A stretch of DNA of 64,000 nt from Nocardia carnea (GTDB lineage Bacteria; Actinomycetota; Actinomycetes; Mycobacteriales; Mycobacteriaceae). A program made the translations under genes and the position numbers. Positions 1-64,000 of the stretch are shown piece by piece. Location of the stretch: positions 1 to 64,000 of the forward strand of contig NZ_JARWPM010000445.1 in NCBI RefSeq assembly GCF_029869215.1, written 5' to 3'. The notes under the pieces are model-generated. The model did not search any database. It saw only the letters and a list, made by a program, of their open reading frames with translations, and had not been told where the DNA came from. Within the stretch, counting starts at the first letter, position 1. Each line of letters begins with the position of its first letter.

Positions 1-206
1 TCCACCGCGTTTCCCCGGGGCCCGCCGCCCCCCCCGCCGGGGGGGCCGGCGGGTAGCGCCCGCCCGGGGCGTACGCCGTTCTTCCCCGGCCCGCCCCCCC
101 GGCGAATCCGGCCGCCCCCCCGACCTACGCGGCCGCGGGCATCTGCACCACCCGGCAACTCCCCCACCCGGCCGGCGCCGCCGGGGCGGCGCTGTGGTCG
201 CTCGGG
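1..206. other. Low-complexity G/C-rich window edge, no readable gene start
   Basis: The first ~120 bases are almost pure G and C with long homopolymer runs, far more extreme than anything else in the window. The reading frame of the following ligase is open from position 57, just after an in-frame TAG at 54-56. From about 123 it starts to resemble the N-terminal part of AMP-forming ligases (Thr-Tyr, then Gly-Val-Arg-Pro-Gly-Asp). The stretch before that looks scrambled. The simplest reading is a contig end or poorly resolved sequence, so the real 5' end of the first gene cannot be placed. Confidence 0.5.
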
Positions 207-1541
207 GTGCGGCCCGGCGACCGGGTCGCGGCCTGCCTGCCCAACGACCTCGATATCGTCGCCGCCTTCCACGGCGCGCAGCGCATCGGCGCGATCTGGG
301 CGGGCATCGGCGAAGCCATGGCCGCGGCCGAGCAGCAGTACCTGCACGATCTGATCGAGCCGAAGGTGGTCCTGGCGGGACCACGCTGCCAGGTCGGCTC
401 ACCGGCCCGCATCGACGCCGCGCAGTGGTCGGCCGCCCGGGATGCGCCGGCGGCGCCGCAGGTCGCGACCGACCTGGACGCGGCGGCCGGGATCGCGTTC
501 ACCAGCGGTACCTCCGGCAGGCCGAAAGCGGTGGTGCACAGCCAGCGCACCATGCTGCTGCCCGGCGCGGCCCTGGTCGCGACCCGCGGGTGGGGACCGG
601 ACCTGCGCAAGGGCGATAGCTTCCCGCTCACCATCCTGAATATGATCATCCTGTCCACCCTGCTCACCGCCCAGGCCGGTGGCTGCGCGGTGATCATGGA
701 CCGCCGCGACGCGGCCGGGGTCGCGGAATGGATCACGACCCGCGAGGTCACGGTCTGGAACGGCGCCCCCGCGCAACTCTTCGATCTGGCGGCCCGCCCG
801 GAACTCGACCTCGGTTCGCTACGGGAGGTCTGGAGCGGCGGCAGCGATACGCCGGACAACCTGCGCGAGGCCTTCGCCGCCGCACACGGCCTCGTCCCGC
901 GGGTCACCTACGGACTCAGCGAGGCCCCGACCGTCGTCTCCATCGATCCGCCCGGGGCACAGTGGCGTCCGCGCACGAGCGGCCGGGTGTTACCGCACTA
1001 CGACGTGGCCGCCTACGACGACGCCGGAAACCGGCTGGCGCCGGGCGAAACCGGCGAATTGCGCCTGGCCGGGCAGTCCACCGGACCATGGGCGGGCCTG
1101 TGGCGCCCACTGCTGGGGCACTGGGCCGACGGCGGGGTCCGGCCACTACCCGAGGGCCCGGTCGCCACCGGCGATATCGGCACGGTGGACGAGGCGGGCT
1201 GGCTCACACTGCTCGATCGCAAGAAGATGGTGATCATCCGCGGCGGCGCGAATATCTACCCGCTCGAGGTGGAACGCGTCCTGGATACCCATCCCGCGGT
1301 CGGCAAGGCCGCGGTCTGCGGGATACCGCACGAAAGGCTGGGCCAGCAGGTCGCGGCGGTGATCGAAACGAACGGAGCCCAGGTGGATTTCACCGAACTC
1401 GCCGAATACTGCCGCAGCGAGCTCGCCGGCTACAAAGTCCCCGAGGTGTGGGCCGCCGTCGAGTCGCTACCCACCAACGCCATGGGCAAAGTGGTGCGCA
1501 CCGAACTCCCCGGAATCATCACCGCCGCGGGTACCTCGTGA
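207..1541 (+). CDS. AMP-forming acyl-CoA synthetase (FadD-like), N-terminus incomplete
   Basis: ANL-superfamily ligase that would activate a carboxylic acid with ATP and CoA. Visible motifs in order are the phosphate-binding loop FTSGTSGRPKAVVHS (about residues 98-112), the adenylate motif TYGLSEAPT (about 233-241), the hinge region TGDIG followed by LLDRKKMVIIRGGANIYPLE (about 320-352), and the C-terminal catalytic lysine in TNAMGKVVRTEL. At 444 residues from the only possible start (GTG 207) it is about 60 residues shorter than usual. The frame continues upstream into the poor sequence at the window edge, so the true start is probably lost rather than the protein being short. Its stop overlaps the GTG of the next gene (GTGA), indicating translational coupling to the SDR. 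The substrate is not known. Confidence 0.85.
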   Translation: MRPGDRVAACLPNDLDIVAAFHGAQRIGAIWAGIGEAMAAAEQQYLHDLIEPKVVLAGPRCQVGSPARIDAAQWSAARDAPAAPQVATDLDAAAGIAFTSGTSGRPKAVVHSQRTMLLPGAALVATRGWGPDLRKGDSFPLTILNMIILSTLLTAQAGGCAVIMDRRDAAGVAEWITTREVTVWNGAPAQLFDLAARPELDLGSLREVWSGGSDTPDNLREAFAAAHGLVPRVTYGLSEAPTVVSIDPPGAQWRPRTSGRVLPHYDVAAYDDAGNRLAPGETGELRLAGQSTGPWAGLWRPLLGHWADGGVRPLPEGPVATGDIGTVDEAGWLTLLDRKKMVIIRGGANIYPLEVERVLDTHPAVGKAAVCGIPHERLGQQVAAVIETNGAQVDFTELAEYCRSELAGYKVPEVWAAVESLPTNAMGKVVRTELPGIITAAGTS

Positions 1542-2524
1542 GCGGGTCACGTCCGGAGTCTGCGCCGCCGAGTGGCCGCGCCGAGGCCACACCGCCGCTA
1601 TTCGGATACGGCACGACCGAACCGGGCTCGGAGGCAGTGCCCGACCCGGCGCCCGCAGCGGATCGAGGCGATCCGCGGGCACCGGGCGAGACGGCGGCAG
1701 GGCACCACAAGCATGCCGGGCCCGCGCATGCTCCGGAACACCCCCGGGCCGCCGGTGATCCCGTGGCCGCCCTGCAGTCGTTCACGCTCGACGGCAGGGC
1801 CGCGATCGTCACCGGCGCGTCGTCCGGGCTGGGCGCCGCGGTGAGCCGGACCCTCGCCGCGCTGGGCGCGCGGGTGGCCCTGGTCGCGCGGCGGCGCGAG
1901 CGGCTGGCGGATCTGGCCGCCGAGATCGACGGATTCGCCCTGGCTTGCGACCTTTCCGACCCCGCCGCGATCGCCGGGATCGGACCGGCGGTGGCCGAGC
2001 GGCTGGGCCCGCCGGAGATCCTGATCAATGCCGCGGGGAACCGTTTCGGCACCGAACGCGCGGAATCGGAACCACTCGACGATATCCGCCGCACCCTGGA
2101 CCTGAACCTCGTGGCGCCACTCCTTATGGCCCAGCAGGTGTTCCCCTATATGCGTGATTTCGGGCGCGGCGCGATCGTGAACATTTCCTCGATCAGCGGG
2201 CGCGTCGGTGTCCCCGGCATTCCGCAGGCGTCGTACGCCGCGAGCAAGGCCGGATTGTCCGGGCTCACCGCGGAACTCGCCGTGCAATGGGCACGATATT
2301 CGATCCGGGTGAATACGGTGGCGCCGGGGTTCTTCCGCAGCGAGATCACCGGCAGTCTGTACGACAGCGAGCGCGGCGCCGAATATCTGCGGCGCAATAT
2401 TCCGCTGCCCACCGAAGGGACCGCCGAGGACATGGTCGGCGCGATCGTCTGGCTGGCCGGCGACGCGGGGCGCTATGTCACCGGGCAGACCATCGTCGTC
2501 GACGGCGGTTGGACCGCGCGCTGA
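1538..2524 (+). CDS. Short-chain dehydrogenase/reductase (SDR)
   Basis: Rossmann-fold NAD(P)-dependent oxidoreductase, probably acting on a hydroxyacyl- or ketoacyl-CoA in this degradation cluster. It shows the cofactor loop TGASSGLG, an NAAG variant of the usual NNAG motif, and the Ser-Tyr-Lys catalytic set (SSISGRVG and YAASKAG). The start chosen is GTG 1538, which overlaps the ligase stop by 4 bp. It gives 328 residues with a ~75-residue Pro/Ala/Gly-rich, probably disordered N-terminal tail. An in-frame GTG at 1763 would give a normal 253-residue SDR and cannot be excluded, since neither start has a strong ribosome binding site. The gene ends just before the operator region of the next gene. 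Confidence 0.82.
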
Positions 2525-2540
2525 CGGCCCGGCCAGGGTG

Positions 2541-2597
2541 TTGACACCGGCAACGACGAGTGAGAATATGATTCTTGATTTGGAGAATCGCACTCTC
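2541..2597 (+). promoter_or_regulatory. Promoter with tandem 15-bp operators (site pair A)
   Basis: Two copies of the window-wide palindrome lie here: GAGAATATGATTCTT at 2562-2576 and GAGAATCGCACTCTC at 2583-2597, centres 21 bp apart (two helical turns). A TTGACA box at 2541-2546 is a good -35 element, and a -10-like sequence falls inside the first operator. A bound repressor would therefore cover the core promoter. The first gene downstream is the AcuI-type reductase at 2697. The related sites elsewhere are at 14813, 34864, 44583, 45387, 50367 and 57541. Confidence 0.72.
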
Positions 2598-2696
2598 CAT
2601 GGCGCGAGCGGACCGGCACCCGTCCACCGAACCGATGCCGTTCGAGATGCTGGATCGGCACATATCCGAACGGATCGAGGAAGGACCACATCACCG

Positions 2697-3680
2697 ATGT
2701 TCTCCGCAGTTGTCATCACCAAGGGCGAAGCCGGCCCCGAAGTCGAACTCACCGGCCTGGCGGAAGACCGGTTGCCCGAGGGTGACGTCGAGATCCAGGT
2801 GGCCTACTCCACCCTCAACTACAAAGACGCCCTCGCGATCACCGGCGCCTCCCCCGTGGTGCGCACATTCCCGATGGTCCCCGGTATCGACCTCGCCGGC
2901 ACGGTGACAAGCAGTAGCCACGCCCGCTGGTCCGCCGGGGACAAGGTCGTGCTCAACGGCTGGGGAGTCGGCGAAACCCATTGGGGCGGCCTCGCGCAGC
3001 GCGCCCGGCTCAACGGTGACTGGCTCATTCCGCTCCCCGCCGAATTCACCGAACGCCAGGCCATGGCGATCGGCACCGCCGGCTATACCGCCGCGCTGTG
3101 TGTGGACGCATTGCTGAACCACGGCCTCACCCCGGACGCCGGCGAAATACTGGTGACCGGCGCAACCGGCGGCGTCGGCAGTGTCGCCATCGCCCTGCTC
3201 ACCAAGGCAGGCTTCGCCGTCGCCGCCGCCACCGGCAAGGCCGGCGAACACGCCTACCTGAAGCAGCTCGGCGCCACCACGGTCGTGGACCGCGCCGAAC
3301 TCGCCGAGAAGGGTAAACCGCTGCAGAAAGAACGCTGGGCCGGTGTCGTCGACACCGCTGGCAGCCATACGCTGGCCAATGCCGCCGCCCAGACCCGCTA
3401 CGGCGGCGCGGTGGCCGCGTGCGGGCTGGCGCAGGGTATGGATTTCCCGGCGACCGTCGCCCCGTTCATCCTGCGCGGCGTCTCGCTGCTGGGTGTGGAC
3501 AGCGTGATGGCGCCCGTGCAGAAACGTCTCGACGCCTGGGCCCGGCTGGCCCGCGACCTCGACCCCGCCGTACTCGACTCGATCGCCCGGGAAATCTCCC
3601 TCGGCGAGGCGATCGAAGCGGCCGGCGGGTTCGTCGCGGGTACCGTCCGCGGCCGCATAGTCGTCGATGTGAACCGCTGA
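2697..3680 (+). CDS. acuI: AcuI/YhdH-type zinc-independent medium-chain reductase
   Basis: Medium-chain dehydrogenase/reductase of the quinone-oxidoreductase group, closest by motif to AcuI/YhdH, whose known members reduce acrylyl-CoA to propionyl-CoA with NADPH. The characteristic segments are [23 protein letters not shown] and [11 protein letters not shown], followed by the nucleotide-binding loop [10 protein letters not shown]. No zinc ligands are seen. The start ATG 2697 gives 327 residues, the family length, and has an AGGAAGG sequence 12 bases upstream; the longer open frame back to 2475 is not needed. It follows the tandem operators by 100 bp and precedes the dehydratase by 13 bp. Acrylyl-CoA or another short 2-enoyl-CoA is a likely substrate, but this is inferred from the family. 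Confidence 0.85.
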
Positions 3681-3693
3681 GCAGGAGTTATTC

Positions 3694-4887
3694 GTGACCG
3701 AGAAGGCGACCGAAGCCCCCGTCGAGCTCGACCTGAGCGATGTCGACCACCGCGTGGGCAAACCGATCGGCGGCGGCCAACTGTGGGATCCGTGCAGTAC
3801 CTCGGATATCCGGCGCTGGGTGATGGCAATGGACTATCCGAATCCGCTGCACTGGGATCAGGAGTTCGCACGCGAATCCCGGTACGGCGGGCTCGTGGCG
3901 CCGCAGTCGATCGCGGTCGCCCTCGATTACGGTCACGGCGCGGCACCGGCCTGCGTGGGGCATATCCCGAACAGCCATTTGATCTTCGGCGGCGAGGAGT
4001 GGTGGTTCTACGGTTGCCCTGTGCGGCCCGGTGACCAGCTGTTCCAGGAACGGCGGTTCCACGACTACAAGGTGGCGGAGACGAAATTCGCCGGGCCCAC
4101 CATGTTCTCCCGCGGCGATACCGTGCACCGCAACCAGCACGGGGCACTCGTCGCCAAGGAACGGTCCACGGCGATCCGCTATCTCGCCGAAGAAGCGAAC
4201 AAACGCGGTATGTACGAGAACCAGCTGGGCGAGATCAAGAAGTGGACGGCCACCGAACTCGCCGAGGTCGACGCGTTGCGCACCGAATGGCTCCATTCGA
4301 ACCGGCTCGGGGTCTCACCGCATTTCGACGAGGTGAAGGTCGGCGACAAACTGCCGCGCCGGGTGATCGGCCCGCACAGTATCGCCAGTTTCACCACCGA
4401 ATACCGGGCGTTCCTCTTCAATATCTGGGGCACGTTCCGGTGGACGGCACCCGCGGGGATCGAGGATCCGTGGGTCTACCAGGATCCGGGCTGGACCGAA
4501 GGGTTCGGCTTCGACGAAGAAGGCGCGAAGATCGACCCGCGTCTGCGTGACGGACTTTATGTGGGGCCCTCGCGCGGCCATATCGATGCCGACAAAGCAA
4601 GTGATGTGGGCATGGCCCGCGCCTACGGGTACGGGGCGACCATGGGCGCCTGGTGTACGGACTATCTCGCCTATTGGGCCGGAAACGACGGGATGGTCCG
4701 GCACACCAAGGCCGATTTCCGGGGGCCCGCGTTCGAAGGCGATGTCACCTATTTCGACGCCGAGATCGTGGACAAGACGCCGGAATCGTCCTGGGGTGTG
4801 CCGCTGGTCCAGGTGAAGCTGAAACTCACCAACCAGGACGGCGGTGTGCTGGTGTCCTGCACCGCCGAGGTCGAACTTCCGCTGTAG
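3694..4887 (+). CDS. MaoC-like double-hotdog acyl dehydratase
   Basis: Protein of 397 residues starting at GTG 3694 with a GCAGGAG ribosome binding site. The N-terminal half (about 1-170) resembles the FAS1-type N-terminal dehydratase domain (segments MDYPNPLHWD and APQSIAV). The C-terminal half (about 210-397) is a second hotdog repeat (IASFTTEYRAF, then HTKADFRGPAFEGDVTYFDA). Such fused dehydratases hydrate or dehydrate 2-enoyl-CoA thioesters with bulky acyl chains. It is 13 bp downstream of acuI and probably co-transcribed with it. The exact catalytic Asp/His pair could not be assigned with certainty by eye. Confidence 0.78.
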   Translation: MTEKATEAPVELDLSDVDHRVGKPIGGGQLWDPCSTSDIRRWVMAMDYPNPLHWDQEFARESRYGGLVAPQSIAVALDYGHGAAPACVGHIPNSHLIFGGEEWWFYGCPVRPGDQLFQERRFHDYKVAETKFAGPTMFSRGDTVHRNQHGALVAKERSTAIRYLAEEANKRGMYENQLGEIKKWTATELAEVDALRTEWLHSNRLGVSPHFDEVKVGDKLPRRVIGPHSIASFTTEYRAFLFNIWGTFRWTAPAGIEDPWVYQDPGWTEGFGFDEEGAKIDPRLRDGLYVGPSRGHIDADKASDVGMARAYGYGATMGAWCTDYLAYWAGNDGMVRHTKADFRGPAFEGDVTYFDAEIVDKTPESSWGVPLVQVKLKLTNQDGGVLVSCTAEVELPL

Positions 4888-5010
4888 GACGACACCCGGC
4901 ATCTGCGCACCGCGGGACCCCGGAACCACGGACCGGCGTGATGGAGTGCCGGCCCTCGACAGCACCGTTGTGCGCCGCGTGCGGAGCACCACCAGAGAGG
5001 AACACCGGCG

Positions 5011-6708
5011 ATGAGCACCGGGACCCAGCAGACCCCCGACCCGGCGATCGTCGCCGGCCCGCCCCTTGCCGACGAACCCGGTTTGGGCACGCTCACGCTA
5101 CCGGGGTTCCTCCGGGAAGTGACCGAGTCCTACGCCGATCGGACCGCGCTGATCTCGCCCGAGGACGGGACCGAATGGACCTACACCGACCTGTGGGACC
5201 GCGCGAACGAGGTCGCCCGGGCGCTGCGGGCATGTGGTGTCGGGAAGGACGGCCGCGTCGGTGTGCTCATGACCAATCGCGCCGAATGGCTGGCCGCGGT
5301 TTTCGGCGCCTCGCTGGCGGGCGGGGTCGCGGTGGCGCTGAGTACCTTCTCCACGCAACCGGAACTCGATCATCTGCTGCGGATGTCCGGTGTCTCGGTG
5401 CTGTTGTTCGAACGCCGGGTCGCGAAAACCGATTTCGCCGAGGTATTGGCAGGTCTGGAACCGCAATTCGGTACCACCGATCCCGGCGCCGTGGCATCGG
5501 CCGAATATCCGTTCCTGCGGTATGCCGCCGTGGTGGGCGATCCGCTTCCCAGGACGGCGATCGAGAGCTGGGCCGATTTCCTGGCCCGCGGCAAGGACAC
5601 CGACCCCGCACTGATCACCGCGACGGCGGCGACCGTACAGCCCAGCGATACCGCGGTGCTGTTCTTCTCTTCCGGCACGACGAGCAAGCCGAAAGGTATC
5701 CGCAGCGCACATCGCGGTGTCGCGATCCAGCTGTGGCGGTTCCGCCGCATGTTCGGTTTCGGCCCCGGCGACGAGGTCCGGTGCTGGACCGCCAACGGTT
5801 TCTTCTGGTCCGGAAACTTCGGCCAGGCGCTGGGCGCGACTCTCGCCGCCGGCGGCACCCTGATCCTGCAGTCGATGTTCGACGCCGAGGCGGCACTGGA
5901 CCTCATGCAGGCCCATCGGGTCACCTTCCCGGTGTCGTGGCCGCATCAGCACGCCCAGCTCCAGGGCGCCCCGAACTGGGACACCGTGGATCTGAGCAGC
6001 CTGAAGTTCGTGGACCGCGATCTGCCGCTGGCCACCCACCCCACTATCGATACCGACTGGACCGAACCGGGCCACGCCTACGGCAATACCGAAACCTTCA
6101 CCATCACCACCTGTTTTCCCGCCTGCACGCCGGAAGAGGTGATCGCGGGCAGCAGCGGCGTACCGCTGCCCGGAGTCACGGTGAAGATCGCCGATCCGCT
6201 CACCGGCGCCACCCTGCGCCGGGGCGAGCACGGCGAGATCTGCGTCAAAAGCCCCACCCTCATGCTCGGTTATGTGGGCACGCCGCTCGACGAGACTCTC
6301 GACGAGGACGGCTACTTCCACACCGGCGACGGCGGATACCTCGACGACGCCGGCCGCCTCTACTGGGAAGGCCGGCTCACCGACATCATCAAGACCGGCG
6401 GCGCGAACGTATCCCCGCTCGAGGTCGACGAGGTCCTCGCCCAGTATCCCGGCGTGAAGATCGGCCGCACCGTGGGTGTCCCGCACGAAACCCTGGGTGA
6501 AATGGTCGTGGCCTGCGTGGTCCCGCATACCGGGCACACCCTCGAAGCCGCCGGAATCCGCGACCACCTGCGCACCCGGCTCGCCAGCTACAAGGTTCCG
6601 CGCGAAATCCTGTTCTTCACCGAAGACGACCTTTCGCTCAGCTCGAGCGCCAAGATCAAAGCCGGCGACCTCCGCACCCTGGCGGCGCGACGACTCGCCA
6701 CCGGGTAG
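5011..6708 (+). CDS. AMP-forming acyl-CoA synthetase (FadD-like)
   Basis: Full-length ANL ligase of 565 residues. Motifs are FFSSGTTSKPKGIRSAHRG (about 215-233), the adenylate-binding YGNTETFTIT, the TGDGGYLDD/LTDIIKTGGANVSPLEV hinge region, and the C-terminal lysine in SSSAKIKAGDL. It should convert a carboxylic acid to its CoA thioester via the acyl-adenylate. The ATG at 5011 is preceded by AGAGAGG at a good distance. It lies 123 bp after the dehydratase, so it is likely the last gene of the operator-controlled unit starting at 2697. It is the second of three ligases in the window, and the substrate is not known. Confidence 0.88.
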   Translation: MSTGTQQTPDPAIVAGPPLADEPGLGTLTLPGFLREVTESYADRTALISPEDGTEWTYTDLWDRANEVARALRACGVGKDGRVGVLMTNRAEWLAAVFGASLAGGVAVALSTFSTQPELDHLLRMSGVSVLLFERRVAKTDFAEVLAGLEPQFGTTDPGAVASAEYPFLRYAAVVGDPLPRTAIESWADFLARGKDTDPALITATAATVQPSDTAVLFFSSGTTSKPKGIRSAHRGVAIQLWRFRRMFGFGPGDEVRCWTANGFFWSGNFGQALGATLAAGGTLILQSMFDAEAALDLMQAHRVTFPVSWPHQHAQLQGAPNWDTVDLSSLKFVDRDLPLATHPTIDTDWTEPGHAYGNTETFTITTCFPACTPEEVIAGSSGVPLPGVTVKIADPLTGATLRRGEHGEICVKSPTLMLGYVGTPLDETLDEDGYFHTGDGGYLDDAGRLYWEGRLTDIIKTGGANVSPLEVDEVLAQYPGVKIGRTVGVPHETLGEMVVACVVPHTGHTLEAAGIRDHLRTRLASYKVPREILFFTEDDLSLSSSAKIKAGDLRTLAARRLATG

Positions 6709-6829
6709 GCCGGCGCCGAACGTGTCATTCAGCGGGAAAGAATCCCGGAGTTCTCGCACACAGCGCTTAACGTACGGTTCCGGCCACTGCCACCTTCTAC
6801 CGTGGCCGGTCCCAACCGGAGGAGTTCTC
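6709..6829 (+). terminator. Intergenic hairpins between ligase and phosphatase
   Basis: Two inverted repeats are visible: CGGGA/TCCCG at 6733-6747 with a 5-base loop, and the perfect 8-bp pair CCGGCCAC (6780-6787) / GTGGCCGG (6802-6809) with a 14-base loop. The second ends only 9 bases before the GGAGGAG ribosome binding site of the phosphatase. Neither is followed by a T run. They may act as an actinobacterial-type terminator for the upstream operon or as a leader structure. The assignment is weak. Confidence 0.3.
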
Positions 6830-7546
6830 GTGTATCCGATCGAAACACGCCTGTCCGCGATGCTCGGCGCGGTGATCGCGGCGGTGGCGATTCTCGTCGC
6901 CGGCGGCGGTACCGCGGTCGCCGAGCCACACACCGGTGAAATGTTCCTCACCTTCATCCGCCACGGCGAATCGGCCGGCAACGCCTCCGGCCTCATCGAC
7001 ACCTCGACCCCGGGCCCCGAACTGACCGACAAAGGCTGGGCCCAAGCCGACGCGGTAGCCGCGTACCTGGCCGATTGCACATTCGACGGTATCTACGCCT
7101 CGAAAATGATCCGGACCCAGCAGACAGCGAAGCCGACCTCGGACCGGTGTCACCTTCCGGTGACTGTCGAACCCGGTCTCCACGAGATCGAGGCCGGGAT
7201 CTACGAAGGCCGGCCGGAGCACGAGGCGGGCCTGAACTATTTCCAGGCGCCGCTCCAGTGGATCCAGGGCAATCTGGACGCCCGCATTCCCGGCTCGATC
7301 AACGGCCACGAGTTCAAGCAGCGGATGGACGATTCGATCCGCGATATCCGCAATCGCGGCAGCAAGCGCGCGACGATCTTCTCCCACGGCGGCGCCATCA
7401 TGATCTGGACGGCCATGTCCGTCACCGACCCCGACCTGAGCACACTGCAGAACGACCCGTTGCAGAACACCGGCCGCGTCGTAGTGAAGGGCACCCCGGA
7501 CAAGGGCTGGAAGCTCGTCTCCTGGGACGGCACCCCCACCGCGTGA
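6830..7546 (+). CDS. Secreted histidine phosphatase (phosphoglycerate-mutase-like)
   Basis: The protein starts at GTG 6830 behind a strong GGAGGAG. Residues ~8-31 form a hydrophobic signal segment ending in Ala-rich sequence with a plausible cleavage after TAVA. The mature part begins with the histidine-phosphatase signature FIRHGESAG (His45 as phospho-acceptor) and has the second catalytic histidine in FSHGGAIMIW. Total length is 238 residues. It is therefore probably an exported phosphomonoesterase; the substrate is not indicated. It is not obviously part of the catabolic operons around it and is followed by a convergent VapBC pair. Confidence 0.82.
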   Translation: MYPIETRLSAMLGAVIAAVAILVAGGGTAVAEPHTGEMFLTFIRHGESAGNASGLIDTSTPGPELTDKGWAQADAVAAYLADCTFDGIYASKMIRTQQTAKPTSDRCHLPVTVEPGLHEIEAGIYEGRPEHEAGLNYFQAPLQWIQGNLDARIPGSINGHEFKQRMDDSIRDIRNRGSKRATIFSHGGAIMIWTAMSVTDPDLSTLQNDPLQNTGRVVVKGTPDKGWKLVSWDGTPTA

Positions 7547-7694
7547 CCCCGATAACCGGTTGCCTCGCCCGGCCACGCCGGCCCCGCGACACGCCACCCG
7601 GATCGGATCGATCGGATCCCTGCCGCCAGGGCATCGGTTCGATCCGAGTGCCGTCTCGCCCGACAGGAACTGACCGCCTTCACCCTCGCCCGAA

Positions 7695-8105
7695 TCAGAT
7701 TTTGATGATGGTGGCGTGACCGCCACAGAGTGCGGTCAGGTCGTCAGGGTCGGAAGTGAGTACGGTGACGGGGCCGGCAGCGGCAAGCGCGGTGGCGGAG
7801 AGCATGGCATCGATAGCGTATTTGTGGCCATGCAATTTCACGTCGGCGAGCAACGCGGCGGCGTGGCGCGCGAGGGACTCGGTGACCGGTTCGATCACAA
7901 GCCGGGAAAGCGTCCATTCCAAAGCTGGACGTTTGATCCGGGGATGAACTACCTCGACCAAAGTGGCGGCGGAGGTAATGACGCGCATGTCATCGGCACG
8001 GGCCAAGGCCAACCAGCCGGTCACCGCACGGTCGCGCAAAACGGCCTTGGCGAGCCCTTCACTATCGAGAACCAGCGTACCGCCAGGGGCCACGGATCCG
8101 CTCAC
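7695..8105 (-). CDS. vapC: VapC-type PIN-domain toxin
   Basis: 136-residue PIN-domain ribonuclease. The four acidic residues that bind metal in this fold can be placed: Asp14 (LVLDSEG), Glu51 (TLVEVV), Asp99 (YAIDAMLSATAL) and Asp119 (TSDPDDL). Members cleave tRNA or other RNA when released from the antitoxin. The start overlaps the stop of the antitoxin gene by 4 bp, the usual antitoxin-first toxin-antitoxin arrangement. The pair sits between two convergent catabolic units and has no functional link to them. Confidence 0.86.
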   Translation of the reverse strand: MSGSVAPGGTLVLDSEGLAKAVLRDRAVTGWLALARADDMRVITSAATLVEVVHPRIKRPALEWTLSRLVIEPVTESLARHAAALLADVKLHGHKYAIDAMLSATALAAAGPVTVLTSDPDDLTALCGGHATIIKI

Positions 8106-8353
8106 GCAGCGTTTCCCTTCCCCCGTCGGGCCTTCAGTAGCTGATCCCGCAGAGCCTGGATCTCTTCCTCACCGACCGGGCCGTGTTCCGCTTCGGCGAC
8201 CTTGATGAGTTCGTCGAGATTATCTCGCTCGATCTGACGTGCGACCGCAGCGGCAACGTATGCAGAGAGCCCCGAGGGACCGCCCCGCTTCCGGGCTGCC
8301 TCGGCGAGGTCACGGGGCATGGTGATCGAATATTTCGCGGTACGCTCGCTCAT
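8102..8353 (-). CDS. vapB: VapB-type ribbon-helix-helix antitoxin
   Basis: 83-residue protein beginning with the ribbon-helix-helix pattern KYSITMPRDLAEAARKRG, which would bind the promoter DNA, followed by a helical, charged C-terminal part (about 45-83) expected to wrap the toxin. It is immediately upstream of the PIN toxin and overlaps it by 4 bp. Neutralisation of the toxin and autorepression are expected from the family. No operator could be recognised with confidence in the 114 bp upstream. Confidence 0.82.
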   Translation of the reverse strand: MSERTAKYSITMPRDLAEAARKRGGPSGLSAYVAAAVARQIERDNLDELIKVAEAEHGPVGEEEIQALRDQLLKARRGKGNAA

Positions 8354-8467
8354 GCCACCTATCCTACCGCCGATGCTCCTCCCGCGGCATTCCCCGTCGA
8401 ACCAACTGGGCGACCTTGGCGCCGCCCTCTGTTGCAGCGGACTGCGGGTACGACACCGACGATCGGC

Positions 8468-9616
8468 CTAGACCCCGGACCACGTCGAGTGCACGTGGAC
8501 GCCGGATTTGTAACGTTGGGCGAGTTCGCGGCGGTGGGCGGCGGGGGAGCCGTAGAGGGTGCGGTCGAGGGTGGCGCGTTTGAGGTAGCGGTGGATTCCG
8601 CTTTCCCAGGTGTAGCCGAGGCCGCCGTGTAGTTGCATGGCTCGGCCGGCCACCCGGACGGCGGCCTCGCCGGTGAACGATTTCGCCATACTCACCGCGC
8701 GGCCGGCGTCGGATGCGCCTTCGGCCGTAGCGGACAGTGCGGTGGTGACCAGCCGGCGAGCGATCGTCAGGTCGACGAGCATATCGGCACAGGCGTGTTT
8801 GACCGCCTGGAAGGAACCGATGGGACGGCCGAACTGTTCGCGGACGCGGGCGTAGTCGACGGTCGCGTCCAGCATGGCGGCCGCGATGCCCAGGCTGTCG
8901 CAGGCAACCGCGAGGGCGGCCCGGTCGTAGAGCTGACGCAGCGGTTCGGCCGGACCGGGAGCGAACGAGAGAAACGACTCGGATGGCAGGGGCACGTCGA
9001 GTGCGGTGACCCGGCCGAACGAGCGGGTCTCGTCGACGACCGGCTGTTCGGTGACCTCCAGACCGGTGGCATCCGATTCGACCACGGCGACGCCGAGCCT
9101 GCCGTCGGCCGTGCGGGAGGGTACCAGCAGGACGGTTGCCGAGGAGGCCGCGAGCACATAGGCCGCCGTCCCGGACAACAAATATCGCGGACCGGTTTGG
9201 ACCAATTGGAAGGGGGGTACTATGCCTGCGGTGCCGGCACAGGCCGTTTCGCCGCCGGCCGCCGGCACCATATCTCCAGCGAGCACCGCCACGGGCAACG
9301 CAGTCCCCGCGACGGTCTCACGCAGTACCTCGTCGCGGCGGGTACTCGGCGCCAGCAGGTTCAGCGCGCCGATACCCGTCGCGGCGACCGCGGGATACGG
9401 GGTACGGGCAGCGGCCCGGCCGATCTCCTCGAGCAGAATCGCTGTTTCGGTGAATGTGGCGGCCGCCCCGTCGAATTCGTCGGCCGTTTCCAGCCCGGTC
9501 CAACCGGCCCGGGTCAGGGCAGGCCAGTCCACCGCGACCGCACCCGCCTTTCCCAGCAGCTCCCGCGCCACGGTCCGCAGTTCGTCGTGGAATTCCCGGA
9601 AGTCGCCGCTCATCAT
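8468..9616 (-). CDS. Acyl-CoA dehydrogenase, beta-type (non-catalytic) subunit
   Basis: 382-residue ACAD-fold protein. Recognisable segments are the FAD/substrate helix YARVREQFGRPIGSFQAVKH and the late QLHGGLGYTWESGIHRYLKR. The positions where the catalytic glutamate normally sits (helix G, or before the C-terminal Gly-Thr) carry other residues (LYDRAALAVA; TLYGSPAAHR). It is therefore likely the non-catalytic partner of the ACAD encoded directly upstream, as in the alpha2beta2 enzymes of steroid side-chain degradation. The ATG at 9616 overlaps the upstream stop (ATGATGA context). It is the last gene of the minus-strand operon starting at 14054. Confidence 0.84.
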   Translation of the reverse strand: MMSGDFREFHDELRTVARELLGKAGAVAVDWPALTRAGWTGLETADEFDGAAATFTETAILLEEIGRAAARTPYPAVAATGIGALNLLAPSTRRDEVLRETVAGTALPVAVLAGDMVPAAGGETACAGTAGIVPPFQLVQTGPRYLLSGTAAYVLAASSATVLLVPSRTADGRLGVAVVESDATGLEVTEQPVVDETRSFGRVTALDVPLPSESFLSFAPGPAEPLRQLYDRAALAVACDSLGIAAAMLDATVDYARVREQFGRPIGSFQAVKHACADMLVDLTIARRLVTTALSATAEGASDAGRAVSMAKSFTGEAAVRVAGRAMQLHGGLGYTWESGIHRYLKRATLDRTLYGSPAAHRRELAQRYKSGVHVHSTWSGV

Positions 9617-10821
9617 GTTCCCGCCGGTTCTCTGGGCAGGCCGAGCCCGCGCTCGCCGATGATGGTGCGCTGGATCTCGCTGCTGCCGCCGGGAATCGTC
9701 CACTCCCAGGAGCCGACGAAATCCAGCACCCAGGCACCGGATTCCCAGCCGCCCGACATGGGCTTGCGCAGTATCGCCTGGCCCGCCAGACCGCTGATCT
9801 CGGCGCCGAAATCGGTCATCCGCTGCAGGAGTTCGCTGTAGTACAGCTTGACGATGGAGGCGTCGGCCGGGCCCACGGTACCCGCGTCGTGCCGTTCGAC
9901 CAGATCTCGGCACAGCGCCCGCAGCCCGGTGAGTTCGGTTTCCAGCCGGGCCAGCCGGTCGGCGATCAGCGGGTCGTCCAGGGCGGGTCTGCCCGAGGCG
10001 TCCGGTTTCCGGCATTCCTCGACCAGCCATCCGAATCCCGCGTGGCCCAGGCGTTCGGCGAGTTCCAGCATGGTCAGGCCGCGTTCGGCGCCGAGCGTCT
10101 GCTGTGCGACCCGCCAGCCCCGGTTCACGCCGCCGATGAGGTTCGCGGCCGGGATCCGGACCTCGTCGAGGAAGATCTCGCAGAAATGGGATTCGCCGGT
10201 GGCCTGGCGGATCGGCCGGACCTCGACACCCGGGCTGCGCATATCCATCAGGAAGTACGAGATGCCCTGACGTTTGGGCGCTTCGGGGTCGGTGCGGGCC
10301 AGTAGCAGGCACCAGTCGGCGTAGTGCGCGCCGCTGGCCCACACTTTCTGGCCGGTGACCACGTAGTCGCCGCCGTCGCGGCGGGCCGTGGTGCGCAGCG
10401 CGGCGAGGTCGGAGCCGGCGCCCGGTTCGGAGAAACCCTGCACCCATAGTTCACCGTCGAGGATTGCGGGCAGATGCCGCTGCCGCTGGGCGTCGGTACC
10501 CGCGGCGAGCAGGGTGGCGGCGGCGTGGTGGATCGCCACGAACGCCAGCACCAGCCGCGGCGCGTCGTGGGCGGCGAGTTCCTGATAGAGCACGATCTGT
10601 TCGGGGATCGGCATCCCGCCGCCGTATTCACGCGGCCAGTGCGGTACCGCGTACCCCGCGGCGCGTAACTCCTGGAACCAGTGCTGCTGGAAGGCCACGA
10701 ATTCCGCGTCGGTGGCGCCGGTCTGAGTGCCACGCCAGCCGGCCGGGACATGGGTCCGGCACCACTGCCGCACCACCGCGCGGAATTCGGCGAGATCGTC
10801 CGGAGCAGTCGCGGCGCCCAC
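9613..10821 (-). CDS. Acyl-CoA dehydrogenase, alpha-type subunit
   Basis: 402-residue ACAD with the family signature GFSEPGAGSDLAALRTTA (about 134-151) and a C-terminal PGGSSEIQRTIIGERG. A glutamate is present in the helix-G region (LGAERGLTM), the position used as base by isovaleryl- and long-chain-type enzymes, so this is probably the catalytic subunit. It starts at GTG 10821, one base after the stop of the crotonase gene, and is coupled to the beta-type subunit at 8468. The pair would introduce a 2,3-double bond into a bulky acyl-CoA using FAD; the substrate is unknown. Confidence 0.87.
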   Translation of the reverse strand: MGAATAPDDLAEFRAVVRQWCRTHVPAGWRGTQTGATDAEFVAFQQHWFQELRAAGYAVPHWPREYGGGMPIPEQIVLYQELAAHDAPRLVLAFVAIHHAAATLLAAGTDAQRQRHLPAILDGELWVQGFSEPGAGSDLAALRTTARRDGGDYVVTGQKVWASGAHYADWCLLLARTDPEAPKRQGISYFLMDMRSPGVEVRPIRQATGESHFCEIFLDEVRIPAANLIGGVNRGWRVAQQTLGAERGLTMLELAERLGHAGFGWLVEECRKPDASGRPALDDPLIADRLARLETELTGLRALCRDLVERHDAGTVGPADASIVKLYYSELLQRMTDFGAEISGLAGQAILRKPMSGGWESGAWVLDFVGSWEWTIPGGSSEIQRTIIGERGLGLPREPAGT

Positions 10822-10822
10822 G

Positions 10823-11605
10823 CTATCGCCGAGCCCTTCCGCGCAGGGCTTCCAGGCGCTCCCGGTGTTCGGGCGACTGCATGGTCACCACCTCGGCCGC
10901 GAATCCGGCCTGCAACGGACCGGCCAGTGCTTGGGAAAGGTACATGTTCACCACGCGTTTGGTGCTGCGCAGCGCCTGCGGGGGTTGCTTCGCCAAACGA
11001 TCGGCGAGACCGCGCGCGGCCGTGCGCAATTCGCCGGCCGGCACCACTCGCGAGGCCAGCCCGAGCTCCACCGCGGTGGCGGCGTCGATCCGGTCACCGG
11101 TGTAGAGGTATTCGCGGGTGCGCAGAATCGGGGTCAGCAACGGCCAGAACGCGGCGCCCCCGTCACCGGCCACCAGCCCGACCGCGACATGCGGGTCGGC
11201 GAGGTGGGCGCGGTCGGAGATGAGCACGATATCGCAGAGGATCGCGATACTGGCGCCCAGCCCGACGGCCGGACCGTTGACCGCGGCGATCACCGGCAGC
11301 GGGCAGCGCAGCAGCTCTTCGATGATCTCCGCGCCTTCGCGGATGCTCTCGTCGCGGGCGACGGGATCGTCGAGGAACGAGGTGATCCAGTCCAGGTCAC
11401 CGCCGGCGCTGAAGGCGCGTCCCGCCCCGGTCAGGATCACCACCCGCGCCGCGGTATCGGCCGCCAGTTGCCGCCACACCTGGGCCAGCGCCCGGTGCAG
11501 ATCCGCGTTCACCGCGTTCAGCTCGTCCGGGCGGTTGATGGTGACGATGCGCACCGGACCGTCGGCGGTGACGGTGAGCACCTCGGGCAGGTCGTACCAC
11601 ATCAC
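10823..11605 (-). CDS. Crotonase-family protein lacking both hydratase glutamates
   Basis: 260-residue enoyl-CoA hydratase/isomerase superfamily member with oxyanion-hole segments AFSAGGDL and GPAVGLGAS. In canonical hydratases one glutamate lies in the GGGxEL segment and another in the PE motif about 20 residues on. Here these read GLGASIAILCD and ADPHVAVGL, so both are replaced (by Ser and His). A simple hydratase is therefore unlikely; isomerase, hydrolase, lyase or another CoA-thioester chemistry is possible. It lies between the two ACAD pairs in one operon. A second protein with the same substitutions is encoded at 53276. Confidence 0.82.
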   Translation of the reverse strand: MMWYDLPEVLTVTADGPVRIVTINRPDELNAVNADLHRALAQVWRQLAADTAARVVILTGAGRAFSAGGDLDWITSFLDDPVARDESIREGAEIIEELLRCPLPVIAAVNGPAVGLGASIAILCDIVLISDRAHLADPHVAVGLVAGDGGAAFWPLLTPILRTREYLYTGDRIDAATAVELGLASRVVPAGELRTAARGLADRLAKQPPQALRSTKRVVNMYLSQALAGPLQAGFAAEVVTMQSPEHRERLEALRGRARR

Positions 11606-11608
11606 GCC

Positions 11609-12577
11609 TCACCCTCCGTCGGAGAACAATCCGGCCAGACCGCGGCGGCCGATCCGGCTCGTCAGCGCTTCCTCGGTGCCCACCGCGCCCGCCGGTAACC
11701 GGCGCAGCGGCAAACTGTAACGCGACAGCCAGGACAGTGTGTTCTCATCGCAGAAACCGACGGCACCGTGTAGTTGATGCGCGACCCGGAACACGATATC
11801 GGCGGCCTCGATCGCGGCGAGCCGCAAGGCCAGCGCATCGTCGACCGCCTCCGCACGACCGGCCTGGATGCTCCACAGCGCGTACCGGGCCAGTACATCG
11901 AGCCCCCGCCGCTCGACCTCGGCATCGGTGAGCTGGAACTGCACCCCCTGGAATTCGGCCAGCGGCCGGCCGAATTGTTCCCGGACCCGCACATGGGCGC
12001 GGGTCAGTTCCAGCGCGCGGTCCAGCATGCCCAGCAGGGTCCAGCACGGCAGGGTCAGGGCCAGCGCAAGACCATCGCGCCCGTCGCCCTCCAGGGGACG
12101 GATATCCAGTGGGACGACAAAGGCCGATTCGCGCGCCGAAGCCGTGGGCGTACCGATGGATGCCGCCCCGCGCACCCCGTCCAGCGATACGGTCGCCCAG
12201 CGCAGATCGATACCTTCCACGGCGCCGGCGGGCTCGATATCCGCGACCGCGATCAGCCCGTCATAGCCGGGGTCGTCCGTCCTGGCCAGCCGTTCCGCCA
12301 CCGGGTACGGCGCCGTCCAGTACCCGGTGGCCCGGCATACCGCCGCAGCCGCCTCGAGTTCGACGGGGTCGCGCCGCGGCGCCAGGTCCCATACGCCCAG
12401 CGCACCGAGGACCGGCTCGACCAGTGGTCCCCGGCCGCCCGGGTCGCGTTCCGCACGCTGCACGAGTTCGTCGCCCCCCGCCACTCCCAGGGCGCGCACG
12501 ACCTCCCGTCCGAATTCTTGTGCTTCCGCCGCGAGTTCGAGCTGTACCTCGTGGGACGCGGGGCCGGATGTACTCAC
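11609..12577 (-). CDS. Acyl-CoA dehydrogenase, beta-type (non-catalytic) subunit
   Basis: 322-residue, shortened ACAD-like protein. The helix RAHVRVREQFGRPLAEFQGV and the VAHQLHGAVGFCDENTLSWL segment identify the fold. The helix-G region reads LLGMLDRALEL without the base glutamate, and the C-terminus has no EGT/EIQ motif. It is probably the structural partner of the ACAD at 12819. The GTG at 12577 is preceded by GGAGGAG and overlaps the stop of the 82-codon frame between the two genes. Confidence 0.8.
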   Translation of the reverse strand: MSTSGPASHEVQLELAAEAQEFGREVVRALGVAGGDELVQRAERDPGGRGPLVEPVLGALGVWDLAPRRDPVELEAAAAVCRATGYWTAPYPVAERLARTDDPGYDGLIAVADIEPAGAVEGIDLRWATVSLDGVRGAASIGTPTASARESAFVVPLDIRPLEGDGRDGLALALTLPCWTLLGMLDRALELTRAHVRVREQFGRPLAEFQGVQFQLTDAEVERRGLDVLARYALWSIQAGRAEAVDDALALRLAAIEAADIVFRVAHQLHGAVGFCDENTLSWLSRYSLPLRRLPAGAVGTEEALTSRIGRRGLAGLFSDGG

Positions 12578-12822
12578 GATGCCCTCCTCCGCCGGCCGCG
12601 ATAACCGCGCCGGTTGCGGGCGGCTACCCCCTCTTCGCCCGGCATCCGCACCGAGGCTGTGCGGTCACGACCGGTGTCGCGCAGCCGGGCCCGGTGGGAA
12701 CGCTTCTGCGGCATCGGATCCCGCCGGTCGTTCGCATTGCCGAAGTCCTCGCGTGGCTCCACTCGCGGCGGAACCGCCGTAGCAGTGCCGCGAGGTCCGT
12801 TCGTCGTAGCCGGCTCGCTCAT
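12574..12822 (-). CDS. Possible small Arg-rich protein coupled at both ends
   Basis: 82-codon frame between the alpha- and beta-type ACAD genes. Its ATG overlaps the upstream stop (ATGA) and its stop overlaps the downstream GTG (GTGA), so ribosomes could read alpha, this frame and beta in series. The product is very rich in Arg, Pro and Gly with no recognisable domain, and GC-rich non-coding DNA can produce such frames by chance. The coupling at both ends is the main argument that it is translated. Confidence 0.4.
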   Translation of the reverse strand: MSEPATTNGPRGTATAVPPRVEPREDFGNANDRRDPMPQKRSHRARLRDTGRDRTASVRMPGEEGVAARNRRGYRGRRRRAS

Positions 12823-14054
12823 GACCGGCCCTGCCCCGGCAGCGAGCCGAGGCTCTTTCCCGCTCCGGCCCCGTTCCGTCCCGGCCGTAGCGCCGCGCCC
12901 GCGCTGCCCGGCCCGGACAGCAATTCCCGGGCCAGCAGGATGCGCTGCACTTCGATACTGCCGGAGGCCACCGTGGCGGCATTGGCGTAACGCCAGTGAT
13001 CCTGGACCGCGCGCCGGTAGCGGCGGCGGGCCTCGTTGTCGGCGGGGACCGCCGCGCTGAGTTCCACCAGGACTTCGGCACTCTCCTGGTCGAGCCGGGT
13101 CACCGCGATCCGATACGCTGCCGCGTCGCCCGGGGCCACGGTACCCGAATCCTGCAGTGAGACAACCTGGTACGCGAGCAGCCGGGCGCGGCGGCAGCGG
13201 GTGAGCATCCGCGCCCAGCGCCCGCGCAGGGTCGCGGGAATATCGTCCCAGTGCTCGCCGAGCACCTCGGGCGCGGCGTGCAGGAGGCGTTCGCAGCGGG
13301 CATAACGGGCGATACCCACCCGTTCGAAGGCCAGCACTTCCTGGACGACCGACCAGCCGTTGTCCACCGAACCCAGCACATCGGCCTCGGTCGCGCGGAC
13401 TCCGTCGAAAAACACTTCGTTCAGGTGATGCGGCCCGAGCATCGCGTCGATGGGGCGCACAGTGATCCCCGGATCCGACATCGGCAGCAGGAAAACCGTG
13501 AGCCCCTGCTGTTTACGCCCCCCCTTCGAGGTGCGGGCCAGCAGGAAGCACCATTGCGCCATGGTGGCGTAGGAGGTCCAGATCTTCTGCCCCGAGATGG
13601 ACCAGCCGTCGCCGTCGGCGCGGGCCGTGGTGCGCAGCGACGCCAGGTCGGAGCCGGCGTCGGGTTCACTGAAGCCCTGGCACCAGATCACCTCGCCGCG
13701 CGCGATCGGCGGAAGGTGTTTGCGCCGCTGTTCCGGCGTGCCGTGCCGCATGATGGTCGGGCCGACCCAGTTGACTCCCATGTACTGCGCGCCGCGTGGT
13801 TCGTGTTGCGCCCACATCTCCTCGCGCACCACGGTCTGCTCCCAGACCGAGGCGCCGCGGCCGCCGAACTCCTCCGGCCACGCCAGGCACAACAACCCGC
13901 GTTCGGCCAGGGTCGCGCAGAAGCGCTGAGCGATATCGAGATCGGCGGGATCATCGGTGAAGGCGCCCAGATAGCCGGCGGGGACCTCGTCGGCGATCAA
14001 CCGGCGTAGCTCGCCGCGGAGCTCCCCGGCGGTCGCACCCATCGTGAAGTCCAT
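12819..14054 (-). CDS. Acyl-CoA dehydrogenase, alpha-type subunit
   Basis: 411-residue ACAD: GFSEPDAGSDLASLRTTA near 128-145, the ISGQKIWTSYA strand, and the C-terminal ASGSIEVQRILLAREL. The helix-G glutamate is present (VLAFERVGIAR). It is the first gene of a tightly coupled minus-strand operon (this gene, the 82-codon frame, beta subunit, crotonase, second alpha, second beta). A ~25-residue Gly/Ala/Arg-rich tail follows the ACAD domain. An inverted repeat lies 17-32 bp upstream of the ATG at 14054. Confidence 0.87.
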   Translation of the reverse strand: MDFTMGATAGELRGELRRLIADEVPAGYLGAFTDDPADLDIAQRFCATLAERGLLCLAWPEEFGGRGASVWEQTVVREEMWAQHEPRGAQYMGVNWVGPTIMRHGTPEQRRKHLPPIARGEVIWCQGFSEPDAGSDLASLRTTARADGDGWSISGQKIWTSYATMAQWCFLLARTSKGGRKQQGLTVFLLPMSDPGITVRPIDAMLGPHHLNEVFFDGVRATEADVLGSVDNGWSVVQEVLAFERVGIARYARCERLLHAAPEVLGEHWDDIPATLRGRWARMLTRCRRARLLAYQVVSLQDSGTVAPGDAAAYRIAVTRLDQESAEVLVELSAAVPADNEARRRYRRAVQDHWRYANAATVASGSIEVQRILLARELLSGPGSAGAALRPGRNGAGAGKSLGSLPGQGRS

Positions 14055-14070
14055 GGGCGTACATTACGTT

Positions 14071-14086
14071 AATCCTAACAAGGATT
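14071..14086. promoter_or_regulatory. Inverted repeat AATCCT-AACA-AGGATT upstream of ACAD operon
   Basis: Perfect 6-bp arms with a 4-base centre lie 17 bp before the ATG of the ACAD operon at 14054, inside an AT-rich stretch that is unusual here. It differs from the GAGAAT palindrome and could be an operator for a different regulator, or a short hairpin between the TetR stop (14153) and the operon. Confidence 0.4.
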
Positions 14087-14152
14087 GCAATGTTTGCTGT
14101 GTTGGCGCCGGGCGGGCCCGCGCCCCACCCGACACCACAGCGGGCAGCGGGC

Positions 14153-14773
14153 TCAGCAACCTCCGGACGACTCCCGTTCCCCGCCCGGGTCCACCTCCCC
14201 GGCAGCCACGCACAGGCAGAAATCGGCCAACCGCTCCACCTCCCTCGCCGACGGCTCGGCGTGCGACCACAGGTACTCCGACAACTTGCCGACGATCGCG
14301 TACGCGACCAGGCCCGCACAGAACTCCGCGTTGCGCACGCCGAGTTCGGCGAACGGCCCGTGCAGCAGCACCGCCAGCCGCTGTGGCGCCGAACCGGCCT
14401 GCCCGGCAACCAGATCCGCCCCGAGCGCGCCGGTCTGGCACAGCACCGCCCGGGTATCGGCCGCGCTGGCCTCCCCCGCCTGCGCCAGAATCGCCGCCAC
14501 CCAGCTTCGCACGCGGTCCTCGGGACGCGACTCCTTCGCCATCCGGTGCGCGACATAGTCCGCCAGCCGTTCCGCGCCGTCGGCCAGCACCGCCGCCATC
14601 AACTCGTCCTTGGAACGGAAATGCCGATAGAACGCGTCGTTGGACAACCCGGCGGCGGCCACGATATCGGCCACCCGCGGACGCGCGTTCGGGCCACACC
14701 GCCGCACCTGGTCGAGTGCCGCGTCCAGCAGGCGGCGGATCTCGCCGGCGTATTCGGCCTCCCGTTCGGCCAC
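14153..14773 (-). CDS. TetR-family transcriptional regulator
   Basis: TetR repressor. The DNA-binding domain is clear: a first helix EIRRLLDAALDQVRR, then RVADIVAAAGLSNDAFYRHF with the recognition helix and FRSKDELMAAVL. The C-terminal ligand domain is about 140 residues. GTG 14773 gives 206 residues, the typical size. An in-frame GTG at 14833 would add 20 residues and place the start inside the operator, so the start is uncertain. It is divergent from the ACAD at 14870, and the shared intergenic region carries two copies of the window-wide palindrome. It is a candidate for the regulator of the whole regulon; an acyl-CoA ligand would be typical but is not shown. Confidence 0.87.
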   Translation of the reverse strand: MAEREAEYAGEIRRLLDAALDQVRRCGPNARPRVADIVAAAGLSNDAFYRHFRSKDELMAAVLADGAERLADYVAHRMAKESRPEDRVRSWVAAILAQAGEASAADTRAVLCQTGALGADLVAGQAGSAPQRLAVLLHGPFAELGVRNAEFCAGLVAYAIVGKLSEYLWSHAEPSAREVERLADFCLCVAAGEVDPGGERESSGGC

Positions 14774-14812
14774 CGCCTTCCGGGCGATCCGGCCGACCAG
14801 CCCCGACCCCGG

Positions 14813-14848
14813 AAGAATTGCATTCTTTTCCACAAGAAGGATATTCTC
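14813..14848. promoter_or_regulatory. Tandem operators between TetR and ACAD (site pair B)
   Basis: AAGAATTGCATTCTT (14813-14827) and AAGAAGGATATTCTC (14834-14848) match the GAGAAT-N3-ATTCTC palindrome with centres 21 bp apart, the same geometry as pair A. TTGCAT (14818-14823) and TATTCT (14842-14847), 18 bp apart, form a plausible promoter for the ACAD at 14870, so both core elements are covered by operators. The region is also upstream of the divergent TetR gene, which fits autoregulation. Confidence 0.72.
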
Positions 14849-14869
14849 ACCTGACGAGAGGAGGCGCAA

Positions 14870-16171
14870 ATGGCATGGGATTTCGAGACCGAACCCGATT
14901 TCCAGGAGAAGCTGGACTGGGCCGATAGATTCGTCCGGGACGAGGTGGAACCACTCGACCTCGTCTGGCCGCATCAGCAATTCGTGCCACTGGAGGGCGC
15001 CCGGCGGGCAGCGATCGATCCGCTCAAACAACGCGTCCGGGAGCAGGGCCTGTGGGCGACCCATCTGGGGCCCGAGCTGGGCGGTCAGGGCTACGGGCAG
15101 CTGAAACTCGCACTGCTCAACGAGATCTTGGGCCGTAGTTCCTGGGCACCGATCGTCTTCGGCTGCCAGGCGCCGGATACGGGCAACGCCGAGATCATCG
15201 CCCACTACGGCACCGAAGCGCAGAAAGCGAAGTACCTGCGGCCGCTGCTCGACGGCGAACTGTTCTCCTGTTACTCGATGACCGAACCCCACGCCGGGGC
15301 CGACCCGACACTGTTCCGCACCCGGGCCGTGCGCGACGGTGACGAGTGGGTGCTCAACGGCCGGAAGTTCTTCTCCTCCAACGCCCGTACGGCGTCATTC
15401 CTCATCGTCATGGCGGTGACGGACCCGGACGTGAGCCCCTACAAAGGCATGTCGATGTTCCTGGTGCCCGCCGATACCCCGGGTATCGAGATCGAACGCA
15501 ATATCGGGCTGGCCGGGGAACCGCTGAACGACGGATCACACGCGCTCATCCACTACCACGACGTCCGGGTGCCCGCCGAAGCGCTGCTCGGCGGCGAGGG
15601 CCAGGCGTTCGTCATCGCGCAGACCCGGCTCGGCGGCGGCCGGATCCACCACGCCATGCGCACGATCGGCCTGGCACAGAAGGCGCTGGACATGATGTGC
15701 GAACGGGCGCTGAGCCGGGAAACCGCCGGCAGCCGGCTCGCGGACAAACAGTTCGTGCAGGGCTATATCGCCGACTCCTACGCCCAGCTCACCCAGTTCC
15801 GGCTGATGGTGCTGTACACGGCCTGGGAGATCGACAGATACAACGACTACAAGAAGGTCCGCAAGGATATCGCCGCGGTGAAGATCGCGATGCCGGCGGT
15901 GCTGCACGATATCGCCTGGCGGGCCATGCAGGTACACGGCGCCCTCGGCACCACCAACGAGATGCCGTTCTTCACCATGATCCACGGCGCCGGGGTCATG
16001 GGGCTGGCCGACGGCCCCACCGAGGTGCACAAGATGACTGTCGCCAAGCAGGTGCTGCGCGATTACCGGCCCAGCGCGGACGACTGGCCGACCGAGTGGA
16101 TACCCCGGCGGCTGGCCGCGGCCCGCGTCAAATACGCCGAATACCTGGACATCGAGGCGGACAACCTGTGA
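14870..16171 (+). CDS. ACAD10/11-like acyl-CoA dehydrogenase
   Basis: 433-residue ACAD with MTEPHAGADPTLFRTRAV (about 138-155) and the late MQVHGALGTTNEMPFF. The C-terminal active-site segment reads LADGPTEVHK, with Asp-Gly where medium-chain ACADs have Glu-Gly; this ADGPxEVH pattern is typical of ACAD10/ACAD11-type enzymes. It is followed without a gap (GTGA) by an APH-type kinase gene. In ACAD10/11 the kinase and dehydrogenase are one polypeptide, and in the bacterial Lva system they are separate proteins acting on 4-hydroxyacyl-CoA. The RBS GAGAGGAGG follows operator pair B directly. A role in 4-hydroxyacyl-CoA catabolism is inferred. Confidence 0.86.
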   Translation: MAWDFETEPDFQEKLDWADRFVRDEVEPLDLVWPHQQFVPLEGARRAAIDPLKQRVREQGLWATHLGPELGGQGYGQLKLALLNEILGRSSWAPIVFGCQAPDTGNAEIIAHYGTEAQKAKYLRPLLDGELFSCYSMTEPHAGADPTLFRTRAVRDGDEWVLNGRKFFSSNARTASFLIVMAVTDPDVSPYKGMSMFLVPADTPGIEIERNIGLAGEPLNDGSHALIHYHDVRVPAEALLGGEGQAFVIAQTRLGGGRIHHAMRTIGLAQKALDMMCERALSRETAGSRLADKQFVQGYIADSYAQLTQFRLMVLYTAWEIDRYNDYKKVRKDIAAVKIAMPAVLHDIAWRAMQVHGALGTTNEMPFFTMIHGAGVMGLADGPTEVHKMTVAKQVLRDYRPSADDWPTEWIPRRLAAARVKYAEYLDIEADNL

Positions 16172-17184
16172 TCGACTTCGCGCCGCTGGCGAATTGGATG
16201 GACGAGTCCGGGCTTCCGGGCAAGGGCGAACCGCTACGGACCCGGTTTCTGTCCGGCGGTACGCAGAACGAGATCTACGAGATCACCCGCGGAGAGCACC
16301 GGTGCGTACTGCGCATCCCGCCCGCGCACGCCCCGGCCGACCGGGACATGGGAATCCTGCGGGAATGGCGGATCATCGAAGCACTGGACGGCACCGAGGT
16401 GCCGCATACCCCCGCCGTCGCGGTCTGCACCGACACCTCCGTACTCGGCCGCACCTTCTATCTGATGGGTTTCGTCGACGGCTGGTCTCCGATGGATCTG
16501 CGCCGGGTCTGGCCCGCGCCGTTCGATACCGACCCCGCCGCCCGCGCGGGACTGGCCTACCAGCTCGCCGAGGGTATCGCTCTGCTGTCCAAGGTGGATT
16601 GGCGTGAACGCGGCCTGCACGACCTGGGCCGGCCGGACGGATTCCACGAACGCCAGGTCGCCCGGTGGACCGGATTCTTCGAGCGGATCAAGGGCCGCGA
16701 GCTCGAGGGGATGGACACCGCGACCCGCTGGCTGCGCGACCACCGCCCGCTCGACTACATTCCCGGCCTCATGCACGGCGACTACCAGTTCGCCAATGTC
16801 ATGTACCGCCACGGTGCCCCCGCGCGGCTCGCCGCGATCGTGGACTGGGAGATGGGCACGGTCGGCGATCCGAAGCTGGATCTCGCGTGGATGGTGCAGG
16901 GCTGGCCGGAGGATACGTCGGTACCCGACGAGTCCGGTTATGTGGATATGCGCGATATGCCCTCTCGCGATCAGGTGGTGGCGCACTATTCGGAGGTGTC
17001 CGGACGCCAGGTCGACGATCTCGACTACTACCTGGTGCTGGCCCAATGGAAACTCGCCATCGTGCTGGAACAGGGTTTTCAGCGCGCGGGCGACGATGTG
17101 AAATTGCAGTCCTTCGGCCCGATCGTTCCCCAGCTCATGCGGTCGGCCGCCGAACTCGCCGAAACAACGGAGTACACGTCATGA
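16168..17184 (+). CDS. APH-family kinase, LvaA/ACAD10-11 kinase-like
   Basis: 338-residue aminoglycoside-phosphotransferase-fold kinase. The catalytic loop is LMHGDYQFANVMYR (His-Gly-Asp with the downstream Asn) and the metal-binding motif is AIVDWEMGTVGDPKLDL. The N-terminal lobe carries FLSGGTQNEIYEI. In this neighbourhood an antibiotic target is unlikely. Kinases of this type next to ACADs phosphorylate the 4-hydroxyl of 4-hydroxyacyl-CoAs (Pseudomonas LvaA; human ACAD10/11), allowing elimination to an enoyl-CoA. GTG 16168 overlaps the ACAD stop, and its own stop overlaps the next ATG, so the three genes are coupled. Confidence 0.83.
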   Translation: MIDFAPLANWMDESGLPGKGEPLRTRFLSGGTQNEIYEITRGEHRCVLRIPPAHAPADRDMGILREWRIIEALDGTEVPHTPAVAVCTDTSVLGRTFYLMGFVDGWSPMDLRRVWPAPFDTDPAARAGLAYQLAEGIALLSKVDWRERGLHDLGRPDGFHERQVARWTGFFERIKGRELEGMDTATRWLRDHRPLDYIPGLMHGDYQFANVMYRHGAPARLAAIVDWEMGTVGDPKLDLAWMVQGWPEDTSVPDESGYVDMRDMPSRDQVVAHYSEVSGRQVDDLDYYLVLAQWKLAIVLEQGFQRAGDDVKLQSFGPIVPQLMRSAAELAETTEYTS

Positions 17185-18032
17185 ACGAGCCGGGTCCGGA
17201 GACGACAGCCGAGCGCAACAACGACGGGGCCCCGCACAGGCCCGATGGGCCCCACGCAAGCGAGGCGGAGTTCCTGGTCGAACACCGCGGGGCCGTCACC
17301 GTCCTCACCCTCAACCGGCCGCAGGCCCGTAATGCGTTGAACGGGAACCTCATCGCCGGAATCGGTGCCACCGTCCTGGCGGCCGAGGAGAACCCGGATA
17401 TTCGCGCTCTGGTGCTCACCGCGGCCGGGGAGAAAGCGTTCTGCTCGGGTATGGACCTGCGGGCCTTCTCCGGCGGCGAGGACGTCGGGTTCAGCGATAC
17501 ACCCGAGAACCGGGCCTTCCAGCGCCTCACCCGGGGCAAAGTGGCGGTTCCCGTGATCGGGGCCGCCAACGGCACAGCGGTGGGCGGCGGACTCGAACTG
17601 CTGCTGGGCTGCGATCTGATCGTCGCCGCCGACACCGCGAAATTCGGTCTGCCCGAAGTCCAGCGCGGACTGTTCCCCGGCGGCGGCGGCACCTATATCG
17701 CCGAGCGCGTACCCCTGGGTATCGCCTTGCAGCTCACGTTGACCGGCGAATTCTTCACCGCGGCCCGTGGCTACGAGATCGGCCTGTTCAACGCGGTCAC
17801 ACCGGCGGACCAGGTGCTCGGCACCGCGATCGCGTTCGCCGAACGGATCGCCGCGAACGGACCGCTGGGTGTCGCGGCCTGTAAGGAACTCGTACGTCTC
17901 TCGGTCACCGACCCGGGCAAGGCCGGCGAACGGCTGCGGCACTGGCAGGGCGTGGTCTTCACCAGCGCCGACGCCAAAGAGGGCGCCACGGCGTTCATGG
18001 AGAAGCGAGAGCCGGTGTGGCAGGGGAAATAA
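17181..18032 (+). CDS. Enoyl-CoA hydratase with intact catalytic glutamates
   Basis: 283-residue crotonase with a ~30-residue variable N-terminal tail. Unlike three other crotonases in this window it keeps both hydratase glutamates: GGGLELLLGCD and FGLPEVQRGLFPGGGG. The oxyanion-hole segment CSGMDLRAF is also present. It should add water to a 2-enoyl-CoA. Coupling to the kinase (ATGA overlap) makes it the natural next step after ACAD and kinase produce an enoyl-CoA. A 16-bp overlap joins it to the quinone-oxidoreductase gene. Confidence 0.87.
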   Translation: MNEPGPETTAERNNDGAPHRPDGPHASEAEFLVEHRGAVTVLTLNRPQARNALNGNLIAGIGATVLAAEENPDIRALVLTAAGEKAFCSGMDLRAFSGGEDVGFSDTPENRAFQRLTRGKVAVPVIGAANGTAVGGGLELLLGCDLIVAADTAKFGLPEVQRGLFPGGGGTYIAERVPLGIALQLTLTGEFFTAARGYEIGLFNAVTPADQVLGTAIAFAERIAANGPLGVAACKELVRLSVTDPGKAGERLRHWQGVVFTSADAKEGATAFMEKREPVWQGK

Positions 18033-19003
18033 CCGTCCGGGCGGTGGTCTGCCCCGAGTACGGAACACCGGAGGTCCTGCGGCTCGAGGAGCGGCCCGTA
18101 CCCGTACCCGGCGCGGGGCAGGTACGGGTGCGGGTACGTGCCGCGGCCGTCAATTTCCCGGATGTGCTGCTGATCGGCGGGAAGTACCAGATCGCCGTAC
18201 CACCGCCTTTCGTTCCCGGAAGCGAATTCGCCGGGGAGATCGTGGAATCGGGGCCCGGCTGCGAGGGTCACGCGGTCGGCGATCGGGTCACCGGAACCGG
18301 GCTCTACGGCGCCTTCGCCGAGCAGATCCTCGCCCCCGCGGCAAACCTCGCCCGGGTACCGGACGGCGTGGACGATCACACGGCGGCCGCGTTCGGTGTC
18401 GCCTACCGCACCGCCTACCACTCGTTGCGTTCGGTGGCGCGGATCTGCCCGGGCGAGACCGTGATCGTGCTCGGCGCGGGCGGCGGGGTCGGGCTGGCGG
18501 CGGTGCAGTTGGCGGTGCTGCTCGGCGCGGAGGTGGTCGCGGTCGCCTCCTCGGCCGCCAAACTGGCCACCGCACGCTCCTACGGCGCCACCCACCTGAT
18601 CGACCACCGCAACGGCAGCCTGCGCGCACAACTCCGCGCCGTCGTCCCCGGCGGCGCCGCCGCCGTCCTCGACCCGGTCGGCGGCGACCTGTCCGAACCC
18701 GCCCTGCGCGCCCTGGGCCGCGGCGGGCGTTTCGTCACCATCGGCTACGCCGCCGGCACGGTCCCCCGCATTCCGCTGAACCTGGTATTGGTCAAGGGAC
18801 TGCACATTCTGGGCTTCCAGTTCCAGGACATCCCTCCGGAAGAATTCACCCGCAACGAAAAGGAACTCGCCGATCTGCTGACCACCGGCCGCGTCTCCCC
18901 CCATATCGGTGCCGTGTTCCCCCTCGAACAGGCGGCGGCGGCACTGCAGGAGGTCGCGGCCGGGCGTGCGGTCGGCAAGATACTGCTCGACCTGGGCACC
19001 TGA
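18017..19003 (+). CDS. NADPH:quinone oxidoreductase-like MDR protein
   Basis: 328-residue zinc-independent medium-chain reductase: N-terminal AAAVNFPDVLLIGGKYQ, substrate-domain PGSEFAGEIVE, nucleotide-binding GAGGGVGLAAVQLA and a C-terminal AVGKILLDLG. The family reduces quinones or alpha,beta-unsaturated carbonyls, including some enoyl-CoAs, with NADPH. The GTG 18017 start lies inside the end of the hydratase gene. It is the last gene of the unit driven from operator pair B. Confidence 0.82.
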   Translation: MAGEITVRAVVCPEYGTPEVLRLEERPVPVPGAGQVRVRVRAAAVNFPDVLLIGGKYQIAVPPPFVPGSEFAGEIVESGPGCEGHAVGDRVTGTGLYGAFAEQILAPAANLARVPDGVDDHTAAAFGVAYRTAYHSLRSVARICPGETVIVLGAGGGVGLAAVQLAVLLGAEVVAVASSAAKLATARSYGATHLIDHRNGSLRAQLRAVVPGGAAAVLDPVGGDLSEPALRALGRGGRFVTIGYAAGTVPRIPLNLVLVKGLHILGFQFQDIPPEEFTRNEKELADLLTTGRVSPHIGAVFPLEQAAAALQEVAAGRAVGKILLDLGT

Positions 19004-19322
19004 CGATCGGCGGGACATCTCGTCCGCACCGGTCGCACCGGGCTCGACGTGCCGGCCCACGGAATTCGACTCGCATCCGGCGGAGGAGCGATCTGCTTCC
19101 GCATGCCCGGGGTGCGGTCTCGGCTCTGCCGCGACCGCGTCCGCCGCGGCGGGTGGCGCGACGCGACGGCTCCGCGGGGAGTCGGATTCGGCGGCGGCAG
19201 AGAACCGCGACCGATGAGTTCGATGGCGCCGAGTCGTCCTGACGACCGGAAGAACTTCTTCCGTACCGGCGGTGCGGGCCCCGACGGCCGCCGGTCGGCC
19301 GGTGCGGGGTGCGGGAGCGGAT
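19004..19322. other. 319-bp intergenic region with a 17-bp perfect palindrome
   Basis: No gene is seen. The notable element is CGGAAGAACTTCTTCCG at 19257-19273, a perfect 8-bp inverted repeat around one base, 49 bp before the ATG of the RibD_C-like gene. Just before it is GTCGTC-CT-GACGAC (19243-19256). The first looks like an operator for the downstream gene. The rest is GC-rich without recognisable signals. Confidence 0.5.
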
Positions 19323-19886
19323 ATGGGCAAGGTCGCGTGGGGATTCACGTGCTCGATCGACGGTTTCATCGCCGGACCGGGCCACGATATGAGCTGGCTG
19401 TCCACTACGGAACCCTCCGCCGAGGGGACCACGGAGGGCCTCGCCGCGAACGTCGCCGTGATCATCTCCGGCCGGGCCGGTTACGACGCGGCGATCGCCC
19501 AGCGCGACGAGCGGGACGAGATGACCTCGGCGGCCTACGGCGGCGCCTGGTCGGGCACCGAGTTCATCCTCACCCACCGCCCGGAAGAACTCGCCGATGA
19601 TCCGTCCGTCGTCGCATTGAACTGCGATATCCGGGAGGCGATCCGCCGGGCCCGGGAAATCGCCGGGGACCGCGATATCCAGATCATCAGCGCCGATATC
19701 GCGCGCCAGGCCCTCGAATACGACCTGATCGACGAGCTGCAGGTTTTCGTCGCGCCGGTTTTCCTCGGCGACGGGATCCGCATCTTCGACGTCCCCGGCG
19801 GCCGCCGGGTCGATTGGGAGCTGGCCGAGATCTACGAACACAGCCCGCGCAGCTTCGGCCGTGCCTACCGCCCGAAAAGGGGTTGA
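19323..19886 (+). CDS. RibD_C/dihydrofolate-reductase-fold protein
   Basis: 187-residue protein of the dihydrofolate reductase/RibD C-terminal domain family: N-terminal FTCSIDGFIAGPG, a central ISGRAGYDAA and the late LIDELQVFVAPVFLGDG typical of this fold. These proteins bind NADPH, and most stand-alone members have no assigned substrate. ATG 19323 with GGGAG upstream was chosen over a longer frame from 19272. It precedes the FMN riboswitch, but since it lies upstream of the aptamer it is not itself controlled by it. A role in flavin metabolism is only suggested by position. Confidence 0.8.
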   Translation: MGKVAWGFTCSIDGFIAGPGHDMSWLSTTEPSAEGTTEGLAANVAVIISGRAGYDAAIAQRDERDEMTSAAYGGAWSGTEFILTHRPEELADDPSVVALNCDIREAIRRAREIAGDRDIQIISADIARQALEYDLIDELQVFVAPVFLGDGIRIFDVPGGRRVDWELAEIYEHSPRSFGRAYRPKRG

Positions 19887-19951
19887 CCGGTTTCGCGGCC
19901 GGGGCGCCGGTGCCGCGACGGCCGGGCGGTTGTTAGAGTCCCGGCTGTACA

Positions 19952-20104
19952 CGTTCTCAGGGCGGGGTGGAATTCCCCACCGGCGGTAATGGCATCCGGG
20001 CCGATCCGGAGGCACGAGCCCGCGAGCGCCACCCTCCGGGGTGGGTCGAGCAGATCCCGGTGCGATCCCGGAGCCGACGGTCACAGTCCGGAGGAAAGAG
20101 AACG
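19952..20104 (+). promoter_or_regulatory. FMN riboswitch aptamer (RFN element)
   Basis: The conserved RFN blocks are readable in order: the P1 5' strand CGTTCTC (19952-19958), AGGGCGGGGTGGAATTCCCC, the ACCGGCGGT block, AGCCCGCGAGCGCC, then CAGATCCCGGTG, GAGCCGACGGTCACAGTCCG and the closing P1 strand GAGAACG (20098-20104), which pairs perfectly with the 5' strand. The aptamer binds FMN. It is followed by the lumazine synthase gene at 20183, so it should lower its expression when FMN is plentiful. Confidence 0.95.
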
Positions 20105-20177
20105 CGGCGCCGGAGTGCCCACCCGCGGGCTGCTCCTGTTCGCGTTGCCATGCCCTGGGTGACATAGCGAAGAGGAG
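20101..20177 (+). promoter_or_regulatory. Riboswitch expression platform: SD-sequestering helix
   Basis: CTCCTGTTCGC (20133-20143) can pair with GCGAAGAGGAG (20167-20177), 10 of 11 bases, burying the AGAGGAG ribosome binding site of ribH. A competing pairing exists between AACGCG (20101-20106), which includes the 3' side of the aptamer P1 stem, and CGCGTT (20141-20146), part of the anti-SD strand. With FMN bound P1 closes, the competitor is lost and the SD is hidden; without FMN the SD is free. There is no U-tract, so control is probably translational. Confidence 0.68.
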
Positions 20178-20182
20178 TACAT

Positions 20183-20635
20183 ATGTCGCCCAACCCGAAC
20201 CGCATCGCTGTCGTCGCCGCGCGCTGGCACGCCGATATCGTCGACCGGGCGGTGCAGTCGTGCCGGGCCCGGCTCGCCGAGCACGGATTCACCGAGGTCG
20301 AGGTGATCGAAGTGCCTGGCGCCTTCGAGATCCCGTTGCGTATCAAACGGCTGGCGGCCACCGGCCACTACGCCGCGCTCGCGGGCTGCGCGCTGGTGGT
20401 GGACGGTGGTATCTACCGGCACGATTTCGTGGCGTCGACCGTGGTGGACGCGCTCATGCGGATCCAGCTCGACACCGACGTCCCGGTGTTCTCGGCGGTG
20501 CTCACACCGCATCATTTCCACGAGCACACCGAGCATCTGACGTACTTCACGCGGCATTTCGAGATCAAGGGCACCGAACTGGCCGACGCCATCGCGGCCA
20601 CCGTTCACCCCGGTATGCCGGCGCTGCCGAAATAG
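20183..20635 (+). CDS. ribH: Type II (RibH2-like) 6,7-dimethyl-8-ribityllumazine synthase
   Basis: 150-residue lumazine synthase, the enzyme joining 5-amino-6-ribitylaminouracil and dihydroxybutanone phosphate in riboflavin synthesis. The sequence resembles the Brucella/rhizobial RibH2 type rather than the usual bacterial RibH: RWHADIVDRA, VPGAFEIPL, ALVVDGGIYRHDFVA, TPHHFHEHTEH. RibH2 proteins are typically decameric paralogues with modest activity. The gene stands alone, without ribA, ribB or ribE nearby, behind its own FMN riboswitch. The start ATG has AGAGGAG at the right distance. The last ~10 bases overlap a pseudogene on the other strand. Confidence 0.93.
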   Translation: MSPNPNRIAVVAARWHADIVDRAVQSCRARLAEHGFTEVEVIEVPGAFEIPLRIKRLAATGHYAALAGCALVVDGGIYRHDFVASTVVDALMRIQLDTDVPVFSAVLTPHHFHEHTEHLTYFTRHFEIKGTELADAIAATVHPGMPALPK

Positions 20636-20791
20636 GCGGCGGTCAGTTTCTCGCGATCGGTGCGCAGCTGTCCGGCGGCGCCGGACAGCACCATCCGCCC
20701 GCGGTCGAGCACGATCGCGCGGTCGGAGACGACGAGCGCGAGCACACGCCAGGCCCAGGCCCATCTCGTCGACCATGAGGTCTGCTGGTCG
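20626..20791 (-). pseudogene. Remnant of a LivF-like ABC transporter ATPase
   Basis: Reading the minus strand from 20791 gives RPADLMVDEMGLGLA, which matches the Walker B and D-loop of LivF-type ATPases (the LivF at 29683 has LLLDELSMGLAP). After a jump of about one base the frame continues as LVVSDRAIVLDRGRMVLSG and then a degenerate version of the C-terminal end, finishing in AAYFG. The ~25 residues that should lie between (including the H-loop) are missing, and nothing ABC-like is seen upstream. This is a decayed C-terminal fragment. Confidence 0.62.
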
Positions 20792-20909
20792 AATTCCGGA
20801 CGAGCCGTACCGACCCGGGGCGGGAATTTTTCCGGGCCGCGGTGGTTCTTCGCAGAGTCGTCGCGCAGTCCGGCCCGGATCGCGTCGCAACCGGCCCGGA
20901 AGGCAGAAG

Positions 20910-21770
20910 ATGAAATTCGCCGTCAGTTACAGCACCGCCCATCTGGGGGCGGACCCGGATCGCATCGCGGACTACGCGCGGTATGCCGAGGAGTACGGGT
21001 TCGAAGGGCTGTATCTACCCGAACATCTCGTCCTGCATCCGGGTGCGCAGTTGCACGGGTTCGAGGTACCGCCCACGCTGCCGTTTCTCGACCCACTCGA
21101 GACGCTGGCCTATGTCGCGGCGGCCACCGATCGGCTCCTGCTGGGCACCGGGGTGCTGCTATTGCCCTACCGGAATCCTGTTGTCCTGGCCAAACAGCTC
21201 GTTACCATCGACGTCCTGTCCAAGGGACGGATGCGCCTGCTCACCGTGGGAGTGGGTGCGCTCCCCGCCGAAGCAGCGGCCGCCGGAGTCGACTTCCGCA
21301 CCCGCGGCCGCCGGGCCGACGAAGCCATCGACATTCTCCGGCTGCTGTGGTCCGGCGACGAAAACGGCGTCTCGTTCCACGGCGAGTTCTTCACCTTCGA
21401 CAACCTCGTCCAGTTCCCGAAGCCGTACCGGGCCACCACGCTGCCGATCCATATCGGCGGTTCGAGCCGCCCGGCCGCCCGCCGCGCCGGATCGCGGGGC
21501 GACGGATACTTCGCCGGCGGCGCCTTGCTCCCGGATGAGCGAATGGCCCAATGGGAACTGGCACGAGCGACGGCCACCGAGGCCGGCCGGGACCCGGGCC
21601 GGCTCGAGTACACCCGCTGGAGCGGTTTCGATATGACCGACGAACGACTCGCGGCCTTCGCCGAGCAGGGCGTGGACCGGGTGGTGATGAGCGCCAGTTC
21701 GGCGGACCCGGCCGAACAGCGCGACGAACTCGCCGGCTTCGCCGAACGGTTCCTCACCCCGGGCCGGTGA
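20910..21770 (+). CDS. LLM-class F420-dependent-type oxidoreductase
   Basis: 286-residue luciferase-like TIM-barrel protein with GADPDRIADYARYAEEYGFE, the YLPEHLVLHPG segment and the late PIHIGGSSRPAARRAG found in mycobacterial-type LLM oxidoreductases of the TIGR03619-like group. In actinomycetes most such proteins use F420, some FMN. The ATG 20910 start was chosen because it begins directly with the first beta strand MKFAVSYS; the open frame upstream is not ABC- or LLM-like. It is a single gene in its own transcription unit, so function in the cluster is open. Confidence 0.82.
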   Translation: MKFAVSYSTAHLGADPDRIADYARYAEEYGFEGLYLPEHLVLHPGAQLHGFEVPPTLPFLDPLETLAYVAAATDRLLLGTGVLLLPYRNPVVLAKQLVTIDVLSKGRMRLLTVGVGALPAEAAAAGVDFRTRGRRADEAIDILRLLWSGDENGVSFHGEFFTFDNLVQFPKPYRATTLPIHIGGSSRPAARRAGSRGDGYFAGGALLPDERMAQWELARATATEAGRDPGRLEYTRWSGFDMTDERLAAFAEQGVDRVVMSASSADPAEQRDELAGFAERFLTPGR

Positions 21771-21866
21771 CACCATTCCGGCGTCGATGCGGGTATCTCC
21801 GAGTCGAGCCCTCTCCGGAGGAGTCCGGGTGCGGTCTATCCGGCGGGGCTCACCCGGGCCCTGGGC

Positions 21867-22490
21867 TCAGACCGCGCGGACCAGGGCCTGGCGGCCGCGC
21901 AGGTCGGCCAGGAGGACCTCGCCGCTGTGGAATGTTTCGACGGCCTCGTCGGCCCGTTCCGGTATCCCCGCGGCGGCGAGTGCGCACCGTTTGAACGCCC
22001 GGGCGGCGGTGCTGAGCGGATGATGGGCCGAGGAAACCCGGCAGGCCAGTTCTTCCGGCAGGTCGTCGCCCCAGATCGCGAGTTCGGCCAGCCCTTTGTC
22101 CAGGGAATCGAGGGTACCCTTGCGGACCCGTTCGTTGGTGACGAAAATACCCGGAGCCAGCAGTACGCTCTCCGGCCAGGTGTCGTGCACGGGGGAGGCC
22201 AGGGCGGTGGTCAGATCCAGAACCGTGGCGCCGAGGATTTCCAGGGGCCGGACGTCGTCGTGTTCGGCGAGCGCGGCGACGACCTCCCAGCCGCCCATCA
22301 TCCGGTCGAAAATGAAACCACCCGCATACCGCACCGCGTCCACGGCGTTCGGAGCGACGATCGCCAGCCGGTGCCGCAGTGGGTAGCGGCGGGCATGGGC
22401 GCGCACGGCATCGACCGGGTGTAGACCCGCACGGACTCCGTATTCGATGCCGAAAAGGCAATCAGCCTGTGCACTCCGCGAACCGATCAC
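21867..22490 (-). CDS. Hypothetical protein
   Basis: A 207-residue protein with no family I recognise. It is rich in Ala and Leu and has a possible alpha/beta character (LRHRLAIVAPNAVDAVRYAGG, EILGATVLDLTTALASP), with no signal peptide or clear membrane segment. The start GTG 22490 has GGAG seven bases upstream; a TTG at 22514 would add eight residues. Its upstream region is unusually AT-rich and contains an 11-bp palindrome, so it may be tightly regulated. It is downstream of, but separate from, the thiolase-ACAD operon. Confidence 0.62.
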   Translation of the reverse strand: MIGSRSAQADCLFGIEYGVRAGLHPVDAVRAHARRYPLRHRLAIVAPNAVDAVRYAGGFIFDRMMGGWEVVAALAEHDDVRPLEILGATVLDLTTALASPVHDTWPESVLLAPGIFVTNERVRKGTLDSLDKGLAELAIWGDDLPEELACRVSSAHHPLSTAARAFKRCALAAAGIPERADEAVETFHSGEVLLADLRGRQALVRAV

Positions 22491-22514
22491 CGGGTACTCC
22501 GTTCGATAAACCAA

Positions 22515-22584
22515 CTGCTGAAACAGTAGGGTCGAACGGCACTCTGTGACTCACATCTCACATAAATATTCAGTGTGCTATACA
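22515..22584 (-). promoter_or_regulatory. AT-rich promoter island with TGTGACTCACA palindrome
   Basis: About 70 bp between the hypothetical gene and the ACAD stop are AT-rich in an otherwise ~70% GC window. TGTGACTCACA (22545-22555) is a perfect palindrome around one base and recalls the TGTGA/TCACA half-sites of CRP-type regulators, though with a much shorter spacer. AAATATT and TATACA provide -10-like sequences on the minus strand. It is the likely promoter of the gene at 22490. Confidence 0.42.
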
Positions 22585-23733
22585 TCACAAACCGAGGTCT
22601 TTGGCAATGATAACTTTCATGACCTCGCTGGTCCCCGCGTAGATGCGCGCGACGCGGGCATCGGTGTAGAGCCGGGCGATCGGATAGTCCATCATGTAGC
22701 CGTAGCCACCGAACAATTGCAGGCAGCGGTCCACGACCCGGGCCTGGGTCTCGGTGGCGAACAGTTTCACCCGGGCGGCGTCCGCGCCGGAGAGCTGCCC
22801 GTCGACCAGATCCAGCACCGCCCGGTCCACCATGGTCTGCGCCGCCTCGACCTCCGCCGACATCGCGGCCAGTTCGAACTTGGTGTTCTGGAACGACGCC
22901 ACCGGTGTCCCGAAAGCCTTGCGTTCCTTTACATACTCGATGGTCGCCGCCACCGCGGCCCGTGCCTGCGCCACCGAGCCCACCGCCACCGTCATCCGTT
23001 CCTGCGGCAGGTTGTGGCCCAGATAACCGAAGGCGACGCCCTCCTCCCCCAGCCGGTTGGCCACCGGGACCCGGACATCGGTGAACGACAACTCCACCGT
23101 GTCCTGAACCTTGCAGCCCATCTTGTCCAGCACCCGGCCGCGGGTGAACCCCGGCATTCCGCCCTCCACCACGAGCAAGGTGAGACCCGCCCGCCGGTTG
23201 TCCGGATCGGTGCCGGTCCGCGCGACCACGATCACCAGATCGGCGAGCAGTCCACCGGTGATGAAGGTTTTCGCGCCGTTGAGGACATAGTGGTCGCCGT
23301 CGCGGACGGCGGTGGTGCGGATACCCGCCAGATCCGAGCCGGTACCGGGTTCGGTCATGGCGATGGCGGTGAGCAGGCTGCCGTCGGCCAGCCCGGGGAA
23401 CCAGCGGGCCCGTTGTTCGGAGTCGGCGTACTCGAGGAAGTACGGCAGGATCACATCGAGCTGGGTGCGGACGGTACTGAGGGTGACCAGCGCCCGCTGC
23501 GCTTCCTCTTGGAGCACCACGTTGTAGCGGTAGTCGCGAGTGCCCATACCGCCGTATTCCTCCGGGATCGCGGTGCCGAGCAGCCCGAGACCGCCGAGTT
23601 GGCGGAACACCTCGCGCGGCATCTGTCCCTTTTTCTCCCAGTCGGGATAATGCGGGACTACTTCTTTTTCGATGAATTCCCGCGCCAGATCGCGGAAGGC
23701 TTCGTGGTCGGGGGTGAACAGATCGCGACGCAT
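22585..23733 (-). CDS. Acyl-CoA dehydrogenase (long-chain/isovaleryl type)
   Basis: 382-residue, complete ACAD. Signatures: MTEPGTGSDLAGIRTTAV (126-143), the helix EYVKERKAFGTPVASFQ, the LFGGYGYMMDYPIARLYTDAR segment and the C-terminal RIYAGTSEVMKVIIAKDLG. The C-terminal position has Ala instead of the medium-chain Glu, but Glu245 in LPQERMTVAV is at the place used by long-chain and isovaleryl-CoA dehydrogenases. It is a stand-alone homotetramer type and follows the thiolase gene by only 7 bp on the minus strand. Confidence 0.9.
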   Translation of the reverse strand: MRRDLFTPDHEAFRDLAREFIEKEVVPHYPDWEKKGQMPREVFRQLGGLGLLGTAIPEEYGGMGTRDYRYNVVLQEEAQRALVTLSTVRTQLDVILPYFLEYADSEQRARWFPGLADGSLLTAIAMTEPGTGSDLAGIRTTAVRDGDHYVLNGAKTFITGGLLADLVIVVARTGTDPDNRRAGLTLLVVEGGMPGFTRGRVLDKMGCKVQDTVELSFTDVRVPVANRLGEEGVAFGYLGHNLPQERMTVAVGSVAQARAAVAATIEYVKERKAFGTPVASFQNTKFELAAMSAEVEAAQTMVDRAVLDLVDGQLSGADAARVKLFATETQARVVDRCLQLFGGYGYMMDYPIARLYTDARVARIYAGTSEVMKVIIAKDLGL

Positions 23734-23740
23734 ATTCTTC

Positions 23741-24904
23741 CTAGGTCAGGAGTTCGACAATGGTGGCGTTGGCCGTACCGCCGCCTTCGCACATGGTTTG
23801 CAGGCCGTAGCGGATCCCGTGGTCGCGCATGTGATGGATCATCCGCGTCATCAGGACCGCCCCGGAGGCCCCGAGGGGATGGCCGAGCGCGATCGCCCCG
23901 CCCAGCGGATTGACCAGGGCCGGATCGGCGCCGGTTTCGGCGAGCCAGGCCAGCGGGACCGGAGCGAACGCCTCGTTGACCTCGAAGACCCCGATATCGG
24001 ACAGGGCCAGGCCCGCCTTGCGCAGCACCTTGTCGGTGGCGGGGATGGGACCGGTGAGCATGAGGACGGGGTCGGCCCCCGCCACCGCGCCGGCCCGGTA
24101 CCGGGCGAGCGGGCGCAGGCCCAGCCGGTCGGCGAGTTCGGGGGTCGTGATGAGCAATGCGGCGGCACCGTCGGAGATCTGTGAGGAGTTACCCGCGTGG
24201 ATGACACCGTCTTCCTGGAAAGCGGGTTTCAGGTTCGCCAGTTTCTCCGCACTGGTGCCGCGCCGGATTCCCTCGTCGGCGCCGACCGCACCGCCTTCGG
24301 TGAATTCGCCCGCGGCCGCGGTGACTTCGACGATCTGATCGTCGAATGCCCCGCGGTCCTGCGCTGCGGCGGCCAATTCGTGCGAACGTGCCGAGTATTC
24401 GTCGAGAACAGCGCGGGTGAAACCCCATTTCTCGGCGATGAGTTCGGCCGAGATTCCCTGGTTGAAGGAGAAACCGTCGTACCGTTCCAGGACGGCCGGA
24501 CCATAGGGCTGACCGGTGGCGCGGGCGGCACCGAGCGGCACCCGGCTCATCACCTCGACCCCGCCCGCCACGACCACATCCTGCTGACCGGACATCACCG
24601 CCTGCGCCGCGAAATCCAGCGCCTGCTGGCTCGACCCGCACGCCCGGTTCACCGTCGTCCCCGGAATGGTCTCCGGCCAGCCCGCGGCCAGTACGGCATA
24701 CCGGCCGATATTGCTCGACTGGTCGCCGACCTGGGAGACACAGCCCCACACCACATCGTCGATGAGCGTCGGCGGCACCCCGGTGCGCTCGGCCAGCTCC
24801 CGCAACACCACCGCGGACAGGTCCGCGGCGTGCATCCCCGACAGCCCGCCCTTACGTTTCCCGACCGGTGTGCGCACCGCGCCCGCGATCACTACTTCCC
24901 GCAT
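23741..24904 (-). CDS. Acetyl-CoA acetyltransferase (thiolase, FadA type)
   Basis: 387-residue thiolase that cleaves a 3-ketoacyl-CoA with CoA. The nucleophilic Cys89 is in NRACGSSQQAL; the other active-site parts are VNEAFAPV, ALGHPLGASGA and the second cysteine in MCEGGGTANA. All catalytic residues are present. It is the first gene of a two-gene minus-strand unit with the ACAD at 22585. A second thiolase of a different subtype is encoded at 49171. Confidence 0.92.
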   Translation of the reverse strand: MREVVIAGAVRTPVGKRKGGLSGMHAADLSAVVLRELAERTGVPPTLIDDVVWGCVSQVGDQSSNIGRYAVLAAGWPETIPGTTVNRACGSSQQALDFAAQAVMSGQQDVVVAGGVEVMSRVPLGAARATGQPYGPAVLERYDGFSFNQGISAELIAEKWGFTRAVLDEYSARSHELAAAAQDRGAFDDQIVEVTAAAGEFTEGGAVGADEGIRRGTSAEKLANLKPAFQEDGVIHAGNSSQISDGAAALLITTPELADRLGLRPLARYRAGAVAGADPVLMLTGPIPATDKVLRKAGLALSDIGVFEVNEAFAPVPLAWLAETGADPALVNPLGGAIALGHPLGASGAVLMTRMIHHMRDHGIRYGLQTMCEGGGTANATIVELLT

Positions 24905-25104
24905 CTACCCACTCCGTTCTCCATGTCTACGCCGATTGCCGAGCCCCGCCGTCGCGCCGGGCTCCTCCCACCGATACTGCGGCCTGCTGCGGGCCTGGAC
25001 AGCCGAACACCTGCCGTTCCCGCGCGGTACCCCCTGGTATGCGGTGTCGAGCCCACCACGACACGGTCTCCGCACCGCCTGCGCCGATTCCCACCGCCGA
25101 CCTG

Positions 25105-25965
25105 CTACTCATCGTTGTTGCCCCGTGCCCTTGCCGGCGCCTCCGAGCGCACGCTGTCCCCGGCCGGCGGCAGCGACCAGGTGCCGGTGAAGCGGGGTGT
25201 GCGTTTCGCGGCGAAGGCGGCGTAGGCCTCGGGGGCGTCGGCGGTAGCGAAGTTGACGCCCTGGGCGCGGGCTTCGCCGGCCAGCGCCTCGCGGAGTGTC
25301 GTATCGGCACCTTCGTTCAGCAGTGCCTTGGTCTGGGCGAGGGCGACCGGTGGCCCGGCTGCCAATCGGGCCGCGAGTTCGTCGGTGAAGCCGTCGATTT
25401 CGCCGGCCGCGACAACCCAGGTGACCAGTCCGAGCGCCTCGGCCCGGGCCGCGTCGATGGTTTCGGCGAGTAGTGCCAGTCGTTTCGCCTGTTGTAGCCC
25501 GATAAGTTTCGGAAGCAGCCAGGAACCGCCGAGATCCAGGGATAGTCCCCGCCGGGCGAAGATCTGCGCGAATGTCGCGTCCGGAGTGGCCACCACGAGA
25601 TCGCAGCCCAGTGCCAGGTTCCAGCCGGCGCCGACCGCGACCCCGGTCACCTTGGCGACGGTCGGGGTCGGCAGTTCGTGTAACTGCAGCGCCAGATCGG
25701 TGAAGATCCGAAGCTTGTCCATCGGGTGCCGGGCGTCGGGCACCGAGATATCGGCGCCGGAGCAGAAGGCGCCGCCCGCACCGGTGAGGATCAGTGCCCG
25801 CACCGAGCGGTCCATGCCGGTATCACGCAGGATATCCGCCAGATCGCGCCACATGGACCAGGTCATCGCGTTCTTACGGTGGGGCCGGTTGAGCGTGACG
25901 GTCCGCACTCCGTCGCGGTCGGTGACGAGTAGTTCCGCCGCCGCGTCGCTTCCCGGGGCGGTCAC
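25105..25965 (-). CDS. PaaG-like enoyl-CoA isomerase (crotonase family)
   Basis: 286-residue crotonase. The hydratase glutamate positions read GAGWNLALGCD and FAQIFARRGL, so both are missing, but LSLDLGGSWLLPKLIG matches the LxPDxGGSW motif whose aspartate is the base in PaaG-type 2,3-dehydro-acyl-CoA isomerases. Double-bond isomerisation is therefore more likely than hydration. The C-terminal ~25 residues are an extra low-complexity tail. GTG 25965 overlaps the stop of the CoA-transferase gene. It is the last gene of the four-gene minus operon starting at 29139. Confidence 0.78.
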   Translation of the reverse strand: MTAPGSDAAAELLVTDRDGVRTVTLNRPHRKNAMTWSMWRDLADILRDTGMDRSVRALILTGAGGAFCSGADISVPDARHPMDKLRIFTDLALQLHELPTPTVAKVTGVAVGAGWNLALGCDLVVATPDATFAQIFARRGLSLDLGGSWLLPKLIGLQQAKRLALLAETIDAARAEALGLVTWVVAAGEIDGFTDELAARLAAGPPVALAQTKALLNEGADTTLREALAGEARAQGVNFATADAPEAYAAFAAKRTPRFTGTWSLPPAGDSVRSEAPARARGNNDE

Positions 25966-27200
25966 GGGCGCTCCCGTCCGACCGCCTCGGCGCGGTACTC
26001 GGGACCGATCACCCGCGCGGCCCGCAATTCGGCGATCTCCGCGGCGGTCCGGCCCAGTTCACGCAGCACCGCGTCGGTGTGTTCACCCAGACCGGGTACC
26101 GCGCCCATCGGCGGTTCGAAACCCTCGACCACCGCCGGTGGCAGCAACGCCGGGATCGGGCCGCCGGGACTCGCTATCTCGCGCCAGCGATCCCGCGCCG
26201 ACAGCTGCGGATGGCCGAGCACATCGGTGGTGGTGTTGTAGCGCGAGTTCCCGATACCGGCATCGTCGGCGGCCTTCTGCACTTCGGCGAGAGTGTGCCC
26301 GGCACACCAGGTGCCGATCGCCTCGTCCAGTTCGCCGCGGTGCCGTACCCGGTCCGAGTTCGTGCGGAACCGGGCGTCCGCGGCCAGCTCCGGCCGGCCG
26401 AGGATTTCCCGGGCCAGGCGTTGCCACTCGCGATCGTTGGTGGTGCCCAGCACGACGGTCTGACCGTCACCGGTGGCGTAGGCACCATACGGGGCGACCG
26501 CGGGTGAACTCATGCCGAGCGGCTGCTGTTCCACCCCGGAGTGCCGGGTGTAGTTCAGGTGATAGCCCATCATCTCGGCCATGGTGTCGAACAGGCTCAG
26601 GCTGATCGTGCCGCCGGCCGGGCCGGTTTCCCGGTAGCGGCCACACAGACTCGCCAGGATCGACAGCGCCGCATACATTCCCGTGGTCACATCGGCCACC
26701 GCCGGACCGGGTTTCGCGGGTTCACCCGGCCGGCCGGTCACCGCACACACCCCGGATTCCGCCTGGACGAGCAGGTCGTAGGCGCGTTTGTGCGACAGCG
26801 GACCGCCCGCACCGAAACCGTCGATTTCCAGGGCGATGAGCCCGGGATACCGTTCGGCGAGTTCGGCGGGGGCCAATCCGAGTCGCGCCGTGGCGCCGGG
26901 CGCCAAATTCGAGACCAGTGCATCGGCGCGGCCCAGTAATTCGTGCAGGATCTGGATACCGCGCTCGGATTTCAGGTCCAGGGTCACCGATTCCTTGCCC
27001 CGGTTCACCCAGACGAAATGGGCGGCCTGCCCGGCCACCACATCGTCGTAGTGCCGGGCGAAATCACCACCCACCGGGTTCTCCACCTTGATCACCCGGG
27101 CGCCGAAATCGGCGAGGGTGCGGGTGCACATGGGTGCGGAAACCGCCTGCTCCAGTGCCACCACCAGCACACCCGCCAGCGGACCGGCCGACGTCATCAC
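25962..27200 (-). CDS. Class III (CaiB/BaiF) CoA-transferase
   Basis: 412-residue family III CoA-transferase, which moves CoA between acyl-CoA donors and free acids. The N-terminal VLVVALEQAVSAPMCTRTLA and the conserved VNRGKESVTLDL are typical, and the catalytic aspartate is in AVADVTTGMYAA. Coupled to the SDR upstream by ATGA and to the isomerase downstream by GTGA. It may let the pathway activate its substrate without ATP or recycle CoA from an intermediate. Confidence 0.9.
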   Translation of the reverse strand: MMTSAGPLAGVLVVALEQAVSAPMCTRTLADFGARVIKVENPVGGDFARHYDDVVAGQAAHFVWVNRGKESVTLDLKSERGIQILHELLGRADALVSNLAPGATARLGLAPAELAERYPGLIALEIDGFGAGGPLSHKRAYDLLVQAESGVCAVTGRPGEPAKPGPAVADVTTGMYAALSILASLCGRYRETGPAGGTISLSLFDTMAEMMGYHLNYTRHSGVEQQPLGMSSPAVAPYGAYATGDGQTVVLGTTNDREWQRLAREILGRPELAADARFRTNSDRVRHRGELDEAIGTWCAGHTLAEVQKAADDAGIGNSRYNTTTDVLGHPQLSARDRWREIASPGGPIPALLPPAVVEGFEPPMGAVPGLGEHTDAVLRELGRTAAEIAELRAARVIGPEYRAEAVGRERP

Positions 27201-27961
27201 ATCACCATGCCGCCGTCGACCGGCAGCACCTGCCCTGTCACGAAGGACGCCGCATCGGAGGCCAGGAATACGAACGCACCCGCCACTTCGTCGGGTTCGG
27301 CCCAGCGGCGCAGCGGAATACGGTTGATCATCTGCTCGGCGAATTTCTCGTCGGTGCGGATGGTTTCGGTCATCGGGGTCGCGGCCAGCGGGGCCAGCGC
27401 GTTCACCAGGATGTTCTTCCGGGCCAGTTCCCGGGCCAGCGATTTGGTGATACCGATGATCCCGGCCTTGGCGGCGGAATAGTTCACCTGACCCAATGTT
27501 CCGGTGAGACCGGCCGACGAGGTGACATTGATGATCCGGCCGGTGCCGTCGGTCGCCAGGTACGGCAGCGCGGCCTGACTGCAGTTGAAGGTTCCCAGCA
27601 CATGCACGTCGAAAATCTTGCGCATGGATTCCGGGGTGGTCTTCGGGAACATCGCCGGGGCGGTGATACCGGCATTGTTCACCACGATATGTATTTTCCC
27701 GCCGCCCAATTCGGCCGCTTCCCCGGCCGCCGCCACCGCGGACTCCGGGTCCGCGACATTCAGCGCGCAGGCGCGGGCGGTGCCCCCGTCGGCGGCGATC
27801 TTCTCCGCGACCGCGGCCGCCGCGTCACCGTTGAGATCGGTGACCAGCACCGCCGCCCCGTGCGCGGCCAGTGCCCGTGCGACGGCCGAGCCGATGCCAC
27901 CGGCCGCGCCGGTGACCACGGCCGTCCGGCCGGTCAGATCGAACAGTCCGTTCTTCGCCAT
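27197..27961 (-). CDS. Short-chain dehydrogenase/reductase, 3-hydroxyacyl-CoA type
   Basis: 254-residue SDR: cofactor loop TGAAGGIG, NNAG, catalytic Ser in VTSSAG and the YSAAKAG Tyr-Lys pair, with the C-terminal LPVDGG. Probably the NAD-dependent 3-hydroxyacyl-CoA dehydrogenase of the operon in which it lies between an ACAD and a CoA-transferase. ATG 27961 overlaps the ACAD stop (ATGA); an open frame extending upstream into the ACAD gene is a shadow. Confidence 0.88.
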   Translation of the reverse strand: MAKNGLFDLTGRTAVVTGAAGGIGSAVARALAAHGAAVLVTDLNGDAAAAVAEKIAADGGTARACALNVADPESAVAAAGEAAELGGGKIHIVVNNAGITAPAMFPKTTPESMRKIFDVHVLGTFNCSQAALPYLATDGTGRIINVTSSAGLTGTLGQVNYSAAKAGIIGITKSLARELARKNILVNALAPLAATPMTETIRTDEKFAEQMINRIPLRRWAEPDEVAGAFVFLASDAASFVTGQVLPVDGGMVM

Positions 27962-29139
27962 CAGTAACTCCTCGGCATTCCCAGCACATGCGATCCCAGA
28001 TAATTGAGGATCATTTCCTGACTGATCGGCGCGATCCGCATCACCCGTGATTCCCGGAAATACCGGGAAATGTGATACTCCTCCGAATACCCCATCCCGC
28101 CGTGTGTCTGCATGGCGCGGTCGGCGGCTTCGAAACCGGCTTCCGCGCACAGGTATTTGGCGGTATTGGCCTCCCGGCCACAGGGTTTGCCATTGTCGTA
28201 CAACCAGGTTGCCTTTCGCAGCACCAGTTCGGCCGCGTCCAGCCGGGCCAGCGAATCGGCCAACGGGAACTGGATTCCCTGGTTCTTCCCGATCGGCCGC
28301 CCGAATACTTCCCGCTCGTTCGCGTAGCGCACCGCACGATCCAGCGCGACCCGCCCGATGCCGAGTGCTTCTGCGGCGATCAGCATCCGCTCGGGATTCA
28401 GGCCGTCGAGCAGGTATTCGAAGCCGCGACCCTCCTCTCCCACCCGGTCTTCCACCGGAATCCGCAGATCGTCGATGAACAATTCGTTCGACGACACCGC
28501 GTTCCGGCCCATTTTCGGAATGGGCCGGATATCGACATGGTCGCGGTCGAGGTCGGTGAGGAACAGCGTCATACCGCTGGTCTTCTTCTCCACCTCGTCG
28601 TACTTCTGCGTGCGGGTGAGCAGCAGGATCTTCTCCGACTCCAGCGCTTTGGAAATCCACACCTTGCGGCCGTTGACCACATAGTGATCGCCGTCGCGTC
28701 GGGCGAAGGTGGTGATCCGGCTGGTATCCAGCCCGGCGCCCGGTTCGGTCACGCCGAAGCAGACGTGCAGCTCACCGCGGGCCACCCGCGGTAGCGTGCG
28801 CTGTTTCAGTTCCGCCGAACCGTGCACGATCACCGGCTGCATACCGAAGAGCGAGAGATGGATCGCGGTGGCGGCATTCATTCCGCCACCGGACCGCGAC
28901 ACCTGCTCGGCCAGTATCGAGGCCTCGGTGATGCCGAGACCGTGCCCGCCGTATTCCTCGGGAATACATATCCCCAGCCAGCCGCCGTCGGCGATGGCGC
29001 GATAGAACTCGGTGGGGAATTCGTGATCCCGGTCCTTCTCCATCCAGTACTGATCGTCGAATTTGCGGGCCAGCTCGGCCACCGAATCCCGGATCAGCCG
29101 CTGATCCTCGCTCAGCTCGAAACTCATACCGTCGGACAC
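27961..29139 (-). CDS. Acyl-CoA dehydrogenase
   Basis: 392-residue ACAD with VTEPGAGLDTSRITTFARRD, an intact helix-G glutamate (LNPERMLIAAEALG) and ANEREVFGRPIGKNQGIQFP. The C-terminal segment RIAPISQEMILNYL deviates from the usual GTxEIxR, as in several actinobacterial FadE groups. GTG 29139 with GGGAG upstream is preferred; ATG 29127 is an alternative. It is the first gene of ACAD-SDR-CoA-transferase-isomerase. No GAGAAT operator precedes it, so it may be read from the ABC importer transcript 170 bp upstream or from its own promoter. Confidence 0.88.
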   Translation of the reverse strand: MSDGMSFELSEDQRLIRDSVAELARKFDDQYWMEKDRDHEFPTEFYRAIADGGWLGICIPEEYGGHGLGITEASILAEQVSRSGGGMNAATAIHLSLFGMQPVIVHGSAELKQRTLPRVARGELHVCFGVTEPGAGLDTSRITTFARRDGDHYVVNGRKVWISKALESEKILLLTRTQKYDEVEKKTSGMTLFLTDLDRDHVDIRPIPKMGRNAVSSNELFIDDLRIPVEDRVGEEGRGFEYLLDGLNPERMLIAAEALGIGRVALDRAVRYANEREVFGRPIGKNQGIQFPLADSLARLDAAELVLRKATWLYDNGKPCGREANTAKYLCAEAGFEAADRAMQTHGGMGYSEEYHISRYFRESRVMRIAPISQEMILNYLGSHVLGMPRSY

Positions 29140-29308
29140 ATCAACTCCCTCACATCGTCACCGCCGGGCACCGGGACGGTGGACCGGCCACCCGAACGGT
29201 CCACCGCCGCACCCGGATCGATTCACCACCGCGGGAAGCGACTGCCGGCGGCCGGCTCGGGTAGGCCGGCCACCGCATCGGTCGCTCACCGCTGCGATCG
29301 CGTGCAAC

Positions 29309-29686
29309 TCACCGCTGGTGCACTGCAACCTCCTCGGGTTCCGGATCCGCCGCACCGGGCAGGCGGCCGGCGAGCTGGGCCAGGTCGTAGGACTGGCGTG
29401 CCATCCAGTACCGCAGCACCCCGGTCAGCGAGTACCGCAGGAACAGAGCCGCGCCCACGATGCTCGACGACACCCCGGCCAGGGCGATGATGATCGCGTC
29501 GCGCTGCACCAGCGCGTCGGAGGTGTTGTTGGACATCAGATAGCCGAGCACGATCACCACCGGGCCGAGGATCAGCAGGGCGACGCCGACCCGCAACCAG
29601 AGTCCACCGCGGCCGGCGGCGGGGTCGGGGATTTTCAACTCCGCGAGTTCCTGGACGAAGCGGTCCGCGCGCGTGGATTCGGTCAT
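29309..29686 (-). CDS. Small membrane protein linked to the ABC importer
   Basis: 125 residues with two hydrophobic segments (about 31-52 and 63-85) separated by a short polar loop, an acidic N-terminus and a C-terminal charged tail. No family recognised. ATG 29686 overlaps the LivF stop (ATGA), so it is translated with the importer. It may be a transporter accessory protein; the function is unknown. Confidence 0.65.
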   Translation of the reverse strand: MTESTRADRFVQELAELKIPDPAAGRGGLWLRVGVALLILGPVVIVLGYLMSNNTSDALVQRDAIIIALAGVSSSIVGAALFLRYSLTGVLRYWMARQSYDLAQLAGRLPGAADPEPEEVAVHQR

Positions 29687-30390
29687 GACGAAGTTCCTAA
29701 ATAGAGAGAGGCCAATTGGTTTCGGAGGCCGAGATCGGGCGGCCCCTGGTGTTCGACCCGGCCGCGCACCAGCACCGCGGCGGTATCGGCGATATCGAGT
29801 ACCGCGGCGGCGAATTGTTCGACGATCAGCACCGCCACACCCTGGCGGGCGATTTCGGCAACCTGTTCGTACAGCCGCTCCACCACCAGTGGCGCCAAGC
29901 CCATGGACAATTCGTCGAGCAGCAGGACGGCCGGATCGGTGGCCAGCCCGCGGGCCAGGGCCAGCATCTGCTGTTCACCCCCGGAGAGCGTGCCCGCGGT
30001 CTGCCCGGCACGCTGGGCCAGGATCGGGAATCGCGCGAACGCGATCTCCTCGATCTGCGCGACCGGCCGGCCGGTGAACGACATCATCAGCAGGTTGTCG
30101 CGCACGGTGAGGTTCGGGAAGATCCCGCGGCCCTCGGGGATTAGGCAGACACCGGCGCGGGCGAGGTCGCGCGGGTCGGCACCGTTGACGGTGCGGCCGC
30201 CGAGCCGTAATTCCCCGTCCACCACCGGATGCACCCCGGCGGCGACCTTCAACGTGGTGGTCTTCCCGGCGCCGTTGGGGCCCAGCAGCGCGACCACCTC
30301 GCCGGCCCGCACACTCAGGTCGACACCGTGCAACACGGTGATCGCGTCGTAGGCGGCCCGGACCCCGGTCAATTCCAGTAGTGCGGTCAC
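29683..30390 (-). CDS. livF: Branched-chain-type ABC transporter ATPase LivF
   Basis: 235-residue ATPase: Walker A GPNGAGKT (37-44), signature LSGGEQQMLALARGLA, Walker B LLLDELSMGLAP and the H-loop region. The MGLAP D-loop is characteristic of the LivF group. GTG 30390 overlaps the LivG stop. With LivG it powers import through the fused permease. Confidence 0.92.
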   Translation of the reverse strand: MTALLELTGVRAAYDAITVLHGVDLSVRAGEVVALLGPNGAGKTTTLKVAAGVHPVVDGELRLGGRTVNGADPRDLARAGVCLIPEGRGIFPNLTVRDNLLMMSFTGRPVAQIEEIAFARFPILAQRAGQTAGTLSGGEQQMLALARGLATDPAVLLLDELSMGLAPLVVERLYEQVAEIARQGVAVLIVEQFAAAVLDIADTAAVLVRGRVEHQGPPDLGLRNQLASLYLGTSS

Positions 30391-31100
30391 GAGGCCCCCA
30401 GATAGGCCGCGAGGACCTGGTCGTTGCGGCGGATCACCTCGGGCGTTCCGCTCGCGATCACCGACCCGAGATCGAGGACGTACACCTGATCGCAAACGCT
30501 CATCACCAGGCCCATATCGTGTTCGACCAGCACCACCGCGGTACCGTCGGCGGCCACCGAGCGCAGCAGTTCGGCGAACCGATCCGTTTCCGCGCTGTCC
30601 TGGCCGGCGGCGGGTTCGTCGAGTAGCAGCAAGGTCGGCCGTACCGCCAGCGCGCGGCCGACTTCGACCAGCCGCGCCAGCCCGGTCGGGAGCGAATCCG
30701 CCAGATCACCGGCGCGTTCGCCGAGCTCGAGCCGGTCGACGATCTCATCGACCACCTGCTCGGCCCGGCGCCGGTGCGGCCCCAGCTCGGCCGCGACCAG
30801 CAAGTTGTCCCGCACCGACAGCCGGCCGAAGAGTTCGAGCCGCTGGAAGGTGCGTGCCATCCCGCGCCGGGCCCGGCGGGCCGGATCGAGCCGGGTAATA
30901 TCCCGGTCCGCCATCCGGACCCGTCCGGCGGCCGGCCGGCGCAACCCGCAGATCACATCGAACAGGGTGCTCTTACCCGCCCCGTTCGGCCCGATCAACC
31001 CGGTGACCTCGCCCGCCTCGGCCCGTAACCCGGCGCCGTCGAGCGCGCGCCGGCCGCCGAAGGTGACGGTGATATCGCTAACGTCCAGCAGCGATGGCAT
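30387..31100 (-). CDS. livG: Branched-chain-type ABC transporter ATPase LivG
   Basis: 237-residue ATPase: Walker A GPNGAGKS, Walker B LLLDEPAAGQDSAET, H-loop VLVEHDMGLVMSVCD. The ABC signature is altered: where LivG has LSxGxQR it reads SLPTGLARLVEVGRA. The 23-bp overlap with the permease gene and 4-bp overlap with livF show a single operon. This importer type carries amino acids, urea or, in actinomycetes, various carboxylic acids. Confidence 0.9.
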   Translation of the reverse strand: MPSLLDVSDITVTFGGRRALDGAGLRAEAGEVTGLIGPNGAGKSTLFDVICGLRRPAAGRVRMADRDITRLDPARRARRGMARTFQRLELFGRLSVRDNLLVAAELGPHRRRAEQVVDEIVDRLELGERAGDLADSLPTGLARLVEVGRALAVRPTLLLLDEPAAGQDSAETDRFAELLRSVAADGTAVVLVEHDMGLVMSVCDQVYVLDLGSVIASGTPEVIRRNDQVLAAYLGAS

Positions 31101-33204
31101 GATCGAGCACCTCCTTGTCGCCCGGCTGCCACGGTCGTTTCACGCCCCACCATTCGACGGGTACGTCGGGTTCGTCCGCGGCCGCGCGCTTTTCCCGGTT
31201 GTTCGCCCATATCCGCACCGCGAAGACCGCGAGTACCGAACCCCAGAAGAAGATCCAGCCGTCGATCACGCCGGTCAGCCGGATCAGCCACAGCAGCACC
31301 GGGATACCGACCATCAGCGCCAGCGTGACCCGGTTGCGGATCGCCGCCTCGAAGTCCTGCCGCATCCGGGCGACCGCGCCGTGGCTCACCACGCCGCCGC
31401 CGAAGGCGATACCGGCCAGCGCCGGCAGCACATGCATCAGGTTCTCGGTGGAGGGGAACAGCACCGGCAGCGCCAGCATCGGCCCGTAGAGCGCGACACC
31501 CACGAACAGGCCGTTGCCCAGCGCCCCGAGGCCGGCGAATACGGCCACCAGGAAGATCGGCAGACCGGCCACGAAGTTGAACTGTTCCGGCGTCACCGAA
31601 CCGATCTGCATGCCGAACAGGGCACCGCCGAGTCCGGCCAGTCCCCCGCTGAGCGCGAACACCGCCACCTTGGCGCGCAACAGATTGCCGCCGAGGGTGG
31701 CGTAGGCGGCTTCGCTGTCGCGCAGGGCGATGAGCCGCCGGCCGAACCGTCCGCGCCGCAATGCCGCGACGCCGAGGGTGGCCAGGGCCAGGCATACCGC
31801 CGCGAAAAGGGTGATGCCCGCGGCGGTGTCCAACCGCAACCCGAACAGGTTGGGTCCGTGCACCTCGACCGACCCCTGGTCGAAGAACTTGATCGTCAGT
31901 CCCGCGATCTCGAAGGACGGCAGGGTGAAGATCCACCGGTCGAGCACCACCGCGAAGGCCGCGGTCCCGAGGGCCAGGTACACACCCGAGAGCCGCAGCG
32001 CGGGCAGCGCGATCAAGGTTCCGGCGAGCGCCGCGATCACCACGGCGGCGAGCAGGCCCCACAGTTCACCGTCCGGTGCCAGATGCCCGTAGGCGATCGC
32101 GCCGATTCCCGCCATACTCAACTGGCACAGCGAGATCTGCCCGGCGTACCCCGACAGCGGTACGAACGACAGCGCGATCACCCCGAACGCGAACATCGGC
32201 CCGTAGGCGATCAGATCGCTTTCGCCGAGCATGGTGGCGACCATCAATCCCAGGATCACGATCACCCCGGCGAAGAACACGGCACCGCCGCGGGACGGGG
32301 TGGGCACCGGACTGAGTTTGCGATCGCGGCCGCGCAACCGCCCGTGCGGGAACAGCAGCAACGCTGCGAACAGCAGCAATGCCGGCGCCGCCAGCCGCAG
32401 GCCGGGCAGGTACTCGTTCTGCGGCAGGTACCCGGTGAGGTAGCTCTCCATCAGGCCCACCACGACCGCGCCGAGGAAGGTCATCGGCAGGCTGCGCAAC
32501 CGGCCGAAGATCGCCGCGGTGTAGGCGCTGACGATCAGCAGTGACAGCGTGGCGGCGTCCAGCGACACCGTGGGCGCGATGAGAATGCCGCCCACCGCGG
32601 CCAATTCGATGCCGAGGATCCAGGCGACCCGGTTCGCGCGTACCGGGTCGGCGCCGGTGAGCCCGGCCAAGGCCCGGTCGTCGACGGTGGCCCGCATCTC
32701 CGCGCCCGTGCGGGTGTTGAACAGCAGCACCCGCAGCGCCACCGCGACCGCGATGGCCACCAGCATGGTCAGCGCCTGATGCCAGGTGACGGTGGCGGCG
32801 CCGAGCCGGATGGGTTCGGCGTCGGCGAAGAAGATGGGTAGCGAGCGGGCCTGGATCGGATTCCAGATCCAGCGGGCGGTAGCAATGAGGCCACTCAGCA
32901 GCGCGACCGTCATCACCAGTTTTTCCGCGTCCCCCAGGCCCTGCACAGCCCGCAGGGCGCGTTCGACGAGCAGGCCCGACAGCGGCGCCAGCACCAGCAG
33001 CACGATCGCCAGCGCGATCGGTACCGGGACTCCCCAGCCGGCGGTGAGCTGCCAGTAGGAGAAGGCCGCCATCATCCCGGCCGCGCCGTGCGCGAAGTTG
33101 AAGATTCCGGTGGTCGTATGGGTGAGCACCAGACCGCTGCCGATCACGGCGTAGACGGCGGCGGTGCTCAGCCCGACGATCCCGAAGGCGAGGAATTGGT
33201 CCAT
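31078..33204 (-). CDS. Fused LivH-LivM permease
   Basis: 708-residue membrane protein. Residues 1-290 form a LivH-type permease (FNFAHGAAGMMAAF, DRALAGLTGADPVRANRVAW) and about 310-620 a LivM-type permease (SGYAGQISLCQLSMAGIGA, LRDSEAAYATLGGNLLRAKV). In most bacteria these are two genes. The last ~90 residues add two more hydrophobic segments and a polar tail. It would form the whole membrane channel with LivF and LivG. The substrate-binding protein gene lies 5 bp upstream. Confidence 0.88.
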   Translation of the reverse strand: MDQFLAFGIVGLSTAAVYAVIGSGLVLTHTTTGIFNFAHGAAGMMAAFSYWQLTAGWGVPVPIALAIVLLVLAPLSGLLVERALRAVQGLGDAEKLVMTVALLSGLIATARWIWNPIQARSLPIFFADAEPIRLGAATVTWHQALTMLVAIAVAVALRVLLFNTRTGAEMRATVDDRALAGLTGADPVRANRVAWILGIELAAVGGILIAPTVSLDAATLSLLIVSAYTAAIFGRLRSLPMTFLGAVVVGLMESYLTGYLPQNEYLPGLRLAAPALLLFAALLLFPHGRLRGRDRKLSPVPTPSRGGAVFFAGVIVILGLMVATMLGESDLIAYGPMFAFGVIALSFVPLSGYAGQISLCQLSMAGIGAIAYGHLAPDGELWGLLAAVVIAALAGTLIALPALRLSGVYLALGTAAFAVVLDRWIFTLPSFEIAGLTIKFFDQGSVEVHGPNLFGLRLDTAAGITLFAAVCLALATLGVAALRRGRFGRRLIALRDSEAAYATLGGNLLRAKVAVFALSGGLAGLGGALFGMQIGSVTPEQFNFVAGLPIFLVAVFAGLGALGNGLFVGVALYGPMLALPVLFPSTENLMHVLPALAGIAFGGGVVSHGAVARMRQDFEAAIRNRVTLALMVGIPVLLWLIRLTGVIDGWIFFWGSVLAVFAVRIWANNREKRAAADEPDVPVEWWGVKRPWQPGDKEVLDHAIAAGR

Positions 33205-33209
33205 ATCGG

Positions 33210-34583
33210 TTACTTGACGTCCGCCATGGTTTTGCCGACATCCGCCAGCGTCAGCGGTTCACCGTAGTTCCCGGTGTACCGGTAGGGCGGGGTTCCGCAG
33301 CGGAACAGGCCGTCGTTCGCGCCGAAATCGGCTACTTTCCAGCCTTCGGCCGTGGCCTGCATGACGTTGAAGCAGGTCGGGGCCCGGTCCTTCACGGACA
33401 TATCGTTCGGGCTGTGCAAACCGCCGCCGGTCCAGGTGGTTTCCCGCTGCGCCGTTTCCACCAGGCAGGTCCGGGTGAGTTCGGAACCGCAGCCACTCGC
33501 GGCCTTCGCGAAGAGCAGCCAGGCCGAAAACGCGCGGATCGCGGGCAGGCTGATCACCGCGTCGGGCGCGTACTTCTCGTAGAGAGCCTGTAACTGCTGC
33601 ATGGCCGGCGATTGATCGGCCAGTTGCGGCGGCACCACACCGCCGAGATCCACCAGATTGTTCTGGAAGGTGGCCGAGCGGCCGAGCAGTTCGAGGTAAT
33701 CGTCGCGGAAGGCGTTGTTGTTGGGGTCGATCCAGTCCAGCTTGTAATCCATCGAGGTCAGCTTCTCCTCGAGTTTGGCCAGCGGCGCGTCCTCGCCGTA
33801 CCAGATCAGCCCGCGCACGCCGCTGTTCTTGATCGCCTGCGCGTACGGCGTCCAGTCGGTGACGCCACCCACCGGGTACAGCTCGTTGTAGATCACCTTG
33901 GCGCCCATGGCGTTCAGCGATTCGACGGCCTTGTCGCCGAGGACCTTGGTCACCGGGGAATCGCCGTTGACGATGCCGACCGCGGCCGCAGACTGCGGAT
34001 AGGCCTCCTTGGTGAGCCACTGCCGGAACCCGTTGTAGGGGTCGTAGTGGGCGTAGGTGCTCTGCGAGGCGATCACCTGCAGGTCGGTGCCGAGGTTGGG
34101 CTGCTGGGAGACCTGGGCGGGAAAGTCCGGCAGGGTGCATTCGAGGCGTTCCTTCGCCCCGAGCCCGTCCAGGCCCGCGCCACCGCCGACCAGCGCGAAA
34201 TCGGTACGGCAGGCTTCCACCATCTTCTGCCGCACGGCCATCACCTTCGAATCGTGAGTGATGGTGGTGATCGTGCGACCGTTGATTCCGCCGGCCGCGT
34301 TGCACCAGGAGGTGAAGACCTTCGCGGCGTCGACGAATTCGGGGTTCTTGGAGTAGCCGACATCGCTGAAGACGCCGACGGTGATCTCACTGTCGGTGAC
34401 GCCCTGGGTGGGGGCGCCGGCGGCGTCACCGTCCTGGCAGACCCCGGTGAGGTCGCCGAAATCGGCGACCACGGTGTCGCCGGGGGAGGTATCGCCGGTT
34501 TCGCTGCCACTGCGGCCGGAGCAGCCGGCCGTGGCCAGTAATGCCAGGGCGAGCAGGGCGGCGGCGGTTCGCTTCGGTCTCAC
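33210..34583 (-). CDS. ABC transporter substrate-binding lipoprotein (Liv type)
   Basis: 457-residue periplasmic-binding-protein type I. The start GTG 34583 has AAAGGA seven bases upstream and gives a short Arg/Lys N-terminus, a hydrophobic stretch and the lipid-acceptor Cys21 (LLATAGC). The mature part has a Leu/Ile/Val-BP fold (DSEITVGVFSDVG, AAGGINGRTITTI, AVGIVNGDSP). Several extra cysteines suggest disulfides outside the cell. It captures the substrate for the importer. Its promoter region shares the 34.6-34.9 kb intergenic space with the Rieske operon. Confidence 0.88.
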   Translation of the reverse strand: MRPKRTAAALLALALLATAGCSGRSGSETGDTSPGDTVVADFGDLTGVCQDGDAAGAPTQGVTDSEITVGVFSDVGYSKNPEFVDAAKVFTSWCNAAGGINGRTITTITHDSKVMAVRQKMVEACRTDFALVGGGAGLDGLGAKERLECTLPDFPAQVSQQPNLGTDLQVIASQSTYAHYDPYNGFRQWLTKEAYPQSAAAVGIVNGDSPVTKVLGDKAVESLNAMGAKVIYNELYPVGGVTDWTPYAQAIKNSGVRGLIWYGEDAPLAKLEEKLTSMDYKLDWIDPNNNAFRDDYLELLGRSATFQNNLVDLGGVVPPQLADQSPAMQQLQALYEKYAPDAVISLPAIRAFSAWLLFAKAASGCGSELTRTCLVETAQRETTWTGGGLHSPNDMSVKDRAPTCFNVMQATAEGWKVADFGANDGLFRCGTPPYRYTGNYGEPLTLADVGKTMADVK

Positions 34584-34703
34584 GATTGTCCTTTCTGCGC
34601 TGACCCCCATCGGTCAGCCGATCGTGATCGGGCGGGCAGGCCGCCCGTGCACCGAGTTGCGGACCTTCCGGCCGATTGGCCGTGTACCCAGCTCTCGGTG
34701 AGT

Positions 34704-34740
34704 GAAAACTAGCTTCTCACTAATCGAGAATCAATATCCT
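34704..34740. promoter_or_regulatory. Degenerate tandem operators before the importer operon
   Basis: GAAAACTAGCTTCTC (34704-34718) and GAGAATCAATATCCT (34726-34740) each match one half of the GAGAAT-N3-ATTCTC palindrome well and the other half poorly. The centres are 22 bp apart, matching the geometry elsewhere. They lie about 120 bp upstream of the importer start at 34583. Probable but weaker sites of the same regulator. Confidence 0.45.
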
Positions 34741-34863
34741 GTTTTCTGGGTACACCTCGGAAACAAGCGCCACACCCACCGCAGTCCGGGTTGGCGACGA
34801 TCTCCCCGGGCCGGCCCCGCCACCTGTCGGTACATCGTCGCGTTGACTATCCGGCCGCCTCAT

Positions 34864-34899
34864 GGAAATCTGTTATCCGAAAGCGAGAATAGCATTCTC
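34864..34899. promoter_or_regulatory. Operator before the Rieske operon (site pair C)
   Basis: GAGAATAGCATTCTC (34885-34899) is a perfect copy of the palindrome. GGAAATCTGTTATCC (34864-34878) is a weaker copy exactly 21 bp upstream. The perfect site ends 16 bp before the ATG at 34916, directly in front of the GAGAGGAGG ribosome binding site, so TAGCAT in its centre could serve as -10 only with a very short leader. The leader resembles that of the ACAD at 14870 almost base for base. Confidence 0.75.
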
Positions 34900-34915
34900 A
34901 TCGAGAGGAGGCGCG

Positions 34916-35446
34916 ATGCGAGTACCACCCCTGCCCGCGGACCAGTGGGACGAGGAGGTCGACGACGCGTTGCGGGTGATGCTGCCGCGCCGGATGCGCA
35001 ATCCGGAGCAGGCGAGCAACGCCCTGTCGACACTCGTCCGCCATCCGGCGCTGACCAAGGCGTTCCTCACGCTGAACGTCCACCTGCTGTTCCGGTCGTC
35101 GCTACCGGCCCGGCTGCGCGAACTCGCCATCCTGCGCGTCGCTCACCTGCGCGACTGCGTCTACGAGTGGAACCACCACCGCGAAGCCGCGCTGGCCGAG
35201 GGGATCACCGAAGCGGAGATCGCCGCCGTGACCCGCGGCGAGGCGGCCGAGCCGGTCGAGCAGCTGGTCCTGCACGCCGTCGACGAACTCGGCGAGAAGT
35301 CGAACCTGTCCGATGCCACCTGGGACGGACTGTGTGAGCACCTCGACGAACACCAGCGGATGGATCTGATCTTCACCATCGGCACCTACAACACGCTTGC
35401 CGCGGCCTTCAACACCTTCGGCATCCGTTCCGAGTACGAGAGGTAA
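34916..35446 (+). CDS. Carboxymuconolactone decarboxylase-like (AhpD-fold) protein
   Basis: 176-residue protein of the CMD/AhpD family: LPARLRELAILRVAHLRDCVYEW, HHREAALAEGITEAEIAAV. AhpD enzymes have a CxxC; here only one cysteine is visible near that place (RDCVYEWNHH), so peroxidase activity is doubtful and a decarboxylase-like or unknown role is more likely. First gene of the seven-gene operon behind operator pair C, with a strong GAGAGGAGG. Confidence 0.82.
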   Translation: MRVPPLPADQWDEEVDDALRVMLPRRMRNPEQASNALSTLVRHPALTKAFLTLNVHLLFRSSLPARLRELAILRVAHLRDCVYEWNHHREAALAEGITEAEIAAVTRGEAAEPVEQLVLHAVDELGEKSNLSDATWDGLCEHLDEHQRMDLIFTIGTYNTLAAAFNTFGIRSEYER

Positions 35447-35450
35447 TCCC

Positions 35451-36713
35451 TTGGCACACTTCAACAAACCAGCGGCGGGTAGCTGGACCGAACACTACCC
35501 GGATCTGGGCACCGACCCGATCGACTACAGCGATTCCATCGACCCCCAGTTCTACGAGGACGAGCGCAACGCCATCTTCAAGAAGACCTGGCTCAACGTG
35601 GGCCGGGTGGAGCGGCTGCCGCGTAAGGGCAGCTACTTCACCAAGGAACTCTCCTGCGCGGGGACCTCGCTGATCATCGTCCGGGGTAACGACGATCAGA
35701 TCCACGCCTACCACAATGTCTGCCGCCACCGCGGGAACAAGCTGGTGTGGGACGATTTCCCCAACGAGGAGACCTCCGGCTTCTGCAAACAGTTCACCTG
35801 CAAATACCACGCCTGGCGCTACAGCCTCGAGGGCGAACTGACCTTCGTCCAGCAGGAGAAGGAATTCTTCGGCCTGGACAAGGCCGACTACGGCCTCAAG
35901 GACGTGCGTTGCGAGGTGTGGGAGGGGTTCATCTTCGTCAACCTCGACCCCGACGCCGAACCGCTGACCACCTTCCTCGGCCCGATGATCAAGGGTCTCG
36001 AGGGTTATCCGTTCCACGAGATGACCGAGGTGTTCAGCTACCGCGCCGAGGTCGGCAGTAACTGGAAGCTGTTCATCGACGCCTTCGCCGAGTTCTATCA
36101 CGCGCCGATCCTGCATATGAAGCAGGCGGTCAAGGACGAAGCGGACAAACTGGCCGGCTACGGCTACGAAGCCCTGCACTACGAACTGCAGCCCCCGCAT
36201 TCGATGATCTCGTCCTGGGGCGGAATGGCCCCGCCCAAGGACCTGAACATGGTCAAGCCGATCGAGCGCGTCCTGCGCAGCGGCCTGTTCGGCCCCTGGG
36301 ACCGGCCCGATATCGAGGGCCTCGACCCGCTGCCCGTGGGCATCAATCCCGCCGGTCACCGCGCCTGGGGCGTGGACGAATTCGAGATCTGGCCCAACTT
36401 CTCGCTGTTGTTCTGGGCACCGGGCTGGTACCTCACCTACCACTACTGGCCCACCGCGGTGGACAAGCACATCTTCGAGGCCAATCTGTACTTCGTGCCG
36501 GCGAAGACCGCGCGGGAGCGGCTGGCCCAGGAACTGGCCGGCGTGACCTTCAAGGAGTACGCGCTGCAGGACGCGAACACCCTCGAGGCCACCCAGACGA
36601 TGATCGCGACCCGCACCGTCACCGATTTCCCGCTCAACGATCAGGAAATCCTGCTCCGCCACCTGCACAAGACCGCGCAGAAGAAAGTCGAGGAATACCG
36701 CAATGGCAACTGA
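35451..36713 (+). CDS. Rieske non-heme iron oxygenase, alpha subunit
   Basis: 420-residue ring-hydroxylating-type oxygenase. The [2Fe-2S] Rieske cluster ligands are Cys91/His93 (NVCRHRGNKL) and Cys117/His120 (CKYHAW). The catalytic domain has the mononuclear iron motif IDAFAEFYHAPILH (His217, His222). It should hydroxylate the pathway substrate with O2 and electrons from a reductase. No reductase is in the operon, but a KshB-like one behind the same operator is at 57591. The start is TTG 35451 with AGAGG seven bases upstream; no ATG or GTG fits the N-terminus. Possible roles include steroid or terpenoid hydroxylation. Confidence 0.9.
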   Translation: MAHFNKPAAGSWTEHYPDLGTDPIDYSDSIDPQFYEDERNAIFKKTWLNVGRVERLPRKGSYFTKELSCAGTSLIIVRGNDDQIHAYHNVCRHRGNKLVWDDFPNEETSGFCKQFTCKYHAWRYSLEGELTFVQQEKEFFGLDKADYGLKDVRCEVWEGFIFVNLDPDAEPLTTFLGPMIKGLEGYPFHEMTEVFSYRAEVGSNWKLFIDAFAEFYHAPILHMKQAVKDEADKLAGYGYEALHYELQPPHSMISSWGGMAPPKDLNMVKPIERVLRSGLFGPWDRPDIEGLDPLPVGINPAGHRAWGVDEFEIWPNFSLLFWAPGWYLTYHYWPTAVDKHIFEANLYFVPAKTARERLAQELAGVTFKEYALQDANTLEATQTMIATRTVTDFPLNDQEILLRHLHKTAQKKVEEYRNGN

Positions 36714-37044
36714 GGAAACCAAGGCACTGCCCGCCGAATTCGCCGATCTGGCCCGGTTTTCCGACTGGATCCTGCCCACCGAACCCGAGCGGTACGCGAA
36801 ACGGCTGGCCTCGACCATGCCGGAGATGCAGGATTTCTACGACGCGGGGATGGCCCGGCTCGAGGACGCCATCGCCTACTGCGACAAATTCCCGCTCGAC
36901 GATCTGCCGGACGAGGCGCGTAATCTGTTCCATCTGCTGCAGTCGCTGGTGATGGCCTCGTTCCCGGTGGAGGTCTGGAAGCAGCCCAGAGTGCCCGACA
37001 GCGGCGCGGCCTACCTGGACATCGTGCGCGAACCGGTGGTGTAG
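36703..37044 (+). CDS. Small protein of unknown function with the Rieske oxygenase
   Basis: 113-residue, mostly helical, acidic protein with no recognised domain. The ATG overlaps the end of the oxygenase gene by 11 bp, and its stop is two bases before the amidohydrolase start, so it is translated with them. It is too small for a standard ring-hydroxylase beta subunit and does not resemble a ferredoxin (one cysteine). It may be a stabilising partner of the oxygenase; this is a guess. Confidence 0.7.
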   Translation: MATEETKALPAEFADLARFSDWILPTEPERYAKRLASTMPEMQDFYDAGMARLEDAIAYCDKFPLDDLPDEARNLFHLLQSLVMASFPVEVWKQPRVPDSGAAYLDIVREPVV

Positions 37045-37046
37045 CC

Positions 37047-38261
37047 GTGCTGACACTACGGGCCGCCGGGTTGCTCGATGTGGATTCCGGCGAAATCGTC
37101 CGGCCCGGCATCCTGCGGATCGACGGGGATCGGATCGTCGGCGTCGGCGGCGAACCGGAGGGCGAGATCATCGAGCTCGGTGATCTCGTCCTGTTGCCCG
37201 GTCTGATGGATATGGAGGTCAACCTCCTGATGGGCGGGCGGGGCGAAACCGGGCTGTCCTCCTCGGTGCAGGACGACCCGCCGCTGCGGATGCTGCGCGC
37301 GGTCGGTAATGCCCGGCGCACCCTGCGCGCCGGGTTCACCACCGTGCGCAACCTCGGGCTGTTCGTCAAAACCGGTGGTTACCTGCTGGATGTGGCGCTC
37401 GGTAAGGCGATCGATGCCGGCTGGATCGACGGTCCACGGATCGTCCCGGCCGGCCACGCGATCACTCCCACCGGCGGGCATCTCGACCCCACCATGTTCT
37501 CCGCCTTCGCACCCGACGTACTGAAGCTGACCCTCGAAGAGGGGATCGCCAACGGTGTCGACGAAGTGCGCAAGGCGGTGCGATACCAGATCAAACACGG
37601 TGCCCAGCTGATCAAGGTCTGCGTCTCCGGTGGCGTCATGTCGCTGACGGGAGCCCCCGGCGCACAACACTATTCGACCGAGGAACTGCGGGCGATCGTC
37701 GACGAGGCACACCGGCGGGGCCTGCGGGTGGCCGCCCACACCCATGGGGCCGAAGCGGTGAAGGAGGCGGTCGGGGCCGGGATCGACTGTATCGAACACG
37801 GTTTCCTGATCGACGACGAAGCCATCGACCTCATGGTGCGGGCAGGGACCTATATGGTGCCGACCACGCGCCTGGCCGACGCCATGGATGTCTCCAAGGC
37901 GGCACCGGAACTCCAGGCCAAGGCGGCCGAGATGTTCCCGCGGGCGCGGACCTCGGTGAAGGCCGCGTTCGACGCGGGCGTGAAGATCGCCGTCGGTACC
38001 GACGCACCGGCGATCCCGCACGGCCGCAATGCCGACGAACTGGTGGCCCTGGTCGAGCGGGGTCTCGACCCGCTGTCGGTGCTGCGGGCGGCGACGGTCG
38101 TCGCGGCCGAGCTCATCCAGGTCACCGACCGTGGCCGGCTCGCCGAGGGCCTGCTCGCGGATGTGATCGGGGTACCCGGCGATCCCCTGGCCGATATCAC
38201 CGTCACCCAGCAGGTGCGGTTCGTGATGAAAGGCGGAAAGGTCTATGGCGGCAATCGATGA
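37047..38261 (+). CDS. Amidohydrolase-superfamily protein with altered HxH motif
   Basis: 404-residue TIM-barrel amidohydrolase of the imidazolonepropionase-like group: N-terminal beta-sandwich, LLPGLMD, then barrel strands, and the C-terminal GLLADVIGVPGDPLADI. The usual first metal motif PGxIDxHxH reads PGLMDMEVN, so both histidines are replaced (Glu, Asn). The later ligands are still present: Lys in LIKVCVSGG, His in AAHTHG, His in IEHGF and Asp in VGTDAPAIPHG. A mononuclear centre or changed chemistry is likely. GTG start. It might hydrolyse a lactone or amide or open a ring after oxygenation; the substrate is unknown. Confidence 0.85.
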   Translation: MLTLRAAGLLDVDSGEIVRPGILRIDGDRIVGVGGEPEGEIIELGDLVLLPGLMDMEVNLLMGGRGETGLSSSVQDDPPLRMLRAVGNARRTLRAGFTTVRNLGLFVKTGGYLLDVALGKAIDAGWIDGPRIVPAGHAITPTGGHLDPTMFSAFAPDVLKLTLEEGIANGVDEVRKAVRYQIKHGAQLIKVCVSGGVMSLTGAPGAQHYSTEELRAIVDEAHRRGLRVAAHTHGAEAVKEAVGAGIDCIEHGFLIDDEAIDLMVRAGTYMVPTTRLADAMDVSKAAPELQAKAAEMFPRARTSVKAAFDAGVKIAVGTDAPAIPHGRNADELVALVERGLDPLSVLRAATVVAAELIQVTDRGRLAEGLLADVIGVPGDPLADITVTQQVRFVMKGGKVYGGNR

Positions 38262-38661
38262 CCTGATCGAGATCCAGCAGCTGCTGGCCCGCTACGCGGT
38301 GACCATCACCAAGGGCGATATCGAGGGCCTGATCGGGGTGTTCACCCCCGACGGCACCTACAGCGCCTTCGGTGACACCTACACCCTCGACGTGTTCCCC
38401 GAACTCGTCGACGCCGCACCGAAAGGCCTGTTCCTCACCGGAACTCCGCTGATCGAACTGGACGGCGATACCGGCACCGGCACCCAGCCGCTGTGCTTCG
38501 TCGAGCATGCCAGTCACGATATGCGGATCGGCTACTACACCGATACCTACCGGCGCACCGACAAGGGCTGGCGGCTGGCCACCCGGGCCATGACCTTCAT
38601 CCGCCGCAGCGGTGTGCACGATTCCGGTATCCCGCACGCCTTCGAGCGGCCGGCGGTATGA
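38245..38661 (+). CDS. SnoaL-like (NTF2-fold) protein
   Basis: 138-residue cone-shaped alpha+beta protein of the SnoaL/NTF2-like group (IEIQQLLARYAVTITKGDIEGL, FTPDGTYSAFGD). Relatives include ring-forming and dehydrating enzymes as well as accessory proteins. It overlaps the amidohydrolase by 17 bp and the next ACAD by 4 bp. A similar gene at 47397 follows another unit of this cluster. Function is not assignable from sequence alone. Confidence 0.78.
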   Translation: MAAIDDLIEIQQLLARYAVTITKGDIEGLIGVFTPDGTYSAFGDTYTLDVFPELVDAAPKGLFLTGTPLIELDGDTGTGTQPLCFVEHASHDMRIGYYTDTYRRTDKGWRLATRAMTFIRRSGVHDSGIPHAFERPAV

Positions 38662-39761
38662 ACTCGTCCGATATGGGGGTCGAGGAGTTCCGGTCGCGGG
38701 TGCGTGACTGGCTCGACGCGAACGATCTCGCCCCCGGACCCGAACCCGGTTTCGACGCGCAGGTCGCACAGCTGGGCCGGGTCCGGCGGGCACTGTTCGA
38801 GGCGGGCTGGATGCGCTACGGCTGGCCGGAGTCCGTCGGCGGGCTGGGCGGACCGGCGCTGTTGCGGGCGGTGCTCGGCGAGGAGGTCGCCACCCGCGGC
38901 CTCGCCGAACCGGGCATCTACTCGATGGTCGAAGTTCTGGCCCCGACCATGATCGCCTACGCCCGCCCGGAGCTGGCCGCCGCGATGGTGCCGCGGCTGC
39001 TGGACGGTAGCGAGCAGTGGTGCCAGGGCTTCTCCGAACCGGGATCCGGCTCGGACCTGGCCTCCCTGCGCACCCGAGCCGAACAACGCGATGGGCAGTG
39101 GGTGATCAACGGGCAGAAGGTGTGGACCAGCCTCGCGCAGTTCGCCGCCCGCTGTGTCCTGCTGACCCGTACCGGCCCCGGCCACGACGGGATCACCGCG
39201 TTCTTCGTGGATATGGACACCCCGGGGATCACCGTGCGCCCGCTGCGCACCATGCACGGTGTCGATGAATTCGCCGAGGTCTACTTCGACGATGTCGTGG
39301 TGGACGAATCCCGGATGCTGGGCCGGCCGGGCGACGGCTGGCGGGTCGCGATGGATCTGCTGCCCTATGAACGCTCCACCTGTTTCTGGCACCGGATCGC
39401 GTATCTGTTCACCCGCCTCGACCGCGTGCTGGACCAGACCGCCGACGCCGCCGACGCCGAGCTCGGAGCCGCCTACCTGGCCCTGCATACGATCCGCTGC
39501 CGGTCCCGGGCCACCCAGCGGCGGCTCGCCGGCGGCGCCATCCTGGGCCCGGACACGTCGATCGACAAAGTGCTGCTGGCCACCGCCGAACAGCAACTCT
39601 TCGATACCGCCCGCGACCTGCTACCCGGCCAGATCGAACTCACCGATTCCGAATGGCGCCCGGAATTCCTGTATTCCCGGGCGGCGACCATCTACGGCGG
39701 CACCGCCGAGATCCAGCGCAATATCATTGCCCGCCGCCTGCTCGACCTGGGAAAGGAGTGA
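38658..39761 (+). CDS. Acyl-CoA dehydrogenase, alpha-type subunit
   Basis: 367-residue ACAD with GFSEPGSGSDLASLRTRAE, the C-terminal IYGGTAEIQRNIIARRLL and a helix-G glutamate (LLPYERSTCF) in the place of the isovaleryl-type base. Together with the next gene it looks like an alpha/beta pair. ATGA overlap with the SnoaL gene and GTGA overlap with the beta-type gene. Confidence 0.87.
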   Translation: MNSSDMGVEEFRSRVRDWLDANDLAPGPEPGFDAQVAQLGRVRRALFEAGWMRYGWPESVGGLGGPALLRAVLGEEVATRGLAEPGIYSMVEVLAPTMIAYARPELAAAMVPRLLDGSEQWCQGFSEPGSGSDLASLRTRAEQRDGQWVINGQKVWTSLAQFAARCVLLTRTGPGHDGITAFFVDMDTPGITVRPLRTMHGVDEFAEVYFDDVVVDESRMLGRPGDGWRVAMDLLPYERSTCFWHRIAYLFTRLDRVLDQTADAADAELGAAYLALHTIRCRSRATQRRLAGGAILGPDTSIDKVLLATAEQQLFDTARDLLPGQIELTDSEWRPEFLYSRAATIYGGTAEIQRNIIARRLLDLGKE

Positions 39762-40684
39762 GTAGCACCGTGGACGCCGCCGAACTGACCCTGCTCACCG
39801 ATACGCTGCGCAAGACGATGGCCACGGCCACCGGCGCCGAACTCTATCCCGCACTGTGCGACCTCGGCTGGCACGATCTGCTCACCGGCGCCGACACCGC
39901 CGATATCGCGGTCTCCTCGGTCTTCCGCCTGCTCGGCGAGACGGGCTCCCACGCCCCACTGCTCAACGATGTGCTGGCACACGCCACGGGCCGGCCGTTC
40001 GGCGAACCGGTGCCGCTGCCGTTCAGCGGTGGCCGCTGGCTGCTCTGGTCCGAAACCGCCGATGCCGCGCCGAGCACAGACCCGCGGAACGAGAGCCCGC
40101 CGCGACAGCAGCGCAACGACCACGTCGTTCTTCTCGATCCCGAACTTCCACTGCACGCCGCCGGTGAGCCCACCGAACCACTCGCGACCCTCGCGGCTCC
40201 GCTCGCTGCGGGCCGGCGTGCGCTGGGCTGGTGGCTCACCGGCTCCGCGCGCGCCATGCTCGCGCTCGCCCGTCGGCACGCGCTGGAACGAGAGCAGTTC
40301 GGTAAACCCGTGGCGGGTTTCCAGGCCATCCGGCACCGGCTGGCCGAAACCCTGGTCGCCATCGAGGGCGCGGAGGCCGCACTCACGCTGGAGCCGGCCG
40401 ATGCGCACCATCCGGCCCACCCCGCTTCGGCCGTACCGCAGGACTACGACGCCCTCGCCGCTTCACTCGCCAAGGCCGCCGCCGGGCGCGCGGCGCTCGT
40501 GACCGCGCGCCACTGCCAGCAGGTGCTGGGCGGTATCGGATTCACCGCCGAACACGAATTCCACCGCCACTATCGGCGGGTGCTGGTGCTGGACGGATTA
40601 CTCGGCAGCGCCCGGGATCTCACCCGCGAAGCCGGTGCGACGCTGCGCGCACTCGGCTATGCGCCCCGCCTCGCACAGCTGTAA
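39758..40684 (+). CDS. Acyl-CoA dehydrogenase, beta-type (non-catalytic) subunit
   Basis: 308-residue shortened ACAD: RHALEREQFGKPVAGFQAIRH and CQQVLGGIGFTAEHEFHRHY identify the fold, but the base-bearing helix reads WWLTGSARAMLALA and the C-terminus lacks GTxE. Probably the partner of the ACAD before it. GTG 39758 gives a GTGA overlap but sits right on the AGGAG; GTG 39770 would leave normal spacing. Last gene of the operon from 34916. Confidence 0.82.
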   Translation: MSSTVDAAELTLLTDTLRKTMATATGAELYPALCDLGWHDLLTGADTADIAVSSVFRLLGETGSHAPLLNDVLAHATGRPFGEPVPLPFSGGRWLLWSETADAAPSTDPRNESPPRQQRNDHVVLLDPELPLHAAGEPTEPLATLAAPLAAGRRALGWWLTGSARAMLALARRHALEREQFGKPVAGFQAIRHRLAETLVAIEGAEAALTLEPADAHHPAHPASAVPQDYDALAASLAKAAAGRAALVTARHCQQVLGGIGFTAEHEFHRHYRRVLVLDGLLGSARDLTREAGATLRALGYAPRLAQL

Positions 40685-40972
40685 CACCCTGCACAGCAGG
40701 CGGTTTCCGTCCCACATGCCGGCCGTGCAGTCTTCCACAGGCGGTGCACGTTGCCTGCACCCGCGCCGCCGCCCCGCGGTGACCGTTGCCGATCGAGGCG
40801 GGCGCGGTGGCGCGTACGAAGGTCATCCGCGGCAAGACGGCCGGCGGCGACGTTGCCGATCGAGGTGATACGCACGAAGGCCCTATGCGACAGACTGCCC
40901 GGCGGCGTTTGCGGCGGTCGCGCGGCCCGGACCGCTGCCGTGGGGCGCAGGCCTGCCGGCGTTCCCGGTGTC
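40685..40972. other. 288-bp convergent intergenic region with a diverged repeat
   Basis: No gene is seen. GTTGCCGATCGAGG occurs twice, at 40785-40798 and 40852-40865, each followed about 16-20 bases on by CGAAGG (at 40817 and 40875). CTGCAC/GTGCAG-type inverted repeats near 40687-40770 may form hairpins that separate the two convergent units. No T run follows them. Confidence 0.45.
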
Positions 40973-41515
40973 CTAGGCGCAGGCCTGTGACACTCCTCCG
41001 GAAATCGCGACCAGGCCGCACATGGTGGTGGCCGCGATCTTCCAGCCGTCGGCTTCCCTGACGGCGTGCCCGAGCTGATTGCTCACCACGGGATTACCGG
41101 AGATGTTCACGGTGAACCGGAGTTCGGCATGCGTCGCGTCGAGTACGACGACCTCGGCGATCTCGACCGTGGTGAGCGCGGTACGGATATGGTTCACCAT
41201 CCCGGAGATCTCGGTTTCGAAATCGTCGCCGCGTTCGACCAGTGCGATCCGGTCCCCAGTGGAGGTGGCGGCTGCGAAAAACGCTTGATAGACGCCGGTT
41301 ATCGAGGCGGCGGCCGCTGCCGGCGAATCCGGGACGGCAACGTTCACGCCGGGTTTCGCCGCTCCGGCGGCGACATCGGTGGCGGAAGCCTCGGTAGAAG
41401 GTAGTACATAGCAATTGTCGGGGCCGAAGAAGTTGCCGCACCCGGTGATCGCGCTCAGCGAGAGCACGACGCCACAGGCAGCGGCAGTTCGCGCCACCCG
41501 GTGTCTTCGTGACAT
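40973..41515 (-). CDS. Secreted lipoprotein, MTB12-like C-terminal domain
   Basis: 180-residue putative lipoprotein: basic N-terminus, hydrophobic stretch and lipid-acceptor Cys26 (LSAITGC). The mature part resembles the C-terminal domain of mycobacterial low-molecular-weight antigen MTB12 (IALVERGDDFETEISGMV, ELRFTVNISGNPV, EADGWKIAATTMCGLV). Two further cysteines near the C-terminus could form a disulfide. The ATG 41515 start follows from the signal sequence. A paralogue is encoded 415 bp upstream. The function of this family is not known. Confidence 0.75.
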   Translation of the reverse strand: MSRRHRVARTAAACGVVLSLSAITGCGNFFGPDNCYVLPSTEASATDVAAGAAKPGVNVAVPDSPAAAAASITGVYQAFFAAATSTGDRIALVERGDDFETEISGMVNHIRTALTTVEIAEVVVLDATHAELRFTVNISGNPVVSNQLGHAVREADGWKIAATTMCGLVAISGGVSQACA

Positions 41516-41930
41516 CGGTTCGTCTTTCTGGAGAGTGATGGTGAAGGTGCACGGAAATCCCGTTCCACACACGCCGCGCGGAGTTTAGCCCGGGAACCGG
41601 TCGGGTACAGCCGGATTCACGCCTTTTACCGGATGTATATCCGGTTAATAGTGGGTACGGCTCCGTGAACGAGCCGGCGCGGTCCGGTACAGTGCATGCT
41701 CCGCACAGCACACGCCGAGTGGCAGGCTCGACCCGGGTGAGCGTGGCGGATCGAGCACCGGCCCGCCACATCCACACCCCGCCGGCCCGAGGTCGCACGA
41801 GCCGGAGCCGGTGACGTACCGATACTGCGCAACCGATACGACACCCCGCCTCCCTACGCTCCCACCTCCATCGAGCCGGCTCCCGTCGCGGCGCTGCCCC
41901 CGGACCGAAACAACGCCGGGACAGCGATGC
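41516..41930. other. 415-bp intergenic region with a large palindrome
   Basis: The region separates the two MTB12-like lipoprotein genes. It has a relatively AT-rich core with ACCGGAT-GTAT-ATCCGGT at 41628-41645, a perfect 7-bp inverted repeat whose flanks (TTT on the left, TAA on the right) nearly extend the symmetry. It lies about 110 bp upstream of the lipoprotein start at 41515 and may be its operator. No other gene could be supported here. Confidence 0.5.
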
Positions 41931-42440
41931 TCAGCTACACGCCGGGATCACCTGGCCGGTGCCCTGCACGGCGAGCAAGGCACAGAAGGTCATCGCGGCG
42001 ACCCTCCAGGTATCGCCTTCCTTGACCGCCTGCCCGGACTGGTCCGGCAGCACCGGATTACCGCCGAGCAACAGGGTGTAGGTGACATCGGCCGTTCTGT
42101 CGTCCACGACCTGCACGGCGGAAACGGTCACGCTCGTGCCCTGGGCACGCGGGTCGGCCGCCATTCCCTCGAGGAAGGGTTTGAATTCGTCGCCCTTCTC
42201 GACCAGCCCCGCACGGGTCGCGGGTGCGGCCTTACCGTCGAAGAACGTCACGAAGGCCGCGGAGATCTCTTTCTCGGCGTCCGGGGAAGCCGCGGCGGGG
42301 GCGGCGGAACTGGTGGCGGCGGAGGCCGAGGTGGCCGCGGCCGCATCGTCCTCGGAATCGCCACAGCCGATTACGGCCGTGGCGGTCAACGCCACCAGAC
42401 CGAAAATTGTGGTGGCACGCCGGATTCTGCTGGAACGCAT
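41931..42440 (-). CDS. Secreted lipoprotein, MTB12-like (paralogue)
   Basis: 169-residue putative lipoprotein with lipid-acceptor Cys26 (ATAVIGC), an Ala/Ser-rich linker (about 32-68) and an MTB12-like domain: FVTFFDGKAAPATRAGLVEK, then YTLLLGGNPVLPDQ and GDTWRVAAMTFCALL. It shares the C-terminal pattern and the lipobox position with its downstream neighbour, suggesting tandem duplication. ATG 42440 with GGAAAGG eight bases upstream was preferred over earlier ATGs. Confidence 0.75.
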   Translation of the reverse strand: MRSSRIRRATTIFGLVALTATAVIGCGDSEDDAAAATSASAATSSAAPAAASPDAEKEISAAFVTFFDGKAAPATRAGLVEKGDEFKPFLEGMAADPRAQGTSVTVSAVQVVDDRTADVTYTLLLGGNPVLPDQSGQAVKEGDTWRVAAMTFCALLAVQGTGQVIPACS

Positions 42441-42635
42441 GGCGGAAACCTTTCCGATGGACATTTCCAATGTGTCGTCCATCCGGGAAATTTCGAAAAT
42501 GGATTCCGGGCGAGCGTCATTCGGTTACGCTGCCCGTGTCGCAAGAATCCCTGACCGCCGGTTTCCGCATCGGCGTCATATCTTCGATACGGGGATCGGC
42601 ACCGCGGCGAACGGTGCCGATCCCCGTTTCCGTTC

Positions 42636-43424
42636 CTACTTCATATTCGTCTTCATCTGTTCCAGGTCGACCAGAATCGGGTAACCGCTCACACTGAGCG
42701 CGTTTCCGTGTCCGGTGGAATGGATATCGAACACCGATTGGATCGCGGCGTAGAAACCCTGCACATCCATCGTCTGGTTCACCGCGCGCTTGGCCTGCCG
42801 CAGCCCGAACGGCGGCATCTGCGCGATCTGCCCCGCCAGTTCCGCGGTCTTGGCCGGCAGTTCCGCGAGCGGCACCACCATATTCACCATCCCGGCCTGC
42901 TCGGCTTCCGCGGCGGTCACCGGACGGCCGGTGAACAGGATCTCCTTGGCCTTGCGATGTCCGAGTTCCCAGGTGTGCCCGTGGTATTCGACCCCGCCGA
43001 TACCCATCATCGCCACCGGATCGGAGAACAGCGCGTTGTCCGCGGCGACGATGAGATCACACGGCCAGCACAGCATGAGCCCGCCCGCGATACAGCGGCC
43101 CTGTACCGCCGCGATCGAGGGTTTGGGCACATTCCGCCACCGCAGCGTGTATTCCAGATACCGGCGGCTCTCCGTCTGATAGATCCAGTCGAGTGTGATC
43201 TTCTCCGGTTTGGGCCAGCTGTCGTCTTTGAGGTCGTGCCCGGCCGAGAAATGTTTTCCGGCCGCGTTCAAGACGATCACCACGGCGTCTTCGTCGTTCG
43301 CGGCCCGGGTCCACGCGGCGTCCAACTCGTCGAGCAGTGCCGAATTCTGGGCATTGGCCGCCTCGGGGCGGTTCAGCGTGATCGTCGCGATTTTATCGGC
43401 GACCGAATAGTCGATATAGGACAA
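42636..43424 (-). CDS. Crotonase-family protein without hydratase glutamates
   Basis: 262-residue crotonase. The oxyanion-hole segment HFSAGHDL is clear, but the two catalytic positions read IAGGLMLCWPCD and FSDPVAMMGIGG, with Met and Val instead of Glu. It has a long insert after the first motif (KPEKITLDWIYQTESRRYLE) not found in the others. TTG 43424 with GAGGAG seven bases upstream is the best start. It is followed on the other side by a beta-type ACAD gene. Reaction unknown. Confidence 0.8.
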   Translation of the reverse strand: MSYIDYSVADKIATITLNRPEAANAQNSALLDELDAAWTRAANDEDAVVIVLNAAGKHFSAGHDLKDDSWPKPEKITLDWIYQTESRRYLEYTLRWRNVPKPSIAAVQGRCIAGGLMLCWPCDLIVAADNALFSDPVAMMGIGGVEYHGHTWELGHRKAKEILFTGRPVTAAEAEQAGMVNMVVPLAELPAKTAELAGQIAQMPPFGLRQAKRAVNQTMDVQGFYAAIQSVFDIHSTGHGNALSVSGYPILVDLEQMKTNMK

Positions 43425-43545
43425 AACAGTGCTCCTCGGTTCCGGGGTGCACCGGGCGCGTGCCGTACCCGATGCTCGTATTCGGTTTGCTGTGCCACCC
43501 GGCACCGGTCACCGGCGCCCGGGCACGCACCCATGATGTCGCCGA

Positions 43546-44544
43546 TCAATGCCGGGCGGCGAGGTACTCCCGGGCCACTACGGCGCGGTGTTCGGCCGCG
43601 CCGCCGAAGAGCAGTTCCCCGGCCTTGGCCCGTTTGATCGCGAACTGCAGGTCGTTTTCCCAGGTGAACCCCATGGCACCGAACAGTTGCACGCCGTGCC
43701 GGAAAACCACCGATTGACATTCCCCCGCCGACGCCTTGGCCATCGCCGCCGCCGACCGGCGGCGCGGATCGTCTTCCGCCAGGCACAGCGCCGCGAAATA
43801 TCCCAGCGCCCGCGCCCGTTCGATGGCCAGATGCATATCGGCGGCCTTGTGCTGCACCGCCTGGAACGCGCCGATCGCGGTGCCGAACTGCTGCCGGGTG
43901 CGCACATGGTCGAGGACGAGATCGAGCACGCGCTGGCAGGCGCCGACCGTGGTCAGCGCCAGGCCGGTCAGGGCCAGTTGCCGGGCGCGCTCGGGATCGG
44001 CGGCGGTGCGGTCGGCATCGGTGACCCGCACGTTGTCGAACGTGACCTCCGCGATGTGCAGCACCGGATCGAAAACCTCGATCCGCCGGGCGGTGGCGGC
44101 CTCCGCGGGAACCACGAAGACCCCGGCGGCGGTGACCACTGCCAGGCGATCACCACGGTCGCCGTCGAGGACGTGGCCCGCGGTACCGCGCAGCAGCCAG
44201 CCCGCGCCGTCGCGGACCGCGGTCACCCCCTCGAACACCGCGGCGCCGGGTGCTTCCGGGGCGCCGGAAGCACCTGCCAGCGGCGCGAATTGGGTCATCG
44301 TGGCAAGATAGGGCGTCGGGTCGGTGGCCCGGCCCAGGCCCTCGAGCACGATCCCGAGCTCCACGGCCGCTTCCGGTTCCACGAGTTCGGTCCAGCCGAG
44401 CTCGACGTAGGTCTTCCAGAGCCGGCCCGGATCCGCACCGGAGTCCACGATCTCCCGGATCACCGTGGCGGGGCATTCCTTGGCGGTGACTTCGCGGACC
44501 GTATCGCGGAGCAGCCGTTGATCGGCATCGAACTCGAAGAGCAT
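43546..44544 (-). CDS. Acyl-CoA dehydrogenase, beta-type subunit without adjacent partner
   Basis: 332-residue ACAD-like protein: VRTRQQFGTAIGAFQAVQHK and GVQLFGAMGFTWENDLQFAI show the fold, but no base glutamate is seen in helix G (LALTGLALTTVG) and the end reads LLFGGAAEHR. This is the non-catalytic type, yet no alpha-type ACAD gene is next to it. Its partner must be elsewhere, or it acts alone. ATG 44544 has AGGAGGAG upstream. It is read away from operator pair D. Confidence 0.82.
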   Translation of the reverse strand: MLFEFDADQRLLRDTVREVTAKECPATVIREIVDSGADPGRLWKTYVELGWTELVEPEAAVELGIVLEGLGRATDPTPYLATMTQFAPLAGASGAPEAPGAAVFEGVTAVRDGAGWLLRGTAGHVLDGDRGDRLAVVTAAGVFVVPAEAATARRIEVFDPVLHIAEVTFDNVRVTDADRTAADPERARQLALTGLALTTVGACQRVLDLVLDHVRTRQQFGTAIGAFQAVQHKAADMHLAIERARALGYFAALCLAEDDPRRRSAAAMAKASAGECQSVVFRHGVQLFGAMGFTWENDLQFAIKRAKAGELLFGGAAEHRAVVAREYLAARH

Positions 44545-44582
44545 CCGGGCTCCTCCTGCTGGGCGGGTTGCGTTACGTTCAG

Positions 44583-44619
44583 GAGAATAGCATTCTCTTG
44601 AGATGAAATTAATAGTCTC
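44583..44619. promoter_or_regulatory. Operators between ACAD and TetR (site pair D)
   Basis: GAGAATAGCATTCTC (44583-44597) is a perfect copy of the palindrome. GAAATTAATAGTCTC (44605-44619) is a weaker copy with its centre 22 bp away. They lie 39 bp upstream of the minus-strand ACAD and about 110 bp upstream of the plus-strand TetR gene, so they could control both. TAGCAT in the centre of the first site can serve as a -10 element. Confidence 0.75.
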
Positions 44620-44727
44620 CTCAACGGTGCGAACACCGGACGTGCCTGCCCGGACATGGGACGTTCTCCGGTACAGTGCACCCATGTTCTCCACATATGG
44701 GATCGATGGGATCGGACGGGCCAGCCG

Positions 44728-45378
44728 GTGACCAGCCCAAGCGAAGAACCGGCCTGGAAGCAGCGCGCCGTAGAGCGCTCCATCCGCACCGCGAAGCTGC
44801 GCGCCGAACAACGCGTGCAGCGCTTTCTCGATGCCGCCCAGGCGATCATCACCGAAAAGGGCACCACGGATTTCACGGTCCAAGAGGTCGTGGACCGGTC
44901 CAAACAGTCGCTGCGCAGCTTCTACCTGCAGTTCGACGGTAAACACGAACTACTGCTGGCACTGTTCGAAGACGCCCTGAGCCGGACGGCCGATCAGATC
45001 CGGGCCGCCGTCGCGGGTAAGGACAACGCCCTGGACCGGCTGCAGCTCGCCGTGGAACTGCTCTACGAACTGTGCCGCCCGGACCCCACCGCGCAGCGTC
45101 CGCTGTTCACCGATTTCGCGCCGCAGCTGCTGGTCAGCCATCCCGCACAGGTGAAAGTCGCGCATACGCCGCTGGTCGTACTGTTCACGGAACTGATGAT
45201 CGACGCCGACAAGGACGACCTGCTGCGCGAGGAAGTGAATCCGCGCCGGATGGCCGCCATGGTGATGCAGACGGTGATGTTCACGGCCCAGTCCAACGGG
45301 GGAATCGACGACGAGACCACGCACCCGATCTCGGCCGAGGAGATCTGGGAGTTCTGCGCGCGCGGATTCGCCCGCTGA
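44728..45378 (+). CDS. TetR-family transcriptional regulator
   Basis: 216-residue TetR protein. The HTH is RVQRFLDAAQAIITEKGTTD then TVQEVVDRSKQSLRSFYLQF, with KHELLLALFEDAL after it. About 20 basic residues precede the HTH. GTG 44728 was chosen; upstream codons are not conserved-looking. It is next to operator pair D and only 54 bp before the thioesterase, which has its own copy of the palindrome. It is the second candidate regulator of the window-wide palindrome. Confidence 0.88.
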   Translation: MTSPSEEPAWKQRAVERSIRTAKLRAEQRVQRFLDAAQAIITEKGTTDFTVQEVVDRSKQSLRSFYLQFDGKHELLLALFEDALSRTADQIRAAVAGKDNALDRLQLAVELLYELCRPDPTAQRPLFTDFAPQLLVSHPAQVKVAHTPLVVLFTELMIDADKDDLLREEVNPRRMAAMVMQTVMFTAQSNGGIDDETTHPISAEEIWEFCARGFAR

Positions 45379-45386
45379 ATCCTTGC

Positions 45387-45401
45387 GAGAATAACGTTCT
45401 C
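45387..45401. promoter_or_regulatory. Single operator before the TesB thioesterase
   Basis: GAGAATAACGTTCTC is a copy of the palindrome with one changed base (GTTCTC instead of ATTCTC) between the TetR stop (45378) and the thioesterase ATG (45433). No convincing second site is seen at 21-22 bp; GAGATACGGGTTTAC at 45409 shares only part of one half. TAACGT in its centre is a poor -10. Confidence 0.68.
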
Positions 45402-45432
45402 CAAACCGGAGATACGGGTTTACACTCGGTGT

Positions 45433-46287
45433 ATGCCCGATCTCTGGACCGATCTACTCGCCTGTATGGACCTGCGCCTGCGCCCCACCGCACCGCAGAC
45501 CGACGACGACGCCCCGGCGCCCGCCCCCGACCCGCAGGCCACCCTGTCGGTCTTCGAGGGCCCCAATCAGCAGCTGGAATACCACCGGCTCTTCGGTGGT
45601 CAGCTGCTGGCCCAGTTCCTGCGTGCGGCCGTTTTCGCCTGCCCGGACAAAACGGTGAAGTCCGTGCACGTCATCTTCGCCCGCGAGGGCAAAAGCGATG
45701 CCCCGGTCTACTACGTGGTGCAACCGCAGCACCGCGGCCGCTCCTTCGCGACACTGACCATCGTCGCCCGGCAGAAGGGCGATGTGATCGCCACCGCGCT
45801 GCTGTCGATGACCGCGCTGGAAGACGGGCGGGAGAACCAGGAGATCGCCGCGGTGCCGCCGGTGCCGGGGCCCGAGCACACCGTCGAGATCGGCCTGATC
45901 CCGTGGGAGACCCGGTCGCTCACCGATCTGAGCGATAAGGCGGCCGGCCCGGCCGAATACGACCTGTGGATGCGCACCCCCGAGGTGGGTGCCGAACTCG
46001 CCCCCGGGCTCGTGTCCTACGCCACCGATCTGAACGTGATCGGTACGGTGCTGCGCCCGATCGAAGGTTTCGACCACAGCGGCAACGGCACCGAGTTCAC
46101 CTCCGCCACCACCTCGCACACCCTGTGGTTCCACCGCCCGTTCCGTAGCGACGACTGGTTGCTACTGCGGCACGAGGGTCTGGTGATGGCACACGGCCGT
46201 GCCTACGGCCGCGGCGATGTGCTCACCGCGGACGGCACCCTGGTCGCCTCGTTCGCCCAGGAAGCCCTGCTCCGTTTCCGGCCCTGA
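45433..46287 (+). CDS. tesB: Acyl-CoA thioesterase II (TesB type)
   Basis: 284-residue double-hotdog thioesterase: QQLEYHRLFGGQLLAQFLRA at the N-terminal hotdog, HRGRSFATLTIVARQKG, and a C-terminal half with SATTSHTLWFHRPFRSDDWL followed by AYGRGDVLTADGTLVASFAQ. TesB enzymes hydrolyse acyl-CoA to free acid and CoA, probably relieving CoA trapping when intermediates pile up. It directly follows the TetR gene and has its own operator. Confidence 0.9.
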   Translation: MPDLWTDLLACMDLRLRPTAPQTDDDAPAPAPDPQATLSVFEGPNQQLEYHRLFGGQLLAQFLRAAVFACPDKTVKSVHVIFAREGKSDAPVYYVVQPQHRGRSFATLTIVARQKGDVIATALLSMTALEDGRENQEIAAVPPVPGPEHTVEIGLIPWETRSLTDLSDKAAGPAEYDLWMRTPEVGAELAPGLVSYATDLNVIGTVLRPIEGFDHSGNGTEFTSATTSHTLWFHRPFRSDDWLLLRHEGLVMAHGRAYGRGDVLTADGTLVASFAQEALLRFRP

Positions 46288-46320
46288 GCCCGGCCGGCAC
46301 GCACAACCGATAGGCATCCG

Positions 46321-47400
46321 ATGCATCCTTCACCCCTGGCGACCCCGACGGCGCGGCCTGCCACAACGTTGCGAGTCGCGCAATGGGCCACCGGCACGAT
46401 CGGCTCCCGCACCCTGCGCGGAATCGTCGAACACCCGGAACTCGTTCTGACGGGCGTGTATTCACACACTCCGGAGAAACAGGGTCGCGATGCGGCCGAA
46501 CTGTGTGGGTCGCGAACACCGACCGGCGTCCGCGCTACCGGCGAGATCGACGAAATACTGCGCGACGCTCCGGATTGTGTGCTCTACACGCCGCAGACCT
46601 GCGATATCGACGAGGTGTGCCGGATACTGGCGGCCGGTACGAATATCGTGACCACCGCCGGCGTCTTCCACCATCCCGGCAGTATGGACCCGGCGGTGCG
46701 GGCGCGGGTGGAGGCGGCGTGCACCACCGGCGGTACCTCGATCCACAGCACCGGTAGCAGCCCGGGTTTCATCACCGAAGCCGTGCCGATGGTGCTGACA
46801 TCGATCCAGCGGAGTCTGGACATGCTCACCATCCAGGAGTTCGCGGATCTGTCCCGGCGCGATTCGCCGGGAATCCTGTTCGATGTCATGGGATTCGGTG
46901 GCCCGCCGGGCGAGTTCGCCCAGGGCCGGCTGGATCATCTGCGCAACAGCTTCGGTCCGTCCCTGCGGCTGCTCGCCGACGGGATCGGGCTTCCGCTGGA
47001 CGACGTGACCGCCACGGGCGAGGTCGCCATCGCGACCCGCACCTTCGAGATCGCCGCCGGCACAATCCCCGAGGGAACCGTTGCCGCCCAGCGCATCACG
47101 ATCTCCGGAGTGCATCGGGGCCGCACAGTGCTCCGCTTCCAGGCCGTCTGGCATTGCGGGGCCCAGGCCGAGACCGAATGGGAGATCCGCCCGACCGGCT
47201 GGCATCTCAGCGTACGAGGCGACGCACCGCTCGAGATCGATATGGTCTTCCCGTTCCCCCTCGACCGGATGGCCGAACACTCCCCCGCCTACACCGCGAA
47301 CCGGGCCGTCAACGCGGTCCGCTACGTCTGCGCCGCGGCTCCCGGGATCCGCACCGTCCTCGACCTGCCCCCGATCACCGCGACGCTGGGACCACGATGA
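46321..47400 (+). CDS. DapB-like NAD(P)-dependent dehydrogenase family protein
   Basis: 359-residue protein with an N-terminal Rossmann fold (LRVAQWATGTIGSRTLRGI, ELVLTGVYSHTPEKQGRDA) and a C-terminal half as in the actinobacterial dihydrodipicolinate-reductase-like/2,4-diaminopentanoate-dehydrogenase-like group (TGSSPGFITEAVPMVLTSI). The members of this group have few known substrates. It follows tesB by 33 bp and overlaps the next gene by 4 bp, so it probably belongs to the same unit. Confidence 0.75.
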   Translation: MHPSPLATPTARPATTLRVAQWATGTIGSRTLRGIVEHPELVLTGVYSHTPEKQGRDAAELCGSRTPTGVRATGEIDEILRDAPDCVLYTPQTCDIDEVCRILAAGTNIVTTAGVFHHPGSMDPAVRARVEAACTTGGTSIHSTGSSPGFITEAVPMVLTSIQRSLDMLTIQEFADLSRRDSPGILFDVMGFGGPPGEFAQGRLDHLRNSFGPSLRLLADGIGLPLDDVTATGEVAIATRTFEIAAGTIPEGTVAAQRITISGVHRGRTVLRFQAVWHCGAQAETEWEIRPTGWHLSVRGDAPLEIDMVFPFPLDRMAEHSPAYTANRAVNAVRYVCAAAPGIRTVLDLPPITATLGPR

Positions 47401-47810
47401 ACGAGTACGAAGCGATCCGCACCCTGAAGGCCCGCTATTTCCGTCTGATGGACACCAAGGACTGGGCGGGTTTCCGGGAGCTGTTCTGCGACGACGTCGT
47501 CATCGACGTCACCGGCTCGGGCGGCGAAGTGATCACCGGCGCCGACGAATTCCTCGCCTTCCTCACTCCCCGGATCGGCGACGCGATCACCATCCACCAC
47601 GGCCACACCCCGGAGATCGAACTGCTCTCCGACACCGCGGCCACCGGAATCTGGGCCATGGAAGACCGCCTCGTTTTCCCCGACGGCACCCGAATCCACG
47701 GCTTCGGCCACTACCACGAAACCTACGCGAAGTCCGGGGACCGGTGGCGCATCCGCACCCAGCGCCTGACCCGCCTCCACCTGGACGTCACACCTCCACC
47801 CGGCGCATGA
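47397..47810 (+). CDS. SnoaL-like (NTF2-fold) protein
   Basis: 137-residue NTF2-fold protein (AIRTLKARYFRLMDTKDWAG, FCDDVVIDVTG, GFGHYHETYAKSGDRWRI). It overlaps the dehydrogenase gene by 4 bp (ATGA). It is related in fold but not closely in sequence to the SnoaL-like protein at 38245. The role may be cyclase, dehydratase or accessory; no catalytic residues can be asserted. Confidence 0.8.
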   Translation: MNEYEAIRTLKARYFRLMDTKDWAGFRELFCDDVVIDVTGSGGEVITGADEFLAFLTPRIGDAITIHHGHTPEIELLSDTAATGIWAMEDRLVFPDGTRIHGFGHYHETYAKSGDRWRIRTQRLTRLHLDVTPPPGA

Positions 47811-47935
47811 ACGCCAGTGTGTAGCAGTAGCTTCCGATCTTTCGTTCGACCACGCTGACCAGCTCACAGCTTCGGCACCAGGGCCGTGGCGGATAGGGCA
47901 CCGGAACCACCACACCGTTCAACACGGCGAACACA
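47788..47935 (-). CDS. Possible small Cys-containing protein
   Basis: A 48-codon frame from GTG 47935 ends in PRPWCRSCELVSVVERKIGS and a short C-terminal part with one more Cys. The C-x2-C pair looks deliberate, but the third-position GC is lower than in neighbouring genes and there is no clear ribosome binding site. It overlaps the end of the SnoaL-like gene by 23 bp. It may be a remnant of a larger gene or chance. Confidence 0.25.
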
Positions 47936-48002
47936 TCGAAAACAGGCCCGGGTGCGGGAGCATCGCACCGCCCGGCAGGTGGTTGTAAGCAGTGTGGTCA
48001 TG

Positions 48003-49052
48003 TCATTGCGAACCGCCGCTTTCGGCGTACCCGGCTATCGCGGCAGGTATCTCCGTACCCACTGATGCCAGAAGTTCCGCGGCTGTGTACGGATCACACC
48101 GACCGGCGGCGACCGCGCAGGCCAGCGTTTCGAGTTCGGGACGGGCGCGCAGCCTACTGTGCGCCAGCGACAGAATCTGCGACCGCGCCCGGGCGGCGCG
48201 CCGGGCGGCGGTATCGGCGCGGTGATGCTCGTCGATGGTCGTGACCAGTTCGGGTATCCCGGTGCCGTCCGCGGCGATCGCGGTGAGAATCGGTACATCG
48301 GACTCGGCCCGCAACTCGCGCACCGTCTGATCGGCGGCCGGGCGGTCGGCCTTGTTGACGACCAGCAGATCGGCCACCTCCAGCAATCCGGCCTTCGCGG
48401 CCTGCACCGCATCGCCGGCACCCGGGGTGAGGACCACGACGGTCGGATCGGCCACGGCGGCGATCTCGATTTCCGACTGCCCCACACCCACCGATTCGAT
48501 CACCACGAGGTCGTAGGCCAGCGCGGCGAGCAACCGGATCGCCGCGGGGACGGCGGCCGACAACCCACCCAGATGCCCGCGCGTGGCCATCGAGCGGATC
48601 AGCACCTGCGGATCGTCGATATGCGCGGCCATCCGGATCCGGTCGCCGAGCAGGGCGCCACCGCTGTAGGGCGAGGACGGGTCCACGGCCAGCACCGCCA
48701 CCCGCAGGCCCTGCGCTCGATACGCCGAGACCAGGGCGGCGATGGTGGTGGATTTTCCGGCGCCCGGTGGTCCGGTGATCCCGACGACCCGGATCGTCGC
48801 GGCCGCCAGCAACCCCAGCACTTCGTCCCGCCGGTCACCTTCGATCAGGGTCAGCAACCGCCCGGCCGCGCGCACCGACCCGGCGCGCGCGGCGGATATG
48901 AGCTCGGCCGGCTCCCCGGTGAACCCTCCGGCAGCTGTTCCGGCGGCGAAACCTCCGGCAGCGGGGTCCGCGGCGCCGCCTGCGATACCTGCCCCCGCGT
49001 CGCCGCTTCCCGCACGGTGAGTCCCCATTTCCCCGTGGCCTCGATCATTCAC
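48003..49052 (-). CDS. meaB: MeaB/ArgK-type GTPase, mutase chaperone
   Basis: 349-residue G3E-type GTPase of the MeaB group, which protects and reloads B12-dependent acyl-CoA mutases. Walker A GPPGAGKST (94-102), VDPSSPYSGGALLGDRIRM, RSMATRGHLGGLS, IESVGVGQSE and NKAD are all present. The first ~50 residues are low complexity. GTG 49052 with GGAGGGAGG upstream was chosen; the open frame further upstream is not MeaB-like. No mutase gene is nearby, so it serves one encoded elsewhere. Propionyl-CoA from the pathway would feed methylmalonyl-CoA mutase. Confidence 0.92.
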   Translation of the reverse strand: MNDRGHGEMGTHRAGSGDAGAGIAGGAADPAAGGFAAGTAAGGFTGEPAELISAARAGSVRAAGRLLTLIEGDRRDEVLGLLAAATIRVVGITGPPGAGKSTTIAALVSAYRAQGLRVAVLAVDPSSPYSGGALLGDRIRMAAHIDDPQVLIRSMATRGHLGGLSAAVPAAIRLLAALAYDLVVIESVGVGQSEIEIAAVADPTVVVLTPGAGDAVQAAKAGLLEVADLLVVNKADRPAADQTVRELRAESDVPILTAIAADGTGIPELVTTIDEHHRADTAARRAARARSQILSLAHSRLRARPELETLACAVAAGRCDPYTAAELLASVGTEIPAAIAGYAESGGSQ

Positions 49053-49170
49053 TGCTGCCTCCCTCCGCTCCGTTCCCCGGCACCGGGCCGTCGCCGGCCA
49101 CCCACCTCGCCGCCGAACCCGAACGGTTCCCGAGCCCGGACCGCGGCGGCGGAGATCATGACCTGTGTAC

Positions 49171-50319
49171 TCACGCAGCGGTGACGTCGAGCACCGTCGC
49201 CGAACCCATTCCACCGCCCGCGCACATCGCGACAATGGCCAATCCACCGCCACGGCGGCGCAATTCGTGGATCGTGGTGACGATCATGCGGGCTCCGGTG
49301 GCGGCCACCGGGTGGCCGAGGGAGCAGCCGCTGCCGTTCACGTTCACCAGGTCGGGGTTCAGGTCGAGGGCGCGGACGGCGGCGATCGGTACCGAGGCGA
49401 ATGCCTCGTTGATCTCGAAGAGTTTCACTTCGCTCAGCGAGATCCCGGCCCTCTGTGCGGCCTTGGTGATCGCTTCGATCGGGGCCAGGCCGGTATCGGC
49501 GGGGTCGACGCCCACCGACGCCCAGGACCGCACGGTGGCCAGTGCGGGCAGGCCCAGTTCGTCACTGGCGACGGTGAGCAAGGCGGCGCCGTCGTTCGCG
49601 CCCGCCGCATTGCCGGCGGTGATCGAAAATCCCTCGATCTCGGGGTGCAGAACTTTCAGCGCGGCCAGTTTCTCCATGGTGGTACTACGGCGTGGGTGCT
49701 CATCCACGGAGAAAACCCCGAACGGGGTGTCGATCGGGACGACCTCGTCGTCGAACCGGCCCTCGTCGATCGCCGCGACGGCATTGCGGTGCGAGCGCAG
49801 CGCCCAGGCGTCCATTTCCTCGCGGGTGATCCCGGATTTCACGGCGGCGTTCCAGCCCACCGTGATCGACATGTCCAGGTTCGGCGCGTCCGGGCGGTCC
49901 GGGTGCGAGGGTGAGACCCACGGATCGGCCCACTCCTCCGGCCCGGTCCGGAAACGTGCCCGCGGGGCGGTGGAATCCGCATTGACCCCGCCGGCCAGCA
50001 CCAGCCGGTCCATCCCGGCGCGGATACCTGCGGCGGCCGTCTGGACGGCCGCCATCCCGGCCGCACAGTGCCGGTTCTGCGCCAGACCCGGCACACCGGT
50101 GAGCCCCGCGGTGATCGCGGCGTGGCGGGCGATCACCCCACCGCCGTATCGCCCCTCGCCGAGGAGCAGATCATCGACCGGGACGTCGGTGTGCAGCTGT
50201 TTTGCCGTCGCCTCGACCACGTGATGGGCCAGATCGAAAGCGGTGGTTTCGCGCAGGGTGCCCTTGCGGGCGGTACCGATCGGGGTGCGTAACGCGGATA
50301 CGATCACGGCTTCGGGCAT
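49171..50319 (-). CDS. Thiolase family acetyl-CoA acyltransferase
   Basis: 382-residue thiolase: nucleophile in NRHCAAGMAAV, then FEINEAFASVPIAA, SLGHPVAATGAR and the second cysteine MCAGGGMGSA. It is a different subtype from the thiolase at 23741 (NRACGSS). ATG 50319 is 48 bp from operator pair E. Divergent from the 3-hydroxyacyl-CoA dehydrogenase-like SDR. Together these would carry out the last two steps of a beta-oxidation round. Confidence 0.92.
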   Translation of the reverse strand: MPEAVIVSALRTPIGTARKGTLRETTAFDLAHHVVEATAKQLHTDVPVDDLLLGEGRYGGGVIARHAAITAGLTGVPGLAQNRHCAAGMAAVQTAAAGIRAGMDRLVLAGGVNADSTAPRARFRTGPEEWADPWVSPSHPDRPDAPNLDMSITVGWNAAVKSGITREEMDAWALRSHRNAVAAIDEGRFDDEVVPIDTPFGVFSVDEHPRRSTTMEKLAALKVLHPEIEGFSITAGNAAGANDGAALLTVASDELGLPALATVRSWASVGVDPADTGLAPIEAITKAAQRAGISLSEVKLFEINEAFASVPIAAVRALDLNPDLVNVNGSGCSLGHPVAATGARMIVTTIHELRRRGGGLAIVAMCAGGGMGSATVLDVTAA

Positions 50320-50366
50320 CAGTTATCTCCAGTTTCCGCCACGTCGACGATCTTGCCGATATACAT

Positions 50367-50403
50367 GAGAATAGTATTCTCTCAATCTGAGAGCGATAAT
50401 CGC
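50367..50403. promoter_or_regulatory. Operators between thiolase and SDR (site pair E)
   Basis: GAGAATAGTATTCTC (50367-50381) is a perfect copy of the palindrome. GAGAGCGATAATCGC (50389-50403) is a weaker second copy, 22 bp on. The perfect site is 47 bp from the thiolase ATG (minus) and 38 bp from the SDR ATG (plus). TAGTAT at its centre is a good -10 in one direction and ATACTA in the other, so a single bound dimer could silence both genes. Confidence 0.78.
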
Positions 50404-50419
50404 AAGAGAGGGCAGCGTC

Positions 50420-51184
50420 ATGCAGATCGAAGGAAGTTCGGCGATTGTCGTCGGCGGTACGGGCGGACTCGGCGAAGCCACCGTCCGGCGGCTGCACGCG
50501 GCCGGCGCCCGCGTGGTTGTCGCCGATGTCGCCGACGACAAGGGCAAGGAACTGGCCGCCGAACTCGGAATCCGCTACGTGCACACCGACGCCACCAGCG
50601 AGGAATCGGTGCAGGCGGCCATCGAGGAAGCGAAATCCCTCGGCCCCCTGCGTATCTCGGTCGACACCCACGGCGGTCCCGCCAGCGGTGGCCGCCTGGT
50701 GGGCAAGGACGGTAAGCCACTGCCCCTCGACGGTTTCCGCACCACCATCGAGTTCTATCTGACCGCGGTGTTCAACGTGATGCGGCTGTCCGCGGCGGCC
50801 ATCGCCGAATCCGACCCCACCGAGGAGGGCGCGCGCGGGGTCATCGTGAACACGGCCTCGGTCGCCGGCTACGAGGGCCAGATCGGGCAGCTTCCCTATT
50901 CGGCCGCCAAAGGTGGCGTGATCGGCATGACCCTGGTCGCCGCCCGCGACCTCTCCCCCCTCGGTATCCGAGTCGTCACCATCGCCCCCGGCACCTTCAA
51001 CACCCCAGCCTATGGCAAGGCCGCCGACCAGCTGGAACAGTACTGGTCGCCGCAGATCCCGTTCCCGAAGCGGATGGGCCGCTCGGCGGAGTACGGGCAC
51101 CTGGTGCAGTCGATCGTGGAGAACGACTACCTCAACGGCGACGTGATCCGCCTCGACGGCGCGCTGCGGTTCCCGCCGAAGTGA
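50420..51184 (+). CDS. SDR, type II 3-hydroxyacyl-CoA dehydrogenase-like
   Basis: 254-residue SDR resembling HSD17B10-type enzymes (3-hydroxyacyl-CoA and hydroxysteroid dehydrogenases): cofactor loop VVGGTGGLGEATV, VNTASVAGYEGQIGQ, then PYSAAKGGVIGMTLVAARDL. ATG 50420. It is divergent from the thiolase with operator pair E between them, and its stop overlaps the next SDR. Confidence 0.87.
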   Translation: MQIEGSSAIVVGGTGGLGEATVRRLHAAGARVVVADVADDKGKELAAELGIRYVHTDATSEESVQAAIEEAKSLGPLRISVDTHGGPASGGRLVGKDGKPLPLDGFRTTIEFYLTAVFNVMRLSAAAIAESDPTEEGARGVIVNTASVAGYEGQIGQLPYSAAKGGVIGMTLVAARDLSPLGIRVVTIAPGTFNTPAYGKAADQLEQYWSPQIPFPKRMGRSAEYGHLVQSIVENDYLNGDVIRLDGALRFPPK

Positions 51185-51993
51185 CCACCGCGACTCCGAC
51201 CGGCGGCGGGGCAGAACCGGCGCCACAAACGGCTGGGCCCGGTGGCGCCCGGCCGTTGGCGGGAAAGGTGGCCTTCATCGCCGGCGCCAGCCGCGGAATC
51301 GGTGCCGCGATCGCGGAAACCTTGGCCGGGGAGGGCGCAACCGTCGCGGTCGCGGCGCGGTCGGCGGAACCGGGCCGCGTCGCAGGCACCATTCATCAGG
51401 TGGCCGAACGGATCGCGTCCGCGGGCGGCCACGCGCTGGCGGTGCCGTGCGATGTGACCGAAGAGGAGTCGATCCGAGCTGCGGTGACCACGACAGTCGC
51501 CGAGTTCGGCGGAATCGACATCCTCGTCGCGAATGCCGGTGTGCTGTGGCTGGGGCCGGTGGAGAGCACTCCGCTCAAACGCTGGCAGCTGTGCCTGGAC
51601 GTCAACCTCACCGGGGTCTTCCTGGTGACCCGCGAGGTGATACCACATATCCGCGCCCGCGGCGGCGGCTCGCTCATCGCGGTCACCACCACCGGCGTCG
51701 AGATGACCGACCGCGGCGCCAACGCCTACTGGGTGTCCAAGGCCGCCGTGGAACGCCTCTATCTCGGCCTCGCCGCCGATCTACGACCGGACAATATCGC
51801 GGTGAACTGCCTGAGCCCGTCGCGTGTCGTACTCACCGAGGGCTGGAAGGCGGCCGGCGGTGGTGATATCCCGGCCGAGATGGTGGAACCACCCGAGACG
51901 ATGGGCCGGGCCGCAGCTCTGCTCGCTGCTCAGGATGCCACCGGTATCACCGGCACGATCCAGCGCTCGGAGTCGCTGCTCGCTACTCGGTGA
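51181..51993 (+). CDS. Short-chain dehydrogenase/reductase
   Basis: 270-residue SDR with a ~25-residue Pro/Gly-rich N-terminal tail. Cofactor loop AGASRGIG, VANAG in place of NNAG, and a catalytic region reading VTTTGVEMTDRGANAYWVSK: Thr occupies the usual Ser place, with the Tyr-x3-Lys intact. GTG 51181 overlaps the upstream stop. The substrate is unknown. Confidence 0.83.
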   Translation: MTTATPTGGGAEPAPQTAGPGGARPLAGKVAFIAGASRGIGAAIAETLAGEGATVAVAARSAEPGRVAGTIHQVAERIASAGGHALAVPCDVTEEESIRAAVTTTVAEFGGIDILVANAGVLWLGPVESTPLKRWQLCLDVNLTGVFLVTREVIPHIRARGGGSLIAVTTTGVEMTDRGANAYWVSKAAVERLYLGLAADLRPDNIAVNCLSPSRVVLTEGWKAAGGGDIPAEMVEPPETMGRAAALLAAQDATGITGTIQRSESLLATR

Positions 51994-52080
51994 CCCGGCC
52001 GGCCGGGAGGACGGCGTCGCGGCAGCAGTCCCTCCCACGACCCCACAGGTTTCCGCCGCAGCTGCGGGGAACAGGCGTGG

Positions 52081-52773
52081 TCACAGCGGCTCGCCGGCGT
52101 CCGGCCCGCCGGTTTCGGCGCCGACCGCACCCGGTGCGCCGGCCGGGGCCTTCGGCCGGTAGGCGCCGAGTTCTTCGCGCTGCCGGAAGCGATTCAGCTC
52201 CCACAGAGCTGTTCCGGTGACCAGCAGCGCGGCCACGAACAGCACTGCCGGTGGATAGACCGCTGTCAGCGCTGCCCGCCGGCCGCGCTCGGCCGCGATA
52301 TCGGACCACAGCGGAAACCTCAGCACCGCGATCGCGGCGAGCGTACCGAGCGTGGCCACGCCGAAGGCGGCCCGCCGGTAGGCGGATCGCCGCTGCTGCA
52401 GCGCCACCCGGTAATCCGCCCACCGCGCGTTCGCGGAGGTGTCCAGATGTGTCGTATCGCCTTCGATCTGCCGGATCCGGGCCAGCGCATGCGCCACCGA
52501 CCGGTCCAGCGAATCGCGCCCTTCCAGCCCTTCGGGCCACTCCGAGCGGATCTTGACCAGCACGTCGAGCCGCTCGTACGGCGTCCTGCGCGCGTTGCGG
52601 AGCGCGTAGCGGCCACCGATCCAGGCCAGGAGAACGACCGCCGGGGGAACTGCGAAGAGCAGAAGGTCTTTCCACCACGATCCGGCGGGAGCGGGAGCGG
52701 CTGCGACGGCAAGCCAGTCGATCACCCGCCGATTTTCCCACTCAGCCGCCCGTTCGGGAGCCGTCTTCGCCAC
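52081..52773 (-). CDS. Membrane protein of unknown function
   Basis: 230 residues with three hydrophobic segments: about 36-54, then a pair near 135-152 and 172-192 after a ~75-residue polar, helical stretch rich in Arg and Asp. The C-terminal ~35 residues are Pro/Ala/Gly-rich. No family recognised. GTG 52773 is the longest start; an in-frame GTG at about 52725 is possible. It is a single gene downstream of the ridA-like gene. Confidence 0.6.
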   Translation of the reverse strand: MAKTAPERAAEWENRRVIDWLAVAAAPAPAGSWWKDLLLFAVPPAVVLLAWIGGRYALRNARRTPYERLDVLVKIRSEWPEGLEGRDSLDRSVAHALARIRQIEGDTTHLDTSANARWADYRVALQQRRSAYRRAAFGVATLGTLAAIAVLRFPLWSDIAAERGRRAALTAVYPPAVLFVAALLVTGTALWELNRFRQREELGAYRPKAPAGAPGAVGAETGGPDAGEPL

Positions 52774-52797
52774 AACAGTTCCGCCGGACGGGATCGT

Positions 52798-53193
52798 TCA
52801 CGGCCGTACCGCGACCGCGTCGACTTCGAATTGCATCGTCGGCAATGCCAGTGCGGCGACGCCGAGCAAAGTCTGCGCGGGCGGTTTCTCACCCCAGATC
52901 GCAGCGATCCGGCGCCCCAGCACACCGAGTTTTTCCAGGTCGTGGCCCACGATATAGGTGCGCAGTACGGCGACGTCGGCGTATCCGAGACCCACCGCCG
53001 CCAGGGCGATACCGAGGTTGTCGAACGCCGCCTCGACCTGCGCGGCGAAATCGTCCCCGGCAGGCTGCCCGTCGGCGCCGGAATCGTACTGTCCGGCGAC
53101 GAAAACCAGTTCACCCCGGGTGCGGGCGATATGGCTGTACCCGAACGGTACGGGATCGTGCAGTTCCGGCGGGTTGATGATGTCGATCGCCAT
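52798..53193 (-). CDS. RidA-family protein
   Basis: 131-residue YjgF/RidA-family trimer-forming protein (GELVFVAGQYDSGADGQ, VEAAFDNLGIALAAVGLGYA, the late AQTLLGVAALALPTMQFEVDA). RidA hydrolyses reactive enamines/imines, using an arginine near the C-terminus. The arginine of the usual (C/R)xxxxV motif is not obvious here (QTLLGVAAL), so deaminase activity is uncertain. It lies 82 bp after the crotonase gene. Confidence 0.8.
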   Translation of the reverse strand: MAIDIINPPELHDPVPFGYSHIARTRGELVFVAGQYDSGADGQPAGDDFAAQVEAAFDNLGIALAAVGLGYADVAVLRTYIVGHDLEKLGVLGRRIAAIWGEKPPAQTLLGVAALALPTMQFEVDAVAVRP

Positions 53194-53275
53194 GGGGTGG
53201 CGCTCCGTTCCTGTCGGGAATCAGTACGTCGAGTCGACGGAACGGTAGCGGCCGGTGTGACATCGCCGCGAGGAC

Positions 53276-54043
53276 CTACTTCTTCCCAGCCGTGAGCCGG
53301 GTGATGGTCGCGCGGAAATCGTCGGTCTGGAACGACTGGTATTCCGCGGTGAGCGCGTAGTCCAGTGAGGTCAGTACCGCCTTCTCCAGTTGCATGTTCA
53401 GGACGCGCTTCGTGGCCTCGACAGCCTGGCGGGGCATTTCGGCGATCCGCTTCGCGCAGGCCAGCGCCTCGGCCATCGGATCGGCAACCACATGGTTGGC
53501 CAGGCCCATGTCCCGGGCGCGGTCGGCGGGGATACGGGCGCCGGTGAGCGCGTACTCCTTGGCCAGCAGCAGACTGGTGTGCAGTGGCCAGGTGAGCGGG
53601 CCGCCGTCGGCGGCGACCAGGCCGACCTGGACGTGCGGGTCGGCGAGGTAGGCGGTTTCGGCCATATAGACGATATCGCTGAGCGAGACCAGGCTGCAGC
53701 CGAGACCGACCGCCGGGCCGTTGACCGCCGCGACCACCGGGACCCGGCAGCGTGCCATTCCGAGCACGATATCGCGGCCGTGGGCGATGGTTTTCTCGCG
53801 CAATGCGGTATCGCGTCCCAGTTCTTCCAGATAGGTGAAATCGCCGCCGGCCGAGAACGCTTTCCCGGCGCCGGTCAGTACCACCGCCCGCACCTGCGGA
53901 TCTTCCGACACCCGGGGCCACAACCGCGCGAGCCCGGAGTGCAGGGCGTCGTCCACCGCGTTGAGGGCGGCCGGCCGGTTCAGGGTGACGATCCGCAGTG
54001 GACCGTCGGCCCGGACGTCGATTTCGGCGGGCATATCGTACAT
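53276..54043 (-). CDS. Crotonase-family protein lacking both hydratase glutamates
   Basis: 255-residue crotonase closely similar in its active-site pattern to the one at 10823: AFSAGGDF, then GLGCSLVSLSD and ADPHVQVGLVAADGG, with Ser and His where hydratases have Glu. It is likely not a hydratase. It follows the alpha-type ACAD by one base on the minus strand, the same ACAD-pair-plus-crotonase layout as at 8.5-14 kb. Confidence 0.82.
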   Translation of the reverse strand: MYDMPAEIDVRADGPLRIVTLNRPAALNAVDDALHSGLARLWPRVSEDPQVRAVVLTGAGKAFSAGGDFTYLEELGRDTALREKTIAHGRDIVLGMARCRVPVVAAVNGPAVGLGCSLVSLSDIVYMAETAYLADPHVQVGLVAADGGPLTWPLHTSLLLAKEYALTGARIPADRARDMGLANHVVADPMAEALACAKRIAEMPRQAVEATKRVLNMQLEKAVLTSLDYALTAEYQSFQTDDFRATITRLTAGKK

Positions 54044-54044
54044 T

Positions 54045-55133
54045 TCAGACTCCCAATCCGAGGATGCGCGAGGCGATGATGTTCTTCTGGATCTGCGAGG
54101 TGCCGCCCATCACGCTCTGCGCGCGGCTGTACAGGTAGGAACCGAACAGTTCCTGGTCGCCGGTGCCGGCGACAGCGAGGGCGGCATGGCCGACGGATTG
54201 GTCGACCCAGGTCATGAGCAGTTTGTCCAGCGATCCCTGTGGCCCGTGGGTTACACCGTCGAGTTGTTCGGACAGCCGCCGGCGCACATGCAACCGCAGC
54301 ATCTCGGCCTGCACGGCCGCCCAGGCGAGTTCGTCCGGTGCCGGCCCGTCGACCCGGGCGGCCAGCTGCCGCACCAGTTTCCCGTAGCGGGCGGCGTAAC
54401 CGAGGGTCGAGGGTTCGCGTTCGTGCCCGACCACGGTCATCGCCAGTTTCCAGCCCTCACCGGGCGCACCCACCATCTGATCGGCGGGTACCCGTGCGCC
54501 GTCGAACAGCACCTGCCCGAACTCGGTCGTCACACCGCTCATCATTTCCAGCGGCCGCTGCTGCACGCCCGGCTGCTTCATCGCGATGACGAACGCCGAG
54601 ATACCTTTGTGCCGCGGCGCTTGCGGATCGGTGCGGGCCAGTAGCAGGCACCAGTCGGCGACATCCGAGTAACTGGTCCAGATCTTGTGTCCGTGGATCA
54701 CGTAGTCGTCACCGTCGCGGGTGGCGGTGGTGGTGAGCGAGGCCAGATCCGATCCCGCCCCGGGTTCGCTGAATCCCTGGCACCAGCGCTGACTGCCGTC
54801 GATCATGCCGGGCAGGAACCGGCGGCACAGTTCGGGGCTCGCGTGGCGGCCCAGCCCTTGGATCAGGTAGCCGAGGCTGGGCCGCGGCGGGGCGCCCGCG
54901 ACGGCCAGTTCCTCGTCCAGGATCACGTCGTAGACCGGGGGCAGATCCTGGCCGCCGTACTCTCGCGGCCAGGACAATCCGAAGAACCCGGCCCGGTACA
55001 GCTCGGCATGCCATTCACCCTGCCGGGCCCAGTACTCGTCGCCGGAGGTCGGGTATTTGCCCGCCACACCGGCGAGCCAGTCGCGCAGCCGTTCCCGGAA
55101 CGCTGCTTCTTCCGGGGAATCACGATAGTCCAA
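54045..55133 (-). CDS. Acyl-CoA dehydrogenase, alpha-type subunit
   Basis: 362-residue ACAD: GFSEPGAGSDLASLTTTATR, C-terminal MGGTSQIQKNIIASRIL, helix-G glutamate in VVGHEREPSTLG. TTG 55133 behind GGAGGAGG at a good spacing is the best start; the frame upstream lies inside the beta-type gene. It overlaps that gene by 14 bp and would form a pair with it. Confidence 0.86.
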   Translation of the reverse strand: MDYRDSPEEAAFRERLRDWLAGVAGKYPTSGDEYWARQGEWHAELYRAGFFGLSWPREYGGQDLPPVYDVILDEELAVAGAPPRPSLGYLIQGLGRHASPELCRRFLPGMIDGSQRWCQGFSEPGAGSDLASLTTTATRDGDDYVIHGHKIWTSYSDVADWCLLLARTDPQAPRHKGISAFVIAMKQPGVQQRPLEMMSGVTTEFGQVLFDGARVPADQMVGAPGEGWKLAMTVVGHEREPSTLGYAARYGKLVRQLAARVDGPAPDELAWAAVQAEMLRLHVRRRLSEQLDGVTHGPQGSLDKLLMTWVDQSVGHAALAVAGTGDQELFGSYLYSRAQSVMGGTSQIQKNIIASRILGLGV

Positions 55134-56025
55134 GGCCGGCCTCCTCCAGGCGGACGGGAAACAGTTCGGTGGACACCAGGGCCCGCCGCAGATACACGTG
55201 GGCCAGGCATTCCCAGGTGTTGCCGATACCGCCGTGCACCTGGATGGCGGTTTCGCAGACCGTGCGGGTGGCGCGGGCGGCGTAGATCTTGGCGATCCGC
55301 GCCGCGCGTAGCGCCTCGGCCGGCCCGAGTTCGTCGACGGCCCAGGCGGCATGCCACAGCACACTCACCGAACCCTCGATCAGCGCCTCGCTCTCGGCCA
55401 GCAGATGCGCCACCGCCTGATAGGAACCGATCGAATTCCCGTATTGGTGGCGGACTTTCGCATAGTCGACCGCGAGTCTCTGCGCACCGCGCGCGGTACC
55501 GACCAGATCCGCGCAGGTGATCGTGAGGGCCAGTGCCTGCCAGCGGTCACGGTGGGCGTCGGAGATATCCCCGCGCGATTCCCACGGTCCCTCCGCGGCC
55601 GCGAACCCGCGGGTGAGATCCGCACCGGGGAGCGGGGCGCCGACCGACCCCGCGAGCAGCCGGCTCCCCTCCAGTTTCAGCGCACGGTCGCTGCCGCGGG
55701 CGTCGATCGCGCTCCCCGCCACCGCGATCGTCCACCGCGAGGTATCACCGTCGGACCGGCCGTGCAGATCATCGGCCAGCACGGGCCCGAGCAGCGCGAC
55801 ATCCACCAGCCCGCGCCCGAATTCCTCGGCCACCAGCGCCACCTCCACACCGGAGGCGCCGTCGGACCGCAACTCCCGGAAACCCGTCCCCGCGACCGCG
55901 TCCTCGAGCCGGGCCCGCCGTTTCTCGTCGGCCAGATCCAGGACCGATCCGGGCCCCAGCTCATCGGCCAGTTTCGCGGCCGCTTCCCGGAGTTGCCGCT
56001 GTTCACTCGTCAGCCGGACGTCCAT
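55120..56025 (-). CDS. Acyl-CoA dehydrogenase, beta-type (non-catalytic) subunit
   Basis: 301-residue shortened ACAD: MDVRLTSEQRQLREAAAKLA at the N-terminus, AKVRHQYGNSIGSYQAVAHL and ETAIQVHGGIGNTWECLAHV. The helix-G base is absent (LTITCADLVGTARGAQRL). ATG 56025 overlaps the ligase gene by 23 bp. Partner of the ACAD at 54045. Confidence 0.85.
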   Translation of the reverse strand: MDVRLTSEQRQLREAAAKLADELGPGSVLDLADEKRRARLEDAVAGTGFRELRSDGASGVEVALVAEEFGRGLVDVALLGPVLADDLHGRSDGDTSRWTIAVAGSAIDARGSDRALKLEGSRLLAGSVGAPLPGADLTRGFAAAEGPWESRGDISDAHRDRWQALALTITCADLVGTARGAQRLAVDYAKVRHQYGNSIGSYQAVAHLLAESEALIEGSVSVLWHAAWAVDELGPAEALRAARIAKIYAARATRTVCETAIQVHGGIGNTWECLAHVYLRRALVSTELFPVRLEEAGLGLS

Positions 56026-57490
56026 AACGCTCCTTCAGCACTCGCCGCAGCACCTTGCCGGACGGCAGGCGGGGGATTTCGTCGACGAACTGCACCTGCC
56101 GCAACCGTTTGTATCCGGCGAGCCGCTGTTCGACCGTGGCCATCAGTTCTTCGGGCGTCACCGGGGCGGTGGTCGCGACGGCGGCCACGATGGCTTCCCC
56201 GTTGGCGCCGTCGGGCACCCCGAATACCGCGCAGTCGGCGACCGCGTCGTGCCCGTGCAGCACCGCTTCGATTTCCGCGGGCGCCACCTGGAATCCGCGG
56301 ACCTTGATCATTTCCTTGGACCGGTCGGTGAGCCGCAGCCAGCCGTCCTCGTCCACAGTGCCGACATCGCCGGTGCGGTACCAGCCGTCGTCGAAGGCCG
56401 CCGCGGTCGCGGTATCGGGCAGATACCCGGCCATCACCGAGGCGGACCGCAGCTGGATCTCCCCGTCCACGCCCGGCCCGACCGGTTTCCCGTCGTCCAG
56501 CGATACCACCCGCACGTCGACACCCGGCACCGCCTTGCCCACACTCTCCAGGCGCGGGGAGTCGATCGGATTGCAGGCGATCACGGGTAGTTCGCTCGCG
56601 CCGTAGGCGGGCAGCCAGGTGACCCCGGTCCGGCGGGTCACGGTTTCGGCGACACTCGCGGTCACCGGGGTCGCGCCCCACATGATGTAGCGCAATGAGG
56701 AGAGATCGTAGGACTCCAGGTCCGGGTACTGCGCCATGGCCAGCGCGATCGGCGCGACCGCCATTTCGATGGTGATCCGGTCGGACTGGATGTGGGCCAG
56801 CACTTTCTGCAGGTCGAACCGGCGATGCAGCCGCACCCAGGCCCCGGTTTCCAGGGCTGTCACGATATTGAGGATGCCGAGGATATGCGAGGGCGGGGTC
56901 GCGACCTGGATTCGATCGTCCGGCCCCAGGCCGAGGGCGTCCCGCCAATGCCGTACCGCCGCCGCGAAGGAAGCGTGGGTATGCCGCACCGCCTTGGGCA
57001 GACCCGTGGTGCCCGAACTGAATACGAGTACCGCGTCGGCGGCGGGGTCCGGTGGATCGAAGGTGCGAGTGGCGGCGGGCAGCGGCGCGTCCAGCGACAC
57101 CATATCCGCGAGACCGGCCAGCACCGGGTGGTCACCGACGGCGTGCCGGGCGCCGGTGATCTCCAATGCATGCGCGACCTCGGTATCTTTCCAGGCCGGG
57201 CTCAGCAGGACCACGGCGGCACCCAGCCGCCAGATCGCCAGCACGGCGGTGACGAATTCGGGCCGGTTGGACGACATCAACGCCACCCGCTCGCCGGGTC
57301 CGGCCCCGCGCGCAGCCAGCGTCTCGGCCAGGCCGTCGGCCATGGTCTCGAGTTCGGCACGGGTGTACTGGTGTTCCTCGAACGCGAGAACGGTGCGTTC
57401 CGCCCGCGGGGCCGCGTCCGGCCCGGATTCCGGCCGCCCCGCGGGCGCGGTGGGCCCGGGAACCTCCGCGGGCACTGTGGCCTCACTCAT
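56003..57490 (-). CDS. AMP-forming acyl-CoA synthetase
   Basis: 495-residue ANL ligase: LVFSSGTTGLPKAVRHTHAS, YGASELPV, then YRTGDVGTVDEDGWLRLTDR and IKVRGFQVAPAEIEAVL, C-terminal lysine in RLPSGKVLRRVLKERYG. First gene of the ligase/beta/alpha/crotonase operon. ATG 57490 (GGxGG in front) was preferred over GTG 57514, which adds eight residues. Operator pair F lies upstream and is shared with the divergent reductase, so ligase and Rieske reductase should respond together. Confidence 0.89.
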   Translation of the reverse strand: MSEATVPAEVPGPTAPAGRPESGPDAAPRAERTVLAFEEHQYTRAELETMADGLAETLAARGAGPGERVALMSSNRPEFVTAVLAIWRLGAAVVLLSPAWKDTEVAHALEITGARHAVGDHPVLAGLADMVSLDAPLPAATRTFDPPDPAADAVLVFSSGTTGLPKAVRHTHASFAAAVRHWRDALGLGPDDRIQVATPPSHILGILNIVTALETGAWVRLHRRFDLQKVLAHIQSDRITIEMAVAPIALAMAQYPDLESYDLSSLRYIMWGATPVTASVAETVTRRTGVTWLPAYGASELPVIACNPIDSPRLESVGKAVPGVDVRVVSLDDGKPVGPGVDGEIQLRSASVMAGYLPDTATAAAFDDGWYRTGDVGTVDEDGWLRLTDRSKEMIKVRGFQVAPAEIEAVLHGHDAVADCAVFGVPDGANGEAIVAAVATTAPVTPEELMATVEQRLAGYKRLRQVQFVDEIPRLPSGKVLRRVLKERYGRPADE

Positions 57491-57540
57491 CTGCCGCCCC
57501 CGATCCGATTGCACGTCATCGCTGTTCCTATCCGAATTTG

Positions 57541-57577
57541 AGAATACTATTCTCGCCTGGATAGAATCTTAATACCA
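57541..57577. promoter_or_regulatory. Operators between ligase and Rieske reductase (site pair F)
   Basis: GAGAATACTATTCTC (57541-57555) is a perfect copy of the palindrome; TAGAATCTTAATACC (57563-57577) is a weaker second copy with its centre 22 bp further. TACTAT in the middle of the first is a good -10. The ligase start is about 50 bp one way and the reductase ATG (57591) 36 bp the other, so both are likely controlled. Confidence 0.78.
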
Positions 57578-57590
57578 GAAGGAGGCGACC

Positions 57591-58649
57591 ATGGCGAGAC
57601 CACCACTGTTCCGGCGCGCGAAGGTGATCCGGATCGTCAAGGAAACACCCGATACCCGCACCTTCGTACTGGAACCGGAAGACGGGCCGTTCTCCTATCG
57701 GGCCGGCCAGTTCTGCACCTTCAAGGTCACCGTCGACGGCAAACCGCTGTTCCGGTCGTACTCGATGTCCAGCGCGCCGGAGACCGACAGCGAGTTCATG
57801 ACCACGGTCAAACGGGTGCCCGGCGGCGCGGTGTCGAACTGGATGCACGACAATCTCGGCGAAGGCGACGAGGTCGAGCTGACACTGCCCACCGGCCGCT
57901 TCTGCCTGCGCGAGGGCGATGTGCCGGTACTCGGTTTCTCCGGCGGTAGCGGGATCACCCCGATCATCTCGCTGGCCAAGAGCACCCTGGCGAGCACCGA
58001 CCGCACGGTCCGGCTGCTGTGCGCCGACCGCGACCGGACCTCGGCCATTTTCGAGGCCGCGCTGGACGAGCTGGTGGCGAAATATCCGGACCGGTTGACC
58101 GTCGTCCGCCACCGCGACGACGAGCACGGGTACGTGGACGCGGCGAAAGTCCGCGAATTCGTCGGCGAGCATACGGCCGGCGATGCCTATATCTGCGGCC
58201 CCGAACCGTTCATGGAACTGGTGGAGAACGCGCTACCCGGGCCGGGGCGGATCTTCTCGGAACGTTTCGGCGGCACTCCCGCCGCCCCGGCACCACCCGT
58301 CCCGGCTCCCGCAGCGGAACCCGCTGTCACCGGACCGGTTTCGGCCCCCACGCCACCCGCACCCGCGGCCACCGAAGAGGGCACCGTGACGATCTTCCTC
58401 AACCGGAAGAAGAAATCGGTCCCCCGCCGCGACGGCGAAACCCTCCTGGAGAGCGCCCGCCGCGCCGGCCTGACTCCCCCGTTCTCCTGCGAATCCGGGA
58501 ACTGCGCCACCTGCATGGCCAAACTCACCGAGGGCAAGGCCACCATGCGCATCAACGACGCCCTCACCGACGACGACCTCGAGGACGGCTACATCCTCAC
58601 CTGCCAAGCCGTCCCCGACACCCCGTCGGTGACGGTGCGTTACGAGTGA
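57591..58649 (+). CDS. KshB-like Rieske-oxygenase reductase (FAD, NAD, [2Fe-2S])
   Basis: 352-residue ferredoxin-NAD(P) reductase with three parts: an FAD domain (AGQFCTFKV, RSYSMSS), an NAD domain (GFSGGSGITPIIS, AYICGPEPFMELVENAL) and, after a ~45-residue Pro/Ala linker, a plant-type ferredoxin with cluster ligands Cys-x4-Cys-x2-Cys (SCESGNCATC) and a distal Cys (ILTCQAVP). This is the domain order of KshB, the reductase of 3-ketosteroid 9-alpha-hydroxylase. It is the only reductase in the window able to serve the Rieske oxygenase at 35451, and both sit behind the same palindrome. Strong AGGAGG before the ATG. Confidence 0.9.
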   Translation: MARPPLFRRAKVIRIVKETPDTRTFVLEPEDGPFSYRAGQFCTFKVTVDGKPLFRSYSMSSAPETDSEFMTTVKRVPGGAVSNWMHDNLGEGDEVELTLPTGRFCLREGDVPVLGFSGGSGITPIISLAKSTLASTDRTVRLLCADRDRTSAIFEAALDELVAKYPDRLTVVRHRDDEHGYVDAAKVREFVGEHTAGDAYICGPEPFMELVENALPGPGRIFSERFGGTPAAPAPPVPAPAAEPAVTGPVSAPTPPAPAATEEGTVTIFLNRKKKSVPRRDGETLLESARRAGLTPPFSCESGNCATCMAKLTEGKATMRINDALTDDDLEDGYILTCQAVPDTPSVTVRYE

Positions 58650-59515
58650 TCCGGGGTGTGGTCCAGCGCGACGGACGAGGACGCCCCGGCGTTCAGCGCC
58701 GTACGGCGTTCGGCGAGGCGGCCGGCCTCGCCGGGGGTCAGCGCGGCGCCCAGCTCACCCAGCCGGATATCGAACTCGCCGGGCTGTAGCGACCGGTGCA
58801 CGGTGCCCGCCCCGGGTTTCCGGATGGTGACGGCATTGTGGGTGAGGGTCACATGACGGCCGTCGGCGAGAAACCGCGCCACGACGAGCATCCTGCGGAA
58901 GACCGAATCGGGATGGGTGCTGGTGTAATGGTGCCCCACCGCGATATCGGCGGGGAGCACGGTGCACTCGTCCGTGGTATGCATACGCTCCCAGCCACTG
59001 CGCCGCAGCCGCTGCAACTCCCAGGACGCGCCGTGTGCGTCCGCGCTCCGCACTATGCGGAAGGTAGCGCCCGCCACCGTGTCCTGCGCCAGGTGTCTCA
59101 TCGGGATCGGCCGGAGCAGGCTGAACCCGAATCCCGGATCGGCGAGTAACCGTCGCCCGTCCACTTCTACTTCCACGACCATATGGGTTCTGGCACTGCC
59201 GGCCGGATCACCGACCCGGCCCAACCGCCGCACCACCGGATAACCCAGCTGCTCGAGGGCAGCAGCGAACAGGGTCGCGTGTTCGAAGCAGTATCCTCCC
59301 CTGCCCCGGCCGAGGAACTTGTCCTGGACTGCCGACAGATCCACTCCCGGGTGCCGGCCGAGCAGTACGTCGATATTGTCGAAGGTGAAGGCGCGCAGGT
59401 GGGCCAGGTAGAGCTCGGTGAGCGCGGCCCGGCCGGGGCGCCGGCGTGGCACCCCCAGGTACTCCAGGTAGGCGGTGAGATCGAGAGTTTCGCTGCGCCA
59501 CGCTGTGCTCGTCAT
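58640..59515 (-). CDS. nat: Arylamine N-acetyltransferase
   Basis: 291-residue NAT. The catalytic triad is Cys76 (GGYCFEH), His111 (ARTHMVVEV) and Asp126 (LADPGFGF). It transfers acetyl or propionyl from acyl-CoA to an amine or hydrazine. In mycobacteria nat lies in the cholesterol ring-degradation cluster. Here it is convergent with the reductase gene, the 3' ends overlapping by 10 bp. The start ATG 59515 gives the full family length; the upstream open frame is not NAT-like. Confidence 0.93.
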   Translation of the reverse strand: MTSTAWRSETLDLTAYLEYLGVPRRRPGRAALTELYLAHLRAFTFDNIDVLLGRHPGVDLSAVQDKFLGRGRGGYCFEHATLFAAALEQLGYPVVRRLGRVGDPAGSARTHMVVEVEVDGRRLLADPGFGFSLLRPIPMRHLAQDTVAGATFRIVRSADAHGASWELQRLRRSGWERMHTTDECTVLPADIAVGHHYTSTHPDSVFRRMLVVARFLADGRHVTLTHNAVTIRKPGAGTVHRSLQPGEFDIRLGELGAALTPGEAGRLAERRTALNAGASSSVALDHTPDHS

Positions 59516-59546
59516 CGCTGTGTCCTCGGAATGGGTTCCGGCCGGG

Positions 59547-60119
59547 TCAGGCGCGATAAGGTTCGGCGTGGCGGTGGTTACGCAGTGCGGTCGCCCACCA
59601 CGCGAGTTGCGCCAGCATGACATCGGCGGCCTTGTCCGCGCGAGCCGTATCGGTGAGGCGGCCGGATTCGTCGAGCCGTTCCCATACGTTGGTGAAACAG
59701 ACGCCGTCACGGATGGTGGTGGCGTGCAACTCGGGAAAAACCAGCCGGAGCGCCTCGACCGCGCGCAACCCACCCGCGACTCCGCCGTAGGAAACGAACC
59801 CGACGGGTTTGGCTCGCCATTCGTCGACATACCAGTCGATGACGTTCTTCAGCGCCGCCGGGTACGAGTGGTTGTACTCGGGGGTGACCATCACGAACGC
59901 GTCCGCCTTGTGCAGCCGTTCCCCGAGCTCGCGTACGACAGCCGGGGCGGTCTCCGCCGAATCGGCGTGACGGTCGGGCAATGCGCAGTCGGCCGGGTCG
60001 ATCAAATCGACTCGGAAGTCCCGGTGCTGTTCCGCGCGGTCCCGGAACCAGTCGGCAACGACCGGGCCGAGGCGTCCCGCCCGGATCGAGCCGATGATGA
60101 TCGCGAGGTGCAGGGCCAT
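59547..60119 (-). CDS. NADPH-dependent FMN reductase family protein
   Basis: 190-residue flavodoxin-like quinone/azo/FMN reductase: IIIGSIRAGRLGPVVADWF phosphate-binding loop and MVTPEYNHSYPAALKNVIDW. It binds FMN and is reduced by NAD(P)H. It lies 31 bp upstream of nat on the same strand and divergent from the SARP regulator, which may control it. Confidence 0.87.
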   Translation of the reverse strand: MALHLAIIIGSIRAGRLGPVVADWFRDRAEQHRDFRVDLIDPADCALPDRHADSAETAPAVVRELGERLHKADAFVMVTPEYNHSYPAALKNVIDWYVDEWRAKPVGFVSYGGVAGGLRAVEALRLVFPELHATTIRDGVCFTNVWERLDESGRLTDTARADKAADVMLAQLAWWATALRNHRHAEPYRA

Positions 60120-60241
60120 TCGAAACTCCTTCCCATATCGGTTGATGCCGGCCCAGCGTGCAACAAGTGGGTTCCGGTATCGTTCCGGTGCCGTTCCGGT
60201 CGGCAGAACACCTGGTCAGACAGTTTTGCTACGGTGGATTC

Positions 60242-63067
60242 GTGCGTTTGGGAGTCCTCGGGCCCATTACGGTGTGGGACGCCGACGGCACACCGATCCC
60301 GGTGGCCGGGAAGAAGGTCCGGGCCCTGCTGGCGGTGTTGCTGATCCATCGCGATTCGGTCGTATCGGTCGACACCCTCGCCGACACGCTGTGGGGCGAC
60401 CGGCCGCCCGCCAAGGCCGCGGCCGTGCTGCGGTCGAAGATCTCGCAGTTACGCCAGGTGCTGCGGACCGCGGGCGCAGATGCCGCCGATCTGTTGCGCT
60501 GGGAGTCCGGCGGCTATCGCCTGCGGGTGCCGGCCGCCGCGGTGGACGCCGGCCATTTCGAAGCAATGCTCGCCGAAGCGTACGACGCACCCTCACCGCA
60601 GACCGCGCTGGAGTTGCTGGCCGTCGGTGAATCACACTGGCGCGGTGCCCCCTTCGCCGAGTTCCGTGATGCGCCGTTCGTCGCCGCGGCCGCCGCGGAA
60701 CTCGACGAAAAGCGCCTGTCCGCCCGGGAATTGCGGATACAGCTGCGGATCGAAACCGGGCATGCGCATGCCGTGATCGGTGAGCTGACCACCCTTGCCG
60801 CGCAGTATCCGGTGCGGGAGAAAATCCATGTGCTGCTGATGACCGCGCTGTACCAGACCGGACGCCAAGCGGAGGCCGTTGCGGTGTACCGCGCGCTGGC
60901 GCGGCGGCTGTCCGAACAGCTCGGATCCGATCCCGACCCGCGTACCTCCCGCATCTTTCTGGAGATACTGCGGAAGGAGCAGCCACTGTACGAAGCGCTC
61001 CGCTCCGGCGAGCCGGACCCGCCGGTGCGACTGCCCGTTCCACTGACCCCTCTGGTGGCGCGGGCGGCCGAGCGCACCCGGGTACTCGGCCTTCTGCACG
61101 AAAGCCGGCTGGTGACGATCACCGGTCCGGGCGGAATCGGTAAGACTCACCTCGCCCTGGATGTGGCGTATGCGGCGGCCGCCGAGTTTCCCGGCGGCGC
61201 CGTTTTCGCCGACCTCAGTGGGATCCGCCGCGCGGACGAGGCGGCCGTGTACCAGGTATTGGCCGATTGCCTGCGGGTTCGCGACGATCTCGGTTCCGGT
61301 GCCACCGAATTGAACGGCCCGGCCGGACTGCGGTCCCGGTTGTACACCATGGTGATGACCAAACGGGTGCTGCTGCTGCTCGACAACTGCGAACAGGCCG
61401 TGGAAGCCATCGCCGGGGTGGTCGGCGAACTGCTCACCCGTGCTCCGGAATTGCGGGTCCTGGCCACCGGACGGGAGCCACTGCGGGTATCCGGCGAACG
61501 CGTGGTGCCGCTGCCCCCGTTGTCCTTTCCCACCGAGCGCACCGCCGAAACCGCCGATCCACGGACGTTCGGTGCCTATGAACTGTTCACGCGGCGGATC
61601 GCCGATGCCGGTGGGCCGGTTCCGGAAACGGCCGGCGATATCGCGCCGGCGCTGCGCATCTGCCGCCGCCTGGACGGGGTGCCGCTCGCGCTGGAGCTGG
61701 CGGCACCGTGGGTCCGCACGCTGGGCCTGGCGGAGGTCGAGCGGCGCCTCGACGATCGGTTCCGGCTGCTGTCCACGGGTCCGCGCAGTGCGCCACCCAG
61801 GCAGCGCAGTCTCGCCGCCGTCTTCGACTGGAGCTGGGAACTCGCCACCCCGGCCGAGCGGACCGCCCTGCGGCGGTTGTCCTGCGCGGACAGCGCGACA
61901 CTGCCCGCTGCCGCGGCGATCATCGGCGATGACGCCGCGAGTATCGCCGAAATGTTGTCGCGGCTGGTCGAACAGTCCTGGCTGGCTGTCGAGAGTTCGC
62001 CGATAGGCCCGCGTTACCGCATGCTGGAATCGGTACGCGCCTACGCACGGGCCCGCCTCGGCGAAACGGACGAGACATCCGCAGTTGTCCGGCGGCACTG
62101 CGACTACTACCTGCGCACGATCGAAGAGCAGACTCCGCTACTTCGCACCGAGCACCAGCGGGCGGCACTGGAACGGCTGGGGGCGGAATCGGCTGATATC
62201 CGGCTTGCGCTGTCCCACTCGGAACAGCCACTGCCCGCGGTGATCCGGATGATGTGGTTCTGGGTTCTCACCGGGCGGCTCACCGAAGCGGCCCGCCGGC
62301 TGACCGCTGCCATGCCGACGGCCCGGCCGGGCACCGACGAGGAGCGCGCGGCACACAGCTGGGCGCATACGCTGCGCCTCCGCATTGCCGACGCCGCGCC
62401 GCTACCCAGCCCGCGGACGGCCGCCGAGCCGGCGGCGGAGCCGGAGCTCGGTCCGCTGGCCGAGGAAGTGGCCCTGGCGCGGTGGTATCTATCGGTGACG
62501 CGAATGGCCGGTGGGGCACCGGCACAGTTCGGCGCAGTACCCGCAGGGCGGTGGGGCGAGGCGGCCGCGGCGCTGGAACGGGCGCTGGCGGCCCAACGCT
62601 GCGATCACACCGAGGCCGGCCGGCTGGCCGGCCACAGTTTGCTGGTGTTCCGGGAGATCGGCGATCAGTGGGGCATTCTCCAGGCACTGGACGTTCTTGC
62701 CCGCGTGCGCGGCGAGTCGTCGGATGCCGAGGAAATCGACCGGTGGGCCGTGGGTATCGCCGAGGATCTCGGCCTACGCAGCGATCTCTCGCGCATCCTG
62801 ACCCGCCTGGGGCGTCGGCTGCTGCTGGGCGGGGAGACCGATGCGGCCCGCACAGCGTTCCAGCGGGCCCGCGCCATCGCCGGGGAGCAGTGCGACGGCA
62901 TCGTCAGCGCGGCCGCGGAGACCGGTCTGCGAGCCGTCGGCGCGGCATCGCCCAACGCCACCGCACCCCACCGCGGCGAGGCGGATTACGTCGATTACGC
63001 GGATATCCTGCGGCGCAGTGATTTCTACGCCGAACCGTCGCCGTCCGAGCTGCCACCTGCCCGATGA
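60242..63067 (+). CDS. SARP-type (AfsR-like) regulator with NB-ARC ATPase
   Basis: 941-residue activator. An OmpR-like DNA-binding domain (1-95: LGVLGPITVWDADG, SKISQLRQVLR) is followed by a bacterial transcription-activation domain (about 100-245), an AAA/NB-ARC ATPase (Walker A GPGGIGKTHLA at 295-305, Walker B VLLLLDNCEQ) and a helical C-terminal part with TPR-like stretches. GTG 60242 starts directly with the DNA-binding domain, the typical form; an open frame upstream to 60158 is not needed. AfsR-like regulators often control secondary metabolism. Its likely targets are the divergent FMN reductase and nat. It is not the type expected to bind the GAGAAT palindrome. Confidence 0.9.
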   Translation: MRLGVLGPITVWDADGTPIPVAGKKVRALLAVLLIHRDSVVSVDTLADTLWGDRPPAKAAAVLRSKISQLRQVLRTAGADAADLLRWESGGYRLRVPAAAVDAGHFEAMLAEAYDAPSPQTALELLAVGESHWRGAPFAEFRDAPFVAAAAAELDEKRLSARELRIQLRIETGHAHAVIGELTTLAAQYPVREKIHVLLMTALYQTGRQAEAVAVYRALARRLSEQLGSDPDPRTSRIFLEILRKEQPLYEALRSGEPDPPVRLPVPLTPLVARAAERTRVLGLLHESRLVTITGPGGIGKTHLALDVAYAAAAEFPGGAVFADLSGIRRADEAAVYQVLADCLRVRDDLGSGATELNGPAGLRSRLYTMVMTKRVLLLLDNCEQAVEAIAGVVGELLTRAPELRVLATGREPLRVSGERVVPLPPLSFPTERTAETADPRTFGAYELFTRRIADAGGPVPETAGDIAPALRICRRLDGVPLALELAAPWVRTLGLAEVERRLDDRFRLLSTGPRSAPPRQRSLAAVFDWSWELATPAERTALRRLSCADSATLPAAAAIIGDDAASIAEMLSRLVEQSWLAVESSPIGPRYRMLESVRAYARARLGETDETSAVVRRHCDYYLRTIEEQTPLLRTEHQRAALERLGAESADIRLALSHSEQPLPAVIRMMWFWVLTGRLTEAARRLTAAMPTARPGTDEERAAHSWAHTLRLRIADAAPLPSPRTAAEPAAEPELGPLAEEVALARWYLSVTRMAGGAPAQFGAVPAGRWGEAAAALERALAAQRCDHTEAGRLAGHSLLVFREIGDQWGILQALDVLARVRGESSDAEEIDRWAVGIAEDLGLRSDLSRILTRLGRRLLLGGETDAARTAFQRARAIAGEQCDGIVSAAAETGLRAVGAASPNATAPHRGEADYVDYADILRRSDFYAEPSPSELPPAR

Positions 63068-63118
63068 GCCGAGCGGTCACCGGCCGGTGACCCTGTCCGG
63101 CCCGCACGCGACGGCCAC

Positions 63119-63631
63119 TCAGCCGGCCGCCTGCGTCCGGCCCCACTGAACCAGCGCCCAGGTCAGCGAGATGAACGCGAGCCCGCTCGTCACCACCCGG
63201 ACGTGATTCCAGGCCACCCAGCGGGCCTCGTCGAACGCCGCCCGCACCGCCGCCGGGTCCGCCATTTCCGCCGGATCGCCCGCAGCCTTCAGCGCGTCGT
63301 TGAGCGGCACGTTCACCACGATGGTGACCACGACCGCCACCAGATAGAGCAGCGCCGCGGCCGCCGTCCACCCGAGCACGGACCCACGGCCCCCACCGAG
63401 CTGTAACAGGGCCGCTGCCACCGACAGGATCAACGCGCCCAGGAAGGTCGCGAGGAACAGTGGGTTCATGATCGCCCGGTCGATCGCTTGGAACGAACCG
63501 ATGAACGTGCGGTCGCCGGTCGTTCGCAGGCCCGGCATGACCGCCAGCGAATAGATCCCGAAAACACCGGCCATCAGGCCGGTGGTCACGGTCGCCGCCA
63601 CCAGCACGGTGGCACGGATTCCGTCGAGCAT
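63119..63631 (-). CDS. DUF1772 (anthrone-oxygenase-like) membrane protein
   Basis: 170-residue membrane protein with four hydrophobic segments (about 8-30, 57-79, 85-109 and 143-165). The conserved pattern includes a long loop after helix 1 with FIGSFQAIDRAIMNP and, before the last helix, ARWVAWNHVRVVTSGLAF. Matches the DUF1772 family, some members of which are anthrone oxygenases; most have no known function. Convergent with the SARP gene, 51 bp apart. Confidence 0.82.
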   Translation of the reverse strand: MLDGIRATVLVAATVTTGLMAGVFGIYSLAVMPGLRTTGDRTFIGSFQAIDRAIMNPLFLATFLGALILSVAAALLQLGGGRGSVLGWTAAAALLYLVAVVVTIVVNVPLNDALKAAGDPAEMADPAAVRAAFDEARWVAWNHVRVVTSGLAFISLTWALVQWGRTQAAG

Positions 63632-63834
63632 TACCTCACCTCGTCCGAGTAGTCCCGACTACCTCAGCGAGGCGCGGCCTGCGGTATGCACAGGTAGACA
63701 TCGAGTACCGTACCGGTTCGCGGCGGCGCTTCACCATGGCCGGGAGTACCACCCGAACCGCACTCCGGCCCACCCACCCAGGAATCGAACGGTCCGGTAT
63801 CGCCGGCGGACCGCATACGGCCGGCGGGTAGACC
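63632..63834. other. 203-bp intergenic region
   Basis: The region lies between the DUF1772 gene start and the stop of the last partial gene, both on the minus strand. Apart from AGTAGTCCCGACTAC near 63648-63662, which holds a GTAGTC/GACTAC inverted repeat around CC close to the DUF1772 start, no signal is apparent. Confidence 0.35.
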
Positions 63835-64000
63835 TCACTCCGGGGCGTCGCCCTCGAACCCGGAGGCCCAGAACCGGCCGCGCAGCGAGAGATCACGCAG
63901 CATGGTGGTGACCTCTTCCGGGGTCAGCGCGGGTGTTTCGGGTTCCAGCCACCACTGCAGCACGCCGATCTGCTCGCCGGCCCACGCCCGGGCCAGCAGC
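63835..64000 (-). CDS. 3' end of a TetR-family regulator (partial)
   Basis: The last 54 codons of a gene that continues past the window. The visible C-terminal end (LLARAWAGEQIGVLQWWLEP, then LTPEEVTTMLRDLSLRGRFW) has the pattern of TetR ligand-binding domains. No DNA-binding part is in the window. The assignment rests on this C-terminal pattern only. Confidence 0.6.
   Translation of the reverse strand, partial: LLARAWAGEQIGVLQWWLEPETPALTPEEVTTMLRDLSLRGRFWASGFEGDAPE

What the first reader, a model, noticed from the sequence alone, without database searches (positions are those of the whole stretch)
34916..40684. Seven-gene Rieske operon with no obvious known counterpart
CMD-like protein, Rieske oxygenase, a 113-residue unknown, a HxH-less amidohydrolase, a SnoaL-like protein and an ACAD alpha/beta pair are tightly coupled. 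The set does not match the kshA, hsa, pobA-type or phthalate operons I know. It suggests oxygenation, then ring opening or rearrangement, then beta-oxidation of the product.
Basis: inference. Interest (0 to 1): 0.65.

Follow-up and report, generated by a model that had tools for sequence, protein, structure and literature searches.

The report
Rieske operon with undescribed partner protein
A seven-gene set, probably for breaking down a ring compound that is not yet known, is kept in the same order across soil actinobacteria, shares a likely DNA switch with neighbouring genes, and contains a small unnamed protein that travels with one branch of Rieske oxygenases in very different bacteria.

Summary
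All seven genes are there, tightly packed; 63 of the 80 closest loci (Nocardia, mycobacteria, Rhodococcus) keep all seven in order; Frankia and Actinomadura keep part. No curated family claims the set, and no described operon of this make-up turned up in the open papers searched. (1) The 113-residue unknown (D113) has no Pfam, NCBIfam or clear fold match; 128 of 132 copies lie on the strand of a Rieske alpha gene, nearly always next to it, also in Sphingomonads, Cupriavidus, Acinetobacter and Variovorax; six complete oxygenases outside this branch lack it. (2) The amidohydrolase has E57-x-N59 instead of HxH in 79 of 79 rows, with K190, H231, H251 and D319 kept: possibly a one-metal hydrolase. 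(3) A palindrome, GAGAATNNNATTCTC, lies upstream of the operon (at most one mismatch in 77 of 79 relatives) and before a TetR gene, a FadD/ACAD block and a PaaE/GbcB-type reductase in the window: a likely regulon and electron donor. A second cluster with two more oxygenase-D113 pairs lies 10-36 kb away in at least eight relatives, far away in others. Substrate and chemistry are inferred, not shown.

The parts
34885..34899 (.). palindromic operator GAGAATNNNATTCTC upstream of the operon
   Evidence: exact match; invariant in 10 aligned upstream regions; at most one mismatch in 77 of 79 relatives
34843..34880 (+). conserved promoter-like stretch (TTGACT ... TGTTAT) before the operator
   Evidence: partly conserved columns, sequence; read by eye, the sigma-70 consensus scan did not report it
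34916..35446 (+). CMD/AhpD-like protein (176 aa)
   Evidence: PF02627 E 5e-14
35451..36713 (+). Rieske oxygenase alpha subunit (420 aa)
   Evidence: PF00355, PF00848; C91 H93 C117 H120, E214, H217 H222 D374 kept in 82 of 82 rows
36703..37044 (+). D113: small helical protein without known family, beside the oxygenase
   Evidence: no Pfam/NCBIfam match; AF2 mean pLDDT 88.4, six helices; 128 of 132 copies with an RO on the same strand, 123 within 250 bp
37047..38261 (+). amidohydrolase with E57-x-N59 in place of HxH (404 aa)
   Evidence: PF01979; E57, N59, K190, H231, H251, D319 in 79 of 79 rows
38245..38661 (+). SnoaL_4 (NTF2-like) protein (138 aa)
   Evidence: PF13577 E 1e-14; PDB relative 2chc Rv3472
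38658..39761 (+). acyl-CoA dehydrogenase, alpha type
   Evidence: three ACAD domains; best PDB match 4x28_A
39770..40684 (+). acyl-CoA dehydrogenase, beta type (C-terminal domain recognised only)
   Evidence: PF00441, PF08028; best PDB match 4m9a_A, further matches 6wy8_A and 4x28_D
44583..44597 (.). operator copy between the ACAD (43546-44544, -) and TetR genes
   Evidence: exact; exact site before the TetR gene in 62 of 65 loci that hold it
44656..45378 (+). TetR-type regulator (ATG start; GTG at 44728 also possible)
   Evidence: PF00440; paralogue 56% identical beside another exact operator on C100
50367..50381 (.). operator copy between thiolase (49171-50319, -) and SDR (50420-51184, +)
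   Evidence: exact
57540..57554 (.). operator copy between the FadD-type ligase gene and the reductase gene
   Evidence: exact
57591..58649 (+). PaaE/GbcB-type reductase (FAD, NAD, C-terminal 2Fe-2S), likely electron donor
   Evidence: PF00970, PF00175, PF00111; PaaE and GbcB models best, both below cut-off; 44% identical to a protein encoded inside cluster II of L128
56003..57490 (-). FadD-type acyl-CoA ligase, first gene of an ACAD beta/alpha/ECH block (53276-57490)
   Evidence: PF00501; best curated models below cut-off
29683..34583 (-). branched-chain-amino-acid-type ABC importer divergent from the operon (Liv names given by eye)
   Evidence: translations; permease fusion hits UrtB/UrtC models below cut-off; shared by 26-27 loci

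Best explanation
The seven genes are the core operon of a TetR-type catabolic regulon for a ring-containing carboxylic acid, probably taken up by the divergent ABC importer and handled as a CoA ester. ROA is the catalytic Rieske oxygenase and D113 its dedicated small helical partner (subunit or assembly/stability factor); electrons most likely come from the PaaE/GbcB-type reductase that shares the operator. AHY, a one-metal (beta-site) amidohydrolase, then hydrolyses the oxygenated ring product (lactam, lactone or enol ester); SNO and CMD support isomerisation or peroxide removal; the ACAD alpha/beta pair starts oxidation of the opened product. Shown here: gene content, synteny, D113-oxygenase linkage, ligand replacement, shared palindrome. 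Inferred: physical partnership, metal content, electron donor, regulator binding, order of steps, substrate.
For: Synteny 63 of 80, order kept in all 80. D113 with an RO alpha on the same strand in 128 of 132 copies, 123 within 250 bp; 21 of these pairs come from loci other than clusters I and II (L120-L122, L124, L132, L134-L143 with three in L138, L145-L148). Asked from the oxygenase side: the first 15 plasmid RO hits each have a D113 next to the RO (14 fetched, H22 by the coordinates of H20), rows 16, 17 and 19 do not. On the tree the D113 label needs 2 changes against a shuffled mean of 6.6, 0 of 500 as low. Catalytic residues intact. E-x-N and the other ligands invariant; precedents: E. 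coli NagA, QxN with one metal at the beta site (PMC3880350, passages), molinate hydrolase, one alpha-site His changed to Asn and mononuclear (PMC4407906, passages). Operator: 4 exact in the window, 9 within two mismatches against 0.63 expected; 9 exact in the genome, reversed-pattern control 0; 77 of 79 relatives; 160 of 162 exact sites within 300 bp of a called gene start. Reductase behind an operator, and a 44% relative inside cluster II of L128. ACAD alpha best matched by 4x28_A, beta also by 4x28_D and 6wy8_A.
Against: Four D113 copies have no RO on their strand (L070, L144, L133, L151); in L070 the operon begins with D113 right after the operator. Most of the 128 pairs are one orthologous operon and most loci were chosen by D113, so they are not independent. 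The border of the branch is thin: best-domain scores 201 (L148, with D113) and 198 (L149, without), both 29.9% identical to ROA. One origin of the D113-bearing branch in only 40% of bootstrap trees. Linkage does not prove contact; the ROA-D113 distance correlation (r 0.94) is expected for linked genes. AHY and SNO are missing from cluster I in L022, L023 and L041. The own-genome cluster II has no operator within one mismatch and lies on another contig; in G503 and G513 the two clusters are 0.5 and 3.7 Mb apart. For ACAD beta the best PDB match is 4m9a_A, not a pair member known to me. No call shows a substrate or regulator binding.
Confidence: 0.6

Rival explanations
1. D113 is not an oxygenase partner but a separate pathway protein (ligand carrier, regulator or chaperone of another step) that happens to be kept next to the oxygenase.
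For: D113 without an RO on its strand in L070, L144, L133 and L151; in L070 it heads the operon (operator at 8923, D113 at 9001).
Against: Adjacency in otherwise unlike gene settings, and no D113 beside six complete RO genes outside the branch.
Confidence: 0.2
2. SNO is the true beta-like subunit of the oxygenase, and D113 an assembly factor.
For: SnoaL_4 proteins accompany RO-D113 in L137, L138 (two), L139 and L145, with cupin genes between in the last two; SNO has a weak match to the AndAd small subunit (E 7e-4).
Against: Cluster II has RO-D113 pairs without a SnoaL gene among its called genes (L009); three loci keep ROA-D113 and lack SNO; no PF00866 match at E<=1.
Confidence: 0.25
3. The regulon is a variant of the known steroid (cholesterol, bile acid or HIP) catabolic system.
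For: FadD3-like ligase, ACAD pairs and an oxygenase reductase in the window; KstD-like and PtlE-like genes behind exact operators elsewhere in the genome.
Against: None of these passes a steroid equivalog cut-off; the operator differs from KstR and KstR2 motifs as I recall them (not looked up).
Confidence: 0.3
4. The substrate is an N-heterocycle or lactam-forming aromatic, and AHY cleaves a C-N bond.
For: Some D113-type RO loci sit beside amide hydrolases: acetamidase/formamidase in L137 and L138, asparaginase in L139 and L145. In Acinetobacter piscicola p38 genes annotated like L137's RO, styrene-type monooxygenase and ferredoxin, with matching gene-number spacing, are listed as up-regulated by skatole (PMC11434297, passages with tables).
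Against: ACADs, CoA transferase and thiolases point to degradation of a carbon skeleton as CoA ester; other D113-RO loci have no amide hydrolase in the annotated stretch (e.g. L136, L142, L148); the link between p38 gene1684 and L137 rests on annotation and order, not on sequence.
Confidence: 0.2

Closest known systems
Two-component Rieske monooxygenases of the CntA/GbcA type
   Same: alpha subunit with Rieske and catalytic domains and a Glu bridge; CntA is the best PDB hit, GbcA the best NCBIfam hit; a PaaE/GbcB-type reductase lies behind the same operator
   Different: only 120.5 bits against the 670 GbcA cut-off; the CntA match covers residues 32-233 only; accompanied by D113
ska (skatole) cluster of Rhodococcus and gene1684-1690 of Acinetobacter piscicola p38
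   Same: the Acinetobacter plasmid locus L137 has RO, D113, SnoaL_4, styrene-type monooxygenase, flavin reductase, SDR, ferredoxin in a row, like the p38 gene list (PMC11434297, passages); ska has a three-component ring-hydroxylating system (PMC13101512, passages)
   Different: no ACAD pair or HxH-less amidohydrolase in L137; whether ska or p38 hold a D113 was not tested
Xaa-Pro dipeptidase / Cc2672-type amidohydrolases (3mtw, 9kov)
   Same: full-length match, K/H/H/D ligands kept
   Different: HxH replaced by ExN in 79 of 79 rows; 364 bits against the 500 cut-off of NF051886
ChsE4-ChsE5 (4x28) and Tcur3481/Tcur3483 (6wy8, 6wy9) acyl-CoA dehydrogenase pairs
   Same: alpha hits 4x28_A and 6wy9_A, beta hits 4x28_D and 6wy8_A; the names ChsE4-ChsE5 and their steroid role are recalled
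   Different: low similarity; beta matches other ACADs better (4m9a_A); complex not tested

Membership tests
Rieske non-heme iron oxygenase alpha subunit | Rieske CxH...CxxH and catalytic 2-His-1-Asp | tested here: met
   82 of 82 rows; PF00355 and PF00848
alpha3beta3 ring-hydroxylating dioxygenase | PF00866 beta subunit in the operon | tested here: not met
   none of the seven proteins matches PF00866 at E<=1
GbcA glycine betaine monooxygenase | NF058607 score above cut-off | tested here: not met
   120.5 against 670 bits
3-ketosteroid 9alpha-hydroxylase (KshAB) | steroid substrate and KshA-type alpha | tested here: inconclusive
   no KshA or KshB model among the hits; whether the library holds one was not checked; no substrate test
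Amidohydrolase superfamily | Amidohydro_1 domain with K, H, H, D ligands | tested here: met
   PF01979 135.6 bits; ligands in 79 of 79 rows
Binuclear amidohydrolases | HxH after strand 1 | tested here: not met
   E57-x-N59 in 79 of 79 rows
Beta-mononuclear amidohydrolases (NagA type) | one metal, at the beta site | not testable with these tools
   needs metal analysis or a structure
Xaa-Pro dipeptidase NF051886 | score above cut-off | tested here: not met
   364.4 against 500 bits
Heteromeric acyl-CoA dehydrogenase pair | adjacent full alpha and partial beta genes | tested here: met
Heteromeric acyl-CoA dehydrogenase pair | the two proteins form one complex | not testable with these tools
   needs co-purification
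TetR regulon | conserved palindrome before regulator and target genes | tested here: met
TetR regulon | regulator binds the palindrome | not testable with these tools
   needs gel shift or footprint

The most novel reading that the evidence does not exclude
D113 is the small, all-helical, obligatory partner of a separate class of Rieske oxygenases (alpha plus D113 instead of alpha alone or alpha plus beta) spread over Actinomycetota and Pseudomonadota, and in this operon that oxygenase works with a one-metal E-x-N amidohydrolase that opens the oxygenated ring.
Probability: 0.35. Interest if true: 0.75.

Novelty: new variant of a known kind. Interest (0 to 1): 0.6.

Why it matters
Rieske oxygenases are classed by their components. 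A recurring small partner that the libraries used here do not model would add a component type, and could explain failures to express such oxygenases on their own. The operon, its operator and its likely reductase give a testable regulon in culturable actinobacteria, and the invariant loss of HxH offers a clean case for the one-metal question in amidohydrolases.

Tried and rejected
Cupriavidus IndA as a characterised relative: I recalled it as a Rieske enzyme; the review PMC6221969 (passages) describes a two-component oxygenase with flavin reductase, so the idea was dropped. IacB (hypothetical, 125 aa, table of PMC11676955, passages) as a D113: by its locus number iacB (A2102) does not adjoin iacC (A2105); not tested by sequence. 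Also seen as passages only, without use: PMC10989954, PMC9871250, PMC12017989. Known fold for D113: no Foldseek hit at E<=0.001, best VIA Z 5.0 on helical bundles, which for helical proteins says nothing; this does not show a new fold. PDB profile search: best E 0.076. Mirror-tree: uninformative for linked genes. Consensus promoter and terminator scan: nothing above shuffles. The ten literature searches cover open PMC papers only; two asked for the operon's make-up, two for a small oxygenase partner, the rest for indole or skatole clusters and one-metal amidohydrolases.

Rows dropped or chosen: one search used 79 of 82 AHY, 82 of 88 ROA and 84 of 88 D113 rows (copies L001-L003 and short rows left out). 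One search left out own-genome copies and sub-loci fetched again in wider form, and by oversight L094 (a further RO-D113 pair). Of 21 plasmid records with a D113, 13 were fetched by that hit. Five 'far' pairs: in L138, L145, L146 and L148 only the best domain was counted and the annotated or called RO gene abuts D113; in L141 the RO is split into two annotated genes. L074, counted as a miss, has only the later genes of the operon on its contig.
Full report
What is there. The seven genes are confirmed at 34916-40684 on the + strand with gaps between -17 and +8 bases. Pfam names six; the 113-aa protein, here D113, has no match in Pfam or NCBIfam at E<=1. The window lies in a 7.76 Mb genome; D113 hits at 94-95% identity are Nocardia carnea and N. 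flavorosea, so the genus is inferred to be Nocardia.

Conservation. A scan with D113 found 301 stretches encoding a relative; the best 80 were kept. In 63 of 80 all seven genes stand in the same order, and in all 80 the genes present do. The complete sets are in Nocardia, mycobacteria and Rhodococcus; the Frankia (L027, L075) and Actinomadura (L065, L070) loci are incomplete. In the genus, 62 of 148 genomes hold D113; 33 of these 62 have three copies, 16 one, 13 two, four or five. In a spread over the phylum 15 of 396 had a match, the own genome included, two of them (G174, G260) weak and partial at E 8e-4.

A second cluster. The own genome has a paralogous cluster on C279 (L009): SDR, CMD, ROA, D113, TauD-type dioxygenase, ROA, D113, AHY, aldehyde dehydrogenase. 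Read from the coordinates, it lies about 10-36 kb from cluster I in G517, G461, G535, G446, G416, G479, G392 and G074; 66-100 kb away in G430, G516, G438, G506 and G521; 0.5 Mb in G503, over a megabase in G498 and G513; on another contig in others, the own genome included. In G535 and G461 cluster I lacks AHY and SNO while cluster II in the same stretch has AHY. This fits one shared pathway but does not prove it.

D113. AlphaFold2 gives a six-helix protein, mean pLDDT 88.4, without a trustworthy structural relative or PDB profile match. A plasmid search found relatives in 21 records: 13 Sphingomonads, the rest Cupriavidus, Acinetobacter, Rhodococcus, Burkholderia, Paroceanicella and Variovorax. 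Eleven such relatives scanned against Pfam gave no family. In the loci then held, 128 of 132 D113 copies have a Rieske alpha gene on the same strand, 123 within 250 bp, 125 with the oxygenase upstream. Most of these are one orthologous operon; 21 pairs come from other settings. Exceptions are L070, L144 and the lindane-plasmid loci L133 and L151. Seven RO hits have no D113: three plasmid ones, the two other oxygenases of the own genome, a second one in L131, and a shortened one in L151. Asked from the oxygenase side, the first 15 plasmid RO hits have D113 beside them (H22 judged by the coordinates of H20), rows 16, 17 and 19 do not; row 18 and most lower rows were not fetched. The border is thin: best-domain score 201 with D113 (L148), 198 without (L149). 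On a tree of 48 oxygenases the D113 label needs 2 changes (shuffled mean 6.6, 0 of 500 as low); one origin is neither shown nor excluded, 40% of bootstrap trees have it. Across both phyla only W22, R30, R34 and L75 (numbering of the Acinetobacter protein) are invariant in 29 sequences.

Oxygenase and electrons. Rieske and iron ligands and the bridging Glu are kept in 82 of 82 rows; their roles are assigned from recalled RO motifs. Best solved relative is carnitine monooxygenase, over residues 32-233. No reductase is in the operon. A reductase with FAD, NAD and C-terminal 2Fe-2S domains lies at 57591-58649, best matched by PaaE and GbcB models below cut-off, behind an exact operator; the own genome holds other reductase-like matches, the next at 40% identity. 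A 44% identical protein is encoded within cluster II of G392. That it serves ROA is inferred.

Amidohydrolase. E57 and N59 replace HxH in 79 of 79 rows; K190, H231, H251, D319 are unchanged. E. coli NagA has QxN and one metal at the beta site (PMC3880350, passages); molinate hydrolase has one alpha-site His changed to Asn and is mononuclear (PMC4407906, passages). So a working one-metal hydrolase is likelier than a dead one. Metal content is untested.

Other parts. SNO is SnoaL_4; SnoaL_4 proteins accompany RO-D113 in L137, L138 (two), L139 and L145. ACAD alpha is best matched by 4x28_A; ACAD beta by 4m9a_A, with 6wy8_A and 4x28_D further down; 4x28 and 6wy8 are recalled as steroid side-chain enzymes.

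Regulon. Aligning ten upstream regions showed an invariant palindrome GAGAATNNNATTCTC. In the window four exact copies lie before the operon, the TetR gene, a thiolase/SDR pair and a FadD/reductase pair; nine sites within two mismatches against 0.63 expected. In the genome there are nine exact sites, none for the reversed pattern; about 0.04 expected from base composition. In relatives 70 exact and 7 one-mismatch sites of 79 with upstream DNA; L027 has only a two-mismatch site, L074 none. Of 162 exact sites in the window and 80 loci 160 lie within 300 bp of a called gene start, and 62 of 65 loci with the TetR gene have one before it. Other genomic sites lie by a 56% identical TetR and an ACAD (C100), a KstD-like gene (C73) and an operon with SDR, RO and PtlE-like genes (C369); these may belong to paralogous regulators. 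The own-genome cluster II has no site within one mismatch.

Literature. Ten text searches of open papers found no operon of this make-up; two of them asked for it directly. The nearest functional lead is the up-regulation by skatole in Acinetobacter piscicola p38 of gene1684 (RO alpha), gene1687 and gene1690 (PMC11434297, passages with tables), whose annotations and numbering fit the order in L137; identity was not checked.

Verdict. Ordinary parts, unusual combination, one undescribed element. Substrate and order of steps remain inference.

Noticed in passing
L133:6529-8351 and L151:1886-6951 (lindane-degradation plasmids): A D113 relative lies two genes after linC in IS6100-bounded segments, with a shortened Rieske alpha gene nearby in L151; linC may stem from an oxygenase operon.
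   Followed up: partly
L032:3044-9315: Rhodococcus sp. 105337 carries two nearly identical ROA-D113 pairs (100% and 99%) separated by a P450-like gene (by eye) and a small gene.
   Followed up: no
L070:8923-12865: Actinomadura barringtoniae has operator, D113, AHY, SNO and the ACAD pair but no CMD or ROA in the locus: D113 without its oxygenase.
   Followed up: partly
window 29309-29686 and 21867-22406: Two conserved proteins (125 and 179 aa; 26 and 24 loci) without a Pfam match at E<=0.001.
   Followed up: no
window 2562-2576 and 2583-2597: Two one-mismatch operator copies 6 bases apart, about 100 bases before a + strand gene at 2697.
   Followed up: no
L139:8365-9056 and L145:6645-7354: Two cupin genes stand between the RO-D113 pair and a SnoaL_4 gene in Paroceanicella and Azospirillum.
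   Followed up: no
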